Made by a program: the position numbers and the translations under genes. Below are positions 1 to 64,000 of a stretch of DNA of 64,000 nucleotides, in pieces (position 1 is the stretch's first letter; each line of letters begins with the position of its first letter). Source of the stretch: Sphingobium sp. TKS (GTDB lineage: Bacteria; Pseudomonadota; Alphaproteobacteria; Sphingomonadales; Sphingomonadaceae); NCBI RefSeq assembly GCF_001563265.1, contig NZ_CP005083.1:1863001-1927000 (forward strand), read 5' to 3'. A model generated the notes under the pieces. It was given only the letters and a program-made list of their open reading frames with translations, searched no databases and was not told the DNA's origin.

Positions 1-1
1 C

Positions 2-340
2 GGCAATATGTTTGGGGACATCCTTTCCGATCAGGCGAGCATGTGCGTCGGCTCCATCGGCATGTTGGCTTCGGCCACGCTCAACGACAGCAATCAGGGC
101 CTGTATGAGCCGATCCACGGCTCCGCGCCCGATATTGCCGGGCAGGGCAAGGCCAATCCGCTGGCAACGGTCCTGTCGGCGGGGATGATGCTGCGCTACT
201 CGCTGAACTTGGCCGATCAGGCCGACCGCATCGAAGCCGCCGTCGCCAAGGCGCTCGCCAATGGCGCGCGCAGCTTCGATCTGGGCGGCACGATGAGCAC
301 GGTCGAAATGGGCGATGCCGTGCTGGCGGCGCTGGTCTGA
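2..340 (+). CDS. leuB: 3-isopropylmalate dehydrogenase, C-terminal part
   Basis: Only the last 112 codons are inside the window; the gene starts upstream. LeuB oxidises and decarboxylates 3-isopropylmalate to 2-oxoisocaproate in leucine synthesis, using NAD. The visible part begins with [10 protein letters not shown], the family motif that holds metal and substrate contacts, and continues with [18 protein letters not shown], the conserved cofactor-proximal loop. The end AVLAALV-stop is a normal C-terminus. The metZ start codon follows after 24 bases, so the two amino-acid biosynthesis genes are probably cotranscribed. The family match is strong even though the N-terminal two thirds cannot be seen. 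Confidence 0.95.
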
Positions 341-364
341 ATATTGGGGTCTGAGGGTAAGCAC

Positions 365-1573
365 ATGAAGCGCAAGAGCGGGCAGAACCCCGAAATCACC
401 AAGCACTGGCGTCCGGCCACTCTGGCGGTGCGCGGCGGCAGCGCGCGCAGCGAATGGGGGGAAACCTCCGAAGCGCTGTTCCTGACCAGCGGCTATAGCT
501 ATGACCGGGCGGAAGACGCCGCGATGCGCTTCGCGGGCGAGCAGCAGGGCATGACCTATTCCCGCCTCCAAAATCCTACGGTGGAGATGCTGGAACAGCG
601 CATCGCTTTGCTGGAAGGCGCCGAAGCCTGTCGCGCGACCGCGACCGGCATGGCGGCGATGACGGCGGCCCTGCTCTGCCAGCTTTCGGTGGGCGACCAT
701 GTGGTGGCGGGCAAGGCGCTGTTCGGTTCCTGCCGCTGGCTGACCGACACGTTGCTGCCCAAGTTCGGGATCGAGGCGACCACCGTCGACGCGACCGACA
801 ATGCGGCGTGGGAAGCGGCGATCCGCCCCAACACCAAGGCCTTCTTCTTCGAGACGCCCGCCAACCCGACCATGGATGTGGCGGACCTCGCTGCGATCTG
901 CGGCATTGCGAAGGCGCATGGCATCGTCAGCGTCGTAGACAATGCCTTTGCGACGCCCGCGCTCCAGCGGCCGATGGAATTCGGGGCGGACGTGGTGGCC
1001 TACAGCGCGACCAAGATGATGGACGGGCAGGGCCGCGTTCTGGCGGGCGCGATCTGCGGCACTGAAGATTTCATCATCAACACGCTGCTGCCGTTCCACC
1101 GCAACACCGGGCCGACCCTCAGCGCCTTCAACGCCTGGGTGGTGCTGAAGGGACTGGAGACGCTCGACCTGCGCATCCGCCGCCAGAGCGAGAATGCGCT
1201 CAAGGTCGCCAAATTCCTTGAGGGGCGCGTGGCGAAGGTGCTCTATCCGGGCCTCGAAAGCCATCCGCAGCACGCCCTCGCCATGAAACAGATGGAGATG
1301 GCCGGTCCCATCTTCTCGCTCTATGTCGGCGGCGGCCGCGCGGAGGCGCACGGCCTGCTCAACGGCCTCGAACTGGTCGACATCAGCAATAATATCGGTG
1401 ACTCGCGCTCGCTGATGACGCACCCGGCCTCCACCACCCATTATGGCATGGCGGAAACGGCGCGGCTGGAGGTCGGCATCACCGAGGATATGCTGCGCCT
1501 CAATGTCGGCCTGGAAGACCCGGACGATGTGATCGAGGATCTCGATCGCGCGTTGAAGTCGATAGGCCGTTGA
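365..1573 (+). CDS. metZ: O-succinylhomoserine sulfhydrylase
   Basis: A 402-residue PLP enzyme of the Cys/Met metabolism family. It makes homocysteine directly from O-succinylhomoserine and sulfide in methionine synthesis. The PLP lysine is K217 in SATKMMDGQGR; the D-G-Q-G-R that follows separates MetZ from cystathionine gamma-synthase. The ETPANPT and VDNAFATPALQRP motifs of the fold are also present. An in-frame TTG lies at 344, but ATG 365 is preferred because GAGG at 353-356 sits at a good distance. The short gap to leuB leaves no room for a SAM riboswitch, which precedes metZ in some alphaproteobacteria. Confidence 0.93.
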   Translation: MKRKSGQNPEITKHWRPATLAVRGGSARSEWGETSEALFLTSGYSYDRAEDAAMRFAGEQQGMTYSRLQNPTVEMLEQRIALLEGAEACRATATGMAAMTAALLCQLSVGDHVVAGKALFGSCRWLTDTLLPKFGIEATTVDATDNAAWEAAIRPNTKAFFFETPANPTMDVADLAAICGIAKAHGIVSVVDNAFATPALQRPMEFGADVVAYSATKMMDGQGRVLAGAICGTEDFIINTLLPFHRNTGPTLSAFNAWVVLKGLETLDLRIRRQSENALKVAKFLEGRVAKVLYPGLESHPQHALAMKQMEMAGPIFSLYVGGGRAEAHGLLNGLELVDISNNIGDSRSLMTHPASTTHYGMAETARLEVGITEDMLRLNVGLEDPDDVIEDLDRALKSIGR

Positions 1574-1606
1574 CGGATAAGGGGTGAAAGGCGCATTTCT
1601 TACCTT

Positions 1607-2005
1607 GTGAACGCACTTTTCCCCTTCCACGCGACCACGCGCGACATCAACGTGCATGTGGCCGTCACCTTCCTGCCCGAACAGTCGGAGCCGGACCGGG
1701 GCCGATGGTTCTGGGCCTATCATATCCGCATAGAAAATGACGGGAACCAGCCGGTTCAACTGCTGACCCGTCACTGGATCATTACCGATGGGCGGGGCAC
1801 GCAGCATCGGGTCGATGGAGATGGCGTCGTGGGGGAACAGCCAGTGGTGCAGCCGGGCAGAAGCTATGATTATGTGTCGGGCTGCCCGCTCAACACGCCG
1901 ACGGGTTCGATGAAGGGCCATTATCACATGATCGGCGCGAGCGGCGAGACGTTCGACATCGCCATCCCCCATTTCGCGCTGATCGCGCCGGCGGTGGCTG
2001 AATGA
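1607..2005 (+). CDS. apaG: ApaG family protein
   Basis: A 132-residue protein made of the ApaG/DUF525 beta-sandwich domain. The run SEPDRGRWFWAYHIRIEN and the later SYDYVSGCPLNTPTGSMKG are diagnostic for the family. ApaG was linked to cobalt/magnesium resistance in enterobacteria; its biochemical role is not settled. The start is a GTG with no convincing Shine-Dalgarno sequence, but the N-terminus NALFPFHATTRDI lines up with what is usual for the family. Its stop codon overlaps the start of the downstream LysR gene (ATGA), so the two are translationally coupled. Confidence 0.92.
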   Translation: MNALFPFHATTRDINVHVAVTFLPEQSEPDRGRWFWAYHIRIENDGNQPVQLLTRHWIITDGRGTQHRVDGDGVVGEQPVVQPGRSYDYVSGCPLNTPTGSMKGHYHMIGASGETFDIAIPHFALIAPAVAE

Positions 2006-2793
2006 AGCGTACCCATTTGCCGTTGAACGGCCTGCGCGTGCTGGATGCGGCGGCGCGGCACCTGTCCTTCACCCGCGCGGCCGATGAACTGGCCGTGACC
2101 CCTGCTGCCGTGGGTCAGCAGATCCGCGCCCTGGAAGATCTGCTGGGCGTCGTGCTGTTCCGCCGCACGCCCAAGGGGTTGGAACTCACTCCTGAAACCG
2201 AGGCGGGCCTTTCAGCCCTGCGCGCCGGTTTCCTGGAGTTTGAGGAGGCGGTGCGGGCCATGCAGGCGGGCCAGTCCAGCTCCTCGCTCACCATCGCGGC
2301 GCCACGCGACCTCACCGCCAAATGGCTCCAGCCGCGCCTCGCGGGCTATGCGGCCAGCCAGCCCGACCTCAAATTCGCGCTGGTCGCGGCGGATGAGACG
2401 CTGGACTTCACTGAAGCCAATCTCGACCTTGCCCTGCGCCTTGCCGAAGGGCCGGGCGAGAATGAAGGCATCAAGCTGGGTGAAGCGTCCTTCGTCACCA
2501 TCGAAGCAGCCGGGGGCGGCCCCGACCACCGCATCGAATGGCCCGGCTGTCCCAAGGGAGACGCGCCCGCGACGATCCGCGTGGCCGATGCGGGGCTGGC
2601 GATCGAAGCGGCGGCCAACGGCTTCGGCCATGCCTGCGTGCCCTTTTTGCTGGCGCAGGCGGATATAGCCGCGGGACGGGTCCGGCAGGTCGGTGATCCG
2701 GCGCCTTCGCCGCTGGCCTATTGGCTGATCGCGCCGCTGCCGCAATGGCGGCAGAAGAAGGTCAAGGCTCTGGTCGAGGCGCTGACCGGGTAG
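2002..2793 (+). CDS. LysR-family regulator, GcvA-like
   Basis: A 263-residue transcription factor. Residues about 5-64 form the LysR winged helix-turn-helix (LRVLDAAARHLSFTRAADEL, then VTPAAVGQQIRALEDLLG). This opening resembles the GcvA subgroup. The rest is a periplasmic-binding-protein-like effector domain. It is about 35 residues shorter than typical LysR proteins. The start codon overlaps the apaG stop, so it belongs to the metZ-apaG transcription unit. The effector and target genes cannot be read from the sequence. Confidence 0.88.
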   Translation: MKRTHLPLNGLRVLDAAARHLSFTRAADELAVTPAAVGQQIRALEDLLGVVLFRRTPKGLELTPETEAGLSALRAGFLEFEEAVRAMQAGQSSSSLTIAAPRDLTAKWLQPRLAGYAASQPDLKFALVAADETLDFTEANLDLALRLAEGPGENEGIKLGEASFVTIEAAGGGPDHRIEWPGCPKGDAPATIRVADAGLAIEAAANGFGHACVPFLLAQADIAAGRVRQVGDPAPSPLAYWLIAPLPQWRQKKVKALVEALTG

Positions 2794-2894
2794 CGCCGGT
2801 CCGCGCTTGCACTTTCTTAAGACTGTTGGGCGTAGAGTGTTTTCGAAGCAGATGGTATCATCTGCTGGCTTGGAAAACGCGTAAAATCAAAAGA

Positions 2895-2938
2895 CTAGAG
2901 CATTCGAGCTGATGCAATCGGATCGGAATCCGCTCTAG
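2895..2938. repeat. Intergenic inverted repeat
   Basis: CTAGAGC (2895-2901) is mirrored by GCTCTAG (2932-2938), with an inner ATTC/GAAT pair, giving a hairpin of about 44 bases between the LysR gene and the TPR gene. There is no T-tract, so it is not a clear terminator. Short CTAGAGC-type sequences recur near 35090 and 39085, which suggests a dispersed extragenic repeat. Confidence 0.5.
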
Positions 2939-2968
2939 CATCCATCGGCAAGGGATTGTGTAGGGAGA

Positions 2969-3673
2969 GTGGCCTTGAGCGGCGGCAAGAGGGTCTGGAT
3001 GATGCGGGGCGCTTTGCTGCTCTGCCTTGCGGCGCCATTGCACGCGCAGGCGCCCTATGTGCCGGACATTACCGAAGCGCGGGAAAAGGAATGGCGCAAG
3101 CTGGTGGCGGCATCCCAGGCGGCCTATGCCTTGGGCAAGCCCGCAGACGGCATCGATCCGGCGCGCAAGGGTTTGGCGCTGGCCGATGAACTGTTCGGCG
3201 CGGATGATCCCCGCACGCTGATTTCCGCAAACGACCTGGCGCTGCAACTGGATTCGACCGGACATTATCGGGAGGCGGAGAGCCTGTACCGGCGCGTCTT
3301 CGACAGCTATTTGCGGACGCGGGGGGAGGATGATCCCAACACCCAGCTTGCCGTGGAAAATCTGGTCGATTTCTATGTGGCGCGCAAACGCTATGACGCG
3401 GCGGGGCCGCTGGCCGATTATGCGCTGCGCAGTTTTCGGCGGACCACCGGCTCGGGCAGCACGCGCAGCCAGCGGATGGAACAGATCGTCGCCGCCATAT
3501 CGCAGCCTGTTGCCGCCCCATCGGCGTCTGCGGAATCCGCAGCCACCAAGGGCGCGACAATGGATAGCGCCGATCCGGCAGCAACGCCCGTGCCGGAACT
3601 GGCGCCCCATGTGGATAACGTGGAAAAAACACCTGCAACGGCAATGGAATCGATAGACGAAAAGCGTCCATGA
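2969..3673 (+). CDS. Secreted tetratricopeptide-repeat protein
   Basis: A protein of about 234 residues with an N-terminal signal sequence (MMRGALLLCLAAPLHAQA) and probable cleavage after AQA. The middle has two or three TPR units of the kinesin-light-chain type (ADELFGADDPRTLISANDLA, then GHYREAESLYRRVF, then KRYDAAGPLADYAL). The last 70 residues are low-complexity Ala/Pro. The start is uncertain: GTG 2969 is very close to the AGGGAG at 2962-2967, TTG 2975 is better spaced, and ATG 2999 gives a compact signal peptide. It should act in the periplasm as a protein-protein scaffold. It lies upstream of the adhesin locus on the same strand, but a 0.8-kb gap separates them, so a functional link is only a guess. 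Confidence 0.75.
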   Translation: MALSGGKRVWMMRGALLLCLAAPLHAQAPYVPDITEAREKEWRKLVAASQAAYALGKPADGIDPARKGLALADELFGADDPRTLISANDLALQLDSTGHYREAESLYRRVFDSYLRTRGEDDPNTQLAVENLVDFYVARKRYDAAGPLADYALRSFRRTTGSGSTRSQRMEQIVAAISQPVAAPSASAESAATKGATMDSADPAATPVPELAPHVDNVEKTPATAMESIDEKRP

Positions 3674-3931
3674 GGACCGATATGCTTGCATTTTCGTCAC
3701 ATCGTCTTGAAAATTAACCTTGGATATAAGTCATCGGGTTAATTGTTAAAAATATCGCACCCGCTATTCCTGATTCTCATCGGAGGGGGGTTGATTTTCC
3801 ATAGCTTATCGCCAGTCACAGGCCGACTGGACGAAGCCGGGGAAAGGAAAACACGGCTCCGTAAAGATAAGCCTATGGGTCGCAATTCGGGCGGGCGGCT
3901 GGCTGTATAAGCCGGTCGCCCGTTTCCATAT

Positions 3932-3943
3932 CCGCTCGAGCGG
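3932..3943. promoter_or_regulatory. 12-bp perfect palindrome upstream of adhesin
   Basis: CCGCTCGAGCGG is an exact palindrome about 515 bases before the adhesin start codon. It looks like an operator for a dimeric regulator, but no known family is assigned. It shares a CTCG/CGAG core with the second palindrome 100 bases downstream. Confidence 0.4.
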
Positions 3944-4034
3944 GATTTCGGGCTGATCGACCAGCGCCGATGCGCCTTTCCGATAAGTTTCGAAGCCGAA
4001 CCGCACACAGCTTCCGGAAGAGCCAAAAGCCAAT

Positions 4035-4050
4035 CGACTCGTCCGAGTCG
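4035..4050. promoter_or_regulatory. 16-bp inverted repeat upstream of adhesin
   Basis: CGACTCG (4035-4041), a 2-base centre TC, then CGAGTCG (4044-4050). The arms match perfectly. The length and geometry fit a dimeric DNA-binding protein better than a terminator, since no T-tract follows. Confidence 0.42.
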
Positions 4051-4457
4051 CATATGTCGTAAGCCTTGTTTGTTAACCAAACCCAAGTTCAGCATAGGCT
4101 GAAGGATATGCATGGCTGATAAAAACTATATCTTTAGTAATAGACCTTAAGTTATTTTTCAGTCCCTATCGCATTAAAATGGTTAACAAAACTGGAATCT
4201 GCGTGACTCATTTCGCACGGCGGCGAATAAGGTCAGCCATCGGGTCAGTAAAAACACAAAAGCAGATGGTTAATCCGGGGCGGCAGTCGACTTTGGCAAA
4301 GAGTCCTGCCGGCGGGAGAACGTTGACTAGGGGCAATAGCTGATCCGCTGATTGCCGCAATGTCGGGGAAGGCGCCAGGTCCGTATGCACCATGCATTCG
4401 GAGCGAGGCCTTCTGCGCGCTCCTTCCATGCCCCCATGGCGACAGGTGGGATGGACA

Positions 4458-7400
4458 ATGGATTTCGAGCGCGACTGGAACAGCAAAGACACCGCCGACC
4501 ATCAGCAGACCCTTCATCCTGAAGCGGCTGCTCTGGCCGCAAAGGGCAAGGCGGTCCATCCCGGCAAGATGCATCATGCGGACGTCGTTCGGACGGTCGC
4601 TCCCAATCCCGACGGCACCGTCGTGCTGCCCGCCGGAACCGACATCAACCAGATCGAGGTTTCCGGACGCAATCTGATCGTCCACCTGCCCGACGGCACC
4701 GACATGGTGATCCTGGACGGCGCGGTGGTCATGCCCCGCCTGGTCGTGGGCGATGTCGAAATTCCTTCGGTCAACCTGGCCGCCCTGCTGATCGGGGAAG
4801 AGCCCCAGCCTGCCGCGGGTCCGCCGCGCAGCTCCGGTGGCAATTTCCTCGGTCCGGACGGCAATGTGGGCGATCCTCATGGTCTGGGCGATCTGCTGCC
4901 GCCTACCGAATTGCTGTTCCCTCAGCCCGAAACGCGGGAAATCCTGCCGATCGCGCCCGATGAAGAACCGGAAGTCACCATCATCACGCCCGATCAGCCC
5001 ACCGGCGCCACCGCCGCGACTGCTGGCGTGAGCGAAGCGGGCCTCCCTGCGCGCGGTAATGAACCGGCCGGTTCGGCGGCTGCCAGCGACAGCGAACGCA
5101 CCACGGGCACGATCGCCATCACCGCCAATGACGGCCTGGCCGGCGTGACCATCAATGGCGTTGCGATCACGACGGTCGGTCAGACGGTCGTGACGCCGCT
5201 CGGCGTGCTGACCATCACTTCGATCGCGCAAGACGCCATCGGCTACAGCTATGTGCTGAGCGACAATGTCGTCGGCGCGCCGCCCGCCGAAGTCTTCACC
5301 GTTGTCGTCACCGACAATGACGGCGATCAGGCGAGCGCGACGCTGACCATTTCCATCGCGGACGATGCGCCGACCGCCGTCAACGACGTCGACAGCGTGA
5401 CCGAAGACGGCCCGCTGGTCGCGGACGGCAACGTCCTGACCGGCAGCGGCGGCAGCGATGCGAACGCCACCGATGGCGTTGCCGACATCCAGGGCGCCGA
5501 CGGTGCCGTAGTGTCGACCACCGGCACCTTTCAGGGGACTTACGGCACGCTGACGCTGACCGCGTCGGGCGGTTACAGCTATACGCTCGCCAACGGCAAT
5601 GCGGCGGTGCAGTTCCTGGTGCCCGGCCAGACGCTGACCGACAGCTTCAGCTATACGATCACCGATGCCGATGGCGACACCTCCACGGCGACGCTGACCA
5701 TCACCATCAACGGCGCGGACGATGGTATCACCATCACCGGCCTCAACGGCGCACCGGGGATCGAGGGCGCCGAAGTCATCGTGCTGGAAAATGACCTGTC
5801 GGACGGCAGCTCTCCCGACGCGGCGGCGCTCACCAAGACCGGCTCCTTCGGCGTCAATGGCGCTGATGGCCTGTCGGGCGTCACGGTCGGCGGCGTGTCG
5901 GTGCTGGCCAATGGCGCATTCGTCGCCGGGCAAGTGGTGACGACGCCGGTCGGCACACTGACCATCACCGGCTTCACCGCGACCGCTACGCAGGGTGGCG
6001 TGCCGACGGCCGGAACCTTCACCTACAGCTTCGTGCTGACCGACAACAGCCTGGGCCACAGCGGCGCAGGCGTGGACAGCATCCTGCAGAGCTTCGCCGT
6101 GGTGGCGACCGACCGCAACGGGTCGACCGCCAATGCCACGGTCGACGTGCAGATCGTCGATGACGTGCCGACCGCCAACAATGATGTCGATGGCGTCGCG
6201 GCTGGCACCTATGGCCCGGAAACCGGCAATGTCATCACCGGGGCGGGCACCGTCTCCGGCGCGGCCGGCGCCGACGTCAAGGGTGCGGACGGTGCCGTGG
6301 TGGCGACCACCGGCACCTTCGAGGGCGCCTATGGCACGCTGACGCTGAACGCCGACGGCAGCTACAGCTATGTCCGCGCGGCCGGAACGCCGGGCGGCGT
6401 GAGCGACAGCTTCAGTTACACGCTGCGCGACGGCGATGGCGACCTGTCCACCGCCACGCTGCGGATCGATATCGCCAATAGCGACGTCATGATCATCTCC
6501 ATCCCGAAGGTGGGCGAGGGCACGATCGTCGACGAATCCGGCCTGACCGATCCGGTGGGCTCCAATGCGGGCAGCGGCGTCGACACCACGGACGGCACGA
6601 TCACCTATACCGCGCCGGACGGTCCGGCGAGCGTCACCATCAACAATATCCCGATCACCAGCGTCGGGCAGGAAATCGTCACCGACAAGGGCATTTTGAC
6701 GATCACCGGCATCAGCGAAGGCAGCATCGATTATAGCTACACGCTGACCACCAACACGACCGGCGACAATGTGACCGACAGCTTCGTGGTCACTGTCACC
6801 GACGTTGACGGCGACCAGGCGACCGACACGCTGACCATCACCATCATCGACGACGTGCCGACCGCGACCAACGACGCGGATTCGGTTCGCGAGGATGGTC
6901 CGCTGGTGGCTGACGGCAATGTCATCGCCGGTTCGGGCGGCGGCGACGCCAACGCAACGGACGGCAATGCCGACGTGCAGGGCGCCGACGGCGCGCATGT
7001 CAGCGCCATCGTCTTTGGCGAGACGGCTGGGACCGTCGGCGCGCCGCTGGCCGGGCTGTACGGATCGCTCGTGATCCAGGCGGACGGCAGCTATGCCTAT
7101 ACGCTGAACAATGAAAATGGCGTGGTCCAGGGTCTGGACAAGAACCAGACGCTGACCGAAACCTTCACCTACACGTTGACCGATGGCGACGGCGATCCGT
7201 CCAGCGCGACGATCACCATCACCATCCAGGGTAGCGACGATGGCGTGACCATCAACGGTCTGGACGGCGAGGGCGCTGAGGAAACCGTCCTCGAAAATGA
7301 TCTGCCGGGGGGCAGCTCGGAAGATGCGGCGGCGCTGACCCAGACGGGCAGCTTCACCCTGTCCGCGCTGGACGGCGTGGCGACCATCACGGTCGGCGGC

Positions 7401-10400
7401 CAGCCGATCTTCGGCGCGAGCGGCTTCATCAGCGGCGTCACCCTGTCCAACGCCTATGGCACGCTCAGCATCACCGGCTTCACGCCGACCGTGGGCGCGG
7501 ATGGCGATGTGATCGGCGGGACGGTCAGCTACAGCTATGTCCTCAACGACAATACGCTGCTGCACACCGGCGCGAACGATGGCAGCCTGACCGACAGCTT
7601 TGCGGTCGTCGTCACCGACACCGATGGGTCGACCGATAGCGCCAGCCTGGATATCCGCGTGGTCGACGACGTGCCGACGGCAGTGGACGACAGCGCGGGC
7701 CAGCTCACGGAAAATGCGGCGGTCACGATCGACGTTTTCGCCAATGACGTAGCCGGGGCCGACGGCGTCGACCTCGCCAGCGGGGTAGCTCTGGAAACCG
7801 GCGCGGCCAAAGGCACCGTCGTCTATCAGGGCAATGGCGTATTCCTCTACACGCCCAATGCGGGCGCGGAGGGCAGCGACAGCTTCACCTACACCATCAC
7901 CGACGGCGATGGCGACAAGTCGACCGCCACGGTGACGATCAATCTGCTTCAGGATTCGACGCCGACCGTCACCGTGGCAGACATGACCGTGTCCGAAGCC
8001 GGCCTGCCCGGCGGCACGCAGGAGGACGGGAACAGCGAGACGGCGACCGGCTCCATGACCATCGCGACCGGCGGCGATACGCTGACCAAGGTCGAGGTGC
8101 AGGACAAGAACGGCGCCTGGATCGACGTGACGGCGGCCAATGCGGGAACGCCGGTGGTCGTCGCTGGCGCGGCGGGCATGCTGACCGTGACCTCCGATGG
8201 GGCGGGCCATTACAGCTACAGCTACACGCTGGCGGTCAATGATCCGATCCATCCCGACAATAACCCGCTGGATGGTGACGGCATCAGCGGCGCGGCCGAT
8301 CCCAAGGCGGGCGACGCCTTCGCCGTGCGCGTGACCGACAGCGACGGCGATCTCTCGCCGGCCGATACGATCAATGTCACCGTGCTGGACGACGCGCCGA
8401 TCGCGGCGCCCGACAGCGGTTCCGTGACCGAAGGCGACTCGCTGGTCGTCACGGCTGGCGACGGCGTGCTCCACAACGACCAGCCGGGCGCGGACGGCTA
8501 TGCGCCGGGCGTGGTCGGCGTGGCCAAGGGCAGCGACGCGAGCACGTCCGTCAGCGGTGATGTCGGCACGGCGGTCGCGGGCGATTACGGCACGCTGACT
8601 CTCTTTGCCGACGGCAGCTATCGCTATGATGCGACGCCCAATGTCATCTCGGCCGACAAGCAGGATGTGTTCGTCTACACGATCCGCGATGCGGACGGCG
8701 ATCTGGCGACGACGACGCTGACCATCAATGTCGCCAATGTCGCGCTGGCGGCGGACAATCAGACGAAGACGGTCTTTGAGGCGGCGCTGGACACCAGCAT
8801 CACCGGCGACGACATCGCCGCTGGCAGCGTCACCGGCAGCACGCCGGGTCAGCCGACGGAAACGACGACGGGCCAGCTCAATGTCGTGGGCGCAGTCAGC
8901 TACACGCTGACCGGCCCGGCGACTGGCAGCCATGGCCAGCTTCTGCTCAACAGCGACGGCAGCTACACCTATACGCTGACCTCGCCGGTCGATGGCCCGA
9001 CCGCCAATGACGGCGCCCTGCCGCTGGCGGGTGTGGAGGTCTTCACCTATCAGGCGGTCGACGGCTCCGGCAATATCGCCAACGGCACGATCACCATCGA
9101 TGTGGTGGACGATATTCCGACGGCGGTGGACGACGCCGCCCAGACCGTGGCGGAGGACGGCGCCAATATCGGCGGCAACGTCCTGACCAACGACACGCAG
9201 GGGGCGGATGGCGCCACCCTGACCTCGGTCACGATCGGCGGCGTCACGACGGCGGTCAACGCCGAGGGCACAACCAATGTGAACACGGCCTACGGCGCCT
9301 ATACCTTCACGGCGGCGGGGGCGTGGACCTTCAACCCGTCGACCAATCTCAACAATGCGAGCGGCGTCAGCGCGGGCTTCTCCTATGTCATCACCGATGG
9401 CGACGGCGACCAGTCGACCGCCGTGCAGCCGATCACTGTCACGGACGGCGCCGACCCAAGCGCAAGCGGGCCGGTCAGCCTGACGCTGGACGATCAGAAT
9501 CTGGCGGGCGGCACCAGCTCCGGCAATCCGGACTCGACCAGCGGCACCATCACCTTCACGCCCGGTTCGGACGCGATCACCTCGATCGTGTTCGGCGGCA
9601 CGGGCAGCCTGACCGGCGACCTGAACTGGGTGCGGGTATCCGACAATCAGATCACCGGTTCCGACGAGCGCGGCGTGGTGGTGACGCTGGACCTGTCGGT
9701 CGTCGGCAATGTCGCGACCGTCACGGCCACGCTCAACGACAATTACGACACGCATCCGGGCATCAATGTCGACGATCTGGTCGCGCTCGGATCGGTACAG
9801 GTGATCGCGCAGGACACCGATGGTGATACGGCCACCGGCACCGTCTCGGTCAGCGTATCCGACGATCTGCCGGTGGTCAGCGCCAATCCGGTGGTGCAAC
9901 TGGACGACGACGCGCTGGGCGGCAATGCCAACGGCACGGGCGACGATGCGAACAGCGTCAACGCCACCGGCACGCTGGGGCATGACTATCGCGCTGATGG
10001 CGCGGGCGGCATCACCCTGCTCGGCACCGGCGCGCCAGCCGGCTTCACGTATGAAAGCAACGGCAGCGTGCTGCTGGTGAAGCAGGGCGGCACCACCGTT
10101 CTGACCGTGACGCTGACCGATCCGGTCGCCGGCACCTATTCGGTGGCGCAGAATGCCGCGATCGTCCACCCGCTCGGCGGTGACGAGAACAATGTCAGCT
10201 TCGACATCGCCTATCGGGTCACGGACGCCGACAATGATACGGCCACCGGCACGCTGACGATCAATGTCGATGACGACACGCCGGTTGCGGCCGACGATAC
10301 CGACATCGTCAAGGAAGATGTGACGCTCAGCGCCAGCGGCAATGTGCTGACGGGCGTGGGCAGCGACGGCAATCCGGCGGGCGCGGACTCGCTGGGCGCC

Positions 10401-13400
10401 GACGGTCCGGCGGCGGGCGGCGCGGTGACGGCGGTCACTGGCGGTCCTATCGGCGGCAACGCGATCGGCAGCTATGGCACGCTCGTCCTGAATGCCTCGG
10501 GCGGCTATACCTATACGCTGAACAACGGCCTGGCGGCGGTCCAGCATCTGGACGACGGCCAGACGCTGACGGACAGCTTCACCTATACGATCACGGACGG
10601 CGACGGCGACAGCACCACGGCTGTGCTGCGCATCACCATCCAGGGCACCAATGACGCGCCGCAGGTCGGCAGCGGTGTTGCGGTTGTTTCGGAAGAGGGG
10701 CTGACCGGCGCCAATGCAGATAGCGCACCCGGCCTGCCGAACGACACCACCAATGCGACGGTGGCGACCGGCACGATCACCGCGAGCGACGTGGACGGCG
10801 ACGGCATCAGCATGACGCTGGACAATCCGGGCGCGGTGCTGACCGCCGACGGCCTGCCCGTCACCTGGAGCGGCGTCGGTACGCAGACGCTGACCGGCTC
10901 GGTCGGCGCGGTGCCGGTGATCACGATCACCATCACCAATGGCGGCGCCTATACGGTGACGCTGCTGCAGTCGGTCGATCATAGCGGCATCAATGTTGAG
11001 GATGTGAAGAACTTCCTGGTCCCCGTGAACGTCAGCGACGGCACCGCCACGGTCGCCACCAGCATCGCCGTCACGATCGAGGATGACAGCCCGATCGCCG
11101 TCGACGACAATGTGACGACCATCGAAAAGGCGGCTGCCTCCACCGGCAATGTCCTCACCAACGACCATGTCGGCGCGGACACGCCTGGCGCCGTCGTATC
11201 GGTCGGCGGCAACGCCATCGCCCTGGGCGGTAGCCAGACGATCGTCGGCGCCTATGGCACGTTGCAGCTATTCTCCGACGGCAGCTACATCTACACGCCC
11301 AAGGTTTCGGTGCCTTCGGGATCGTTCGACAGCTTCACCTATGTCATGCGCGATGCCGACAATGACACGGCCAGCGCGACGCTGAAGTTCACCTTCCAGG
11401 GCGACGCGAACAAGCCGACGGCGGACAACACCGCCGCCAAGCTGGATGATGACGGCCTGACCGGCGGCAACGCGGCCAGCACGACCGGCGACGTCGACGC
11501 CAATGTGGGCGACAACGGCTTGGCCGGCCCCAGCGAGGCGAGCTACAGCGGCACCTTGCCCTTCACCTTCGGCGCCGACGGCGGCGGCAGCGTGAGCTTC
11601 GCCAATCTGAACGGCACGACCGGCACGGTTGGTACGGATACCGTATCCTATAGCTGGAACGGCACGACCAACACGCTGACCGCGACCATTACGACGGTCG
11701 GTGGCCGGGGCACGCCGCTGTTCCAGGTCGTCGTCAATCCGACGACCGGCGCCTATACGGTGACATTGCTCGACAATGTGCTGCACGCGGCCGGCGGGAA
11801 TGAGAATGACGCCTCGGTCAGCCTCAATTTCCTGGTCACCGACAGCGACTATAACGCTACGACCAACCCGACATCCTCGGCCATCGGGCAGCTCAACATC
11901 TCGTTCAACGACGACATGCCCAGCGCCTTCACGCCGGCGGCGGGATCGGTGGCGAACAATGACAGTCCGGCGACGGCCTTCAACCTCAACTTCGCCAACG
12001 TGGCGGGCGCCGATGGCGTCGGCAATGCGCTGTTCACCGTCACCGACGGCGCGCCCGCCAAGGATACCAGCGGCGCGACGCTGCGCCTGGCCGGCGAAGA
12101 CCTGTTCATCTTCGGCAACGGCACGAATGTGCTGACGGCGAAGACGGCGGACGGCGACATCGGCTACACCATCACGCTTCAGCCGGGGACGGACAAATAT
12201 GTGTTCGACCTTTACGGCACGATCACCAACGGCAGCGAGATTTCGATCAGCAGCTTCAGCGCGGCGAAGGCGGGCAACACCGACTATCGTGGCCTGGGCG
12301 TCGATACCACCGATGCCATTGACGTGCTGTTCTCCGGCCGCAGCGCTTCGGGCGCCCGGGGATCGGTCAACACGGACAGCGACTCGATCGGCGTCGACAA
12401 CCAGTCGGTCAATCCCGACGAGGCGGTGCGCATCGACCTCATCAAGACGCTGGTCGGCAACCCCGCCACCACCACCGGCTTCGCCTATGCCGATCATCAG
12501 AGCGTCATCAGCTTCGAGCAGAATATCGCTCAGGTCGGCGGCAATCCCAACAATACGGTGTCGATCAAGGTCACGGCCATCGATGCCGACAACGACCAGG
12601 ATTTGGGCTTCTCGTCCGCGACGCCAGAGACAGGCGAAAGCTTCGTCCCGATCGCCAAGGTGATCGTGACCGATGTGAGCACGGGCAATATCTACACCTT
12701 CACCGGCACAGGCTCGCAGGGCAGCATCGGCGTGACATTCGCTTCAGGCAGCGTCACCATCTCTGGCCTGCAGGTAAACGACAAATATGAGATTGTCGGA
12801 ACCAAGGGCTTCGATGCGGTGCTGGTGGAATCGCCGCACGTCAACAACCCCTTCGACCTTGGCGTGTTCTCGGTCGAGACGCTGAACAGCGGCGCCCCGA
12901 TCAACATCAACCACGCCATCGTCGCTTCGGATGCTGACGGCGACAGCGTCAACAGCTCGGTCAGCGTGACGCTGACTCCGGTCGCTGTTCCCCCGGTCGC
13001 CATCGATCTCGACGGGGACGGGCTGGAGTTTGTCGGCCTGTCGAGCGGCGTGACCCATGATTATGGTCATGGCGAGGTTGCGACGGCCTGGGTGTCTTCC
13101 GATGACGGCCTGCTCGCCCATGCGACGGGTGGCAGCTATGACATCGTCTTTGCCGACGACGCGCCCGGCGCGGCGAGCGATCTGGACGGCCTGCGCCTTG
13201 CCTATGACAGCAATGGCGACGGCGTGTTCGATGCCAAGGATGCGGCATTCGCTGAATTCGGCGTGTGGCAGGACGCAAACGGCAATGGCGTGGTCGACGC
13301 GGGCGAATTCAAGTCGCTCACCGATGCGGGCATTGCCGCGATCGAACTGAACGCCGACGGCAAGAGCTACACCGCCGCCAATGGCGACGTCACCGTGCTG

Positions 13401-14168
13401 GGCGAAGCAAGCTTCGTCCGCACCGACGGCACCAAGGGCACGATTGGCGACGTGCTGTTTGCGACCGGCGCCAAGGAAAGCGACGCCAGCAAGACGGAGA
13501 GCACGGCCAGCGGCTTCAACCAGGCGCTGGTAGCGGCCAGCCTGGTCGCGGTGGCGGGCGCAACCGCGACCACCACCGAGGAGCAGCCCGCGCCGACCGC
13601 GACCGATAGCGCCGCGCCGGTCACGGAAACCGCGCCGGCCGCCACGGTCACGGCCGAGCCGACCACGACGCAGGAAGACTCGTCGACCAAGATCGCGGCA
13701 ACAGACGACAAGGCGACGCATGAGCAGCCCGCCGCGCCGGCCAGCCATGGCGGCGAGGAAGCCGCGCCCGAGCATGCTACCCTGTCCGGCGGCGGCGATG
13801 CGCATGCCGCAGCAACCGAAACGGCTGAGGCGCCTCAGCCCGATCTGGGCGGTCATCAGGGTCTGCTGGCGCAGTCGATCGACCTGCCGCCTGTCTTTGA
13901 CGGCAATGCGGCGGCGGTTCTGGCGGCCCAGCAGGCGGCTCCCGCTGCGAATGCGGCCGAGGTCGTGAAGGAGGCGCTGGGCGCCCATGATGTGCCGAAT
14001 ATCGATGCGCTGCTGGCCGCCCTGCCGGGTGGCGAGCATGTCGCCGCGCCCTTCCTCCTCAACCCGGTAGCGGGCGAGGCGATGGACAGCGGGCATCTGG
14101 CAGCGGCCACCGCCATCTTCGACGCGGCGATGGTGGCGCATGAAGCGATGGCGGTCGCCCATGGCTGA
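4458..14168 (+). CDS. Giant Lap-type repeat adhesin exported by type I secretion
   Basis: A 3,236-residue cysteine-free, acidic surface protein. Residues about 45-112 look like the retention module of LapA/BapA-type adhesins (TDINQIEVSGRNLIVHLP, then DGAVVMPRLVVGDVEIPSVN). PAAG at 118-121 is a candidate LapG protease site. From about 300 to 2600 there are roughly ten modules, each opening with a D-D-x-P-T/I-A-V-D-D junction (near residues 302, 567, 797, 1068, 1310, 1550, 1801, 1938, 2208, 2484), of the VCBS / T1SS-143 type with DGDGD calcium-binding turns. Residues about 2848-3007 form a Ca-binding segment (AIDLDGDGLEF, DSNGDGVFD, DANGNGVVD). The last 200 residues are an Ala/Pro/His-rich tail. 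I see no GGxGxD nonapeptide array. The ATG at 4458 is preferred over 4392 because AGGTGGG precedes it by 8 bases. The secretion genes follow on the same strand. Confidence 0.92.
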   Translation: MDFERDWNSKDTADHQQTLHPEAAALAAKGKAVHPGKMHHADVVRTVAPNPDGTVVLPAGTDINQIEVSGRNLIVHLPDGTDMVILDGAVVMPRLVVGDVEIPSVNLAALLIGEEPQPAAGPPRSSGGNFLGPDGNVGDPHGLGDLLPPTELLFPQPETREILPIAPDEEPEVTIITPDQPTGATAATAGVSEAGLPARGNEPAGSAAASDSERTTGTIAITANDGLAGVTINGVAITTVGQTVVTPLGVLTITSIAQDAIGYSYVLSDNVVGAPPAEVFTVVVTDNDGDQASATLTISIADDAPTAVNDVDSVTEDGPLVADGNVLTGSGGSDANATDGVADIQGADGAVVSTTGTFQGTYGTLTLTASGGYSYTLANGNAAVQFLVPGQTLTDSFSYTITDADGDTSTATLTITINGADDGITITGLNGAPGIEGAEVIVLENDLSDGSSPDAAALTKTGSFGVNGADGLSGVTVGGVSVLANGAFVAGQVVTTPVGTLTITGFTATATQGGVPTAGTFTYSFVLTDNSLGHSGAGVDSILQSFAVVATDRNGSTANATVDVQIVDDVPTANNDVDGVAAGTYGPETGNVITGAGTVSGAAGADVKGADGAVVATTGTFEGAYGTLTLNADGSYSYVRAAGTPGGVSDSFSYTLRDGDGDLSTATLRIDIANSDVMIISIPKVGEGTIVDESGLTDPVGSNAGSGVDTTDGTITYTAPDGPASVTINNIPITSVGQEIVTDKGILTITGISEGSIDYSYTLTTNTTGDNVTDSFVVTVTDVDGDQATDTLTITIIDDVPTATNDADSVREDGPLVADGNVIAGSGGGDANATDGNADVQGADGAHVSAIVFGETAGTVGAPLAGLYGSLVIQADGSYAYTLNNENGVVQGLDKNQTLTETFTYTLTDGDGDPSSATITITIQGSDDGVTINGLDGEGAEETVLENDLPGGSSEDAAALTQTGSFTLSALDGVATITVGGQPIFGASGFISGVTLSNAYGTLSITGFTPTVGADGDVIGGTVSYSYVLNDNTLLHTGANDGSLTDSFAVVVTDTDGSTDSASLDIRVVDDVPTAVDDSAGQLTENAAVTIDVFANDVAGADGVDLASGVALETGAAKGTVVYQGNGVFLYTPNAGAEGSDSFTYTITDGDGDKSTATVTINLLQDSTPTVTVADMTVSEAGLPGGTQEDGNSETATGSMTIATGGDTLTKVEVQDKNGAWIDVTAANAGTPVVVAGAAGMLTVTSDGAGHYSYSYTLAVNDPIHPDNNPLDGDGISGAADPKAGDAFAVRVTDSDGDLSPADTINVTVLDDAPIAAPDSGSVTEGDSLVVTAGDGVLHNDQPGADGYAPGVVGVAKGSDASTSVSGDVGTAVAGDYGTLTLFADGSYRYDATPNVISADKQDVFVYTIRDADGDLATTTLTINVANVALAADNQTKTVFEAALDTSITGDDIAAGSVTGSTPGQPTETTTGQLNVVGAVSYTLTGPATGSHGQLLLNSDGSYTYTLTSPVDGPTANDGALPLAGVEVFTYQAVDGSGNIANGTITIDVVDDIPTAVDDAAQTVAEDGANIGGNVLTNDTQGADGATLTSVTIGGVTTAVNAEGTTNVNTAYGAYTFTAAGAWTFNPSTNLNNASGVSAGFSYVITDGDGDQSTAVQPITVTDGADPSASGPVSLTLDDQNLAGGTSSGNPDSTSGTITFTPGSDAITSIVFGGTGSLTGDLNWVRVSDNQITGSDERGVVVTLDLSVVGNVATVTATLNDNYDTHPGINVDDLVALGSVQVIAQDTDGDTATGTVSVSVSDDLPVVSANPVVQLDDDALGGNANGTGDDANSVNATGTLGHDYRADGAGGITLLGTGAPAGFTYESNGSVLLVKQGGTTVLTVTLTDPVAGTYSVAQNAAIVHPLGGDENNVSFDIAYRVTDADNDTATGTLTINVDDDTPVAADDTDIVKEDVTLSASGNVLTGVGSDGNPAGADSLGADGPAAGGAVTAVTGGPIGGNAIGSYGTLVLNASGGYTYTLNNGLAAVQHLDDGQTLTDSFTYTITDGDGDSTTAVLRITIQGTNDAPQVGSGVAVVSEEGLTGANADSAPGLPNDTTNATVATGTITASDVDGDGISMTLDNPGAVLTADGLPVTWSGVGTQTLTGSVGAVPVITITITNGGAYTVTLLQSVDHSGINVEDVKNFLVPVNVSDGTATVATSIAVTIEDDSPIAVDDNVTTIEKAAASTGNVLTNDHVGADTPGAVVSVGGNAIALGGSQTIVGAYGTLQLFSDGSYIYTPKVSVPSGSFDSFTYVMRDADNDTASATLKFTFQGDANKPTADNTAAKLDDDGLTGGNAASTTGDVDANVGDNGLAGPSEASYSGTLPFTFGADGGGSVSFANLNGTTGTVGTDTVSYSWNGTTNTLTATITTVGGRGTPLFQVVVNPTTGAYTVTLLDNVLHAAGGNENDASVSLNFLVTDSDYNATTNPTSSAIGQLNISFNDDMPSAFTPAAGSVANNDSPATAFNLNFANVAGADGVGNALFTVTDGAPAKDTSGATLRLAGEDLFIFGNGTNVLTAKTADGDIGYTITLQPGTDKYVFDLYGTITNGSEISISSFSAAKAGNTDYRGLGVDTTDAIDVLFSGRSASGARGSVNTDSDSIGVDNQSVNPDEAVRIDLIKTLVGNPATTTGFAYADHQSVISFEQNIAQVGGNPNNTVSIKVTAIDADNDQDLGFSSATPETGESFVPIAKVIVTDVSTGNIYTFTGTGSQGSIGVTFASGSVTISGLQVNDKYEIVGTKGFDAVLVESPHVNNPFDLGVFSVETLNSGAPININHAIVASDADGDSVNSSVSVTLTPVAVPPVAIDLDGDGLEFVGLSSGVTHDYGHGEVATAWVSSDDGLLAHATGGSYDIVFADDAPGAASDLDGLRLAYDSNGDGVFDAKDAAFAEFGVWQDANGNGVVDAGEFKSLTDAGIAAIELNADGKSYTAANGDVTVLGEASFVRTDGTKGTIGDVLFATGAKESDASKTESTASGFNQALVAASLVAVAGATATTTEEQPAPTATDSAAPVTETAPAATVTAEPTTTQEDSSTKIAATDDKATHEQPAAPASHGGEEAAPEHATLSGGGDAHAAATETAEAPQPDLGGHQGLLAQSIDLPPVFDGNAAAVLAAQQAAPAANAAEVVKEALGAHDVPNIDALLAALPGGEHVAAPFLLNPVAGEAMDSGHLAAATAIFDAAMVAHEAMAVAHG

Positions 14169-14220
14169 TTTTGGGGCTGATCTGGAAATTTTCTCGCGGG
14201 GAATTTTGGGGAGAGTGAAT

Positions 14221-14928
14221 ATGCGAAATGCGTTGGAAAGGGCGGCGGCCGTCGGGCTGGTGACTGCCATGCTGACGACGACTGCGGCCTGGGCGGCGCC
14301 TGCTTCGCCCTTGCTGCAACTCGGCAAGTCCGAACTGAGGGATGCGCTGACCAGCCGTTACGACACGGCGGTCAAGGCTGTGGGCGACGCCAGCGTGCGT
14401 GCGGCCCAGGACAGCCGCTGGACCTACGCCGTCGAGGCGAAGAACCAGTGCGGCATCGCCATCGGTTTCATCAAATCCGGCACGAAGGATGCGGACAGCA
14501 TCAACAAGTGCGACGACTTTGTGGCACGCCTTTCGGCGCCGCCACCGCCGCCGGTGTCGGCAGCTTCAGCCCCACCCGCGCTGGACTGTACGGCACCGGC
14601 GGTGTCCATCTTCTTCGACTGGAACATGGACACCCCGCTTTCCGAAGGAGCGAGCACCATCTCCACGCTGACGCAGACGGCGGCGCAATGCGGCTGGAAG
14701 CGCTTCGGCGTCACCGGCTACACCGATACCTCGGGCGGCACCCGCTATAATGACGGTCTGTCGCTGCGCCGGGCGCAGAATGTCGCCAGCCTGATGAGCC
14801 AGGGGGGCATCGCCACGGATGCCATGACCGTCAACGGTCTGGGCGAAACCCAGTTGAAGATCGAAACCGCAGATGGTGTGCGCGAACCGATGAATCGTCG
14901 GGTCGAAATCACCGCCAGCGCGAATTAA
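14221..14928 (+). CDS. OmpA-family peptidoglycan-binding protein
   Basis: A 235-residue protein with a signal peptide (cut near TTTAAWAA) and a C-terminal OmpA-like domain at about 135-235: SIFFDWNMDTPLSEG, then VTGYTDTSGGTRYNDGLSLRRAQ, then the closing NRRVEI. The middle is linked by a Pro-rich stretch. OmpA domains bind the diaminopimelate of peptidoglycan. Here it probably sits in the periplasm and ties the secretion machinery or outer membrane to the cell wall. The ATG at 14221 has GGGGAGAG just before it. The gene lies between adhesin and TolC-type channel with small gaps, which supports a single operon. Confidence 0.85.
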   Translation: MRNALERAAAVGLVTAMLTTTAAWAAPASPLLQLGKSELRDALTSRYDTAVKAVGDASVRAAQDSRWTYAVEAKNQCGIAIGFIKSGTKDADSINKCDDFVARLSAPPPPPVSAASAPPALDCTAPAVSIFFDWNMDTPLSEGASTISTLTQTAAQCGWKRFGVTGYTDTSGGTRYNDGLSLRRAQNVASLMSQGGIATDAMTVNGLGETQLKIETADGVREPMNRRVEITASAN

Positions 14929-14940
14929 GGGGAAGAAGGC

Positions 14941-16335
14941 ATGACTATCATGCGCAAGACATGCGGCAGCCTGATCGCCCTTTGTGCGGCGGCGATGGTT
15001 AGCACGGGCTGGGCCCAGACCACCGATCTCAAGAGCGCGATCGCCGCGGCGATCGACAGCCATCCGGAGATCAACCAGGCGATCCAGAACAAGGAAGCGA
15101 TCGAGTTCGAACGCGAACAGGCGCAGGGTCTTTACCTGCCCCGCGTCAGCGTCGAGGGATCGGCTGGCGTCCGCCGTCTGGAAAACGACACCCGCCGCGC
15201 CCTCAACCTTGACAACCAGACGCTCTGGCCGCTGGAAGCGAGCGTGCGGGCCGAAGAGACCGTCTGGGACTCCGGCTATCGCAGCGCGGAAAAGCGGCGG
15301 CAGGCAGCGCGGACCGATGGCGCAGCCCTGCGCGTCGGTGAACGCTCGCAGTTCGTGGCGCTGAACGTCACCCGCCAATATCTCGACTATATGCTCCAGC
15401 AGCGGGTCGTGGCGGCGGCGGACGACAATATCGCCTTCCACCGCAAGTTGCTGGGCGATTTGGGCGAAGGCGTGACCAAGGGGTCGATCAGCATCGCTGA
15501 CCAGCAGCAGGCCGAAGAACGGCTGCAAGCCGCCCTCGTCCGCAAGAGCGAGGCGGAGCAGGACATGACCAATGCGGCCATCCAGTTCCGCACGCTGACC
15601 GGCCTGTCGATCGATCAGGTCACCATGCCCGATCCGGTGATGAGCGCGGTGCCGCCGACGCTGGACGAAGCCATTGCCGCCGCGCGCACCAACAATCCGC
15701 TGGTGCGTGAGGCAGAAGCCGATATTCAGGCGGCCCATGCCGTAGTGGATGAGGCCAAGTCCGAGCTCGGGCCGACGGTCTCGCTGGAAGGAACCGGCCG
15801 CGTCGGTCAGGATGTGGACGGCTTCAAGGGCAACACCAACGACATTCAGGGCCGGGTGGTCGTGCGCTGGCAGCTCTATAATGGCGGCATCAACCGGGCG
15901 AAGGTCCAGGAAATGACTCGCCGGTCGAGCGAAGCGCGTTTTCGCTTGAGCCAGCGCCAGCGCGAGGCGGAGGAAGATGTCCGCACCGCCTGGAATCGCT
16001 GGGACACGGAAAAGAAGCGCGTTACCGACCTGTCGCGGCAGGGCACGGTGTCCGACGGGCTGCTGGTGTCCTATCGCGAGCAGTTCAATGTCGGGCGGCG
16101 CTCGTTGCTGGACGTTCTGGATAGCCAGAACACCCGCTTCAACACGCAGGTGCGGACCGAGACGGCGCGTTTTTCCGAGATTTTCGCGCAATATCAGATC
16201 CTGGCTGCCACCAACACGCTTCTCGATACTCTGGGCATAGCGGCACCTTCGGGCGCAAACCCCTATGCGCGGAAGAAATATGATGTCCCAGATTTGCCGC
16301 CCGCTGAATTGCAGCGGCGGCGTTATCCGGGCTAA
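14941..16335 (+). CDS. TolC-family outer-membrane channel (LapE-like)
   Basis: A 464-residue outer-membrane efflux protein. It has a signal peptide ending near WAQ and two OEP repeats of long coiled-coil helices (about 30-220 and 235-430). It begins the mature part with DLKSAIAAAIDSHPEINQA, which is typical of type I secretion TolC proteins. The motif RVVVRWQLYNGGINRAKV and QFNVGRRSLLDVLDSQN near the end are family hallmarks. It would form the exit duct for the adhesin. GGGGAAGAAGG precedes the ATG by a few bases. In Lap systems this component is LapE. Confidence 0.92.
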   Translation: MTIMRKTCGSLIALCAAAMVSTGWAQTTDLKSAIAAAIDSHPEINQAIQNKEAIEFEREQAQGLYLPRVSVEGSAGVRRLENDTRRALNLDNQTLWPLEASVRAEETVWDSGYRSAEKRRQAARTDGAALRVGERSQFVALNVTRQYLDYMLQQRVVAAADDNIAFHRKLLGDLGEGVTKGSISIADQQQAEERLQAALVRKSEAEQDMTNAAIQFRTLTGLSIDQVTMPDPVMSAVPPTLDEAIAAARTNNPLVREAEADIQAAHAVVDEAKSELGPTVSLEGTGRVGQDVDGFKGNTNDIQGRVVVRWQLYNGGINRAKVQEMTRRSSEARFRLSQRQREAEEDVRTAWNRWDTEKKRVTDLSRQGTVSDGLLVSYREQFNVGRRSLLDVLDSQNTRFNTQVRTETARFSEIFAQYQILAATNTLLDTLGIAAPSGANPYARKKYDVPDLPPAELQRRRYPG

Positions 16336-16351
16336 GATCCATCTTTGGGGT

Positions 16352-16373
16352 CATCCGGGCGCAAGCCCGGATG
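16352..16373. repeat. GC-rich hairpin between tolC-like and lapB-like genes
   Basis: CATCCGGGC, loop GCAA, GCCCGGATG: nine perfect pairs with a GNRA-type tetraloop. It lies just before the ribosome binding site of the ABC transporter gene. It could tune operon expression or be another copy of the dispersed extragenic hairpins of this genome. Confidence 0.6.
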
Positions 16374-16385
16374 GGCGGGGAAACA

Positions 16386-17335
16386 ATGTTGGAACGAAGC
16401 ACACTCAGTCTGGCCGAATGGCTGGACCATCAAGGCACGCCTAGCGACGAGCTGGTGGAGAGCATCGCCCATGCGGCGCGGCATTTCGACCGGTCGCCGG
16501 GTATCGTAAGCCTTCGCGCCGGCCTCGCCGTCGATGAATCCGGGCGCTTGCCCTTTCATCAGGCGGAATCCGCGCTCGACCAGATCGGTCTCTTGAGCGA
16601 TCATGTCCGGGGACGGCTGGACAAATGGCGGCCGGGCAATCTGCCCGCCATCCTGCCGCTCCGGGGCGGGCGCTTCCTGCTGCTGCTGGATATCAAGGCC
16701 GGCGATGCGCTGGTCCAGCTTCCTCATGCGAGCGAAGCGGTCTGGGCGCCGCTCAGCGATCTGGAAGGCTATTTCACTGGCGAAGCGCTGGTCGTCATGG
16801 CCGACCATGGCCGTGAACGCGCCGAGGAACGTCCCTGGGACGAGCGAGTGCGCCAGCACTGGTTCTGGCGGGAAGTCTGGCGCGCGCGCGGCGGCTTCGG
16901 CTATGTGATGCTGGCCGCGGCGATCATCAACCTGCTCGCCTTCGCGTTGCCGCTGTTCACGATGAACGTCTATGATCGGATCATCCCGAACAAGGCGGCG
17001 TCCAGCCTTTGGGTGCTGGGGGTCGGCGTGATGCTGGCCTTCAGCCTGGATTTCGCGCTCAGGATCGCGCGCGCCAGGCTGGTTGACGAGGCGGGGCGCG
17101 AGATTGACGAACGCCTTTCGCAACGCCTGTTCGAAAAGGTGCTGAACACGCCGTTGGCAAGCCGCTCCGGCAGCACCGGCGCATTGGCGCGGCGCGTGTC
17201 CGAGTTCGAATCCGTGCGGGAATTCTTCACCTCGACCACCGTGGTCCTGGTGGTGGACATTGCTTTCCTCTTCTTCTTCGTCGGCATTATCGCGCTTCTG
17301 GGGGGCTGGCTGGCCATCGTACCGGTCGTCATGAT
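16386..17335 (+). pseudogene. Type I secretion ABC transporter, 5' half (LapB-like), interrupted
   Basis: The first 317 codons of a LapB/HlyB-type exporter. Residues 1-140 form a C39-like domain without an obvious catalytic Cys, as in exporters of RTX-type adhesins. The ABC membrane domain starts at about 165 (GYVMLAAAIINLLAFALPLF, MNVYDRIIPNKA). The frame runs to the ATGAT at 17331-17335 and then enters inserted DNA, ending at a stop codon at 17375. Joining 16386-17335 to 19528-20737 gives 2,160 bases, exactly 720 codons, the usual size of such exporters. ATG 16386 is preferred over 16371, which lies in a hairpin. The gene is not functional as it stands. Confidence 0.9.
17331..17335. repeat. 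Target site duplication ATGAT, left copy
   Basis: ATGAT directly abuts the left end of the inserted element. The same five bases occur at 19523-19527, exactly where the exporter coding frame resumes. A 4-5 bp duplication is usual for IS1380-family elements. Confidence 0.8.
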
Positions 17336-17351
17336 CCCACATTTCCCAAGT
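17336..17351 (+). repeat. IS left inverted repeat
   Basis: CCCACATTTCCCAAGT at the left boundary. Thirteen of sixteen bases match the reverse complement of 18991-19006 (CCTGCATTCCCCAAGT). Confidence 0.75.
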
Positions 17352-17376
17352 AAGGCGCTGATTTCGCTGTCCTGAC

Positions 17377-17400
17377 CATTATATTTCCTATATAAAACAT
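17377..17400 (+). promoter_or_regulatory. Candidate transposase promoter
   Basis: A short AT-rich stretch (ATTATATTTCCTATATAAAA) stands out in GC-rich surroundings about 35 bases before the transposase start. TATATT and TATAAA are possible -10 boxes. No clear -35 box is called. Confidence 0.35.
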
Positions 17401-17429
17401 GGTGTTGAAGGCTGCGAGGGGCGCGTTTC

Positions 17430-18785
17430 ATGGATCACCCAGAGGGTGCGGGCTTGCAACGGGCAGATCGGGTGGATTTCGACCCTCGCGTGCGGCTGGA
17501 ATTTCGCGGCACGCAGCTCAGTTCCGACGGCGGCCTTCTGGTGATGCGCGAGCTTGATGACGCGCTCGGGTTGTCCGATTTGGCGTCAGCGGCGCTGCGC
17601 GATACTCGCTCTGGCAAGAACACGGTCCATCGGCTCGACGGCCTGTTCCGGCAATCAGTCTTTGGGCGGCTGGCCGGATACGAGGATGTCAACGACGCCA
17701 ACCGTCTCGCCTGCGATCCGGTCATGCGCCAAGTTGTCGGCGGCAGAGCGGTCGATGCACAAGCGGCCTCGGCATCGCAGATGGGACGGTTCGAGACCGA
17801 GACGCTGGCTCTGGCCGGGAACCGTGCCGCGCTGGCCGACCTGAACGGGCAATGGATCGACCGGTTCCATGACCGTAACGGGCTGAAGTACATCGTTCTG
17901 GACATGGACAGCTCGGTCAGCCCGACCCATGGCGACCAGGAAGGGTCCGCCTGGAATGGCCATTTCGACTGTAGCTGCTATCACCCCAACTTTCTGTTCA
18001 ACCAGTTCGGGATGCTGGAACGCTGCGCCCTGCGCCATGGCAACGTCCACAGCGCCGATGGCTGGCGTGATGTTCTCGACCCCGTCATTGCGCGCTACGC
18101 GGAGCGCGACCTTGGTGGCAGGTTCTTCCGGGCCGATGCTGCCTACGCGATCCCGGCGATCTATGAGCGATTGGAAGAAGCGCGGTTCTTCTACGCCATC
18201 CGGCTGCCCGCAAACGCGGTCCTCAAGGACAAGATCGCGCATCGGCTAACGCGCCCTGTCGGGCGGCCGTCACTGACCAAGGTCAAGCGGTTCTTCGAGG
18301 AATTCGAGTATCAGGCGGCGTCCTGGGACAAGGAACGCCGGGTGATCGCCAAGATCGAATGGCATCCGGGCGAACTGTTCCCGCGTGTCGGCTTCATCGT
18401 CACCAACCTGCCGATGGAGCCGGACTGGGTGGTGCGGTTCTACAACCAGCGCGGCACCGCCGAGCAGCACATCAAAGAGGGCAAATACGCCTTTCGCTGG
18501 ACGCGGCTGTCGTGCCGGAAGTTCCGCGACAATGAGGTGCGGCTGCAACTGCACGCCCTGGCGTACAACCTGGCCACCTTCTTGCGCTGCATCGAGCTGC
18601 CCGAGGCCATGGCCGACTGGTCGTTGACCAGCCTGCAACTGAAGCTGATCAAGATCGGGGCACGTGTGGTCCGTCACGCCCGCACCATCACCTTCCAGCT
18701 GGCCGAGGTCGCTGTCACCGGCACGATGGTACGCGCCATCCTCGCCGCTATCCGCCGATTGCGAGCGCCACCGCTATGCGCATGA
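17430..18785 (+). CDS. IS1380-family transposase
   Basis: A 451-residue DDE transposase. Its N-terminus (RLEFRGTQLSSDGGLLVMRELDD) and the RVLD-type core are characteristic of IS1380. Candidate catalytic acids are D158 or D160 in YIVLDMDSSV, D236 in FRADAAYA, and E345 or E350 in RGTAEQHIKEGKYAF, the signature of this family. GAGGGG lies 8 bases before the ATG. The length is full, so the enzyme may be active. About 220 non-coding bases separate it from the right terminal repeat. Confidence 0.92.
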   Translation: MDHPEGAGLQRADRVDFDPRVRLEFRGTQLSSDGGLLVMRELDDALGLSDLASAALRDTRSGKNTVHRLDGLFRQSVFGRLAGYEDVNDANRLACDPVMRQVVGGRAVDAQAASASQMGRFETETLALAGNRAALADLNGQWIDRFHDRNGLKYIVLDMDSSVSPTHGDQEGSAWNGHFDCSCYHPNFLFNQFGMLERCALRHGNVHSADGWRDVLDPVIARYAERDLGGRFFRADAAYAIPAIYERLEEARFFYAIRLPANAVLKDKIAHRLTRPVGRPSLTKVKRFFEEFEYQAASWDKERRVIAKIEWHPGELFPRVGFIVTNLPMEPDWVVRFYNQRGTAEQHIKEGKYAFRWTRLSCRKFRDNEVRLQLHALAYNLATFLRCIELPEAMADWSLTSLQLKLIKIGARVVRHARTITFQLAEVAVTGTMVRAILAAIRRLRAPPLCA

Positions 18786-18990
18786 TCGCGATCCACGCTC
18801 AAACTGAACGAAAGCGGCTGGACAGATCTGTCCGCTGCGCTGAAAAACGCCGCCCCTGGGCAAGGAAACAGCGGCTTCGCGGTCTGATCCGTCCAGATCC
18901 AGCAGTCTGCGCGACCGCAGGTGCCGCTTGCGGCAGAAAATCCTTGTCTAGCGCTCGGATACAGGCGATCTTCACCTCAAACGACACGCC

Positions 18991-19006
18991 ACTTGGGGAA
19001 TGCAGG
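18991..19006 (-). repeat. IS right inverted repeat
   Basis: ACTTGGGGAATGCAGG, the imperfect mirror of the left end. The five bases beyond it are ATGAA, which resembles but does not equal the ATGAT left of the element. Its GGGGA may also serve as ribosome binding site for the HPP gene that starts at the next base. Confidence 0.72.
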
Positions 19007-19471
19007 ATGAAGTGGGCGACGACCGATGCGATGTCGTGGCGGCGGATCGGGCTGGCAGGCTCGGTCTTTCTCGCCACCCTCGCGCTGTTCGGTGGGCTCG
19101 CTTATCATTTCGCGATCGTTGCGATGTGGATGCCGCTGGTCAATTCGGTCGCGTTGATTGCCACGACCCCCTCGGCTCCCTCGGCGCGGCCCTGGCCGAT
19201 CATGGCGGGGCATGCCGCGACCGCGTTCGTCGGTTCGCTGGCCGGCTGGATGTTCGGCGCTTCGGTGCTGGTCGCGATCATCGCCGCCACGCTCGGCCTG
19301 CTGCTGATGATGGCGGCCCGTGCGGTCCATCCGCCCGCGGCGGCGACGGGGCTCGTCTTCACGCTGCATCCGGTGCCCCCGCATGTCGCGGTGCCGCTGC
19401 TGATGCTGGGCGCCGGTGCGGTGACGCTGATCGGCATGGCGCTGCGCCGCTGGGATCGCCCGTCCGCATGA
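19007..19471 (+). CDS. HPP-family integral membrane protein (captured passenger)
   Basis: A 154-residue protein with about four membrane helices and the name-giving motif in ARAVHPPAAATGLVF, preceded by NSVALIATTPSAPSARPWPIMAGHA. HPP proteins are small permease-like membrane proteins; some in plants and cyanobacteria are linked to nitrite transport. The ATG directly abuts the right inverted repeat of the IS, so either the natural start lies there or the N-terminus has been trimmed. The same frame is open back to 18776 in IS sequence. It ends 51 bases before the element boundary. It has no link to adhesin export and is best seen as cargo. Confidence 0.75.
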   Translation: MKWATTDAMSWRRIGLAGSVFLATLALFGGLAYHFAIVAMWMPLVNSVALIATTPSAPSARPWPIMAGHAATAFVGSLAGWMFGASVLVAIIAATLGLLLMMAARAVHPPAAATGLVFTLHPVPPHVAVPLLMLGAGAVTLIGMALRRWDRPSA

Positions 19472-19522
19472 CCCCCGGATTGGGCATCGCCTGAATTTCG
19501 GCTAGGAGCCGGCGGATCGGGA

Positions 19523-19527
19523 ATGAT
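19523..19527. repeat. Target site duplication ATGAT, right copy
   Basis: Second copy of ATGAT, at the point where exporter coding sequence resumes (ATG ATG GGG ATC ATG). Removing the insert plus one copy gives GTC ATG ATG GGG in frame. Confidence 0.78.
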
Positions 19528-20737
19528 GGGGATCATGGCGAGCGCAGGATTTTTCCTGCAACGGTCGATGGCCCGCCTGTCACGCGATGCCCAGGCGGAT
19601 TCGAGCCTGCAAAGCGCGGCGCTGGTCGAAGCCATTGGCGGCATCGAGACGCTAAAGGCCTGCCGGGCCGAAGGGCGCATGCTGGAACGCTGGCGCCGCT
19701 ACGCCCGCATGAGCGCGGCGACGCAGGAAAAGCTACGGCGCTTGAGTTCGAAGAGCGTGACCCTGGCGGCCCTCTGCCAGCAGGTGACGAGCATCGCTCT
19801 GGTGATCGGCGGCTTCTATATGTTCGCGGCGGGCGACATTTCGATGGGCGCGATCATCGCCATCGTCATGCTGGCCGGGCGTTCGCTGGCGCCGGTCGGG
19901 CAACTCGCCTTCGTCATTGTGCGGGCGCGGCAGGCGATGACGACGCTCGACAGCCTCCAGACGCTGATCGATCAGCCCGACGAGCGGCTGGACGGCGCGC
20001 GGGGCATTATCCCCAAGATCCGTAAAGGCGCCATCGTCGCGCAGGGGCTGGAGTTCGCCTATCCCGGCGCCAGCCAGCCAAGCCTGCGCGGCATCAATCT
20101 GCGGGTCGAGCCGGGTGAGCGCATCGGCCTGATCGGCCGGGTGGCGTCGGGCAAGTCGACGCTGGGCCGGGTGATCTGCGGCCTTTATCCGCCCACCGGC
20201 GGGTTGCTGACCATCGATGAAATCGACAGCCGCCAATATCATCCGCATGAGCTGCGTTCCGCCTTCCGCTATGTTGGCCAGGATGCCGAACTGTTCAGTG
20301 GGTCCGTGCGCGAGAATCTGTTGCTGGGCGCCCGCGAAGCCAGCGAGGAAAAGCTGCTGGAGGCGCTGGAGCGTTCAGGCGCGTCGCGCTTCTTCGGACG
20401 CGATGCGGCGGGGTTCGACCTGCATATCGGTGAACGCGGCAGCCGCCTCTCGGGCGGGCAACGCAGCTTCCTCGTCATGGCGCGCGCGCTGGTCGAACCG
20501 GCAAAGCTGCTTTTCCTGGACGAGCCGACCGGCGCGATGGACAACCAGACCGAGAATCTCTTCATCGACCATCTGGAAAAGGCGCTGGAGCCCGATCAGA
20601 CGCTGATCGTGTCGACCCACCGCCATGCGCTGTTGCGGATCGTGGACCGGCTGATCGTGATCGATCAGGGCGTGGTGCTGGCCGATGGACCGCGTGACGA
20701 GATCATCGGCCAGCTCCAGCGAGGGACAGGGCTATGA
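19528..20737 (+). pseudogene. Type I secretion ABC transporter, 3' half (LapB-like)
   Basis: The last 402 codons of the interrupted exporter, open from ATG 19523. It starts in the membrane domain (GIMASAGFFLQRSMARLSRD, then LVEAIGGIETLK) and holds the whole nucleotide-binding domain: Walker A GRVASGKST, signature RLSGGQR, Walker B LLFLDEPTGAMD and the H-loop STHRH. All ATPase motifs are intact, so the damage comes only from the insertion. If translated from 19523 it would lack most membrane helices and the C39-like domain. Its stop codon overlaps the start of the hydrolase gene (ATGA), which confirms the original operon structure. Confidence 0.9.
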
Positions 20738-21720
20738 GTGTTCTGGTCCGAAGCGTCGGCATCGCAGCGCCAGTGGCCTTGGCTATCGCAACGGCCGCAC
20801 TCTGGCACCATGAACAGCCTCGACCCGCCATGCAGGCAAAGATCGTGGAATCCGCTCCTGCAATCCCGCGCCAATATCTCGCTTTGGTCCAGATGACCGA
20901 GCAAACCGACACCGCAGCGGAAGGCGACGAGGCTCGCGAGGAAAATCAGCGTCTCGGCTTCTCTGGCGGCATGATCGCTTCGGCCAAGCCCTTCCGCGCT
21001 CTGGGACAAGCGGGCGAGGATCATGACCGCGCGCTCCAGTGCCTGACGCAAGCCGTCTATTATGAGGCGGCCCGCGAGCCCGAGAGCGGCCAGCGCGCCG
21101 TCGCGCAGGTGGTGCTGAACCGCGTTCGCCACCCCGCCTTCGCCAAGACGGTGTGCGGCGTCGTCTACCAGCGCTTCGACGCGTCGGTCTGCCAGTTCAG
21201 CTTCGTCTGCGACGGCTCCCTTGCGCGCCACCCGCTGCCTGACCTCTGGAGCCGGGCGAAGCGGATCGCCGCCGATGCGCTGGCCGGACGGGTCGAGAAA
21301 GAGGTGGGCACCGCGACCCATTATCATGCCGATTATGTCTTCCCGCGCTGGGCGCCGCATCTGGCGAAGTTGGCGCAGGTCGGCGCGCATATCTTCTATC
21401 GCTGGCCGGGCGGCTGGGGTCTGCCGGGGGCATTCACCGGGCGTTATGCAGGCGGGGAGCATATTCCGGCCTTCGATCCGGCGCGCTTCGCCACGGTCGC
21501 GGAACCCGCGATCGACTATCCGCCCGTCGCGGCCTTGCCCGAACGCCGGGCGTCCAACGATGTGGGCGGCCGCATGGATCCGACCAAGGGGTGGAAGCTC
21601 TCCATTCCCGATCCTTCGGCAAGCGGCGGCGCGTTGGGCGACATGCTCGCCCGCCAGCAAAAGGCCGCGCCCATAGCGCTGGCGGCCGACGACCATAATC
21701 TTCAAGGGGTGCAACCATGA
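20734..21720 (+). CDS. Cell-wall hydrolase, SleB/Hydrolase_2 family
   Basis: A 328-residue protein with an N-terminal signal or membrane anchor (VGIAAPVALAIATAALWHHE). The Hydrolase_2 domain lies at about 100-230: CLTQAVYYEAAREPESGQRAVAQVVLNRVRHP, with the Glu in YYEA as likely catalytic acid, then CQFSFVCDG and GTATHYHADYV. SleB enzymes cut peptidoglycan; in Gram-negatives they act in the periplasm. It overlaps the exporter stop by ATGA and its own stop overlaps the adaptor gene by ATGA, so it is locked into the secretion operon. It may open the wall for assembly of the export complex. That role is an inference. Confidence 0.87.
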   Translation: MSVLVRSVGIAAPVALAIATAALWHHEQPRPAMQAKIVESAPAIPRQYLALVQMTEQTDTAAEGDEAREENQRLGFSGGMIASAKPFRALGQAGEDHDRALQCLTQAVYYEAAREPESGQRAVAQVVLNRVRHPAFAKTVCGVVYQRFDASVCQFSFVCDGSLARHPLPDLWSRAKRIAADALAGRVEKEVGTATHYHADYVFPRWAPHLAKLAQVGAHIFYRWPGGWGLPGAFTGRYAGGEHIPAFDPARFATVAEPAIDYPPVAALPERRASNDVGGRMDPTKGWKLSIPDPSASGGALGDMLARQQKAAPIALAADDHNLQGVQP

Positions 21721-22991
21721 TTTCGCGCTGGGTACGCTGGCTGCGGGGGCAACCGGGCAACAAGCAGGTCATTCTTTACAGCGGCGGGGGCATGCTGGTC
21801 TTCCTGATGTGGGCCAGCCTGGCGCCGGTGGATGAAGTGACGCACGGGCAGGGCAGGGTGATCCCGTCCAGCAAGGCGCAGGTCATTCAGTCCGCCGAAC
21901 CGACCACGATCGAGGAAATCCTGGTCCGCTCCGGGCAGAAGGTGGGCAAGGGGCAATTGCTGGTGCGCCTGGATGACGCCATGCTGGCGTCCGAACTGGG
22001 GCAGATTCAGGCGGAGACGCGCTCGTTGACCGCGCGCGCCGGACGTCTGGAGAAGGAAGGCACAGGCACCGGTGCGGCCTGCGCGACCGGCGGGCCGGAA
22101 TGTCAGCAGGAACAGGCGCTTGCCGCAGTCCGCCAGTCCGCGCTGCGCAGCAAGCAGGATGCGATGGCGGCCGCCGTCGACCAGCGCCGCCGCGAACTGG
22201 GCGAAGCGCAAGCGACCATCGACAGCCTTGGCGGCAGCGTGCAACTGGCGCGCCAGCGTGTGGCGATGTTGGAACCGCTCGCCGCAAAGTCGATCATCCC
22301 GCAGACCGAATTGCTGGATGCGCGCCGCGATCTGGTGGATGCGCAGGGGCGGCTGAACGCGGCGCAACAACAGGCGTCGCGTGCCTCCGCCGCGATCCGC
22401 GAGGCGCAGGCGCAACTGTCCGAGGCGAATTTCCAGTTCCGGCAGGACGCGCTCAATGAACGCAGTCAACTCGAGGCCAAGATCGCCGTCAACAGCGAGT
22501 CTCTTCGGGGCGCAAAAGGACGGGCGCAGCGGGCGGAGATCCGCTCGCCCGTCGACGGCGTGGTCAATGACGTGCAGGTGACGACCATCGGCGGCTTCGT
22601 CAGTCCGGGGCAGAAGATCATGCAGATCGTGCCGGTGGGCGATAAACTGCTGGTCGAGGCGCGGGTGAAGCCCAACGATATCGCCTTCATCAAGACCGGC
22701 GACCGCGCCGTGGTGAAGGTGACGGCCTATGACTTCTCCATCTATGGCGGGCTGTCCGGGACCGTGCAGCAGGTTTCGGCCGACAGCGTCTATGACGAAG
22801 CGACGCGGGAAGCCTATTTCACCGTGGTTGTGGAGACGGACCGCGCATGGCTCGGCACTGGCGCGCACAAGCTGCCGATCACGCCGGGCATGGTGTGCGA
22901 TGTGGAGATCATGACCGGCCGCAAATCGGTGCTGGCCTATCTGCTCAAGCCCATCATGAAGGCGCGGTCGGAGGCTTTGAGGGAGCGTTAA
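21717..22991 (+). CDS. HlyD-family type I secretion adaptor (LapC-like)
   Basis: A 424-residue membrane fusion protein. One transmembrane segment at about 19-38 (ILYSGGGMLVFLMWASLAPV) is followed by DEVTHGQGRVIPSSKAQVIQ, the classic HlyD start of the lipoyl-like domain. A long coiled coil spans about 95-270, the second lipoyl half (RAEIRSPVDGVVNDV) follows, and the beta-barrel ends in ITPGMVCDVEIMTGRKSVLAYLLKP, the HlyD-family C-terminal signature. It bridges the ABC transporter and the TolC-type channel. The gene is intact and last in the operon. Confidence 0.94.
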   Translation: MISRWVRWLRGQPGNKQVILYSGGGMLVFLMWASLAPVDEVTHGQGRVIPSSKAQVIQSAEPTTIEEILVRSGQKVGKGQLLVRLDDAMLASELGQIQAETRSLTARAGRLEKEGTGTGAACATGGPECQQEQALAAVRQSALRSKQDAMAAAVDQRRRELGEAQATIDSLGGSVQLARQRVAMLEPLAAKSIIPQTELLDARRDLVDAQGRLNAAQQQASRASAAIREAQAQLSEANFQFRQDALNERSQLEAKIAVNSESLRGAKGRAQRAEIRSPVDGVVNDVQVTTIGGFVSPGQKIMQIVPVGDKLLVEARVKPNDIAFIKTGDRAVVKVTAYDFSIYGGLSGTVQQVSADSVYDEATREAYFTVVVETDRAWLGTGAHKLPITPGMVCDVEIMTGRKSVLAYLLKPIMKARSEALRER

Positions 22992-22998
22992 GGATAGC

Positions 22999-23022
22999 GT
23001 GCTCCTGCGCAGGCAGGAGCAC
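22999..23022. terminator. Hairpin between convergent adaptor and protease genes
   Basis: GTGCTCCTGC, loop GCAG, GCAGGAGCAC: ten perfect pairs between two convergent genes. No T-tract follows on either strand, so it may work as a weak bidirectional terminator or as a member of the dispersed hairpin family. Confidence 0.55.
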
Positions 23023-23041
23023 GGTCACCAGCATAGCTCAC

Positions 23042-24100
23042 TCAGCGCGCGGCGAACTGCACCGGCTGCGGCGTCGTCACGCGATAGCCATGGGTCCAGC
23101 GCCCAAAGGCGTTGAAGCTCATGATCGGCCGATAATCGCTGACGCTGGATGAAGGCAGCACCCGGTCGGTCATATTGTCGAGGATCATCAGATCGCCGCC
23201 GATCCGCACCGCCAGCACGGCATGGTCCGCCTGCCGCACCAGATCGCGGGCGATCACCAGGAACATGGCATGCCGGTCGAAGCCCGCGGCTTCCAGCAGC
23301 TTCATCTTGGCGATGGCATAATCCTCGCAATCGCCGGCGCCGCTTTGCAGCGTCCGCGCCGCCGAACCCCAATTGTCGCCGCCCTGCCGGTCGTCCACGA
23401 AACGCAGCCGCCGGTTGACCCAGCTATTGATCATCTCGACCTGCTGCTGCGTCGACGAGCCGCGAGCTGCATTGAGGACAGCGCTCCAAACCCCCTTGCC
23501 GGGTAGGGCCGCCGAAACCGAGGCCCATTTGCCGTCGAGCAGAGTCCGGGAGATCGGCATGGCCACCGAGCCGAACACGTCGGGCTGCCCATTGCGTGGC
23601 GGCTGGCCCGCCAGAGCGGGAACAGGACGAGCAGGCATGACGAAAGCGCTTGCCTGCGGGATCGCAGCAGCCGTCGGTGCTGGCAGAAAGCCGCGCATGA
23701 AGCCGGGCACCAGTTCCGGCTGGCGATAGCTCACCACGGAAAGCTGGACGCCCTGCAACTGCCAGCCGGGCAGCTTGCCGATGAAGCCGTTGATGCGCCG
23801 GTCGTTGACGATAGCGTCCGGAACGGCGGGCTGCGCGATCCAGGAGGTTTGGATGCTCCCGCCGCCCTGCTGCGCGCTGATCGCCGCCAGACGGCTCATG
23901 CCGCCCGCGAGGAGATTGGCGGAAATTCGTTCGGCCGGCGTATAGGCGGCAACGTTCCGCCCCAGAGCGTCCGGAAAGGCTGCCAGCGGCGCTTGCGCCA
24001 GCGCATGACCGCTTGCCGTTGCCAGCAACAGGGCAGGCGCAGCGCGGAGCGCGACACGGCACAGGGCCGGGGAATGAAGGGGCGGGGCGAAGCCTGACAT
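23042..24100 (-). CDS. LapG-type transglutaminase-like cysteine protease (BTLCP)
   Basis: A 352-residue secreted protein with a signal peptide ending near HALAQA. The protease domain fills residues about 205-345. The catalytic triad reads C258 (GAGDCEDYAIAKM), H293 (ADHAVLAVR) and D308 (MILDN). The acidic residues around C258 (D257, E259, D260) match the calcium site of LapG. LapG cuts LapA-type adhesins behind a retention module and so releases them from the cell. The adhesin here has a PAAG motif at a fitting position. Residues 36-200 form an extra N-terminal region not found in short LapG proteins. It is convergent with the secretion operon. No LapD-type inhibitor is visible in the window. 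Confidence 0.87.
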   Translation of the reverse strand: MSGFAPPLHSPALCRVALRAAPALLLATASGHALAQAPLAAFPDALGRNVAAYTPAERISANLLAGGMSRLAAISAQQGGGSIQTSWIAQPAVPDAIVNDRRINGFIGKLPGWQLQGVQLSVVSYRQPELVPGFMRGFLPAPTAAAIPQASAFVMPARPVPALAGQPPRNGQPDVFGSVAMPISRTLLDGKWASVSAALPGKGVWSAVLNAARGSSTQQQVEMINSWVNRRLRFVDDRQGGDNWGSAARTLQSGAGDCEDYAIAKMKLLEAAGFDRHAMFLVIARDLVRQADHAVLAVRIGGDLMILDNMTDRVLPSSSVSDYRPIMSFNAFGRWTHGYRVTTPQPVQFAAR

Positions 24101-24214
24101 GCTTGCCCGTATCGCGCCAAAAATTGAACATCCGGTGCGCCACGCTGGTTAACGCGGCGCTAGGCAAAAAATTGCCGCCCCTTTTTGCCGCCCCTGTTCA
24201 GGCGAGCCTTTCGA

Positions 24215-26188
24215 TCAGGCGTCGATCGCCTCTTCATCCACGGTCGCGGCATTTTCCTGAATGAAGGCAAAGCGATGCGCCGGGTTGGTGCCCATCAGCC
24301 GCTCGACCAGTTCGCGCACCTGTTGCCGGTCCTCGATATCGTCGGGCAGGGTGACGCGGATCAGACTGCGTGTCTTGGGGTCCATGGTCGTCTCGCGGAG
24401 CTGGCCCGGATTCATCTCGCCCAGCCCCTTGAAGCGGCTGACCTCGACCTTCTTGCCCTTGAATTCCTTGCGCAGAATCTCTTCGCGATGCGCATCGTCC
24501 TTGGCGTAGAGGCTCTTGCCCCCGGCAACGAGGCGATAGAGCGGCGGCTGCGCCAGATAGAGGTGCCCGCGACGCACCAGTTCCGGCATCTCCTGGAAGA
24601 AGAAGGTCATCAGCAGCGTCGCGATATGCGCGCCATCGACGTCCGCGTCGGTCATGATGACGATGCGTTCGTAACGCAGATGATCGGGGTTGCAGTCCTT
24701 GCGCGTGCCGCAGCCCAGCGCCAGGATCATGTCGGCAATCTCCTGATTGGCGAGGATCTTGGCGGTGTTGGCTGATGCTACGTTGAGGATCTTGCCGCGC
24801 AAGGGCAGGATGGCCTGCGTCTTGCGATCACGCGCCTGCTTGGCCGAACCGCCCGCCGAGTCACCCTCGACCAGGAAGATTTCCGCGCCTTCGGGATCGT
24901 CATTGGAACAATCGGTCAGCTTGCCCGGCAACCGCAGCTTGCGCGAATTGGTCGCGGTCTTGCGCTTGACCTCTTTCTCCTGCTTGCGCTTCAGCCGCTC
25001 GTCCATGCGGTCGAGCACATAGGCGAGCAGCGCCTTGCCGCGCTCCATATGGTCGGACAGATAATGGTCGAAATGATCGCGCACGGCGTTCTCGACCAGC
25101 CGCGCAGCCTCCGGACTGGTGAGCCGGTCCTTGGTCTGGCTCTGGAACTGGGGATCGCGGATGAAGACCGACAGCATCACCTCCGATGAGGTCACGATGT
25201 CGTCGGCGGTGATGTCCTTCGCCTTCTTCTGTCCCACCAGTTCGCCAAAGGCGCGGATGCCCTTCACCAGCGCGGCGCGCAACCCGGTTTCATGGGTGCC
25301 GCCGTCGGGCGTCGGGATGGTGTTGCAATACCAGCTATAGCTGCCATCCGACCAGAGCGGCCAGGCGACTGCCCATTCCACGCGCCCGACCGAATCGGGA
25401 AAATCCTGCGACCCGGAGAAGAAGGCGCTGGTCGCGCATTCCCGGTCGCCCACCTGTTCCTTCAGATGATCGGCCAAGCCGCCGGGAAACTGGAACACGG
25501 CCTCAGGCGGCGTATCGTCGGTGATGAGTTCGGGCGCGCATTTCCAGCGGATTTCGACGCCCGCGAACAGATAGGCCTTCGACCGTGCCAGCCGGTAGAG
25601 ACGGGACGGCTTGAACTTCTGCTCCCCGAAAATCTCATGATCGGGCACGAAGCTGACCGACGTGCCGCGCCGGTTGGGCGCGGCGCCGACCTTCTCCAGC
25701 CCGCTGCTGGGCAGGCCTTGCGTGAAGCTCTGGCGGAACAGCTCCTTGTTGCGTGCCACCTCCACCACGGTGATGATCGAAAGCGCATTCACCACGCTGA
25801 TGCCGACGCCGTGCAGGCCGCCGGAGGTCGCATAGGCCTTGTCGGTGAACTTGCCGCCCGAATGGAGCGTGGTGAGGATGACTTCCAGCGCCGACTTGCC
25901 GGGAAATTTAGGATGCGGATCGACCGGGATGCCGCGGCCATTGTCGGTGATGGTAAGCTTGTTGCCCGGCTCCAGCAGCACCTCGATCCGCGTGGCATGG
26001 CCCGCCACCGCTTCGTCCATGCTGTTGTCGAGCACTTCGCTGGCGAGATGATGCAGCGCCCGCTCGTCCGTGCCGCCGATATACATGCCGGGGCGGCGGC
26101 GAACCGGTTCCAGTCCTTCCAGCACTTCGATGGTGGAGGCGTCATAGCCGGGGGAAGAAGTGGGCTGGCTCTCGAACAGATCGGACAT
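24215..26188 (-). CDS. parE: DNA topoisomerase IV subunit B
   Basis: A 657-residue GHKL-type ATPase subunit that works with ParC to decatenate chromosomes. It shows EVLDNSMDEAVAG (Bergerat-fold Asn), DNGRGIPVD, the lid GGLHGVGISVVNALS, and the Toprim part EGDSAGGSAKQARDRKTQAILPLRGKILNV with DADVDGAHIATLL and a C-terminal KGLGEMNP. ParE rather than GyrB is indicated by the overall length and the FKGLGEMNPGQL / TMDPKTRSLIRV end. The frame is open further upstream, but the start MSDLFESQ at 26188 fits the family. Confidence 0.94.
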   Translation of the reverse strand: MSDLFESQPTSSPGYDASTIEVLEGLEPVRRRPGMYIGGTDERALHHLASEVLDNSMDEAVAGHATRIEVLLEPGNKLTITDNGRGIPVDPHPKFPGKSALEVILTTLHSGGKFTDKAYATSGGLHGVGISVVNALSIITVVEVARNKELFRQSFTQGLPSSGLEKVGAAPNRRGTSVSFVPDHEIFGEQKFKPSRLYRLARSKAYLFAGVEIRWKCAPELITDDTPPEAVFQFPGGLADHLKEQVGDRECATSAFFSGSQDFPDSVGRVEWAVAWPLWSDGSYSWYCNTIPTPDGGTHETGLRAALVKGIRAFGELVGQKKAKDITADDIVTSSEVMLSVFIRDPQFQSQTKDRLTSPEAARLVENAVRDHFDHYLSDHMERGKALLAYVLDRMDERLKRKQEKEVKRKTATNSRKLRLPGKLTDCSNDDPEGAEIFLVEGDSAGGSAKQARDRKTQAILPLRGKILNVASANTAKILANQEIADMILALGCGTRKDCNPDHLRYERIVIMTDADVDGAHIATLLMTFFFQEMPELVRRGHLYLAQPPLYRLVAGGKSLYAKDDAHREEILRKEFKGKKVEVSRFKGLGEMNPGQLRETTMDPKTRSLIRVTLPDDIEDRQQVRELVERLMGTNPAHRFAFIQENAATVDEEAIDA

Positions 26189-26237
26189 GGATATAGCTAT
26201 AAGCGGGTGCGCGTCGTGCGCAAGCGCGACGCGCAAA

Positions 26238-26276
26238 GGAAAAGGGCCGGCTCTTTCTAAGAACCGGCCCTTTTCC
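26238..26276. terminator. Strong bidirectional terminator between parE and gcrA
   Basis: GGAAAAGGGCCGG pairs with CCGGCCCTTTTCC over 13 bases, with a further TCTT/AAGA pair inside. It lies just downstream of gcrA on the minus strand, ends in a T-run within the arm, and should separate gcrA from parE transcription. Confidence 0.85.
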
Positions 26277-26292
26277 GCATCTATCGCATTTT

Positions 26293-26970
26293 TTACCGGA
26301 CCCTGGGTCCGCCAAAGGGCAGTGGCGGCGGCGGACGCCGCGTGCCGCGCGGCAACTGCGCCTGATAGGCACGGCCGCAATGTTCGACGCAATAGGGAAA
26401 GCCCGGATTGACCGTCTCACCGCAGAAGTGGAAGTCCGGCTCGCCCGGATGGCCCATCGGCCATTTGCAGATGCGTTCGGTTAGGTCCAGCAGCGTGGTC
26501 TTGCCGGCGATTTCCGGGCTGGGCTTGGCCGGCACCAGGCGACGGGGCGGCGCGGGCGGAATCGGCGCCTGCTGGTCGCCGGGCCCTTGGCGCAGGAAGC
26601 CGCCCGGCCCGACCGAGATGATGCGCGGCTGCGGCTTGGGCGGTTCCGCATCCGGAGCGGCCGCCACTGGAGCCGGTGCGGGCGTGGCAGGAGCCGCAGG
26701 CCGGACCGGCGAGGGGGCGGCGTGATGCACCGGAGCGGCCGGCTTGGGCGCTTCGGCCTCTGGCGCGGGTTTGCGCAGAGGCGGTGCGGCCTTTTTCGGC
26801 ACTTCGTTGGCTTTAACCGGGGAAGGGCGGGATTGCAGGCCCAGACGATGCGCCTTGCCGATCACCGCATTGCGGCTGACCCCGCCCAGTTCGTCCGCGA
26901 TCTGGCTGGCGGTCAGACCCCGTTCCCACATTGCCTTGAGCTGGTCGATACGCTCGTCGGTCCAGGACAA
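26293..26970 (-). CDS. gcrA: GcrA cell-cycle regulator
   Basis: A 225-residue protein. GcrA binds sigma-70 and methylated GANTC promoters in alphaproteobacteria and drives cell-cycle genes. The N-terminal helix-turn-helix is typical: SWTDERIDQLKAMWERGLTAS, then GGVSRNAVIGKAHRLGL. A long Pro/Ala linker (about 55-150) leads to the C-terminal Cys-containing domain CKWPMGHPGEPDFHFCG, PYCVEHC. The start is a TTG at 26970, chosen because AGGAG is 7 bases upstream and the N-terminus then matches the family; a TTG at 26985 is less likely. The linker is longer than in Caulobacter GcrA. Confidence 0.92.
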   Translation of the reverse strand: MSWTDERIDQLKAMWERGLTASQIADELGGVSRNAVIGKAHRLGLQSRPSPVKANEVPKKAAPPLRKPAPEAEAPKPAAPVHHAAPSPVRPAAPATPAPAPVAAAPDAEPPKPQPRIISVGPGGFLRQGPGDQQAPIPPAPPRRLVPAKPSPEIAGKTTLLDLTERICKWPMGHPGEPDFHFCGETVNPGFPYCVEHCGRAYQAQLPRGTRRPPPPLPFGGPRVR

Positions 26971-27087
26971 TGAATGACTCCTCAAAATTTCAAATCCGCG
27001 CCCTATATGGGGCGCGCCAGCACAGGTTCAATTTCCCGTGCATAACGCCCTTGCGGCACAACCCCTCAGCCGATAGTCGATCCGATC

Positions 27088-27936
27088 ATGAACGACCAGT
27101 CCAAAATTGCTGCCTCCCTGTCGCATCAGCCGCCTTTCCATGAACCCGGCGAGCTGGTCATCCGCAATGTCAACTGGGCGGGAACCCGCGCGCTCTACCG
27201 GAAAGAAGTCAGGCGCTTCATGAAGGTGCAGCTTCAGACCATCTGGGCGCCCGCCGTCACGACGCTGATGTTCCTGGTGATCTTCACCCTGGCGCTTGGC
27301 GGGGCCAATCGTCAGGTGCTGGGCGTGCCGTTCCCGGATTTCATCGCGCCGGGCCTGATGATCATGGGCATGATGAACAATGCCTTCGCCAATAGCAGCT
27401 TTTCCCTGCTCGCGGGCAAGATGCAGGGGACGTTGATCGATTATCTGATGCCGCCGCTGTCGGTCAGCGAATTGCTGCTGGCGCTGGTCGGCGCGGCGGT
27501 GACCCGGGCTGTCTGCGTGGGGCTTGCGCTGTGGGGCGCGATGGCGCTTTGGCCGGGCGTGCATGTTACCCCGGCTCACCCCTGGGCGATCCTGTGGTTC
27601 GGGCTGATGGGCGCGGGACTGACGGCCTTTATCGGCGTGCTGACCTCGATCTGGGCGGAAAAGTTCGATCATGCCGCCGCCATCACCAATTTCGTGATCG
27701 GGCCGATGACGCTCCTGTCGGGCACTTTCTACTCGATCGATCGGCTGGCGCCCGTCTTTCGCGCTATCAGCCATGCCAACCCCTTCTTCTACGCCATTTC
27801 CGGCTTCCGCTACGGATTCGTAGCGGCGGCGGACGGCGATGTGGTGGTGGGCAGCCTGGTGCTGTTGGGATTGAATATCGGTCTGGGAGTGCTGTGCTAT
27901 GTGCTTCTCAAGCGCGGGTGGAAGCTGAAGGCCTGA
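27088..27936 (+). CDS. ABC-2 type transporter permease
   Basis: A 282-residue membrane protein with about six helices and the ABC-2 topology. Diagnostic parts are ALYRKEVRRFMKVQLQTIWAPAVTTLMFLVIF near the N-terminus and PMTLLSGTFYSIDRLAPVF with HANPFFYAISGFRYGF in the last third. These resemble the YadH-type permeases. No ATPase partner lies next to it; it must be encoded elsewhere. The substrate is unknown. Confidence 0.88.
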   Translation: MNDQSKIAASLSHQPPFHEPGELVIRNVNWAGTRALYRKEVRRFMKVQLQTIWAPAVTTLMFLVIFTLALGGANRQVLGVPFPDFIAPGLMIMGMMNNAFANSSFSLLAGKMQGTLIDYLMPPLSVSELLLALVGAAVTRAVCVGLALWGAMALWPGVHVTPAHPWAILWFGLMGAGLTAFIGVLTSIWAEKFDHAAAITNFVIGPMTLLSGTFYSIDRLAPVFRAISHANPFFYAISGFRYGFVAAADGDVVVGSLVLLGLNIGLGVLCYVLLKRGWKLKA

Positions 27937-27946
27937 TTGGAGAGAC

Positions 27947-27976
27947 GCCGTCCTCCTGCGAAGGCGGGAGCACGGC
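27947..27976. repeat. Extragenic hairpin repeat
   Basis: GCCGT-C-CTCC-T-GC, loop GAAG, GC-G-GGAG-C-ACGGC: a GC-rich stem with one mismatch, between a plus-strand and a minus-strand gene. It resembles the hairpins at 22999, 30744 and 44463. Confidence 0.55.
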
Positions 27977-27988
27977 ATTTTCAGGTAC

Positions 27989-28114
27989 TCAGGTCAGGCC
28001 TGCAATGACCGGCACGACCAGTATGATCGCAAACAGGGTAACAGTCGCCATCACCCAATGATGTAGCCGGGGAAGGACGCGCTCCTCGCGCCCTTCCGAG
28101 GGTTTCAACAGCAT
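27989..28114 (-). CDS. Tiny membrane protein coupled to ugd
   Basis: A 41-residue protein, MLLKPSEGREERVLPR then HHWVMATVTLFAIILVVPVI. A charged cytoplasmic-type head is followed by one hydrophobic helix of about 20 residues. Its ATG overlaps the ugd stop codon (TGATG), so it would be translated by reinitiation after Ugd. That coupling is the main evidence that it is real. I do not recognise a family. It might anchor or regulate the dehydrogenase at the membrane. Confidence 0.55.
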   Translation of the reverse strand: MLLKPSEGREERVLPRLHHWVMATVTLFAIILVVPVIAGLT

Positions 28115-29433
28115 CAGACCGAAACGCCCTTGCCCCCGACCCGCGTCAGCGCAAAGCCCGCCGCTTCAGCCTCCCTGCGCGGATAGATGTTGCGCAGGTC
28201 GACCAGCACCGGCCCGTTCATCGAAGCGGCGAGGCGCTTCAGGTCCAGCGCCCGGAACGCGTCCCATTCCGTCACCAGAACCAGCGCGTCGGCGCCGGTC
28301 GCGGCTTCATAGGCATCCTTCGCCATGGTCACGCCCGGCATTAGCGGCGCGGCCACCTCCATGCCCTCCGGATCATAGGCGACGATCTTCGCACCCGCAT
28401 CCTCCAGCGCCTGCACGATGGCCAGGCTCGGCGCATCGCGCATATCGTCCGTATTGGGCTTGAAGGTCAGGCCCAGCAGCGCGACCGTCTTGCCTCGCGC
28501 TTCGCCGCCCAGCGCCTTGACGATCTTGCGGCCCATGGCGCGCTTGCGCAGGTCATTCACCTGCACGACGGTTTCGACGATGCGGATCGGCGTGTCGTAA
28601 TCCTGACCCGTTTTCACCAGCGCCAGCGTGTCCTTGGGGAAGCAGGAACCGCCATAGCCCGGCCCGGCATGCAGGAACTTCGATCCGATCCGATTATCCA
28701 GCCCGATTCCCCGCGACACATCCTGCACCTCGGCGCCGACTGCTTCGCACAGGTCCGCCATCTCGTTGATGAAGGTGATCTTGGTCGCCAGAAAGGCGTT
28801 GGCGGCATATTTGATCAGCTCCGCCGTCCGCCGCCCGGTGAACATGACCGGCGCCTGATTGAGGTTCAGCGGGCGATAGACTTGCGCCATCACCTCGATC
28901 GCTCGCTCGCTGCCGGTGGTGCCGACGACCACGCGGTCGGGCCGCTTGAAATCCCCGATCGCCGCGCCTTCGCGCAGGAATTCGGGGTTGGAGACGACAT
29001 GGATGTCGAGATCGGGCCGGGCTTCCCTGACGATCCGCTCTACTTCGTCGCCGGTGCCGACGGGGACGGTGGACTTGGTGACGATGACCGTCGGCCCGTC
29101 CAGCGATTCCGCGATTTCCTTCGCAGCGGCATAGACATAGCTCAAATCCGCGTGCCCGTCGCCGCGCCGCGAAGGCGTGCCCACGGCAATGAAGATCGCA
29201 TCCGCGCCCTTCACGCCCGCCGTCAGATCGGTCGTGAAGGTCAGCCGCCCCGCGGATGCGTTGCTGCCCACCAGATGGTCGAGGCCCGGTTCATAGATCG
29301 GCATCCGCCCGGATTCGATCGCGGCGATCTTGCCCGCATCCTTGTCCACGCACACCACGTCATGGCCGAAATCGGCAAAGCAGGCGCCTGACACCAGCCC
29401 GACATAGCCCGTGCCGATCATCGTGATCTTCAT
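28114..29433 (-). CDS. ugd: UDP-glucose 6-dehydrogenase
   Basis: A 439-residue NAD enzyme that oxidises UDP-glucose to UDP-glucuronate for exopolysaccharides and glycolipids. It starts with the Rossmann motif MIGTGYVGLVSGACFADFGH. The catalytic Cys lies in YGGSCFPKDTLAL, and the C-terminal domain has LLGLTFKPNTDDMRDAPS. MKITMIG at 29433 is chosen over a longer frame to 29496. It is divergent from the wecB operon across about 157 bases, so the two may share control. Confidence 0.95.
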   Translation of the reverse strand: MKITMIGTGYVGLVSGACFADFGHDVVCVDKDAGKIAAIESGRMPIYEPGLDHLVGSNASAGRLTFTTDLTAGVKGADAIFIAVGTPSRRGDGHADLSYVYAAAKEIAESLDGPTVIVTKSTVPVGTGDEVERIVREARPDLDIHVVSNPEFLREGAAIGDFKRPDRVVVGTTGSERAIEVMAQVYRPLNLNQAPVMFTGRRTAELIKYAANAFLATKITFINEMADLCEAVGAEVQDVSRGIGLDNRIGSKFLHAGPGYGGSCFPKDTLALVKTGQDYDTPIRIVETVVQVNDLRKRAMGRKIVKALGGEARGKTVALLGLTFKPNTDDMRDAPSLAIVQALEDAGAKIVAYDPEGMEVAAPLMPGVTMAKDAYEAATGADALVLVTEWDAFRALDLKRLAASMNGPVLVDLRNIYPRREAEAAGFALTRVGGKGVSV

Positions 29434-29590
29434 AAAATAACTGAGCCTTCGTTTGGGAAGAGGGTTCGGCTGGCCTCTAGCATAGGTTTTTGCCAATGCG
29501 AAAGCGTGCGTCGGGGGTACTCATGTTCAGGGGATGGTTACCATTTTCTGCCAGGCACTTATCCGAATGGCGGCTTGCAAAGGGTAGGAA

Positions 29591-30733
29591 ATGAAGGTTG
29601 CGCTGGTGTTCGGGACGCGCCCCGAAGCGATCAAGCTGTTTCCGGTGATTCACGCGCTACGGGAGCGGGAGGATGTGGAAACGCGCGTGATCGTGACCGC
29701 GCAGCATCGCGGCCTGCTGGACCAGGTGCTGGAGATTGCCGGGATCGCGCCCGACATCGACCTGGACGTGATGACGCCCAACCAGACGCTGGATGGCCTC
29801 ACCGCAAAGCTGATCGTGGAACTGGGCCGCGCCTTCGATGCCGAAAAGCCCGACCGTATCGTCGTGCACGGCGATACGCTGACCACCATGGTCGCCAGCC
29901 TTGCCGCCTATTACCGGAAGATCCCCGTGGCCCATGTCGAGGCGGGCCTGCGCAGCGGCGACATCCACCACCCCTGGCCGGAGGAAGTGAACCGCCGCGT
30001 GGTGGCCTGCATCGCGGACATGAACTTCGCTCCGACGCAGCAGGCCGCCAATGCCCTGCTGGCCGAAAATCGCGATCCGGCGACCATCCACATTACCGGC
30101 AACACCGTGATCGACGCCCTGCTGGCCACCCGCCAGCGCGTTCTGCAGGAGCCCAGCCTTGCCGCTGGGCTGGACGATCTCGCCCAGCGTTTCGCGGACA
30201 AGCGGATCATCGCCGTCACCAGCCATAGGCGGGAAAATTTCGGCGGCGGCATGGAAGCGATCGCCCGCTCCATCGCGGATATTGCCGGACGGCCTGACGT
30301 CGCGGTGATCTTCCCCGTTCACCCCAATCCCAATGTGCGTCCGGTGATGGACGCGGTACTCGGCGGCCTTCCCAATGTCGCGATGATCGAGCCGCTGGAC
30401 TATCCTCATTTCGTCCGCCTGCTCGACCTGTGCGACCTTGTCCTGACCGATAGCGGCGGCGTGCAGGAAGAGGCGCCCTCGCTCGGCAAGCCGGTGCTGG
30501 TGATGCGCGAAACGACGGAGCGTCCCGAGGGGGTGACGGCCGGGACGGCGAAGCTGGTCGGCACGGACCGGGCGGCAATCGTCCGCTCCGTCTTCGCCCT
30601 GCTGGATGATGAGGCTGCCTACGCCGCCATGTCCCGCGCCCACAACCCCTTTGGCGATGGCCACGCGTCGGAGCGCATCGGGGACATCATTGCCGCCAGC
30701 GCAGCGGCTGACGATCTGGAAGAGGCGGCCTGA
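29591..30733 (+). CDS. wecB: UDP-N-acetylglucosamine 2-epimerase, non-hydrolysing
   Basis: A 380-residue enzyme that interconverts UDP-GlcNAc and UDP-ManNAc. Family motifs: FGTRPEAIKLFPVI at the N-terminus, HVEAGLRSGDIHHPWPEEVNR, TSHRRENFGGGMEAI, and LTDSGGVQEEAPSLGKPVLVMRETTERPEG. AGGGTAGGAA sits before the ATG. It feeds WecC, the next gene. Confidence 0.95.
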   Translation: MKVALVFGTRPEAIKLFPVIHALREREDVETRVIVTAQHRGLLDQVLEIAGIAPDIDLDVMTPNQTLDGLTAKLIVELGRAFDAEKPDRIVVHGDTLTTMVASLAAYYRKIPVAHVEAGLRSGDIHHPWPEEVNRRVVACIADMNFAPTQQAANALLAENRDPATIHITGNTVIDALLATRQRVLQEPSLAAGLDDLAQRFADKRIIAVTSHRRENFGGGMEAIARSIADIAGRPDVAVIFPVHPNPNVRPVMDAVLGGLPNVAMIEPLDYPHFVRLLDLCDLVLTDSGGVQEEAPSLGKPVLVMRETTERPEGVTAGTAKLVGTDRAAIVRSVFALLDDEAAYAAMSRAHNPFGDGHASERIGDIIAASAAADDLEEAA

Positions 30734-30743
30734 CGTTTAGCGA

Positions 30744-30765
30744 TGTTCCTGCCTGCGCAGGAACA
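30744..30765. repeat. Hairpin between wecB and wecC
   Basis: TGTTCCTGC, loop CTGC, GCAGGAACA: nine perfect pairs. It sits inside the operon and has no T-tract, so it is more likely an extragenic repeat or an mRNA processing site than a terminator. Confidence 0.55.
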
Positions 30766-30851
30766 CAACGCATTCAAACCCTCGTTACCGAAATCTTCAG
30801 CATTTCCAGTCAGAAACCGGGGGAAATCATCGGCTTCCCCAGGACCTCCAA

Positions 30852-32147
30852 ATGCCCCTCGACAAGCTTCAGCAGAAGGTTTCCGTCATCGGACTAGGCT
30901 ATATCGGCTTGCCGACCGCCGCCCTGATTGCGCGAGGGGGCGCAAAGGTGGTCGGCGTCGACGTCAGCGCCCATGTGGTGGAGACGGTCAACTCCGGCCG
31001 CGTCCATATCGAGGAGGTGGACCTTGACGGTCTGGTCCAGGGCGTCGTCTCCCGCGGCAATCTCCGCGCCAGCATGGAAGTCGAACCCAGCGACGTCTTC
31101 ATCATCGCCGTGCCCACGCCCGTAGCCGAGGACCGTGCCCCCGACATCAGCCATGTCCTCAAGGCCGCCCGCACCGTCGCGCAGGTTCTGAAAGCGGGCG
31201 ACACCGTCATCCTCGAATCGACCTCCCCCGTCGGCACCACCGAAGCCATGCGCGACCTCTTCGCCCAGCTTCGTCCCGACCTCAAAATGCCCGAGCCGGG
31301 GGTCGCCGGCGACATCGCCATCGCCTATTGCCCGGAGCGCGTCCTGCCCGGCCGCATATTGGTTGAACTGATCGACAATGACCGCTGCATTGGCGGCATC
31401 ACGCCCCGCTGCGCCCGCAAGGCGCTGGGCTTCTACCGCCAGTTCGTGCGCGGCGCCTGCATCACCACCAGCGCTCGCGCGGCGGAAATGGTGAAGCTGG
31501 TCGAAAACAGCTTCCGCGACGTCAACATCGCCTTCGCCAACGAACTGTCCGTGATCGCGGAACGCATGGACATCGACGTGTGGGAAGTCATCCGGCTCGC
31601 CAACCGTCACCCCCGCGTGAACATCCTGCAACCCGGCCCCGGCGTCGGCGGCCACTGCATCGCGGTCGACCCCTGGTTCATCGTCCATGGCGACCCGGAA
31701 AACAGCCGCCTCATCCGCACCGCCCGCGAAGTGAATGACGGCAAGACCGACCATGTCGTCGCGAAAGCATCCGACCTAATCGACGAATTTCCGCGCGAGC
31801 AGGTCGCCTGTCTTGGCCTCGCCTTCAAACCCAATATCGACGATTTCCGCGAAAGCCCCGCCGTGAAGGTCGCCGCGCGCCTCGCCAAACGCTATGGGCG
31901 CCGGATCAAATTGGTCGAACCCTATGCCCATGACCTGCCGATGGAGTTCGCCGGGACCGGCGCCGATCTGATCGATCTCGATACGGCTCTGGAACAATGC
32001 GGCGTTTTCGTCATTCTTGTCGATCATGACATGTTCAAATCGGTCCCGGTGGACGAACGTTCCGACAAGGCGGTCTACGATACGCGCGGCGTCTGGCCCG
32101 ATCAGCCCCGGCGAGTCGTCCCGGATCAGGCCCGGATCGCCATCTGA
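30852..32147 (+). CDS. wecC: UDP-N-acetyl-D-mannosamine dehydrogenase
   Basis: A 431-residue dehydrogenase that oxidises UDP-ManNAc to UDP-ManNAcA. It begins VSVIGLGYIGLPTAALIA, the WecC form of the Rossmann loop. It also has STSPVGTTEAM, CPERVLPGRILVELI, the catalytic GPGVGGHCIAVDPWFI and LGLAFKPNIDDFRESPA. An AGGACC site precedes the ATG. With WecB it would supply ManNAcA to the polysaccharide exported by the next two genes. WecC-type is favoured over Ugd by the GGHCIAVDPWF motif. Confidence 0.94.
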   Translation: MPLDKLQQKVSVIGLGYIGLPTAALIARGGAKVVGVDVSAHVVETVNSGRVHIEEVDLDGLVQGVVSRGNLRASMEVEPSDVFIIAVPTPVAEDRAPDISHVLKAARTVAQVLKAGDTVILESTSPVGTTEAMRDLFAQLRPDLKMPEPGVAGDIAIAYCPERVLPGRILVELIDNDRCIGGITPRCARKALGFYRQFVRGACITTSARAAEMVKLVENSFRDVNIAFANELSVIAERMDIDVWEVIRLANRHPRVNILQPGPGVGGHCIAVDPWFIVHGDPENSRLIRTAREVNDGKTDHVVAKASDLIDEFPREQVACLGLAFKPNIDDFRESPAVKVAARLAKRYGRRIKLVEPYAHDLPMEFAGTGADLIDLDTALEQCGVFVILVDHDMFKSVPVDERSDKAVYDTRGVWPDQPRRVVPDQARIAI

Positions 32148-32269
32148 TCGGGCGCATGGGCTCGCCTTCCGACGAGCCCATGGTTGCCATGTCCCCGTCG
32201 CGCCGTTAACCCCGCCCGCAATGGCAGGCTTCATGCGTGCCCAGAGAATTTGCGGGGATTTTTAACGGC

Positions 32270-32980
32270 ATGAACCGGCCGACCGACAGCAGGAACCAGA
32301 TGCTGGCCATGATCATGGCCACTGCGCTGCTTGGCGCCTGCTCGACCGTGGAGGACGCGCCGAAGGGGGATGCCGCCTATGCCGCGATCCCGCCCGCCCC
32401 GGCGGTAGGTGTCGATTACCGCATATCCCCCGACGATATCCTACGCATCCATATCTATCACGAGCCGGGCCTGTCGCTGGAAGATGCGCAGGTGACGGCG
32501 GCGGGCATGGTGCGCATGCCGCTGGTCGGAGACGTCTCCGTCGCCGGTCTTTCCGCCAGCGAAGCCTCGGACGTCATCGCCGGGCGCTTGGGCGACCGCT
32601 ATCTCGTCTCCCCGCAGGTGACGATATTCGTCAAGAAGGCGGTGGGCCGCCGCATCACCGTCGACGGCGAAGTCCGCGAACCGGGCCTGTTCCCGTTCGA
32701 CGGCCGCCTCGGATTGTTGCAGGCCGTCGCCTTGGCCAAGGGACCGACCCGGCTCGCCAGCCTCGGCCAGATCGTGGTGGTCCGGCAATCGGACGGCGAG
32801 CGCAAGGCCGCGATGTTCGACCTTGGCGCGATCCGTAAGGGGCAGGCGCCCGATCCCGAAATTCTGCCGGGCGACACCATCATCGTCGGCCTGTCGCGAG
32901 CCAAGGCGATCCTGGGCGGCGCGCTGCTGGCCCTGCCGGTGGTCGGCGCGGGCTTCGTCGCGCTGGATGGAGGGCTCTGA
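32270..32980 (+). CDS. Outer-membrane polysaccharide export lipoprotein (Wza-like)
   Basis: A 236-residue protein. A lipobox (LLGAC) follows a short hydrophobic stretch, so it is a lipoprotein. Residues about 50-130 form the Poly_export domain (VDYRISPDDILRIHIYHEPGLS, then VRMPLVGDVSVAGLSASEASDVIA), followed by a SLBB beta-grasp unit (RITVDGEVREPGLFPF). This is the channel of Wzx/Wzy-type export. ATG 32270 is chosen over an in-frame ATG at 32237 because the lipoprotein signal is then of normal length. The stop overlaps the next start (TGATG). Confidence 0.9.
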   Translation: MNRPTDSRNQMLAMIMATALLGACSTVEDAPKGDAAYAAIPPAPAVGVDYRISPDDILRIHIYHEPGLSLEDAQVTAAGMVRMPLVGDVSVAGLSASEASDVIAGRLGDRYLVSPQVTIFVKKAVGRRITVDGEVREPGLFPFDGRLGLLQAVALAKGPTRLASLGQIVVVRQSDGERKAAMFDLGAIRKGQAPDPEILPGDTIIVGLSRAKAILGGALLALPVVGAGFVALDGGL

Positions 32981-35088
32981 TGGCGGGGCCGGGCCTGTTG
33001 ATCGACGGCGCCTCCGCCACGATGGAAGGCCGCGCCGCCCGCTTCGCCACTGCCGCGAGCGGAGCTTGGACGGCGGTTCGGCGGCATCGCATCATCCTGT
33101 TCGTCACCATGGCGCTTTGCGTGCTGGCGGGCGTGGTCTTCATCCTGCTGTCGACCCCCGATTATCAGGCGACCGCCTCGGTCGAGGTGGAGGATATCCC
33201 GGCCGGTGCCGCAGGTGCCGCCGCCGCGCAAAGGCAGGCGACACCGTCCGACAATGAAGCGCTGATGCAGACCGAACTGGAGGTGCTGCGCAGCCGCGCT
33301 CTGGCGGAGGATGTGGCCCGCGAACTGGCGTTGGTCGGCAGCCGCACCTTTTTCGACGGCATGGATGTCCGCCGCCCGGACCGGGGAGCGGGATCGCTCA
33401 CCCAGCGGCAGGTCGAAACCGAGATGGTCGTGGGCCTGCTGCGCGACAATCTGCATGTCGAGCTGCCGGGCAAGTCCCGCGTCATCCGCATCAGTTTCAC
33501 CAGCGCTGACCCGGTTCTGTCGGCCCGCGTCGCCAACAGCTATGCCGACAGCCTGATCCGCGCCGACCTCCGGCGCGGCTTTGAATCCGGGGTTCAGGCC
33601 CGCCGTTTCCTGCTGGGCGAACTGGACGGGGCGCGCAAGGATCTGGAACGAGCGGAGCGCGATCTGGCGGTTTATGCCGCCAATGCCGGCGCGATGGCTC
33701 CACCGGGGTCGAAGGACGATGAAAGCGGCGACACGCCGCCCGAAGGCACCACGGCGACCCGGCTGGCCCAGCTCAACGCCTTCCGCGCACAGGCGACGGC
33801 GGACCGGATCGCCGCCCAGAAACGCTGGGAAAGCGCGCGCATGTCCAGCGTCGAAACCCTGCCCGAAGTGCTGAACAACGGTGCCATGCAACAGATCATG
33901 ACGGAGCGGGCCCAGGCGAGGGCGCAGGTCGTGCAGGAACGCCAGTTCCGCAAGGATGCCCATCCCGAAATGCGCGAAGCCCGCGCGCGGCTGGCGGCGC
34001 TGGACGATCAGGCCGAAGGTATGGCGAACACCATCCGCGCCTCGCTCAAGGAACAGTTCGACGTCGCCATCCATGGCGAAAAGCAGATCCAGTCCGAAAT
34101 CGCCAAGGTCGAGCGGCAGGCGCAGGCCGAACGCGGCCGGGGCGTGCAGATGAACATATTGGAACGGCAGGTCGACACCTTCCGCCTGTTGCACGACAGC
34201 CTGCTCCAGCGCTATCGCGACATGGCCTCGCAGGCGGGCTTCCAGGCGGGCCGCATCCAGCCGCTGGACCGGGCGGCGGTGCCATCGCGGCCTTCCTCGC
34301 CCAATATCGGCGTCACCATGCTGCTGGCGTCGCTGGGCGGGCTGTTCCTCGGATTATTGGCGGTGGCGGGGCGGCATATTTTCGACGATGCGGTGACCTC
34401 CGCCGATACGCTGGCGGAGCGGGTCAACCTGCCGCTGCTGGGCGCGGTTCCGGCGGGCGAGAAGCCTGGGGCGGAGATTTTCGCGCCCATGGCCTCCTCG
34501 CTGCTGCTGGGTTCTGCGGTGGGCCTGCCGCGCTCGATCCTCGTCACCAGCGCGCAGGAGGGGGAGGGCAAGTCCTCGACCCTATATGCTCTGGCGAAGG
34601 CGCTGGCGAAGCTCGACAAGCGGGTGCTGGTGATCGACGCCGACATGCGGCGGCCCAGGCAGCATAGCCTGTTCGGCGTATCGCCCGCGCGCGGCATCAG
34701 CGAACTGATGACGGGACAGGCGAAGATGGACGATGTCATCATCGACAGCGGCGTGGCGGGCGTGGCTCTGCTGCCCTGCGGCGCGATCCCGCCCAGCCCG
34801 GCCGAATTGCTGGTCACGCCCGCGATGGATTCCCTGCTGGCGACCGTGCGCGAACGTTATGACACGGTGCTGATCGACGCGCCGCCGGTCCTGGGCCTTT
34901 CGGACGCCTGCCTGCTGGCGAGCAAGGCGCAGGTGACGCTGCTGGTGGTGGAATGGGGACGCAACCATCATGGCGGCCTGCGCGTGGCTGTCGATCGCCT
35001 CCGCCGCGCAGGCGGCGCGATTATCGGCGCGATCCTCACCAAGCAGGAAGGCCGCGCCTTCGAATATGACTATCACCGGGGCGGCTAG
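32980..35088 (+). CDS. Polysaccharide co-polymerase with tyrosine-kinase domain (Wzc/GumC-like)
   Basis: A 702-residue inner-membrane protein. The Wzz domain spans two membrane helices, about residues 40-62 and 445-470, around a long coiled-coil periplasmic part. The C-terminal BY-kinase domain starts near 520: Walker A AQEGEGKSS, Walker A-prime VLVIDADMRRP and Walker B VLIDAPPVLGLSD. The tail has only a short Tyr pair (EYDYHRGG), fewer tyrosines than Wzc of E. coli, so autophosphorylation may be limited. It controls chain length and export with the Wza-like lipoprotein. Confidence 0.92.
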   Translation: MAGPGLLIDGASATMEGRAARFATAASGAWTAVRRHRIILFVTMALCVLAGVVFILLSTPDYQATASVEVEDIPAGAAGAAAAQRQATPSDNEALMQTELEVLRSRALAEDVARELALVGSRTFFDGMDVRRPDRGAGSLTQRQVETEMVVGLLRDNLHVELPGKSRVIRISFTSADPVLSARVANSYADSLIRADLRRGFESGVQARRFLLGELDGARKDLERAERDLAVYAANAGAMAPPGSKDDESGDTPPEGTTATRLAQLNAFRAQATADRIAAQKRWESARMSSVETLPEVLNNGAMQQIMTERAQARAQVVQERQFRKDAHPEMREARARLAALDDQAEGMANTIRASLKEQFDVAIHGEKQIQSEIAKVERQAQAERGRGVQMNILERQVDTFRLLHDSLLQRYRDMASQAGFQAGRIQPLDRAAVPSRPSSPNIGVTMLLASLGGLFLGLLAVAGRHIFDDAVTSADTLAERVNLPLLGAVPAGEKPGAEIFAPMASSLLLGSAVGLPRSILVTSAQEGEGKSSTLYALAKALAKLDKRVLVIDADMRRPRQHSLFGVSPARGISELMTGQAKMDDVIIDSGVAGVALLPCGAIPPSPAELLVTPAMDSLLATVRERYDTVLIDAPPVLGLSDACLLASKAQVTLLVVEWGRNHHGGLRVAVDRLRRAGGAIIGAILTKQEGRAFEYDYHRGG

Positions 35089-35112
35089 AGCGGAAAGCGC
35101 ACCCTACCAGTC

Positions 35113-35132
35113 ATTCCCGCGGAAGCGGGAAT
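35113..35132. repeat. Extragenic hairpin repeat
   Basis: ATTCCCGC, loop GGAA, GCGGGAAT, flanked by GTC and CC. It is the GTCATTCCCGC-type palindrome, related to the arms of the 81-bp repeat 90 bases downstream. It follows the end of the exopolysaccharide operon. Confidence 0.65.
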
Positions 35133-35221
35133 CCATCTCCGGACATTTCCATAAATTTCGGCTGCCAGGGGATGCATATCCGGCAGAGTGGGAGTCTCGT
35201 TAAACGGCATTTGCCGCCATC

Positions 35222-35302
35222 CGTCATCCCAGCGAAAGCTGGGATCTCAGGCGATGATGCAATATCAATCCTCACGGGATTCCAGCTTTCGCTGGAATGA
35301 CG
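35222..35302. repeat. 81-bp inverted-repeat element, copy 1
   Basis: The ends are 24-base inverted repeats (CGTCATCCCAGCGAAAGCTG... against its mirror, 22 of 24 matching). Each arm is itself a hairpin of type CCCAGCGAAAGCTGGG. The 33-base centre holds CTCAGGCGAT. A second copy of the same length lies at 60478-60558; the two agree at 65 of 81 positions, with most changes in the centre. It looks like a bipartite extragenic palindromic (REP/BIME-like) or MITE-like element. Confidence 0.8.
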
Positions 35303-35364
35303 AAATTGGGTGGAAAGCGGTCATTAACTCGATAGCCTTACAGCGGCGTCGGAAAGGAAACGCC

Positions 35365-35607
35365 GTGCGGAAAAAGAAGTTGTCTCAGTGGGCGCTTATA
35401 TATGGGATAGCCTTCGCGTTATTCGCCGCTGGCTTTGCGGTCCGGTTTCTTTCCCTTCCTGCATGGCTCAATCTGACGATTTACGGGATTGTCGCTGCGC
35501 CAGTGATATGGCTGGCCTGCCGCGAATTGATCAAACGAAAGGCCGAAAAGCGGATGGACCGAAAGGCAGCTTGGCGCACCTTTATCCGCGACCGCAACGT
35601 CCGGTAG
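35365..35607 (+). CDS. Small two-helix membrane protein
   Basis: An 80-residue protein: a basic N-terminus (VRKKKLSQ), a helix WALIYGIAFALFAAGFAVRF, a second one around LNLTIYGIVAAPVIWLA, and a highly basic C-terminus ending RTFIRDRNVR. GTG 35365 is chosen because AAAGGA lies 6-8 bases before it; the frame is open upstream through the 81-bp repeat, which is not likely to be coding. Family unknown to me. It stands alone between the exopolysaccharide and purine genes. Confidence 0.6.
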   Translation: MRKKKLSQWALIYGIAFALFAAGFAVRFLSLPAWLNLTIYGIVAAPVIWLACRELIKRKAEKRMDRKAAWRTFIRDRNVR

Positions 35608-35957
35608 TGGTCGTTTTCCGACTCTCCTTTCAATCATCCGGCCCCTGAGCCTGATGGCTGGCTGAGGATAATGGGTGACCCAATGGCCACAGCATCCTCA
35701 AAAGCATCCTATTTCTCCAACAATGTACAATTTCGCCTGTCCTATTTCGCGCCGACGGGTCTATCTCGCTTCCCTCTTTGAAACGTCCGACACATCGCGC
35801 CGCCACGCATACGCGCGCCCGGGCACGCGCGCGCATACACTGTGAACTTCGGCGTGGAACGCTCGACCGCGAACAGGAAAAAGGCCCGGAAACCGCAGTT
35901 TTCCGACCTTCCATAGCGTCAACTATGTCACTCTACCCCTCGGAGGGACAGCGCCTC
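35608..35957. other. Intergenic region with alternating purine-pyrimidine tract
   Basis: About 350 bases without a convincing gene. The tract at 35805-35840 alternates C/T with G/A almost throughout (ACGCATACGCGCGC, then CACGCGCGCGCATACAC) and could flip to Z-DNA. No clear terminator for purQ is seen. Confidence 0.5.
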
Positions 35958-36632
35958 TTAGGCCCGGGCCAGCAGCCCTTCCACCAGCCCCTCGAACAAC
36001 CTTCGGCCGTCGGTCGCGCCATGGGCCGCTTCGATCACCCGTTCGGGATGCGGCATCATGCCCAGCACATTGCCCGCTTCGTTGAGGATGCCCGCAATGT
36101 TCCGCGCCGAACCGTTGACGCTCTCCGCATAACGCAGCGCCACCCGGCCTTCACCTTCCAGCCGGTCCAGCGTTTCGGCATCGGCAAAATAATTGCCGTC
36201 ATGATGCGCCACCGGAAAGCTGATCGCCTCGCCCGCGCCATAGCGGCTGGTGAAGGCGCTCTGCGCATTCTCGACCGTCAGCGCCACGTCGCGGCAGACG
36301 AAATGCCCGCCCGCATTGCGCAGCAACGCGCCGGGCAGCAGCCCGCTCTCGGTCAGCACCTGGAAGCCGTTGCAGATGCCGAGCACATAAGCCCCGCGCT
36401 CAGCCGCTTGTCCGACCGCCTGCATTACCGGCGAACGGGCCGCCATCGCGCCGGAACGCAGATAGTCGCCATAGGAAAAGCCGCCCGGGACGCCGATCAG
36501 GTCGATATCGTCCGGCAATTCGGTGTCGCGGTGCCAGATCATGGCAGGCTTCGCGCCGGTCGCCGCCTCGAACGCCACGGCGAGGTCGCGGTCGCAATTG
36601 CTGCCGGGGAAGACGATGACGGCGCTCTTCAT
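35958..36632 (-). CDS. purQ: Phosphoribosylformylglycinamidine synthase, glutaminase subunit
   Basis: A 224-residue class I glutamine amidotransferase that supplies ammonia to PurL in purine synthesis. It shows [15 protein letters not shown] at the start, [13 protein letters not shown], the nucleophile in [12 protein letters not shown], and the His-Glu pair in MMPHPERV. It follows purS after 3 bases. PurL itself is not in the window. Confidence 0.95.
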
Positions 36633-36635
36633 GGC

Positions 36636-36866
36636 TCAGGCCTTTTCGATGCGGTAGTTTTCGATCACCGTGTTCGCCAGCAGCTTGCGGCACATGGCGT
36701 CGATATCCTCGTCGCTGGTGCCGTCGGCCAGGTCCAGCTCAATCAGCTTGCCCGCGCGCACATCGTTGACGCCGCCAAAGCCAAGGCCTTCCAGCGCGTG
36801 GTGGATCGCCTTGCCCTGCGGGTCAAGGACACCGCCCTTGAGGGTGACGAAGATGCGGGCTTTCAT
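36636..36866 (-). CDS. purS: Phosphoribosylformylglycinamidine synthase subunit PurS
   Basis: A 76-residue protein of the PurS family: MKARIFVTLKGGVLDPQGKA, then LGFGGVNDVRAGKLIELDL, and CRKLLANTVIENYRIE at the end. PurS bridges PurQ and PurL in the three-part FGAM synthase. It forms an operon with purQ. Confidence 0.95.
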   Translation of the reverse strand: MKARIFVTLKGGVLDPQGKAIHHALEGLGFGGVNDVRAGKLIELDLADGTSDEDIDAMCRKLLANTVIENYRIEKA

Positions 36867-36995
36867 GGGGCAAGGAACTCCGTAAACAGGCTTTCGCGCA
36901 CCCCCTAATCTCCTCGGCTCCTACAGGCAAGGCATTATGCTTTTGTTAGCGACAGCCGCGCTATCTTCCGGGCCGGAGGGAAGGGTTTTTGCATC

Positions 36996-37145
36996 ATGGC
37001 TGGTCTTGCTTTGGCGATGTTTGTCGGGCTTTTCGCCTTCGGTCAACAGGTTATGGGCTACGACGATCCCCATGGCCGGGTTCAGCTTGCGCTTCTGGCG
37101 ACCTTCACCTTCGGCGTCTTGATCGGTTATCGCGCGCATAGCTGA
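36996..37145 (+). CDS. Tiny two-helix membrane protein
   Basis: A 49-residue protein: MAGLALAMFVGLFAFGQQVM, then a DDPHGR turn, then VQLALLATFTFGVLIGYRAH. Two hydrophobic helices joined by a short polar loop. GGAGGGAAGGG ends about 10 bases before the ATG. A competing 61-codon frame (36937-37122) has no such site. The family is not recognised. It precedes the TSUP permease by 58 bases and might be cotranscribed with it. Confidence 0.5.
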   Translation: MAGLALAMFVGLFAFGQQVMGYDDPHGRVQLALLATFTFGVLIGYRAHS

Positions 37146-37203
37146 CACGCTCGGAAGAAAAAACATGCTCCCGCCATCGGCTTCCTTGCTTTAGGCGGAC
37201 GCC

Positions 37204-37956
37204 ATGAATCCGGAATATCTCTATTATGCCTGCGCCATCGCAGCGGTGATCCTGTCCGGCCTTGCCAAGGGCGGATTCGCCGGAGTCGGCGCGCTCGCCA
37301 TGCCGATCATGGCCCTGGGAGTCGATCCGGTGAGGGGAGCGGCGATCCTGTTGCCGATCCTGATCCTGCAGGATGCCGTCAGCGTCTGGTCCTTCCGGCA
37401 TAGCTGGGACCGGCATGTCCTGAAGGTCATGCTGCCGGGCATGGCGACAGGGATCGGCCTTGGCTATTTCTTTGCGGCCCAGGTGTCCGAAGTCGCGGTG
37501 TTGGGGGTGCTGGGCCTGATCTCGACGCTGTTCGGCCTTCAACGCCTGTGGGTCGAGCGGGGAGGGGCAATCGTGCTGCCGTCCACCTCGCCGGCTTGGG
37601 TGGGTGTGCTGTTCGGCGTGGCGAGCGGTTTCACCAGCCAGATCGCCCATGCCGGATCGCCGCCCTTCCAGATGTGGGTGCTGCCCAAGCGCCTGCCCCG
37701 TGACGTTCTGGTCGGAACGACGGCGATCGCTTTCGCCACGATGAACTGGATGAAGGTGCCCGCCTATGCCGCCCTGGGGCAATTCACCAGAGGCAATCTG
37801 CTGGCGACAGCGATGCTGACCCCGTTGGCCGTGGCCGCCACTTTTGCGGGTGTGGCGCTGGTCCGGAGGGTCGATGCCGCGCGTTTCTACACGCTCATCT
37901 ATGTGCTGATGGTGCTGCTGGGCGTCAAGCTGATGGCGGACGCGCTGCTCGCCTGA
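37204..37956 (+). CDS. TauE/SafE (TSUP) family permease
   Basis: A 250-residue membrane protein with about seven helices. It has the twin TSUP motifs: LSGLAKGGFAGVGALAMPIMAL in the first half and GVASGFTSQIAHAGSPPFQMW in the second. Members export sulfite, sulfonates or other small anions. The substrate here is unknown. The gene lies between purS and purC but is on the opposite strand and is not part of purine synthesis. Confidence 0.88.
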   Translation: MNPEYLYYACAIAAVILSGLAKGGFAGVGALAMPIMALGVDPVRGAAILLPILILQDAVSVWSFRHSWDRHVLKVMLPGMATGIGLGYFFAAQVSEVAVLGVLGLISTLFGLQRLWVERGGAIVLPSTSPAWVGVLFGVASGFTSQIAHAGSPPFQMWVLPKRLPRDVLVGTTAIAFATMNWMKVPAYAALGQFTRGNLLATAMLTPLAVAATFAGVALVRRVDAARFYTLIYVLMVLLGVKLMADALLA

Positions 37957-37974
37957 GCAGCGCGCCGAACTCCA

Positions 37975-38757
37975 TCAATCCTTGCCGCGCTTCTTGCGGT
38001 GGGTGTCGAGGTCGAGCACGGTCGTGTCCGCGCCTTCGGGCATCAGGCCCAGGCGGCGGGCGACTTCCTGATAGGCTTCGACTTCGCCGCCCAGGTCGCG
38101 ACGGAAGCGGTCCTTGTCCAGCTTTTCGCCGGTGGTCATGTCCCACAGGCGGCAACCGTCCGGGCTGATCTCGTCGGCCAGGATGACGCGGCTATATTCG
38201 CCGTCCCACAGCCGGCCGAATTCCAGCTTGAAGTCGACCAGGCGGATGCCGATGCCCGCGAACAGGCCGCACATGAAGTCGTTGATGCGGATCGCCATGT
38301 CGGCAATGTCATGCATCTCGTCCTGCGTTGCCCAGCCGAAGCAGGCGATATGCTCTTCGGACACCAGCGGGTCGCCCAGCGCGTCGTCCTTGTAGCAATA
38401 TTCGATCAGCGTCCGGGGAAGCTGCGTGCCTTCCTCGATACCCAGCTTCTTGCTCAGCGAACCGGCGGCGACGTTGCGCACAACGACTTCGATCGGCACG
38501 ATCTCGACCTGGCGGACGAGCTGCTCGCGCATGTTGAGGCGGCGGATGAAGTGGGTGGGAACGCCGATCTGGCCGAGCAGGGTGAAGATATGCTCGGAAA
38601 TCCGGTTGTTGAGGACGCCCTTGCCTGAAATCGTGCCCTTTTTCTGGGCATTGAAGGCGGTCGCGTCATCCTTGAAATATTGGATGATCGTGCCCGGCTC
38701 GGGGCCTTCGTAAAGGATCTTTGCCTTGCCTTCGTAGATCTGGCGGCGACGGGCCAT
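37975..38757 (-). CDS. purC: SAICAR synthase
   Basis: A 260-residue enzyme that joins aspartate to CAIR in purine synthesis, using ATP. Motifs: [19 protein letters not shown] (nucleotide loop), [31 protein letters not shown] and [34 protein letters not shown]. The start MARRRQIY at 38757 has AGGAA 6 bases upstream. It is convergent with the TSUP gene. Confidence 0.95.
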
Positions 38758-38887
38758 ATGCGGTTCCTGTCTTCCCAATAATGAATGTGCCCCGGCAAAC
38801 GCGAATCGGGAAGGATCAGCGGGTGCCGGGGCTGCTTGGGCTGGCCCTTAGACCAAAGTGGGCAAGGGTGCAAATGGATGGCGGCTC

Positions 38888-39016
38888 CTACAGGACGTCC
38901 CCGAACATGAACCAAACCAGCGCGATCCAGGCCACCAGCCCGATCGCGCCCAATATGACGCCCGATCTGGCGCGAATGGCGGCGATCGGGCCGCGTGCTT
39001 GTTCTTCGTCTTCCAT
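38888..39016 (-). CDS. Tiny single-pass membrane protein
   Basis: A 42-residue protein: an acidic-basic head MEDEEQARGPIAAIRARSG followed by one helix VILGAIGLVAWIALVWFMF and a short tail GDVL. CGGAG lies 5-6 bases before the ATG. It sits upstream of purC on the same strand with a gap of 130 bases. No family is recognised, but the head-plus-helix form and the ribosome binding site make it credible. Confidence 0.5.
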   Translation of the reverse strand: MEDEEQARGPIAAIRARSGVILGAIGLVAWIALVWFMFGDVL

Positions 39017-39041
39017 CGCCGCTCCGAGTCTTTTGTTGACC

Positions 39042-39085
39042 GCGATTTCTTAACCAGCGATCAATGCTGATCGTTTGGAAATCGC
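39042..39085. terminator. Nested hairpin downstream of otsA
   Basis: GCGATTTC (39042-39049) pairs with GAAATCGC (39078-39085), and inside it CGATCA pairs with TGATCG around ATGC. It lies between otsA and the next minus-strand gene, where a terminator is expected, but it lacks a clear T-tract. Confidence 0.45.
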
Positions 39086-39107
39086 TCTAGCGGCAGATGC
39101 GGGAAAG

Positions 39108-40511
39108 TTAAGCCGGTTCCGCTTCCGGCTTCATTTCGCCGTTGCGCTGCACCGCCATCAACCGCTCGGTAAAGCGCTGGCGCCACCAACTGATGTCCTG
39201 TTGTTCCACGCTGTCCATCATGGCGCGCCAGCGGCGCTTGCGCTCATCGAGCGGCATGGCGAGAGCGCGGGTGATGGCGTCGGACATCTCCTCCGGGCTG
39301 TAGGGGTTGATCAGCAGCGCGTCCTTGAGCTGCTGGGCGGCCCCCGCAAAGCGCGACAGGATGAGGACGCCGGGATCGTCGGGATTTTGCGCCGCCACAT
39401 ATTCCTTGGCGACCAGGTTCATGCCGTCGCGCAGGGGGGTGACGAGGCCGATCTTCGCCGCGCGATAGATGCCCGCCAGCTTGTCGCGGGGATAGCCCTG
39501 GTTGACGTAGCGGATCGGCGTCCAGTCGACATCGCTATATTCGCCGTTGATGCGGCCGGCGAGGGAATCCAGGGTTGCGCGGATATGCTGATAGCTCTCC
39601 ACCTCCCCGCGTGAGGGCGGAGCTATCTGTGTCAGCACGACGTTGCGATGGTGTTCGCTATGGTCCTTCAGGAAGCGGGCATAGCCGTTGAAACGTTCCT
39701 CCAGACCCTTGCTATAGTCCAGCCGGTCGACCCCCACGATCATGACGCGATCCTGGAGGGAGCGGCGGACCTTTTCATACATGTCGCTGGCCGCTTCGCT
39801 GACGGCGGCATGGGCATATTCCTGCGCATTGATGCCGATTGGGCAGGCGATGGCCTGAATGGTGCGGTCGCCCAGCGTCACAAAGTCGCCGTCCACGGAG
39901 CCGTTCATTTCCCGTTCCACATAATGGCGGAAGGATTCCAGCCATTCCTCGGTATGGAAGCCCACGACATCATAGGCGAAAAGAGCCTGCACCAATTTGG
40001 TATGATGGGGGAGCGATACCAGCAGCCGGGTCGGCGGCCAGGGGATGTGCAGGAAGAAGCCCATGCGATTGTCATGGCCTCGGTCCCGCAGCATCCGGCC
40101 CAGCGGGATCATGTGATAATCCTGGACCCAGATGACGTCTTCCGGTTCGATCAGCGGGCTGGTGGTGTCCGCGAAACGCTGGTTGACGCGGTTGTAGCCG
40201 CCCTCGAAATCGCGCTCATATTCGGCCAGGTCGATGCGGAAATGGAACAGCGGCCAGAGCGTCTTGTTGGCATAGCCGTTATAATATTCGTCGACATCCT
40301 GTTCCTCCAGGTCGATGGTCGCGGTCTTGACGCCTTCATCCTCGGAAAAGCCGATCTGCCCGGTGAAATTTTCCGTGACTTCGCCGGACCAGCCGACCCA
40401 TATGCCGCGGCTTTCCCGCAGCGCCTGGGAAAGGGCGACGGCCAGCCCGCCCTGATTGCCGGTTTTGCTGGGTTTGCTGACCCGGTTGGAAATGACTATC
40501 AAACGGCTCAT
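39108..40511 (-). CDS. otsA: Trehalose-6-phosphate synthase
   Basis: A 467-residue GT20 glycosyltransferase that makes trehalose-6-phosphate from UDP-glucose and glucose-6-phosphate. Motifs: SRLIVISNRVS at the start, GGLAVALSQAL (UDP-sugar loop), VQDYHMIPLG, FFLHIPWPPT, VDRLDYSKGLEERF and DGMNLVAKEYVAAQ. ATG 40511 follows a GGAGG and fits the family better than 40526. It is the last gene of otsB-GH15-otsA. Trehalose made here protects against osmotic and drying stress. Confidence 0.95.
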   Translation of the reverse strand: MSRLIVISNRVSKPSKTGNQGGLAVALSQALRESRGIWVGWSGEVTENFTGQIGFSEDEGVKTATIDLEEQDVDEYYNGYANKTLWPLFHFRIDLAEYERDFEGGYNRVNQRFADTTSPLIEPEDVIWVQDYHMIPLGRMLRDRGHDNRMGFFLHIPWPPTRLLVSLPHHTKLVQALFAYDVVGFHTEEWLESFRHYVEREMNGSVDGDFVTLGDRTIQAIACPIGINAQEYAHAAVSEAASDMYEKVRRSLQDRVMIVGVDRLDYSKGLEERFNGYARFLKDHSEHHRNVVLTQIAPPSRGEVESYQHIRATLDSLAGRINGEYSDVDWTPIRYVNQGYPRDKLAGIYRAAKIGLVTPLRDGMNLVAKEYVAAQNPDDPGVLILSRFAGAAQQLKDALLINPYSPEEMSDAITRALAMPLDERKRRWRAMMDSVEQQDISWWRQRFTERLMAVQRNGEMKPEAEPA

Positions 40512-40536
40512 GCCAAGCGCCTCCATGCCAAGCGCC

Positions 40537-42261
40537 TCATCGCATCACGCTCCATGGTTTGCTCAATAGCACGGCGCAGTTGATAATGCCGACCAATGAG
40601 TAGGTTTGAGGATAGTTCCCCCATAACTCGCCGGAAACAGGGTCGATATCTTCGGACAACAGCCCGGCGGCGGTGCGGCGGGAGAGCATTTCCTCGAACA
40701 GGGACCGCGCCTCCTCCCCGCGGCCGGTGCGGTGCAGCGCCTCGATCAGCCAGAAGGTGCAGACGTTGAAGGCGGTGACCGGCTCCCCGAAATCATCGGG
40801 CGCGCTGTAGCGGAGCATGTCGTTGCCGCGCCGCAAATCCTTTTCCAGCGCCGTCAGCGTCCCCACGAACATGGGATTGTCCGCGGTCAGGAAGCGCAGG
40901 TCGAGCAATTGGAGCAGGGAAGCGTCCCGCGCATCATCCTCAAAATTGGCGGAAATGGCATTGCTGTCGGTCCGCCAGGCGGATTGGAGGATGCGGGCCT
41001 TCATCACCTCCGCCCGCTCGCGCCAATAGGCTTCGCGTTCTGGCAATCCCACGGCGGTCGCCGCATGGGCAAGCCGGTCGCATGCCGCCCAGCACATGAC
41101 CGCGCTATAGCTGTGGACATGGGCGCGGGTGCGCAGTTCCCACAGGCCCGCATCGGGCTGGTCATAGACCTGCCAGGCACGTTCGCCCACCGCCTCCAGC
41201 GCCTCGAAATCCGCCGGGCCGGCCATGCGCAGCAGCCGCTGGTCGATGAAGCCCTGGACGGAGGACAGGACGATCTGGCCATAGGCGTCATGCTGGATCT
41301 GCGAATAGGCGGCATTGCCGATCCGCACCGGCCCCATGCCCCTGTATCCGGGGAGATTTTGGGCCTCCCGCTCCTCCAGCGTGGCATTGCCGCGCACGTC
41401 GTAGAGCGGCTGGATATGGCCGCCCCGCGCGCCGTCGACGATGTTGCGCAGATAGACGAGATAACTTTCCAATACGTCCAGCGCACCCAGGCGATTGAGC
41501 GCCTCGACAGTATAATAGGCGTCCCTGATCCAGCAGTAGCGATAGTCCCAGTTACGGCCGCTATCGGCATGTTCGGGGATGCTGGTGGTGAGCGCTGCTA
41601 CGATCGCGCCGGTTTCCTCATGCTGGCAGAGCTTGAGCGTGATGGCGGAACGAATGACCGCCTCCTGCCATTCGGCGGGGATGGCCAGGCTGCGCACCCA
41701 GATCTGCCATTCGTGGATCGTATCGTCCAGCATTCGTTCCACCGCTGGGCGGAGGGCATCGGAAAAGCTCTCATCCGGCCCCAGGAAGAAATGCATGTCA
41801 TGTTCGATGCGGAACCAGCTTTCCTGGGAAATGAGGCCGATGGGCGCGTTGGTGGACATGCGCATCGCCATATAGGACAGCACCAGCCGGATATGGTTGG
41901 ATCCGTAGCTGATCGGCACTTTTTCAGAATGCCAGGAGGTGGTCGGGCGCAGCCTGACGCGAACGCGTGGACTCCCGGAAATCGGCCGGACGATGCGGGC
42001 GAACGCCACCGGCCGGTACATGCGGCCCTGATGCTTGTGGCGCGGGCAGAAATCGTAAAGCTCTATCGCATTGCCCTGGTCATCGGTCTGGCGCGTGACC
42101 AGTATCGGCGTGTTGCGAATATAATACTGTTCGATCCGGGTGCAGTTTTCCAGCTCGATGGCCCAGAATCCTCGCGCTTCCGGCTTGTCCCAGGCGGCAT
42201 CGTCCAGCAGCGCGGAAAAAACGGGATCGCCGTCCACGCGGGGCACGCACGCCCAGACCAT
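40537..42261 (-). CDS. Glycoside hydrolase family 15 (glucoamylase/trehalase-like)
   Basis: At least 574 residues. The GH15 catalytic barrel shows RNWDYRYCWIRDAYYTVEAL (general acid region) and, near the end, LLSEDIDPVSGELWGNYPQT with the base Glu region. GH15 members next to otsA/otsB are often trehalases or maltodextrin-cleaving enzymes. ATG 42261 is internal: the same frame runs upstream and encodes the family's usual N-terminus (LDLWPIGNCQASALIDRAGR), but has no standard start before an in-frame stop. See the next feature. It sits 25 bases before otsA. Confidence 0.85.
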   Translation of the reverse strand: MVWACVPRVDGDPVFSALLDDAAWDKPEARGFWAIELENCTRIEQYYIRNTPILVTRQTDDQGNAIELYDFCPRHKHQGRMYRPVAFARIVRPISGSPRVRVRLRPTTSWHSEKVPISYGSNHIRLVLSYMAMRMSTNAPIGLISQESWFRIEHDMHFFLGPDESFSDALRPAVERMLDDTIHEWQIWVRSLAIPAEWQEAVIRSAITLKLCQHEETGAIVAALTTSIPEHADSGRNWDYRYCWIRDAYYTVEALNRLGALDVLESYLVYLRNIVDGARGGHIQPLYDVRGNATLEEREAQNLPGYRGMGPVRIGNAAYSQIQHDAYGQIVLSSVQGFIDQRLLRMAGPADFEALEAVGERAWQVYDQPDAGLWELRTRAHVHSYSAVMCWAACDRLAHAATAVGLPEREAYWRERAEVMKARILQSAWRTDSNAISANFEDDARDASLLQLLDLRFLTADNPMFVGTLTALEKDLRRGNDMLRYSAPDDFGEPVTAFNVCTFWLIEALHRTGRGEEARSLFEEMLSRRTAAGLLSEDIDPVSGELWGNYPQTYSLVGIINCAVLLSKPWSVMR

Positions 42262-42409
42262 CCGCCCGGCGCGGTCGATCAGCGCGGACGCCTGGCAGTT
42301 GCCGATGGGCCAAAGGTCGAGCGTACGCTCGTTCCCGCCCGGGCGGTCGTTTTTCTGCGTTGCTATCGGTCCGTCCCCCTAGTTCGTGCACGACGGGGAC
42401 GACGGACAT
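42262..42409 (-). other. Probable true 5' end of the GH15 gene, out of frame
   Basis: The conserved GH15 N-terminus is encoded at about 42262-42318 in the frame of the main gene. An ATG at 42409, four bases after the otsB stop, is in a different frame. Dropping one base from the C5 run at 42375-42379 (plus-strand reading) or the nearby run of five T joins the two frames. So either a one-base frameshift or a sequencing error lies here, or translation begins at a rare codon such as ATA 42366, which has AGGGGG upstream. Confidence 0.6.
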
Positions 42410-42413
42410 CGGA

Positions 42414-43196
42414 TCAGTCGGTGCCAGCGAACCCCTGAGCAAGATAATGCCTGACGGCGGCAACCTGTTCCAAAGAGAATGCGGCGAGCGTCGATCTGGG
42501 CGCGCCGACCAGAATTCCTGCGCCGCCCAGATCGCGGGCGACGGCAAAGCCTTCCTCATCGGTGACATCGTCTCCGATGAACAGGGGGGTGCCGCCTGTC
42601 ATGGGCGCGCGCTGCATCAGCGCGCGGACGGCGCTGCCCTTGTCGGCGCCGCCGGGACGCAATTCGTAGAGCATCTTGCCCGGCTGGAGCGCGAGGCCAA
42701 ACTGATCCGCGAGGCGCGTCGCCAGATCGCCCGCCTCCCGGCCCCACTGGGGCGCACCGCGAAAATGAAGGCCGACGCTGATCGTCTTGCGTTCAACAAG
42801 GACGCCGGACTTGCCCGCTGCGAAACTCTGGAAGGCGGCTTCGGCCTCATTGATCGCGGGCAGGCGGGCCGGCGCCTCGGCCAGACGGCCGGGTTCCGCC
42901 AATTCCAGCCCATGCGTGCCCGCCAGCAGAAATGCGCCAAAGCCGAAGTCGCGCAGCGTCGCGACCGATCGGCCGCTCACGATCGCGAGCCGTCCCTCCA
43001 GACGATCGCGCAGGCGACCGAGCAAGGCGAGCAGATCGTCATCGACCACGACGCTATCGGGGGTATCCGCGATCGGGGCCAGGGTTCCGTCGAAGTCGAG
43101 GAACAGCGCGGCCCCGATCAGCAGCGCGGGCGGCGGAGGGGGAAGATCGGGAAGAGAGGAAAGACGGGAATCGGACACGCGCGCAAGGTGGCGCAT
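42414..43196 (-). CDS. otsB: Trehalose-6-phosphate phosphatase
   Basis: A 260-residue HAD phosphatase that removes phosphate from trehalose-6-phosphate. It has the HAD motif I FLDFDGTLAPIAD, motif II AIVSGR, the family's GTHGLELAE, and motif IV FIGDDVTDEEGF. The exact start is uncertain within the first 20 residues. It is first in the operon otsB-GH15-otsA. Confidence 0.93.
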   Translation of the reverse strand: MRHLARVSDSRLSSLPDLPPPPPALLIGAALFLDFDGTLAPIADTPDSVVVDDDLLALLGRLRDRLEGRLAIVSGRSVATLRDFGFGAFLLAGTHGLELAEPGRLAEAPARLPAINEAEAAFQSFAAGKSGVLVERKTISVGLHFRGAPQWGREAGDLATRLADQFGLALQPGKMLYELRPGGADKGSAVRALMQRAPMTGGTPLFIGDDVTDEEGFAVARDLGGAGILVGAPRSTLAAFSLEQVAAVRHYLAQGFAGTD

Positions 43197-43254
43197 GGCG
43201 CGGAATGTGCAAGCCCCGTCGGACGGTCTTCGCGATTTTTGAGCGGCTTCATCG

Positions 43255-43395
43255 CTATTCCTCCGTCCAGGGCGCTGACCAGGCGATGCGGTGAAGCGTG
43301 CAGAAGGCCTGCATGATGGTGGCGATCAAACCGGAAAGGGCGGTGGATGTTTCATGGCTGTTGGCGCACAGCTGGTCGTCGTCAGACAAGCGCAT
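43255..43395 (-). CDS. Small protein divergent from LysR gene
   Basis: A 46-residue product beginning MRLSDDDQLCANSHETSTAL with a moderately hydrophobic middle (SGLIATIMQAFCTLHRIAW). The AAGGAG 7 bases before the ATG is a near-ideal ribosome binding site. The frame is open further upstream, but the ATG at 43395 is the only start with such a site. LysR regulators often control a divergent neighbour, so this could be the target of the next gene. No family is recognised. Confidence 0.45.
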   Translation of the reverse strand: MRLSDDDQLCANSHETSTALSGLIATIMQAFCTLHRIAWSAPWTEE

Positions 43396-43524
43396 GACGG
43401 GCTCCTTTTTCCATGATTGAAGTGCGAAACGCTTTCGTTTCGCTGGAATGTCTATCGCTTTTTTCCGTAGCGGCCGCCAACAAAAGGATGGACCTTTCAT
43501 ATAAGGTCTGCTTATCAATCCGTC

Positions 43525-44445
43525 ATGAGCCAATTGCCGCCTTTGTCTGCCGTCCGCGTGTTCGAGGCCGCGGCGCGGCTCGAAAATTTCACCGCCGCCG
43601 CGCAGGAATTGGGGATGACGCAGGCGGCCGTCAGCTATCAGGTGAAATTGCTAGAAGAGCGGCTGGGGATCGGCCTGTTCCAGCGGGCAGGACGGAAGGT
43701 GGCGCTGACCGACAAGGGGCGAGAGATCGCGCCCATCATCACCCGCGCCTTCGACCAGATGCGGCAGGGTTTCGCCGCGCTGACGCAGGATCATTCGACG
43801 GTGCTGACGATCAGTTGCTCCATTAGCTTCGCGCATCTCTGGCTGGCGCCCCGGATAGGGACTTTCCAGATGCGCCAGCCAGGGTTGGCCGTGCGGATCG
43901 ATGCGACAAACCAGGTCGTGGATTTTGCCCGCGACGGCGTGGATGTTGCGGTGCGCGGCGGGGAAGGGAAATGGCCGGGGGTGGAGGCGAAGTTGCTGAC
44001 CCACAACCGGCTGGCGCCCTTGTGCAGCCCCGGGTGGCTGGCGAAGAACGGGCCGATTGCCGATCCTCGGGCGCTACATGCCATGCCGCGCCTGTCGCCG
44101 GATGACATGTGGTGGCATGAATGGTTCGCGGGCGTCGGCGTGGAAGCCGACGGAAAGGTGCTGCCGCCGGGCATCGCGCTGGATTCCCAGGTGATGGAGG
44201 GCCGCGCGGCCATGGCGGGACAGGGGGTCGCGATCGTCAACCTCTTCCTGTGGAAGGCGGAGGTTGAGGCCGGGCTGCTGGTGGAGGCTGTTCCATCCTA
44301 TGTGAAGGAACGGGCGAGCTATTGGGTGGTCTATCCGCCCCACGCCCGCAACATGCCCAAGGTGAAGGCGTTCCGCGACTGGATCAGCGCGGAGTTCGCT
44401 CGGGAGATCGCGGCCGATCCGGAAGGGCGGTTCCTGCCGCGTTAG
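43525..44445 (+). CDS. LysR-family regulator, GcvA-like
   Basis: A 306-residue transcription factor of normal LysR length. The DNA-binding part is SAVRVFEAAARLENFTAAAQELGMTQAAVSYQVKLLEERLG. The effector domain has DFARDGVDVAVRGGEGKWPG, similar to GcvA. It is divergent from a small gene across about 130 bases, where its operator is expected. Ligand unknown. Confidence 0.9.
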   Translation: MSQLPPLSAVRVFEAAARLENFTAAAQELGMTQAAVSYQVKLLEERLGIGLFQRAGRKVALTDKGREIAPIITRAFDQMRQGFAALTQDHSTVLTISCSISFAHLWLAPRIGTFQMRQPGLAVRIDATNQVVDFARDGVDVAVRGGEGKWPGVEAKLLTHNRLAPLCSPGWLAKNGPIADPRALHAMPRLSPDDMWWHEWFAGVGVEADGKVLPPGIALDSQVMEGRAAMAGQGVAIVNLFLWKAEVEAGLLVEAVPSYVKERASYWVVYPPHARNMPKVKAFRDWISAEFAREIAADPEGRFLPR

Positions 44446-44462
44446 TAATGAGGCGCTCGGTG

Positions 44463-44480
44463 CTCCTGCGAACGCGGGAG
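44463..44480. repeat. Extragenic hairpin repeat
   Basis: CTCCTGCG, AA, CGCGGGAG: a stem with one T-G pair, 17 bases after the LysR stop. It belongs to the same short GC-rich hairpin type as those at 22999 and 27947. Confidence 0.5.
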
Positions 44481-44557
44481 AGCGATTCCTTTAACTGGAT
44501 CGATCGCCTATCTAAACTTCGTTTCCGTTTTGTCACGGCGCTGCTATTCCGATCTCG

Positions 44558-46846
44558 ATGACCGATTTTCGCGACCCATTCGATGCTATCAAGGACCACC
44601 CGTTCGACGATGCGCTGTCCCAGCGCTATCTCGTCTATGCGCTTTCGACCATCACGGCCCGATCGTTGCCGGACCTGCGCGATGGGTTGAAGCCGGTGCA
44701 TCGCCGGCTGCTCTGGGCGATGCGGCTGCTGCGGATGGAGCCAGGCGGCGCCTCCCCGGACGTGCTGGTCGCCAATCCGGCGCGCAACACCACCTCCTAC
44801 AAGAAATGCGCTCGCGTCGTCGGTGACGTCATCGGTAAATATCATCCGCATGGCGACGCATCGGTCTATGACGCCATGGTGCGTCTGGCGCAGGATTTTT
44901 CGCTGCGCACGCCGCTGGTCGATGGACAGGGCAATTTCGGCAATATCGACGGCGATAATGCGGCGGCGATGCGCTATACCGAGGCGCGGCTGACGCAGGC
45001 GGCGGCCGATCTGATGGCGGGGCTGGACGAGGGCACTGTCGAGTTCCGCCCGACCTATAATGGCGAGGATCATGAGCCGGAGGTCTTTCCCGGCCTTTTC
45101 CCCAATCTGCTCGCCAATGGCGCCACCGGCATCGCGGTCGGCATGGCGACCAGCATCCCGCCGCACAATGTCGCGGAACTGATCGACGCCGCCAGCCTGT
45201 TGATCGACAATCCGGAGGCGGAGCATGCCGATCTGATGCAGATCGTGCGAGGGCCGGACTTTCCGACGGGCGGCGTGTTGGTCGACAGCGCTTCCATCAT
45301 TTCAGAGGCTTATGCGACGGGGCGGGGATCGTTTCGAACCCGCGCGCGCTGGCACAAGGAGGATGGCGGGCGCGGCACCTGGGTCGCCGTGGTCACCCAA
45401 ATCCCCTTCCAGGTCCAGAAATCCAAGCTGATCGAGCAGATCGCGGTTCTGATCAACGACAAGAAGCTGCCGATCCTGGCCGATGTGCGCGACGAGAGCG
45501 ACGAGCAGATTCGCATCGTCATCGAACCACGCGCCCGCACCGTCGACCCCGATGTGCTGATGGACAGCCTGTTCCGGCTGACCGACCTCGAAAACCGCTT
45601 TCCGCTGAACCTGAACGTGCTCGACGCCACTCGGACGCCGCGGGTGTTGGGCCTGAAATCCGTGCTGGTCGAGTGGTTGAAGCACCAGATCGATGTGCTG
45701 GTGCGGCGCGCGCAGCACCGGCTGGAGAAGATCGCGGCGCGGCTGGAACTGCTCGACGGCTATATCATCGCCTATTTGAACCTCGACCGGGTGATCGAGA
45801 TCATCCGCACCGAGGATGAGCCCAAGGAAGTGATGATGGCCGAATTCGGCCTCAACGACCGGCAGGCCGAGGCGATCCTCAACATGCGGCTGCGTTCTTT
45901 GCGCAAGCTGGAGGAGATGGAACTGCGGCGCGAACATTCGGAGCTGCTGAAAGAACGTGACGAACTGATCAAGCTGGTCGAAAGCCCGACGCGGCAACGG
46001 ACCCGGCTGAAGAAGGATCTGGCGGACCTGCGCAAGCGCTATTCGCCCGACAGCGATTTCGGCAAGCGGCGCACTTTGGTCGAGGAGGCCGCCCCGGCGC
46101 GGGAAATCCCGCTGGAGGCGATGATAGAGAAGGAGCCGATCACCGTGATCCTGTCCGAGCGCGGCTGGATCAGGGCGATGAGTGGACATCGCGACCTTGC
46201 CTCGGCAGACACGCTGAAGTTCAAGGAAGGCGACGGTCCGATGATCGCCTTCCACGCTCAGACCACGGACAAGCTGTTGCTGGCCACGGAAACGGGCCGC
46301 ATCTTCACCCTGGGCGCGGACAAGCTGCCGGGCGGGCGCGGCTTTGGCGATCCGGTGCGGTCGCTGGTCGATATGGATGGGACCGGCAATATCGTTGCCT
46401 TGATGCCTGCGCGGATCGGCGGCGAACTGTTGTTGGCGGCCTCTGACGGTCGCGGCTTCGTGGCCGCTGTGGCCGACGTGATCGCGGAAACGCGCAAGGG
46501 CAAGCAGGTCGTCAATGTGCGGACCGGCGCGAAGCTCAGCGTCGTGCATCCCATCGCATCCGAGGCGGACAGCGTCGCAGTGGTGGGCGAGAACCGCAAG
46601 TTGCTGGTCTTCACGCTGATCGAAATGCCGCGCATGGCGCGTGGACAGGGCGTCCAGATGCAGCGCTATCGCGATGGCGGATTGTCCGACGCCATCGCCT
46701 TCCGCCTGTCGGACGGCCTTAGCTGGGCCATGGGCGGAGGATCGGGCCGTACCCGGACGGAAGCGGACATGACGCCATGGCGCGTCGCAAGAGGCGCGGC
46801 GGGGCGGATGCCGCCCACGGGCTTTCCCCGCGATAACCGGTTCTGA
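44558..46846 (+). CDS. parC: DNA topoisomerase IV subunit A
   Basis: A 762-residue DNA-cleaving subunit. The catalytic Tyr is Y140 in [10 protein letters not shown]. The quinolone-determining helix reads [14 protein letters not shown]; Ala101 stands where E. coli ParC has Ser80. Other motifs: [28 protein letters not shown] and [16 protein letters not shown]. The C-terminal part is a beta-pinwheel with repeats such as [23 protein letters not shown]. It partners with the ParE at 24-26 kb. Confidence 0.95.
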
Positions 46847-46928
46847 CAAGCTGATTTTTTGCCATTAGCGCATCGGGTACGGGAATGTCGTTTCCCGAAA
46901 ATTTACCGATTGGGCCTATCGCGGGCCT

Positions 46929-48680
46929 ATGAAATCCATGTCGATGCGCGATCGGACGAGTGAGATGCCGAAGATCGAGCTCCTTAAGGGGGCGGATGAC
47001 GCGCATCTTTCGCATCGCGTGGCGATAGCCGACTGGCTGGCCGCATTGCCCTATCCGGCGGCGACATTTTCGTTCAAAAATAATAAGTTGTCGATGATGA
47101 CGAGCAATGTGCCGTTCGGCAATTATTTCAATCCCCGCGGGCCGGGCGAAGCCGAACGATCCCATGTCGCGGAATGGCGCAAGCGCATCGTGCAATGCGT
47201 CTTGTCAGGGCGTGATTCGGAAGGTTTCGAATTGCGCCGTGACGGCGTTTTGGGCCCTGAATATTTTTATTGCACGGTGGGCCGCCTGCCCGAAATGGAG
47301 GGTGAGTCCAATCTTTTTCTATTCACCGCGCTCGACCGAACCAGCGACCGGACCATCGAGAAGAATTTGCGGCGGGAATTGCTGTCGGACGGCTTGACCG
47401 CGCTGCCCAACCGGACCGGCTTTGGCGAGGAAATCGAGGAACGGCTGGCCAATATGCCTTGGCCGGACAATGCGCAGTTCGGGATCATCGCCATCGATCT
47501 CAGCCGGTTCAGCCGGGTCAATGAGTCATTGGGACCGATGGCCGGTGACGAATTGCTGATCACGGTCGCCAAGCGATTGAAGTCGAGCCTGCGGCAGGGC
47601 GATGTGCTGGCGCGCATTGGGGGCAATGATTTTGCAATTTTTGCTCGCTTGAACAATGGCCTATCGGATGCTCTTCATATCGTTCAGCGCATTCGCGATG
47701 CGCTTAGCTATCCGATCAGGCTGAGCGATCTGCAAATCCGGGTCGATTGCGCGATCGGCTGCGCCTTGTCGACCAACCTGACCGAAGACCCCGAAGATGT
47801 GGTCCGCAAGGCGCAGGCGGCGGTGAAAATCGCCAAGCGCAGCGGCAAGGTTGAAATCTACCGAAACGGCGTACTCAAGGAGGCGCAGCGGCGCTTTTCC
47901 ATAGAGAGCCGTCTGCGCGATGCGCTGGCCCAGGGCGGGTTGACCCTGGCCTTCCAGCCGCTCATTCATTTGCAGACCGGAGAAATTACCGGCTTCGAGG
48001 CATTGGCCCGGTGGGAGGATGAAGAACTGGGCCATGTCTCACCCACTGAGTTCATCGCCGTGGCGGAGGAAAGCGGGCTGATCACGCCGTTGGGGCGTTG
48101 GGCAGCCTATGAGGCGGCGCAGGCAATCAGCCGTTGGGACGCGAAATTCGGCCAGCCGCTGCCGGTGGGCGTCAATGTGAACCTTTCGCCCATTCAAATG
48201 GCGCGGGACGATGTCGCTTCCATGTTCGAGGAAGCGCTGCGCTATTCGGGCATTTCGGGCAATCGGCTGACCGCGGAACTGACAGAGAGCGCCATCGTGG
48301 CCGATCCGGAAAAGGCGCGGAAGCTGCTTTTCGCGCTCAAGGATCTCCACATGCCGATCGCCATGGACGATTTTGGCACGGGCTATTCGAACCTGGCGAG
48401 CCTGCACAGCCTGCCGATCGATATTTTGAAGATCGATCGCAGCTTCGTGACCTCCATGCTGGAGGACCGCGACAAGGAAATCATGGTTCGCACCATCCTG
48501 TCGCTGGCCGAATCGCTGGGCCTGCATGTGACCGCCGAAGGGATCGAGACGCAAGAACTGGCCCATGCGTTGCAGAATCTGGGCTGCTGGCAGGGGCAGG
48601 GCTATTATTTCGCGCGGCCGATGCCGGAGAGCGAAGCTTTTGATTATTGGCGGGCGCGCTGGAATTTCGAAACGGTCTGA
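46929..48680 (+). CDS. c-di-GMP phosphodiesterase (PAS-like, degenerate GGDEF, EAL)
   Basis: A 583-residue soluble protein without membrane segments. Residues about 30-140 look like a PAS-type sensor. The GGDEF domain (about 150-315) has GGNDF at 231-235 in place of GGDEF, so cyclase activity is doubtful. The EAL domain (about 325-575) has all key motifs: FEALARW (EAL 357-359), NLS, ELTES, DDFGTGYS (480-487), KIDRSF, AEGIET and QGYYFARP. It should hydrolyse c-di-GMP. It is not LapD, which needs a periplasmic domain. c-di-GMP normally controls LapG, so a link to the adhesin locus is possible. The 3' end overlaps cca by 37 bases. Confidence 0.88.
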   Translation: MKSMSMRDRTSEMPKIELLKGADDAHLSHRVAIADWLAALPYPAATFSFKNNKLSMMTSNVPFGNYFNPRGPGEAERSHVAEWRKRIVQCVLSGRDSEGFELRRDGVLGPEYFYCTVGRLPEMEGESNLFLFTALDRTSDRTIEKNLRRELLSDGLTALPNRTGFGEEIEERLANMPWPDNAQFGIIAIDLSRFSRVNESLGPMAGDELLITVAKRLKSSLRQGDVLARIGGNDFAIFARLNNGLSDALHIVQRIRDALSYPIRLSDLQIRVDCAIGCALSTNLTEDPEDVVRKAQAAVKIAKRSGKVEIYRNGVLKEAQRRFSIESRLRDALAQGGLTLAFQPLIHLQTGEITGFEALARWEDEELGHVSPTEFIAVAEESGLITPLGRWAAYEAAQAISRWDAKFGQPLPVGVNVNLSPIQMARDDVASMFEEALRYSGISGNRLTAELTESAIVADPEKARKLLFALKDLHMPIAMDDFGTGYSNLASLHSLPIDILKIDRSFVTSMLEDRDKEIMVRTILSLAESLGLHVTAEGIETQELAHALQNLGCWQGQGYYFARPMPESEAFDYWRARWNFETV

Positions 48681-49855
48681 TCCGCGATTTCGGCCACGCG
48701 GGCGTCATCGGGAAAGCCCTCGGCCACCCAGATCTTCTGAACCTCCGCCAGCGCCTTGGCCACATCTGGGCCGGGTTGCAGGCCGCGCGCGATGAGCGCG
48801 CCGCCGCCTAGCGGCAATCGGGGCGGGGTCCAGTCCATGAGCGTCGCTATGCCGTCGAGCGGCGCTTCGGGATCGATCAGGAGGCGATCGATCGCCCCTT
48901 CAATGCCGATCTGAAAGGCGAGGGTGCGGGGTGCCGCGCTGGTGGCGCTTCCGTCAAGCGCGGTCATGAGCCGCTTGCGGGCCTTGTTGGACAATTTGAG
49001 CCGGGCGCCGACCTGATCGGCTATGCGCGGATCGGGAGGGAGAAGGGCGGCCAGACGGCGCATCGCCGAAGGGCTGGTGCCCGAAGCGGATTCGCGCTCG
49101 ATCAGCGTGGACAGGCGAGCGAGCCCGCTTCCATCGATCTCGGGAATGACCGGCAGCAATATGCCACCCTCGATCATGAGTTGAAGCGAGGCAAGGGGCC
49201 GGGGAATGGCGAGCAATTTGAGCAACTCGTCCGCGATCCGCTCTCGCGAAAGCGCCATCAGGCTGTTGGCGGCGGCACGGCAGGCGGTATAGGCCTCTTC
49301 GTCCGGTTCATCTTGACCGAAGCGGGCGAGGAAACGGAAATAGCGCAGGATGCGGAGATGGTCCTCTGCGATCCGGGCGTTGGCATCCCCGATGAAGCGG
49401 ACGCGGTGCGCCTTCAAGTCAGCCACGCCGCCGAAGAAATCCGTGATTTCGTGGGTGAGGGGATCGGCATAGAGGGCGTTGATGGTGAAATCGCGCCGGG
49501 CGGCGTCTTCGCGCCAGTCGTCGGTATAGGCGATGGTGGCGCGGCGGCCATCCGTGCTGACGTCGCGGCGCAGAGTCGTGATCTCGACCGGCCAGCTATT
49601 GATGACGGCGGTGATCGTTCCGTGATCTATGCCGGTGGGCACGGCCTTGATCCCGGCGGCTTTCAGCCGGTCGATAACGCCCTTGGGTTCGATGACGGTC
49701 GCGATGTCCAGATCGCTTACCGGCAGGCCGAGCAGCCCATCCCGCACCGCGCCGCCGACGAAGCGGGCAAGGCCTTGTTCGCTCCCCAGAGCCTTCAGCA
49801 GCGCGTCCAGGCCGGGCCGATGGCGCCAGTCGGCGTCAGGCAACAGGCTGGTCAT
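48644..49855 (-). CDS. cca: CCA tRNA nucleotidyltransferase
   Basis: A 403-residue class II nucleotidyltransferase that adds or repairs the CCA end of tRNAs. The head domain shows FVGGAVRDGLLGLPVSDLDIAT, the metal-binding DLD. RRDFTINALYAD and ITDFFGGVADLKAHRVRFIG are family motifs, and EDHLRILRYFRFLARF is the neck. It overlaps the Nudix gene by 20 bases and forms the operon DUF1285-Nudix-cca, an order common in alphaproteobacteria. Confidence 0.93.
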   Translation of the reverse strand: MTSLLPDADWRHRPGLDALLKALGSEQGLARFVGGAVRDGLLGLPVSDLDIATVIEPKGVIDRLKAAGIKAVPTGIDHGTITAVINSWPVEITTLRRDVSTDGRRATIAYTDDWREDAARRDFTINALYADPLTHEITDFFGGVADLKAHRVRFIGDANARIAEDHLRILRYFRFLARFGQDEPDEEAYTACRAAANSLMALSRERIADELLKLLAIPRPLASLQLMIEGGILLPVIPEIDGSGLARLSTLIERESASGTSPSAMRRLAALLPPDPRIADQVGARLKLSNKARKRLMTALDGSATSAAPRTLAFQIGIEGAIDRLLIDPEAPLDGIATLMDWTPPRLPLGGGALIARGLQPGPDVAKALAEVQKIWVAEGFPDDARVAEIADQTVSKFQRARQ

Positions 49856-50447
49856 GGCCGAGCCTTCGCGAAAGATTGGCGAGGATGGCGGCGGTAATCC
49901 CCCAGATGCGGCGTCCTTCCCACATTATTTCGTAATAATGCCGTTCAACACCCTGAAATTCTATTGATTTCTTGATTCGATTGGAGGGATCAAGGGCGAA
50001 GGAGAGCGGAAGTTCGAACAATTCCGCGACCTCCGTCTCTTGGGGGAAAAGCGGGAGATCTGGCGGGATCACGCCGAGCACCGGGATAATATCGAAGCCA
50101 GTAAAGGTGTGATAGCGATCCGACGTGCCGATGATGTCCACCATATGCGGGACGAGGCCGATTTCCTCCTGCGCCTCACGCAAGGCGCCCGCGATTTCGT
50201 CTGCATCATCGTCATCGACGCGTCCGCCGGGGAAAGCGACCTGTCCCGCATGTTTGCGCAATCGGGCCGAACGCTGGGTCAGAATGAGGCCGGGTTCGGG
50301 GCGGTCGGTAATGGCGACCAGCACGGCAGCGGGGGCCAGGATGAGGTCGCCCTCTATGCGCGGGTCGCGGGTATCGGATAGCAACAGGCCGACTTCGCGC
50401 TCATGCCCTTCCTTCAAGGCGGCGCGCAACCGCTCCGCCAGGGTCAT
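49836..50447 (-). CDS. Nudix hydrolase, CoA pyrophosphatase-like
   Basis: A 203-residue enzyme with a clear Nudix box: GGRVDDDDADEIAGALREAQEEIGL (G-x5-E-x7-REAQEEIG form). TQRSARLRKHAGQVAFPGGR upstream is typical of CoA diphosphatases (NudL-type). The start ATG 50447 overlaps the DUF1285 stop (ATGA); a longer frame to 50486 is less likely. Confidence 0.9.
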   Translation of the reverse strand: MTLAERLRAALKEGHEREVGLLLSDTRDPRIEGDLILAPAAVLVAITDRPEPGLILTQRSARLRKHAGQVAFPGGRVDDDDADEIAGALREAQEEIGLVPHMVDIIGTSDRYHTFTGFDIIPVLGVIPPDLPLFPQETEVAELFELPLSFALDPSNRIKKSIEFQGVERHYYEIMWEGRRIWGITAAILANLSRRLGHDQPVA

Positions 50448-51010
50448 GCCGATCCGTCCAGCGCGAAGAAGGCGCCGTTGCTCCACAGGCCGATGGGGTC
50501 GGCGCCTTCGTCCAGCGCGAGGTTCATCAACTCATAATAGACGCTGCGGGCGATGAGCGCCTCCAGCCCGCCGCGCACATGCAGATAGGGATGGGGGCCG
50601 TCCGGCGTCTCACGCAGGATGAGGGCGTTGTCCGGACCGGCGGCGACCAGATCGCCGGTGTTGAGCCGGAAGGCCAGGCTGCGCTCCCGGCCTTCGCCTT
50701 CGGTCTTGAGTTCGACGGCGATGAAGGGCGCGTGCTCCACCTCGATCGACAGCTTTTCGACCGGCGTGACGAGGACGTAGCTGCCATCGGCTTCTCGGCG
50801 CAGGATGGTCGAGAAGAGGCGGACCATGGCTTCGCGGCCGATGGGCGAGCCTTGGTGGAACCATGTGCCGTCGCGGGCGATGCGCATGTCGCTGTCGCCG
50901 CAATGATCGGGATTCCATTTTTCCACGGGCGGCAGGCGCTTTTCCGCAAGCAGATGCGCAATGTCGGTCAGGGACAGGCTGGCAAGATCAGGAGGCGGTT
51001 CCATCGGCAT
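50444..51010 (-). CDS. DUF1285 family protein
   Basis: A 188-residue protein matching DUF1285: PPVEKWNPDHCGDSDMRIARDG, then GSPIGREAMVRLFSTILRREADG, VTPVEKLSIEVEHAPFIAVEL and GLEALIARSVYYELMNLAL. The biochemical role of the family is unknown. It is first in the operon with the Nudix and cca genes. The start may be the second Met (position 3). Confidence 0.9.
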   Translation of the reverse strand: MPMEPPPDLASLSLTDIAHLLAEKRLPPVEKWNPDHCGDSDMRIARDGTWFHQGSPIGREAMVRLFSTILRREADGSYVLVTPVEKLSIEVEHAPFIAVELKTEGEGRERSLAFRLNTGDLVAAGPDNALILRETPDGPHPYLHVRGGLEALIARSVYYELMNLALDEGADPIGLWSNGAFFALDGSA

Positions 51011-51055
51011 AGGGTCGAGATAGGAGCGCGCGCGTCCGAAGGCAAAAGGGAAATT

Positions 51056-51595
51056 TCAGGCCTGAACCGTGATCCGCGGGCTGAGCATGCCCCTGCCGTC
51101 AATGGGGCGCCCGTCGACGGAGAGCGCCAGCAGGCGGCGCGCCTCGAATGGGCCGGGGCAATCCCAGCCGCTGGTGCCTTCCGCAGAAAAGCCCCAGAAG
51201 CGGCCATAATATTCGGGATCACCGATCATCATCAGCGGGTCGCTGCGATGGGCGCGGGCGGCGGTGACGACGGTATCCATCATCGCGCGGCCATGGCCGG
51301 TGCCTTGGGCGGACGGGTCGACGGCGACGGGCCCGACCATGATGAGCGGCGTCTGGCTGCCGTCGTCATGAGTGAGGGCGACGGGCCAGCTTTGCAGCGA
51401 TCCGATGAGCCTGCCCTTCTCATCCTCGATCCCGAAGGACAGTTCGGGCAGCCAGGGCATGCCGTCGCGAATCAGATAGGCGGTGCGGCCGTGCCGGTCA
51501 GGGCCGAAGGCGGCATCGAGCAGATGCTCGATCACTTCCTGCGACATGATGTTGAGGGGCACTATCACAGACACGTCTTGCCGATCCGTTCTCAA
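51056..51595 (-). CDS. GNAT-family N-acetyltransferase
   Basis: A 179-residue acyltransferase. The acetyl-CoA loop reads VGPVAVDPSAQGTGHGRAMM, a Q/R-x-x-G-x-G/A form; the later GDPEYYGRFWGFS is common in YhbS-type GNAT proteins. Its substrate is unknown. It lies 46 bases before the DUF1285 operon on the same strand. Confidence 0.88.
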   Translation of the reverse strand: MRTDRQDVSVIVPLNIMSQEVIEHLLDAAFGPDRHGRTAYLIRDGMPWLPELSFGIEDEKGRLIGSLQSWPVALTHDDGSQTPLIMVGPVAVDPSAQGTGHGRAMMDTVVTAARAHRSDPLMMIGDPEYYGRFWGFSAEGTSGWDCPGPFEARRLLALSVDGRPIDGRGMLSPRITVQA

Positions 51596-51717
51596 TGGCG
51601 CATGGACGCGCCGAGAGCGGCGGGCTTTAGCGCGTGGCTCGCAAAATAAAAGTCTAAACTGGCCCCCGCCCGCAGCAGGCTATATCTGCCGCAGGGACCG
51701 GCCGAATGTGGCGAGCT

Positions 51718-52101
51718 ATGAGCAGCGGATTTGACGATTTTCTGACCTTGGAGGTCAATCATCTGGATGTGGATGTCCTGACCGGCATCTATTCCGAAGA
51801 GACGCACCTGCCGCAGCCGCTGCGCATCTCGATCCGGGCGAAGCTGAAGATCGCGGATCATTATGAGTCCGATACGCCGCTGTCCCGGTCCAAAAATTAT
51901 ATGGACCTGAAACATGCCGCGACCACGGCGCTGCCGGAAGGGCAGCATTTCACGCTGATAGAGGCGGTGGCGGATCATATCATCGAGACGATCTTTCTTC
52001 AGGACGACAAGGTGACGCATGTCGAGGTGAAGATCGTGAAACTCGCCCTTAGCGAGAAGGGCGAGGAGATCGGGATTACCATGGGACGCGGGCGGAGGTA
52101 G
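51718..52101 (+). CDS. folB: Dihydroneopterin aldolase-like protein
   Basis: A 127-residue T-fold protein of the FolB family: LDVDVLTGIYSEETHLPQPLRISI at the start, KNYMDLKHAATTALPEGQHFTLIEAVADHIIETIF in the middle with the Glu that binds pterin, then VTHVEVKIVKLAL. FolB cleaves dihydroneopterin in folate synthesis. The start at 51718 is chosen over 51706 because MSSGFDDFL fits better. Neighbours give no folate context, so the call rests on the fold alone. Confidence 0.82.
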   Translation: MSSGFDDFLTLEVNHLDVDVLTGIYSEETHLPQPLRISIRAKLKIADHYESDTPLSRSKNYMDLKHAATTALPEGQHFTLIEAVADHIIETIFLQDDKVTHVEVKIVKLALSEKGEEIGITMGRGRR

Positions 52102-52147
52102 TTTTCTTCGTGATCCTGTCCGCATAGGCCATGCTGAAGCTCAGCTC

Positions 52148-53092
52148 TTACCCCTTGATCAGCCCGATTTCCCGCAATCGCTCCGTCAGATAGTCATGCG
52201 CAGTGATCGGCGGATCGCGCCGAAGATTCTCCGCGTCCACGCATTGCGGCAGAGCGTCGATCAGGAAATCCGGCCGCAGGTGCATGAAGAAGGGCATGGA
52301 ATAACGCGAAAAGCCGCGGCGTTCCGGTGGCGGATTGACGACGCGGTGGCTGGTCGAGGGCAAATGATAGTTGGTCAGCCGCTGGAGCATATCGCCCACA
52401 TTGATGGCCAGCGCACCCGGCGGCGGCACCACAGGTAGCCAGTTGCCGTTGCGATCCTTGAGTTCAAGTCCGCCTTCCTCAGCGCCCAGCAGCAGGGTGA
52501 TGAGATTGATATCCTCATGCGCCCCGGCGCGGATGCCGGGGGCTTCCGGCGATACGGGCGGATAATGAAGCAGGCGCAGGATCGAATTGCCGTTCTCGAT
52601 CGGTTTGTCGAACCAGCGCTCCTCCAGGCCCAGATAGAGGGCGATGGCGGAAAGCAGTTCGGCGCCAACGCGGTCGAACTCGGCATAGAGCTGCGCAAAA
52701 GTCTCTTGAAATTCGGGCAGCTCGTCCGGCCAGACATTGGGCGGCATGGTTTGCGCCAACGGATCGTCTTTGGGCAGGTCGCGGCCGACATGCCAGAATT
52801 CCTTGAGGTCGTTCTCGCTCGCGCCCTTGGCGATTTCCACGCCGAAAGCCGTGTAGCCGCGCTGGCCGCCATTATATTTGGCGTCGTAGCGGCGCTTCGC
52901 CTCTTCGGGCAGCGCGAAAAACTGACGAGCCAACGCCCAACCCTTGTCGATCAGCGTCTGGTCCATGCCGTGGTCCTTCACCATGGCAAAGCCGAAGCGC
53001 TGGAAGGAGCCACCGAAAGCGGCGGCAAAGTCGGCCTTGGTCATATGGCCCAGGGACAGGACAGGCACTTGTTCCAGCACCGATTGCGACAC
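52148..53092 (-). CDS. 2-oxoglutarate/Fe(II) oxygenase, isopenicillin-N-synthase-like
   Basis: A 314-residue enzyme. The N-terminal DIOX_N part is FGFAMVKDHGMDQTLID. The iron ligands are the His-x-Asp in AGAHEDINLITLLL and the His in STSHRVVNPPPERRGFSRYSMPFF, where the R-x-S binds 2-oxoglutarate. GGLELKDRNGNWLPVVP and VNVGDML-type motifs lie between. GTG 53092 is chosen because GGAG sits 7 bases upstream; the frame is open to 53581 but overlaps the EVE gene. Substrate unknown. Confidence 0.9.
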   Translation of the reverse strand: MSQSVLEQVPVLSLGHMTKADFAAAFGGSFQRFGFAMVKDHGMDQTLIDKGWALARQFFALPEEAKRRYDAKYNGGQRGYTAFGVEIAKGASENDLKEFWHVGRDLPKDDPLAQTMPPNVWPDELPEFQETFAQLYAEFDRVGAELLSAIALYLGLEERWFDKPIENGNSILRLLHYPPVSPEAPGIRAGAHEDINLITLLLGAEEGGLELKDRNGNWLPVVPPPGALAINVGDMLQRLTNYHLPSTSHRVVNPPPERRGFSRYSMPFFMHLRPDFLIDALPQCVDAENLRRDPPITAHDYLTERLREIGLIKG

Positions 53093-53197
53093 TTTTAGTC
53101 TCCGAAAACAACATGATCGGCCCGGCGCACCGTCCGGGCGCCACGTGGCCATGCACACATCCTTGATCGTCCTTGGCGGCTGATGCAAGGAGGAGCC

Positions 53198-53605
53198 ATG
53201 AACTACTGGCTGATGAAATCCGAACCCGATGTCTTTTCCTATGACGATCTGGTCGAAAAGGGAAAAGCGGAATGGGACGGCGTGCGCAATTATGCCGCCC
53301 AGAACAATATGAAGGCGATGAGGAAGGGCGACCTGTCGATCTTCTATCACAGCAATATCGGCATCGAGGCGGTCGGCATCATGGAAATTGTCGAGGAAGC
53401 TGCGCCCGACAGCACCGACGACAGCGGCAAGTGGATCGCCGTCCATGTGGGACCGAAGGAAAAGTTCGACAAGCCGGTGACGTTGAAGACCATGAAGGCC
53501 GATCCGGCGCTGGCCGACATGGCGATGATCCGCCAATCGCGCCTGTCCGTTTCCCCGCTGACGGAGGCGGAGTTCAAGCATATCATCAGTTTATCAAAGG
53601 CTTGA
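53198..53605 (+). CDS. EVE domain protein
   Basis: A 135-residue protein that is one complete EVE domain: MNYWLMKSEPDVFSYDDL, then WDGVRNYAAQNNMKAMRKGDL, IFYHSN and GIMEIVEEA. EVE domains are PUA-like folds that bind modified bases in DNA or RNA. AAGGAGGAG precedes ATG 53198. The gene is divergent from the oxygenase across 105 bases. Confidence 0.93.
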   Translation: MNYWLMKSEPDVFSYDDLVEKGKAEWDGVRNYAAQNNMKAMRKGDLSIFYHSNIGIEAVGIMEIVEEAAPDSTDDSGKWIAVHVGPKEKFDKPVTLKTMKADPALADMAMIRQSRLSVSPLTEAEFKHIISLSKA

Positions 53606-53739
53606 GAAAGCGGTTGCGGGAAATGCAATCGTTTCGCCTTTGTTTGCGATTGAGCTTTTGCCGCACTGCACCATAAATTGACGCCAACAGAAAAGAATAT
53701 TCCAGAGGTGTTTGATCGGCATTCACAAGGAGTTTACCC

Positions 53740-54024
53740 ATGCGAATGCTGTCCAAGTTTGTCCTTTCCGCCCTGTTCGCCCTTGGTGCCGCCAACGCTC
53801 CGGTCCATGCCGAAGATGCTGCCAAGCAGAAGTTCACGCACGAGGGTTACACCTATGTGTATGACGTCAAGGACACCAAGACCGGCAAGGTGATTTCGGG
53901 TCGTCGTTATCCCGACGCCGTTGCCTTCAATCTGTCTGTCAAGAACGGCCGCGTTTCGGGCGTTTCGGGCGGTCAGGCCGTTGCGTTCAAGGTTGAAGAC
54001 GCTCGCGGCGCTGCTGCCGAATAG
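53740..54024 (+). CDS. Small secreted protein of unknown function
   Basis: A 94-residue protein with a signal peptide ending at PVHA-EDAA. The mature part (FTHEGYTYVYDVKDTKTGKV, SGRRYPDAVAFNLSVKNGRV) has a beta-rich look. AAGGAG precedes the ATG by 9 bases. It is followed by a strong terminator, so it forms its own transcript. No family name is recognised. Confidence 0.75.
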   Translation: MRMLSKFVLSALFALGAANAPVHAEDAAKQKFTHEGYTYVYDVKDTKTGKVISGRRYPDAVAFNLSVKNGRVSGVSGGQAVAFKVEDARGAAAE

Positions 54025-54045
54025 GCGTTTCGAAGCTGATCGATC

Positions 54046-54082
54046 AAAAAGGGCGGCTCCCCATCGGGAAGCCGCCCTTTTT
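54046..54082. terminator. Strong bidirectional intrinsic terminator
   Basis: AAAAAGGGCGGCT (54046-54058) pairs fully with AGCCGCCCTTTTT (54070-54082): a 13-pair stem flanked by A-run and T-run. It lies between two convergent genes and serves both. Confidence 0.93.
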
Positions 54083-54088
54083 CATATT

Positions 54089-54391
54089 TTAGCGGCAGCG
54101 ACGCTTGCTGTCGATTTCCTTGCCGAGCAGCGCGCCGCCCGCGGCGCCCAGGATCGTGCCGGTGGCGCGATCGCCACGAGTGTCGATCGCGCGGCCGACC
54201 AGTGCACCGCCGACGCCGCCGACGATCAGGCCGGTCGTGCCGTTGGACTTGCGGCAATAGGTGCGACCGTCCCGGCCGCGCCATTCGCGATACTCATAAT
54301 GACGGCGGGCATTCGCGCCATCCGTCGGGACGGCCATCGAAACAGGAATGGCCAGCGAAACGGCGGCCAGGGCCATAAGGGCTTTACGCAT
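54089..54391 (-). CDS. Glycine-zipper 2TM-domain envelope protein
   Basis: A 100-residue protein with a signal peptide (LMALAAVSLAIPVSMA). The glycine-zipper segment GLIVGGVGGALVGRAIDTRG and GTILGAAGGALLGKEID form two small-residue membrane helices, as in the 17-kDa surface antigen family. GGAGGAGATAAA precedes ATG 54391. It is probably an outer-membrane-associated protein. Confidence 0.85.
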   Translation of the reverse strand: MRKALMALAAVSLAIPVSMAVPTDGANARRHYEYREWRGRDGRTYCRKSNGTTGLIVGGVGGALVGRAIDTRGDRATGTILGAAGGALLGKEIDSKRRCR

Positions 54392-54512
54392 TTTATCTCC
54401 TCCAAAAGGCGTGCTTTGGTCGTTCAACTCACCCATATTGATCGAGGTTGCATGAACCTGCGACAACGGCACATCATATTGTTTTTTCAAGAATAAAATT
54501 TAAGGTAAAGTG

Positions 54513-54953
54513 ATGAACGGATGCGACGAAGCGGCGGCGAAGGCGCTGATCCAGTCTCTTGGCCTGTTGCCTCATCCCGAAGGAGGATGGTTTCGGGAAA
54601 GCTGGCGGGCGGCGGCCAAGCCGGGCGAGCGGGCTGCGGGTACGGCAATCTATTTCCTGTTGGAAGCGCATCAGCGTTCGCATTGGCATAGGGTCGATGC
54701 CGATGAACATTGGTTCTGGCATGCCGGGGCGCCGCTGACCTTTTCCATCGCTCCGGAGGACGGGCCGGTAAGGGATTGGCTGCTGGGCGGCGATGTGCTG
54801 GCGGGGCAGCAGCCCCAAGGGTTGGTTCCGGCGCATCATTGGCAGGCGGCCCGGCCCATGGGCGGCTGGACATTGGTGAGTTGCACCGTGGTTCCAGGCT
54901 TTGAATTTTCGGGCTTTACCCTGGCGCCCGAAGGGTGGTCGCCGGGCGGCTGA
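54513..54953 (+). CDS. Cupin superfamily protein (DUF985)
   Basis: A 146-residue cupin of the DUF985 type: LGLLPHPEGGWFRESWRA, GTAIYFLLEAHQRSHWHRVDADEHWFWHAGAPL with the HWHR and E of the metal site, and VPGFEFSGFTLAP at the end. It may be an epimerase or isomerase on sugars; the function is not established. ATG 54513 is preferred over GTG 54510 on spacing to AAGG. Confidence 0.9.
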   Translation: MNGCDEAAAKALIQSLGLLPHPEGGWFRESWRAAAKPGERAAGTAIYFLLEAHQRSHWHRVDADEHWFWHAGAPLTFSIAPEDGPVRDWLLGGDVLAGQQPQGLVPAHHWQAARPMGGWTLVSCTVVPGFEFSGFTLAPEGWSPGG

Positions 54954-54968
54954 ATCGCCATGAAAAAA

Positions 54969-54987
54969 TTATCCACATTTATCCACA
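54969..54987. promoter_or_regulatory. Two perfect tandem DnaA boxes
   Basis: TTATCCACA at 54969-54977 and again at 54979-54987, both in the same direction and 10 bases apart, about one helical turn. Both match the strict DnaA consensus. They follow the cupin gene directly. Confidence 0.7.
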
Positions 54988-55381
54988 GCTTTAGGGGCAA
55001 TCCGTCTTCTAGGTGCAAGATTCCGCTTTGAACGACTCGCTTTTGGTGAGAGCATCTTCTTATCGGAAAGGACGGGAGACAGAGGAATCTGAATGCCAAA
55101 GTCAGTGAGAAATCAGTGACTTGAAGGACTTTTCGAGCGTCGGGAAAGAAGCATGGACCGGAAGGAAAATGTGGAAAGCCGATGGTTCTCAATAGACGAT
55201 GCTGTGCACGCGCGTGAGTGAACGTCGGGTATCGAATAAAGAGAACAGGCTGCGCGAGAACGGCCGACCGGCCGGGCAAACGGAGCCGACACGATAGGAA
55301 AACCTTGGAGGCAGACCTATCGCGCGCCGAGTCCGATGATCGCATCTTGAAAGAGAAGCGGATCGAGAGACACGACGGAAG

Positions 55382-55413
55382 TGGGGACCGGCAGAAATGT
55401 CGGCCCCCATTTT
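55382..55413 (+). terminator. Tetraloop hairpin terminator
   Basis: TGGGGACCGGCA, loop GAAA, TGTCGGCCCCCA: a 12-pair stem with one mismatch and one G-T pair, then ATTTTG. The T-run is on the plus strand, where no protein gene ends nearby, which hints at a non-coding transcript. Confidence 0.5.
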
Positions 55414-55437
55414 GCGTTGGGGGGCATCGGGATTTGC

Positions 55438-55818
55438 TCAGGCCCGGTATCGCAAGATCCAGAGACCGGCCAAAAATGACATGCCCAGCCAGAACAGGAT
55501 GATCAGCGCCATCGCGGTCCGGCTTTTCGGGCGGTCCGCTTTGCTGCGCGCCTGGAGACGGAATTCGGCCATCAGCGCGGGCGGGATGAGACGGATCGCC
55601 AGGGCTATGCCCAAGGGAAGGATGATCAGGTCGTCCAGATAGCCCAGGACCGGGATGAAGTCCGGAATGAGGTCGATCGGGCTGAGCGCGAAGCCGGCGA
55701 CGCTGGCTGCCACCAGCTTGGCGATAAAAGGCGTGCGACTGTCGCGGGCGGCAAGCCACAGGGCGATGATGTCGACCTTCAGCGCGCTGGCCCAGCTTTT
55801 TAGACGTTGAAATGCCAT
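55438..55818 (-). CDS. YkvA family (DUF1232) membrane protein
   Basis: A 126-residue protein with the DUF1232 core SRTPFIAKLVAASVAGFALSPIDLIPDFIPVLGYLDDLIILPLG. This core forms two helices around the SPIDLIPD turn. A C-terminal helix TAMALIILFWLGMSFLAGLWIL completes it. Function of the family is not known. Confidence 0.9.
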   Translation of the reverse strand: MAFQRLKSWASALKVDIIALWLAARDSRTPFIAKLVAASVAGFALSPIDLIPDFIPVLGYLDDLIILPLGIALAIRLIPPALMAEFRLQARSKADRPKSRTAMALIILFWLGMSFLAGLWILRYRA

Positions 55819-55867
55819 CTGCCGATTTTAGGTGCAAAGGACCGTGCCGCAAGGGCACTGGCCGATA

Positions 55868-55942
<75 letters not shown>

Positions 55943-55971
55943 CCATCGTTCTGACGGGGAGCGCCTTACTA

Positions 55972-56832
55972 TCAGATGATGCCGAACGTCCAGCCCTCTG
56001 TTGCTGCGATTTTTTCGTCGAGGTGCGCGGGTGTCCACAGGCTCGGGCGGGGCGCCGCGCGACGGAGCCAAGCGGCGGTGAGGATCGCGTCGGCGCCGTG
56101 ATCGTCCGGGGGCGGGCCTTCATGCGGCTGCGATTCGACGGCGAGCAGCGCGTCGTTCAGCGCGGCGAGGCTTCGCATCTTGGCCTTGCCCTTGGGACGC
56201 CCGGCGGCGCGCGCGGCTATGCTGGTGTAGATTTCAATGACCAGCGAGCCATTTTGAGGCGGCGGGTCGAACGGCCAGACCGGGACATGGGCGTGGACAT
56301 GGTGGAGCAGGCGCATGCCTGCAAAGCTCGCCTTGGCGACCTGCGCCGCGCCGATGGCGTCGTAGACCGTGGAGGGCTTGCCTCCGCCCCGCACGTTATA
56401 ATGCGCTTCGCAGGCGCGGTTGTGCATATAGTCGGCCTTGATGCCATCGGCCTTGCCGAAATAGAAATGGCGGCGGTGGGTGCGTTCGAGCAGGCTGGCG
56501 GCGCCCAGATCCTCATCATCGCAGACACTGTCGACATAGGCCCAGAAGGCGGGGCCGGTGATGGGGACTGGATCGCCGGGCAGATAGCTTTGGCGGGCGA
56601 TATAGGGCGGAGCGAAGCTGAAATCGAAGCCGAAGAGGGTGGGCGCTTCGCTGGCCGTTCGGATGAGCCATGCCGCCACGGCCTGACGCGACCAGAAGCC
56701 GCCGCCTTCGGGATGCTGGAGCAGGGGAACCTCGTCGCCCGCTTCGCAGAGGGCGATGGCTATGCCCTTGTGGCGGGCACCTTTGGCCCCGGACCAGTCG
56801 ATGACGGCATAGCGGGCAAAACTGGGCGTCAT
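55972..56832 (-). CDS. Conserved protein with RNase-H-like start (DUF429-like)
   Basis: A 286-residue protein. It begins RYAVIDWSGAKGARHKGIAIAL, like the DUF429 group of predicted RNase-H-fold proteins. The middle has LFGFDFSFAPPYI and ERTHRRHFYFGKADGIKADYMH; the end DDHGADAILTAAWLRR is also typical of that group. The start ATG overlaps the rarA stop (ATGA). No activity is known to me. Confidence 0.7.
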   Translation of the reverse strand: MTPSFARYAVIDWSGAKGARHKGIAIALCEAGDEVPLLQHPEGGGFWSRQAVAAWLIRTASEAPTLFGFDFSFAPPYIARQSYLPGDPVPITGPAFWAYVDSVCDDEDLGAASLLERTHRRHFYFGKADGIKADYMHNRACEAHYNVRGGGKPSTVYDAIGAAQVAKASFAGMRLLHHVHAHVPVWPFDPPPQNGSLVIEIYTSIAARAAGRPKGKAKMRSLAALNDALLAVESQPHEGPPPDDHGADAILTAAWLRRAAPRPSLWTPAHLDEKIAATEGWTFGII

Positions 56833-58142
56833 TGCTGACGGCGTTCGGCTCTCAAGCGGTCCCAATAGGCCAAACGCTCTGCAATGCGCGCTTCGAATCC
56901 GCGTTCGGTGGGGGCGTAGAAGCTTTGGGGCTGCATTTCTTCCGGCCAATAATTGTCGCCGGAAAAGCCGTCCGCCGCGTCATGGTCATAGTGATAGCCT
57001 TGGCCATAGCCGATGGTCTTCATAAGCTTCGTTGGTGCGTTCAGGATATTTTGCGGCGGCATCAGCGAGCCGGTTTCGCGGGCGGACTTCCAGGCGGACT
57101 TCATGGCGCTGTAAGCGGCGTTGGATTTGGGCGCGGTGGCGCAATAGAGACAGGCCTGGACGATGGCGAGTTCGCCTTCCGGGGAACCGAGGAACTCATA
57201 ACTGTCCTTGGCGGCCAGGCACTGGACGACGGCCTGCGGGTCGGCAAGGCTGATATCCTCCACGGCGAAGCGGACGAGGCGGCGCAGGACGTAGAGCGGT
57301 TCCTCGCCTGCGGTCAGCATGCGGGCGAGATAATAGAGCGCGGCTTGCGGGTCGGAGCCGCGCAGGCTTTTGTGCAGCGCGGAGATCAGGTTGTAATGGC
57401 CCTCGCGGTCCTTGTCATAGACGGCGACGCGGCGGTGGAGCAGGGCGGAAAGGCCCGCCGGATCGAGCGGCTCTGGTATGTCAATGGAATAAAGGGTTTC
57501 GACCTGGTTGAGCAGGAAGCGTCCGTCACCGTCGGCGCTGGCCAGCAGGGCATCCCGGGCGGCCGGATCGAGCGGGAGCGGGCGGCCGGTCAGGGCCACG
57601 GCGCGGTCGAGCAATTGTTCCAGAGCGCTGGCGTCCAACCGGCGTAGGATCAGCACTTGCGCGCGGGAAAGAAGCGCGGCGTTAAGTTCGAAGCTAGGGT
57701 TCTCCGTGGTCGCGCCGACCAGGGTGACGGTGCCGTCCTCCACGAAGGGGAGGAAGCCGTCCTGCTGCGCGCGGTTGAAGCGGTGGATTTCGTCCACGAA
57801 GAGCAAGGTTTTTTCGCCGCGCCGGGCATATTCCTTCGCTGCGGCGAAGACCTTCTTGAGATCCGCAACACCGGAAAAGACGGCGGAGATCGGCTCGAAG
57901 CGCATGCCGACAGCGTCCGCGAGCAGGCGGGAGATGGTGGTCTTGCCCGTGCCCGGCGGTCCCCACAGGATGATCGAGGAAAGGCGGCCAGCAGCAACCA
58001 TGCGGCCGATCGCACCCTCAGGGCCGGTCAGATGATCCTGCCCCACCACATCGGCCAGGGTGCGGGGACGCAGCTTGTCCGCCAACGGGGCGTCGGCCGG
58101 AGTCGCGGTAGGGAGGTCGTCGGGAGTGAAAAGGTCAGCCAT
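56829..58142 (-). CDS. rarA: Replication-associated recombination protein A
   Basis: A 437-residue AAA+ ATPase of the RarA/MgsA/WRNIP1 family, which acts at stalled replication forks. It shows LADKLRPRTLADVVGQDHL, Walker A ILWGPPGTGKTTISRLLA, Walker B LLFVDEIHRFNRAQQDGFLP, sensor 1 GATTENPSFELNAALLSRA, and a C-terminal part with MLTAGEEPLYVLRRLVRFA and AYSAMKSAWK. It is the first gene of an operon with the DUF429-like gene. Confidence 0.95.
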   Translation of the reverse strand: MADLFTPDDLPTATPADAPLADKLRPRTLADVVGQDHLTGPEGAIGRMVAAGRLSSIILWGPPGTGKTTISRLLADAVGMRFEPISAVFSGVADLKKVFAAAKEYARRGEKTLLFVDEIHRFNRAQQDGFLPFVEDGTVTLVGATTENPSFELNAALLSRAQVLILRRLDASALEQLLDRAVALTGRPLPLDPAARDALLASADGDGRFLLNQVETLYSIDIPEPLDPAGLSALLHRRVAVYDKDREGHYNLISALHKSLRGSDPQAALYYLARMLTAGEEPLYVLRRLVRFAVEDISLADPQAVVQCLAAKDSYEFLGSPEGELAIVQACLYCATAPKSNAAYSAMKSAWKSARETGSLMPPQNILNAPTKLMKTIGYGQGYHYDHDAADGFSGDNYWPEEMQPQSFYAPTERGFEARIAERLAYWDRLRAERRQQ

Positions 58143-58204
58143 CGCCCTCGATATAGGAAGGCTTTGGCTTTCAGGAAATGAGTTTGATCAGGGAGCGCTT
58201 CTGA

Positions 58205-59383
58205 TCAGGGAACTGGGCTCGACCTTACCAATGCGCCATGTTCGCGCTGGCGGATGACCCGGACATAGGTATCGACCAGCGCCTGGTTCACCTGATCCCA
58301 GCCATAGCGCTCCGCTTCGGCCATGGCGGCTGCGCCAGCGGCGGAGCGAATGGCGGGATCGGTGCAATAGGCGGTCAGCGCATCGGCAAAGGCGGTGATC
58401 GCGCCGGGTCGGATCAGGCGGCCGGTGACGCCTTCGGTGACCAGGCTCTCGCTGCCGGTGGCGCGGGCGGCGACGGTGGGCAGGCCACAGGCCATCGCCT
58501 CCAGCGTCACATTGCCGAAGGTTTCAGTGACGCTGGGGTTGAACAACATGTCCATGCTGGCGACTGCGCGGCCAAGGTCCGGGCCTTTCTGAAAGCCGGT
58601 GAAGACGGCGTCGGGCAGGCGGTTGGCGAACCATTCGCGGGCCGGGCCTTCCCCGACGACCAGCACCTTATGGCGCACATTCTTCGCCGCCAGATGGTCG
58701 ATCGTGTCGGAAAAGACGTCGAGACCTTTTTCCATCACCAGCCTGCCGATGAAGCCGATCACGGGTTCGTCGCCTGCTATGCCAAGCGACTGGCGCCAAG
58801 CAGTGTCACGGCGGCCGGGGTTGAAGATTTCCCGGTCGATGCCGCGGGTCCAGATGCCGACATCATAGCTCATCCGCTGTTCGCGCAGCAGTTGCGCCAT
58901 CGATTCGGACGGCGCGACGATGGCGTCGCAGCGGCGATAGAAGCGGCGCAGGATCGATTCGATCAGCGGCTCCAGAAAGGCGAGGCCATAATAGCGCGGA
59001 TAGGTTTCGAAGCGGGTATGGACCGATGCGACGGCGGGCAGGCCGCGCGCGCGCGCCCAACTGATTGCGCGGTGACCGAGCGGGTCGGGACTGGAGACAT
59101 GCACCAGATTGGGGGCGAAGCGCTTGAGATCGCGGCGGACGGCGCCCGAAAGACGATAGGGAATCCGATATTCGCTGCGCCCCGGCACCGGTACGGAAGG
59201 CGTGCTGACCAGGTCGCCCGCAGGGTCGAAGGCCGGAGTATCGGTCGTGGGCGAATAGACGCGCACCGCCGCCCCCTGCCGCAGCAAATAGCCTACGAAG
59301 CGGTTGAGCGCCTGGTTCGCGCCGTCTCGCACATAATTATAATTGCCGCTGAAAAGCGCGACGCGAAGCCCCTTAACATCCAT
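58205..59383 (-). CDS. Glycosyltransferase family 4 (GT-B)
   Basis: A 392-residue GT-B enzyme: LRVALFSGNYNYVRDGANQA at the start, HVSSPDPLGHRAISWARARGLP, VASVHTRFETYPRYYGL, IGFIGRLVMEKGLDVF, and the C-terminal FNPSVTETFGNVTLEAMACGLPTVA with the two Glu of the EX7E motif. It resembles mannosyl- and sulfoquinovosyl-type transferases for glycolipids. The acceptor is unknown; a lipid anchor or glycosphingolipid role would fit a sphingomonad. Confidence 0.88.
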   Translation of the reverse strand: MDVKGLRVALFSGNYNYVRDGANQALNRFVGYLLRQGAAVRVYSPTTDTPAFDPAGDLVSTPSVPVPGRSEYRIPYRLSGAVRRDLKRFAPNLVHVSSPDPLGHRAISWARARGLPAVASVHTRFETYPRYYGLAFLEPLIESILRRFYRRCDAIVAPSESMAQLLREQRMSYDVGIWTRGIDREIFNPGRRDTAWRQSLGIAGDEPVIGFIGRLVMEKGLDVFSDTIDHLAAKNVRHKVLVVGEGPAREWFANRLPDAVFTGFQKGPDLGRAVASMDMLFNPSVTETFGNVTLEAMACGLPTVAARATGSESLVTEGVTGRLIRPGAITAFADALTAYCTDPAIRSAAGAAAMAEAERYGWDQVNQALVDTYVRVIRQREHGALVRSSPVP

Positions 59384-59506
59384 CCGCCGCCCTTAACGCA
59401 GACAATCGCAAAACCCAAGGGAACCACGACGCCATTTGGGATTTTTGCATGCCGGCAGCAGTGATGCCCGGCCGGCGCGGTTGTTCCCTATAGGAGAGAA
59501 TGCTTG

Positions 59507-59725
59507 ATGACCGAAAGCTTTCGCAAAGGAGCGAGGGTCAAGTGGAATTGGGGGCAGGGCGTCGGCCGCGGGAGAATATCCGAGCGGTTTGAACGGCATG
59601 TCGAACGCAAGATTGAAGGCGCCGTCATCCGCCGCAACGGGTCCAGCCGTAACCCGGCCTATCTGGTGACGACAGACAGCGGCAGCGAAGTGCTGAAATT
59701 GGGGTCGGAGCTTTCCCCGGCCTGA
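59507..59725 (+). CDS. DUF2945 (HVA1-type Tudor) protein
   Basis: A 72-residue protein of the DUF2945 family: FRKGARVKWNWGQGVGRGRI, then HVERKIEGAVIRRNGSSRNPAYLV, and SEVLKLGSEL. It is a small Tudor-like beta barrel of unknown role. ATG 59507 lies 9 bases after AGGAGA. Confidence 0.85.
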   Translation: MTESFRKGARVKWNWGQGVGRGRISERFERHVERKIEGAVIRRNGSSRNPAYLVTTDSGSEVLKLGSELSPA

Positions 59726-59782
59726 GGCCTTTTCCTGTCGACCGGCCTTTCCCCGCCGACGGCTTCCGTGCCAAGAAAAGCC

Positions 59783-60433
59783 ATGACCGCGCTTTCCATG
59801 ACCATCGACGCGCTGCTGACCGGCAAGCCCGTTCCTTTCCGGGATGGCGAATATAGTGCCATTGCGAAGACGCCGGTGACAGGCGCCGTGCGGATCGGCT
59901 GGCTCGGCCTTGAGGGTGACGGGGTAGCCGATACGCTGCATCATGGTGGCTGGGACAAGGCGATCCATCTCTATCCGCAGGACCATTATGACTGGTGGCG
60001 CGACCTGAAGCCGGGACATCCTCTGCTCGACGGGCCAGGCGCCTTTGGCGAGAATATCGCGTCGCATGGGATGACCGAGGCGGAAATCTGCCTGGGCGAT
60101 CGCTTCACCCTAGGCAGCGCCGTGGTGGAGGTGAGCCATGGGCGGCAACCCTGCTGGAAGCTCGACCACCGTTTCGGTGCGCGGGACGTGATGGCGACCA
60201 TCGTGAAGACGGCGCGTTGCGGCATCTACTTCCGGGTTATCCGGGAGGGACAAGCGGAAGCGGGGACGCAGATGGAATTGCTGGAGCGGCCTTTACCGGA
60301 CTGGCCGATTGCGCGGGTGTTCCGGTTGCTGATCGGTGGTGGACACAAGGCCGAGCCGGACGCGGTGCGGGCGCTGGCGGATATGCCGGTGCTGGCCGAA
60401 GCCTGGCGCGAACGGGCGCGGAAATTGGCGTGA
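59783..60433 (+). CDS. MOSC domain protein, YiiM-like
   Basis: A protein of about 216 residues. SAIAKTPVTGAVRIGWLGLEGDGVADTLHHGGWDKAIHLYP is the YiiM-type MOSC core, with conserved Cys in SHGRQPCWKLDHRFG. YiiM uses a molybdenum cofactor and reduces N-hydroxylated purines. Other starts are GTG 59768 and ATG 59798. The C-terminal 3-alpha domain ends DMPVLAEAWRERARK. Confidence 0.88.
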   Translation: MTALSMTIDALLTGKPVPFRDGEYSAIAKTPVTGAVRIGWLGLEGDGVADTLHHGGWDKAIHLYPQDHYDWWRDLKPGHPLLDGPGAFGENIASHGMTEAEICLGDRFTLGSAVVEVSHGRQPCWKLDHRFGARDVMATIVKTARCGIYFRVIREGQAEAGTQMELLERPLPDWPIARVFRLLIGGGHKAEPDAVRALADMPVLAEAWRERARKLA

Positions 60434-60477
60434 TGTTAGCGCGGCAAATTTTGGCCAATAACGCACGTTGATAATGT

Positions 60478-60558
60478 CGTCATCCCACGGAAAGCTGGGA
60501 TCTCAGGCGATAGGGCACAGCTTAGTCTCACGAGATCCCAGCTTTCGCTGGGATGACG
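60478..60558. repeat. 81-bp inverted-repeat element, copy 2
   Basis: The same length and plan as 35222-35302: ends CGTCATCCCA... and ...TGGGATGACG, inner arms around GGAAAGC and GCTTTCG, and the shared CTCAGGCGAT. Its arms match each other slightly less well than in copy 1 (a GC/CG swap near position 11). It lies between the MOSC gene and purU. Confidence 0.8.
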
Positions 60559-60606
60559 GGAATGATGTCCCACCCATCACAACCGCACCCTCCGGCTCGC
60601 TCGCTC

Positions 60607-61479
60607 CTAACGGAATACCACCGTCTTCCCGCCATTCTGAAGCACCCGCCGGTCCGCCAGCCAGCCTACTGCGCGGGCCAGCACCTGCGCTTCGATGTCC
60701 CGCCCGATCCGGATCATATCCTCCGCCGTTGCGCGATGATCGACTCGCTCCACCGCCTGCTCGATGATCGGCCCTTCATCCAGATCGGCGGTCACGAAAT
60801 GCGCCGTCGCGCCGATCAGTTTGACCCCACGTTCATGCGCCCGGTGATAGGGGCGAGCGCCCTTGAAGCCTGGCAGGAAGCTGTGGTGAATATTGACGCA
60901 GCGTCCCGCAAGCGCCTCAACCAGACCTTCCGACAGCACCTGCATGTAGCGCGCCAGGATCAGATATTCCGACTGCGTCCGCTCGAAAATGCCTAGAAGC
61001 GCTTTCTCCTGTGCCGCCTTGTCGCCATTGGGCGGCAACTCATGATAGGGGATGCCGTGCCATTCGGTGATCCGGCGCATGTCGGGATGGTTGGACACCA
61101 CGCCCATGATGTCGACCGCCAGCGTTCCGGTCTGCCAGCGATGCAGCAGGTCCGCCAGGCAATGCGACCCTTTGGACACGGCGATCAGCATGCGCGGCTT
61201 TTCCTCCGCCGCCGTCAACCGCCAGTCCATGGCGAAGCGCGTGCCGACATTGGCGAACTCCTGGCGCAGCCGCCCTGTGTCGCCCATGCGCTCGTCGGTC
61301 GCCTCGAACGCGACGCGCATGAAGAAGCGGCCTGCTTCCCGGTCGGCATATTGCTGGCTGTCGGTGATGAAGCCGCCGCGCTCCGCCAGGAACTGGCTCA
61401 CCGCAGCGACAATGCCCACCCGATCGGCACAGGCCAGAGTCAGCACCCAGGATGGAACAACCGGATCAGTCACGCGCAT
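60607..61479 (-). CDS. purU: Formyltetrahydrofolate deformylase
   Basis: A 290-residue enzyme that frees formate from 10-formyl-THF for purine synthesis and balances one-carbon units. An N-terminal ACT domain (LTLACADRVGIVAAVSQFL) is followed by the formyltransferase fold: SKGSHCLADLLHRW, GVVSNHPDM, VNIHHSFLPGFKGARPYHRA and GATAHFVTADLDEGPIIEQ with the catalytic Asn-His-Asp set. The gene order to hglS is close (53 bases). Confidence 0.95.
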   Translation of the reverse strand: MRVTDPVVPSWVLTLACADRVGIVAAVSQFLAERGGFITDSQQYADREAGRFFMRVAFEATDERMGDTGRLRQEFANVGTRFAMDWRLTAAEEKPRMLIAVSKGSHCLADLLHRWQTGTLAVDIMGVVSNHPDMRRITEWHGIPYHELPPNGDKAAQEKALLGIFERTQSEYLILARYMQVLSEGLVEALAGRCVNIHHSFLPGFKGARPYHRAHERGVKLIGATAHFVTADLDEGPIIEQAVERVDHRATAEDMIRIGRDIEAQVLARAVGWLADRRVLQNGGKTVVFR

Positions 61480-61532
61480 CTCCCCGCAAACAGGGGAACG
61501 CGTTGCCCCAAGCCTGCGCGCCGATCAACCCG

Positions 61533-62561
61533 TTACGCGCTTCCTTCGCCCTGGGCGCTGGTCATCGCGAAAATGCCTGTCGCATTGCCGGTGTCGAAGG
61601 CCAGGTCCAATCCGCCCGTCTCAGGATCGATGTCCCGGCTGATGAATTCATAGAAAGACCCTGGCACCCGGCGCAATTCATCCCCGGCAAAGAGCCGTTC
61701 CACGGTATCGGCGCGGAGGGCCGTCTGCCGCACCCGCCCAGTGCGGGAAATCTCCAGCCGATCCTTGATCGGCCAGTCCTCCGCCTTCAGCCGCTCCGCC
61801 AGCGCGGCCACATCCGCCACCCGGTCCGTCGCATGATTGAAGGCATTGCCCTCAGTCGCGATCCAGCCCGCTTCATGGGACCGGGAGAGCAGCAACTCAT
61901 AATCCTCTATGCTGGCGGGTTCATGCTGCCGGTCGAAGGCCGCGACGATCACCGGCAACGCTACCGCAGATTCTGCGAGGGAGACGGGGCGACCGTCCGC
62001 ATATTTCTCCAACACCGCCTTGGCTTCCGCGGTCAACGGATCGCGGGAGGTGCCGAACACCCGCGCCGCAACCTCGGCAAATTCCGGGTCAAAGCGGTCG
62101 ACATGCAGTTCGGACAGGAAGAATTGCGGAATGGCTTCGGGCAGATCGGCATGGCGATAGGCCCGCCCGGTCATCCGCAGCCGGTCCAGCGGATAGACCG
62201 CCGCCATCTCATAGCCCAGCGGCACCAATATGCGGGTAAAGGCCTCTTCGCCCGGCGGCAATTCGCCGGTCGGGCCTTGGGCCAGCCGCACCGTGCGCAA
62301 CGCGCCATGATCGAACACCACCTTGCCGCCTCGCGCCAGCCGGTCTTCGACATAGGCCGCGCCGCTCGGCACGCGTTCCAGCAAGTCGTGAAACAGGGCG
62401 ATGTTCATCGCCATGGCGAAGGCGGCGCGGGATATAGTGGGACCGCGCTCAGCCATTAGCGCGGGATTGATATCGAGCGCCGCCAGCGCTGCCTGCGCTG
62501 CCTCCAGACCCAATATCCTCTCCACCAGCGCGTTGATCACCGATTGACTTTCGACCGACAT
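61533..62561 (-). CDS. hglS: 2-oxoadipate dioxygenase/decarboxylase family (DUF1338)
   Basis: A 342-residue protein of the DUF1338 family. HglS of Pseudomonas converts 2-oxoadipate to 2-hydroxyglutarate in D-lysine breakdown, with iron held by two His and a Glu. Candidates are H85 (VVFDHGALRTV), the His in NAFNHATDRVAD, and the Glu in SFYEFISRD. LHVDRFDPEFAEVAARVFGTSRDPL is also characteristic. No other lysine-degradation gene is nearby, so the substrate is inferred from the family only. Confidence 0.85.
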   Translation of the reverse strand: MSVESQSVINALVERILGLEAAQAALAALDINPALMAERGPTISRAAFAMAMNIALFHDLLERVPSGAAYVEDRLARGGKVVFDHGALRTVRLAQGPTGELPPGEEAFTRILVPLGYEMAAVYPLDRLRMTGRAYRHADLPEAIPQFFLSELHVDRFDPEFAEVAARVFGTSRDPLTAEAKAVLEKYADGRPVSLAESAVALPVIVAAFDRQHEPASIEDYELLLSRSHEAGWIATEGNAFNHATDRVADVAALAERLKAEDWPIKDRLEISRTGRVRQTALRADTVERLFAGDELRRVPGSFYEFISRDIDPETGGLDLAFDTGNATGIFAMTSAQGEGSA

Positions 62562-62626
62562 GAGACGCTCCGTGCTGAAGTCCCATTATCGCATGCTTGA
62601 AATTAAATTCCAAGCTTTGGCAAGAT

Positions 62627-63649
62627 TTATATCTTCTTGGGCATGCACTCCGCGCCCGCAGCCTTGATCGCGCCGCACAGCTTGGCGGCGTCCGCATTGC
62701 TCGCAAGGGGGCCGGCCTGCAACCGCGTCACCCCGCCGCTCGTCAGTATATAGGGGTGATAGCCCGACAAGCCGCTGACCTTGGCGCTGAGCTGGCTCCA
62801 GAGCGTCCGGGCGCGCGTTTCCGCACTGAATGCGCCGATCTGCACGCGCCATCCGCCGCTGCTTGCCTTGGGCAAGGCAGGCTTGGGAGCGGTCGGCTTG
62901 ACTGCTGCCACCTTCGCGGGCGTGGGTGCGGGCTTGGGGGATGGCGCGACTTCAGGAGCCTTGGGTTTGGGCGGAGTGGAGGGCGGCAATTGCGCCGTCC
63001 GGATCGGCTTGGGCGCTTCACGCGACACGGGCGCGGACTGGCGAGACTCATCCGCCGTCAGCGCCGTCTTTTCCTGCTGGCCGATGGATCGTGCCATGGC
63101 GATGCCATCATTGCGCTGATCCTGCGGAATATATTTGTCCATCTGGCGAAGGCTTGCGGTCGCCTGCGCCAGCCCGGATTCGGACGCCCGCGTCATCAGC
63201 GCATAGGCCCGCACCCAGTTCTTTGTCGTCAGGTCGCCGTTGAACAGGGCCGTGCCGACGATATATTGGGCACGCGGCTCGCCCCGGTCTGCGGCACGCT
63301 GCAAATAAGGGAGGGCGCCCGCCCGATCGCCCTGCTGGAACATCAGCAGCCCCAGATTGTCCTCGGCGCGGCTATGACCCTGTTTCGCCGCCTTGCGATA
63401 CCAATCGATCGCGGCGGCTGGATCGGCCTTAACGCCCCGGCCCAGCTTATAGGCCTGCCCCATGTTGAACTGCGCATCGGGATCGCCGGCCTGCGCGAGC
63501 GGCTGCCAGACGGTGATGGCCTTGGCATAGTCGCCCTGCTGCCAGGCATCGACGCCCGCCTTCACATCGGCCATCGCGGCCCCGGCCAAGGCCAGTTGCG
63601 CCAGGCTCAACATCGTTCCAGCGGCCAGCACGCCCCAAATACGCCTCAT
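62627..63649 (-). CDS. Sel1/TPR-repeat protein with SPOR domain
   Basis: A 340-residue secreted protein. The signal peptide (LAAGTMLSLAQLALAGAAMA) is followed by Sel1-like repeats: GDPDAQFNMGQAYKLGRGVKA, GHSRAEDNLGLLMFQQGD and GEPRAQYIVGTALFNGD. A Pro/Lys-rich linker leads to the SPOR domain at about 265-340 (WRVQIGAFSAETRARTLW, TRLQAGPLASNADAAKLC). SPOR binds denuded glycan at the septum, so it acts in division. ATG 63649 is chosen because GGGAG lies 7 bases upstream. Confidence 0.88.
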   Translation of the reverse strand: MRRIWGVLAAGTMLSLAQLALAGAAMADVKAGVDAWQQGDYAKAITVWQPLAQAGDPDAQFNMGQAYKLGRGVKADPAAAIDWYRKAAKQGHSRAEDNLGLLMFQQGDRAGALPYLQRAADRGEPRAQYIVGTALFNGDLTTKNWVRAYALMTRASESGLAQATASLRQMDKYIPQDQRNDGIAMARSIGQQEKTALTADESRQSAPVSREAPKPIRTAQLPPSTPPKPKAPEVAPSPKPAPTPAKVAAVKPTAPKPALPKASSGGWRVQIGAFSAETRARTLWSQLSAKVSGLSGYHPYILTSGGVTRLQAGPLASNADAAKLCGAIKAAGAECMPKKI

Positions 63650-63696
63650 GCTCATGCTCCCAATGGGTTCTTGCGCGATCCTATGCCGCATCAAGG

Positions 63697-63772
63697 TTAA
63701 TAGCGACTTAGCATTAAGAACATCGCCTTTTTACCGTCCGTCAGGCTTCCACGCGGATTAACCAATTCTTAG
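63697..63772. promoter_or_regulatory. Two CtrA-like sites between SPOR gene and ParA gene
   Basis: TTAA-N7-TTAG at 63697-63711 and again at 63758-63772. The CtrA box of alphaproteobacteria is TTAA-N7-TTAA, so each site has one mismatch. They sit in a divergent promoter region for two likely cell-cycle genes. Confidence 0.4.
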
Positions 63773-63822
63773 GCGGGGCTGTGGCACTCCTTGCCTCAAT
63801 TGGATTTTCTGGGGGAAGTTGC

Positions 63823-64000
63823 GTGCGCATATTGGCATTGGCATCGCAAAAGGGGGGATCGGGCAAGACCACCCTGTCGGGGCATCTGGCCGTTCAGGCC
63901 CAGATGGCGGGCGCAGGTCCGGTCGTGCTGATCGACATCGACCCGCAGGGGTCGCTGGCCGACTGGTGGAACGAGCGCGAGGCCGAATATCCCGCCTTCG
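63823..64000 (+). CDS. ParA-family ATPase, N-terminal part
   Basis: The first 59 codons of a ParA/MinD-type ATPase that runs off the window. It starts with the deviant Walker A (ASQKGGSGKTTLSGHLA), then VVLIDIDPQGSLADWWNERE, the A-prime box. GTG 63823 has GGGGGAAG before it. The WWNERE form resembles small orphan ParA proteins rather than the chromosomal ParA-ParB pair, but the C-terminal part is unseen. Confidence 0.88.
   Translation, partial: MRILALASQKGGSGKTTLSGHLAVQAQMAGAGPVVLIDIDPQGSLADWWNEREAEYPAF

Follow-up and report, generated by a model that had tools for sequence, protein, structure and literature searches.

Evidence for one-ended transposition of IS1247 with an HPP-family gene in Sphingobium, and a short base rule at its stand-in right ends

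A mobile unit of 2187 bp interrupts a type I secretion exporter gene of Sphingobium sp. TKS and consists of one copy of the insertion sequence IS1247 together with 516 bp beyond its right terminal repeat, including a complete gene for an HPP-family membrane protein. The unit occupies positions 17336 to 19522 (forward strand) of the window, the 64,000-nucleotide stretch of contig NZ_CP005083.1 that was analysed here. Judging from sequence comparison, it very probably arose when the IS1247 transposase paired the true left end of the element with a stand-in right end beyond it, a one-ended event that yields a 'transposable module'. As the first-pass annotation of this DNA had described, the insert is flanked by ATGAT (17331 to 17335 on the left and 19523 to 19527 on the right, both forward strand), the two copies of a 5-bp target duplication. 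The genome contains the 2187-bp unit four times at 100% identity, as well as five further copies of the IS that lack HPP DNA. Because there are four identical copies, the window unit is beyond chance.

The IS itself (17336 to 19006, forward strand; 1671 bp) is IS1247, with 99.7 to 100% identity over about 1671 to 1683 bp to plasmid records annotated as IS1247 among the matches listed. Its 16-bp imperfect terminal repeats, on the left CCCACATTTCCCAAGT (17336 to 17351, forward strand) and on the right the true repeat that would have been bypassed in the window unit (18991 to 19006, reverse strand), agree at 13 of 16 positions when the latter is reverse-complemented, which bears out the count made from the sequence alone. 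Profile searches likewise uphold the IS1380-family DDE transposase recognised then: the 451-residue product (17430 to 18785, forward strand) matches PF13701 (2e-143) and the NCBIfam model NF033539 transpos_IS1380 (1.6e-116; 389.4 bits, cut-off 180). The HPP gene does begin right after the right repeat, its open reading frame starting at the next base (19007 to 19471, forward strand; 154 residues), and its product scores 57.4 bits with PF04982, above the gathering threshold of 27.2 (1.7e-15); the HPP protein of a native relative reaches 57.1 bits. A sigma-70 consensus scan of window positions 18600 to 19600 gave no promoter-like site for this gene. The stand-in right end (19507 to 19522, reverse strand), which reads inward TCCCGATCCGCCGGCT and has AT at positions 6-7, shares no more than 7 of 16 positions with either terminal repeat, the poor fit to the left repeat that had been pointed out earlier.

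The authentic right end of IS1247 can be placed at 1671 bp because plain insertions of exactly this length carry perfect 5-bp duplications, TCCAA at locus L008 of the window's genome and GCAAA in genome G059. Table 2 of PMC3281130 gives 16-bp imperfect repeats with 13 matching positions and 5-bp duplications for IS1247, and a length of 1672 bp as against the 1671 bp found here. The plasmid IS1247 copy Gem3 (L231, 60 to 1760) is bracketed by TAGAAG, one base out of register; either its duplication is 6 bp long or its right end is displaced by one base, which might be linked to the tabulated 1672 bp.

Positions 4392 to 22991 of the window make up a type I secretion cluster, of which the insert breaks the exporter gene. 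To one side of the insertion site are genes for a 3258-residue Ig/cadherin-domain protein, an OmpA-type protein and an outer-membrane efflux protein; to the other is a gene for an HlyD-type protein. The 5' part of the exporter gene (16371 to 17335, forward strand) matches PF00664, and the 3' part (19523 to 20737, forward strand) covers positions 297 to 695 of the 696 in profile TIGR03375 type_I_sec_LssB, scoring 468.9 bits, short of the 693.1 cut-off, which is to be expected of half a protein. The gene is intact in relatives: the two flanks, joined with a single ATGAT, give an alignment that spans the junction at all 19 loci tested (L126 to L144, from 19 Sphingobium genomes; 81 to 95% identity), where ATGAT is present once, so that the empty site sought since the first-pass annotation is found in an uninterrupted exporter gene. 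This test left out G020, which matches the 5' part more weakly, and four genomes with short matches only. No HPP DNA was present inside the exporter gene at any of the 19 loci. The insertion would inactivate the exporter, and export of the giant 3258-residue protein has probably been lost through it.

The window unit had been taken for a single event and is instead one of a family of HPP units, found in the window's species and two other Sphingobium species. The common core of IS1247 and HPP DNA ends on the right at 2187, 2399, 2610, 2876 or 3539 bp, each time with a matching 5-bp duplication, and the four HPP units of the window's genome use three of these ends (2187, 2610 and 3539), every one with its own perfect duplication. 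Copies A (G000:C1:1078623) and C (G000:C1:3995698) have 423 further bases in common past 2187, forming 2610-bp units flanked by ATTAG and AGAAG, respectively; copy B (G000:C1:1942584) is a 3539-bp unit flanked by ATGAC. Empty sites occur in relatives for A (12 genomes), C (four of four loci compared) and B (two of two). A 2876-bp unit flanked by GTTAA occurs in Sphingobium ummariense RL-3 (G131); its site is empty in the one comparable relative locus. In S. quisquiliarum P25 (G045), a 2399-bp unit with TGAAA is split across two contigs and the 2187 end also borders a unit at a putative ssb-like site, whose left and right TTAGA copies are on separate contigs; as the halves lie apart in both cases, it is the agreement of their 5-mers that suggests the pairing. 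In contig C119 of G045 the sequence departs at +287, with no matching duplication there; this contig stands, with C164, C171, C174 and C175, outside the resolved unit set. Contig C171 bears an IS1247-like copy (L114) with 86% identity across the 565-bp left query; the G045 contigs of its group all break near position 515, and the IS1247 sequence beyond is common. L114 may be a hybrid IS or an assembly effect.

The five right ends with their duplications, together with the empty sites in relatives, support the ISEcp1-like one-ended capture originally proposed for the window unit. If the units were instead composite-transposon remnants, the HPP gene would have moved together with an IS1247 copy on either side of it, the right-hand one being lost later. 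Composites of IS1247 are known, as in plasmid pSC52_3 with its TTGAT bracket at 4567 bp; nonetheless, such an origin is highly improbable here, since none of the resolved HPP units has a piece of a second IS at its right end and intact duplications directly touch five different right ends, so that five exact deletions would be needed.

IS1247 also carries DNA other than the HPP gene. The window's genome has nine copies, namely six one-ended units, one plain insertion (L008) and two whose ends were not placed (L005 and L009), and the units with cargo other than HPP, there and elsewhere, measure 2076, 2273, 2786, 3164 and 9074 bp. The shortest (L007, in the window's genome) contains a piece of a TonB-receptor gene and is flanked by CCTCG; the host sequence continues at that point in 11 of 11 comparable loci of relatives. 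The 3164-bp unit (L006; locus L046, G000:C1 2017000-2027000) contains an enoyl-CoA hydratase-type gene within TTTGG, and three of three relatives agree. Genome G059 holds a plain IS1247 parent, flanked by GCAAA, and two 2273-bp daughters (TTCAA and GTTCA) that both carry the 602 bp adjoining the parent. Plasmid p2 of Paracoccus sp. TOH has a 2786-bp unit (TGGAA) and one of 9074 bp (ATCAG), in which the left IS1247 is truncated at 1501 and a second, full copy lies inside.

These units bear on a further alternative, that the true element is a 2187-bp transposon with its authentic right end at 19522 and the HPP gene as a regular passenger. The 2187 end is used at both the window site and the ssb site of G045, and in A, B and C the additional DNA comes after it; this version of the element thus travels as one piece today. 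Such a transposon is nevertheless very unlikely as the original element, given that the IS alone inserts at 1671 bp with perfect duplications (L008 and the G059 parent), that unrelated cargo follows it in L006, L007, G059 and Paracoccus sp. TOH, and that the left repeat is matched at 7 of 16 positions at the 2187 end as against 13 of 16 at the 1671 end. The empty sites of relatives argue against taking the 1671-bp copies for deletion derivatives of 2187-bp ancestors.

For L005, the predicted end gives a 3671-bp unit, and three of three distant relatives lack a match beyond the left flank. At L009, no clean continuation was seen in 10 of 10 loci of relatives. L009 and L012 (L049 in G000:C7 and L107 in G059:C5) have different left flanks and 93 bp of right flank in common; no duplication marks the point where they diverge, and comparison with relatives reveals missing DNA beside L009. 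On plasmids, 16 of 227 matching records were hand-picked from alphaproteobacterial entries high in the list and are not a random sample; in these and genome G069, none of 21 full-length near-identical IS1247 copies, Gem3 included, was bounded at its own right end by an exact 5-bp duplication, and the same held for five copies at 84 to 86% identity and two truncated ones. Deletion or segmental duplication can also cause the absence of duplications, and the OXR1/OXR7 and TOH plasmid copies are clear segmental duplicates. In pSC52_3 of Rhodobacteraceae SC52 (L234, 3105 to 7671), two IS1247 copies in direct order surround a predicted aminoglycoside phosphotransferase gene; TTGAT stands to the left of the first copy and to the right of the true end of the second, and the 4567 bp between are composite-transposon-like. 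Several aquatic and soil alphaproteobacterial plasmids (L225, L230 to L233, L235, L238 and L239) have IS1247 upstream of predicted sul2, tet(G)/floR or other resistance genes.

Beyond the 2187 end, copies A, B and C all continue with CTTCT, within a repeat that is present in many Sphingobium genomes and sphingomonad plasmids and whose native copies read GTCCT-CTTCT-ATGATT. In ten comparisons with one native copy of the repeat, divergence set in 90 to 95 bp on, and at exactly 90 bp in six of the ten. The outer end of this multicopy sphingomonad repeat (L039, 8811 to 8900; L094 to L113) lies about 90 bp from the HPP-unit junction. Copies A and C have 90 bp of it in common with B, after which they diverge, B extending into a Tn3-type transposase gene (PF01526). 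The simplest reading of these junctions is that the 2187-bp unit landed in the repeat, presumably with duplication of CTTCT in A, B and C, and that later jumps took up flanking DNA, 423 bp in A and C and the Tn3-type gene in B. The 2399-bp unit of G045, which carries ssb flank, is by the same reasoning a second instance of this putative pattern of flank take-up. The difference between A/C and B beyond the repeat could result from movement of the repeat or from recombination between its copies.

Homologous recombination between copies of IS1247 or of the repeat might in principle also have placed the HPP DNA, the duplications then being coincidental. IS1247 and the repeat beyond 2187 are indeed multicopy, A/C and B part ways after 90 common bases of repeat, and segmental duplication accounts for certain plasmid copies (OXR1/OXR7 and TOH); yet recombination makes no 5-bp duplications, and the empty sites are restored exactly by removing the unit and one duplication copy. 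We therefore give this account hardly any weight, and as sole cause it is excluded by perfect 5-bp duplications and empty sites for the window copy, A, B, C, L006, L007 and the G131 unit. Recombination may lie behind the different outer flanks of the repeat copies that carry a unit.

The HPP cargo most likely comes from a sphingomonad locus with the order prfC-HPP-hydrolase, in which IS1247 would have inserted at the HPP start codon, a source suggested by native gene order and alignment and by the run of the G131 unit into hydrolase DNA. In genomes G765 and G625, of the same family and another genus, an HPP gene directly follows prfC and precedes a PF00144 hydrolase gene; the captured protein is 82% identical to that of G765, in an alignment that starts at residue 1, and 74% identical to that of G625, while G884 has only an HPP fragment behind prfC. 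The S. ummariense unit contains native HPP-locus DNA for about 200 bp past 2187, followed by other DNA, and past 2187 it matches the start of the hydrolase gene (78% over 157 bp in G765 and 73% over 178 bp in G625). The G131 copy was considered as the source and rejected, its duplication GTTAA sitting at the 2876 end. Of the source envisaged in the first-pass annotation, an HPP gene beside the same IS, the native locus was recovered and the IS-bearing copy was not: neither IS1247 flanked by ATGAA before an HPP gene nor a high-identity HPP gene without IS1247 turned up among 94 genomes of the genus, a peptide scan of genome contigs, 385 genomes of the class (E 1e-15), plasmids and 397 genomes of the family, which yielded only native relatives at 74 to 82% protein identity and the one fragment.

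The proposed course of events is as follows. IS1247 would have landed on the HPP start codon of such a locus, with ATGAA as the expected duplication, and the transposase would later have skipped its own right repeat and cut 516 bp farther on, where AT occupies positions 6-7. The visible part of this bypass is the 2187 end with its duplication around the window copy; the same end occurs at the S. quisquiliarum ssb site (TTAGA) and abuts CTTCT in A, B and C, and other copies run past it to new duplications at 2399, 2610, 2876 and 3539 bp. Cargo may then have grown stepwise, later jumps picking a right end farther out and taking landing-site flank along. Counting against this account are the failure to find an ATGAA-flanked source copy, the weak resemblance of the stand-in ends to the IS repeats, the irregular copies L005 and L009, and G045 contig C119.

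The stand-in ends themselves follow a short base rule. Counted from the outer end, positions 6-7 read AT in every one of nine distinct distal ends (GAT in six, TAT in two and CAT in one), which were placed by their duplications rather than by end sequence; both terminal repeats of IS1247 have AT there too. The chance of AT in nine of nine is 4e-12 at local base composition, or about 1e-9 after correction for 240 choices of position and dinucleotide, and in 20,000 random draws the best common dinucleotide reached at most seven of nine. Overall likeness to either IS repeat is weak, at 7 or 8 of 16 positions for eight of the nine ends, a level reached by 5 to 15% of nearby positions, and 11 of 16 for one. 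Out of sample, 11 of 20 unplaced copies have their own left 5-mer next to AT at 6-7 within 4 kb downstream; shuffled 5-mers gave an expectation of 3.7 (sd 1.6), and none of 500 shuffles reached 11. The 20 include related copies, and for one of the 11, SC52_3a, the end is the authentic right repeat of another IS1247 copy. The rule made two predictions in the window's genome, L006 and L005, of which L006 was then confirmed by relatives. Since L006 was nominated with the rule, only the first nine ends count independently; with it, AT stands at 6-7 in all ten ends and C at position 12 in nine.

This rule is likely a new clue to how IS1247 chooses its ends. We lean towards the view that IS1247 picks stand-in ends by a minimal rule (AT at 6-7 following C, G or T, mostly combined with C at 12), so that almost any adjoining gene can be captured and one-ended moves are its main mode rather than an accident; cargo would then grow stepwise, because the flank of each landing site can join the next jump.

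Single-IS units outside a conserved context are described in PMC3281130 as indistinguishable by classical in silico analysis. The AT rule offers a testable base rule for accepted ends and could help annotators to delimit such units. With six of the nine copies in the window's genome being one-ended units, single IS1247 copies move adjoining genes repeatedly in natural genomes, without a trap plasmid, and through the G059 parent-daughter set and the nested series of ends the stepwise growth of mobile cargo can be tested directly. No mention of the HPP unit or the AT rule was found in the literature searched; most subscription papers lie outside it, and absence from print is not proven.

In Xanthobacter autotrophicus GJ10, work by van der Ploeg from 1995 is said to have found that IS1247 activates and mobilises an adjoining haloacid dehalogenase gene, no second IS being needed. 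That case concerns the same IS in a laboratory-selected setting with a catabolic gene, whereas the copies described here are natural and carry an HPP gene.

In the accessible portions of PMC3281130 and PMC9330008, transposable modules (TMos) consist of one IS1380-family element, ISPme1 or IS1247a, and adjacent DNA of various lengths, and are compared with ISEcp1. The first-pass annotation regarded such behaviour as known mainly from Enterobacterales, a view overtaken by these sources, which place it on record for IS1247 and ISPme1 in Paracoccus and Xanthobacter. The Sphingobium units resemble the Paracoccus TMos in the variable DNA beyond the 3' end, in their differing end points and in IS1247 itself. 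The Paracoccus modules were obtained through trap-plasmid capture or hybridisation, whereas the present ends are placed by empty sites in natural genomes, by the presence of several copies and by a parent with its daughters; the HPP cargo, the Sphingobium hosts, the proposed stepwise growth and the AT rule do not appear in the TMo descriptions of those portions. ISEcp1 (ISEc9), also of the IS1380 family, moves blaCTX-M genes by one-ended transposition, and IS1247 resembles it in family, duplications and poor right ends; PMC12116815 gives ISEcp1 5-bp duplications, right ends with 3 to 12 identical bases and a capacity for large cargo. The terminal G of the right end, suggested there to be crucial for ISEcp1, occurs in one of the ten IS1247 distal ends, in contrast to AT at 6-7 in all ten. 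Thus, the mechanism is not new, because it is already on record for IS1247 itself, and the family is known as well; what seems new is the end rule and the stepwise growth of cargo that the nested units suggest.
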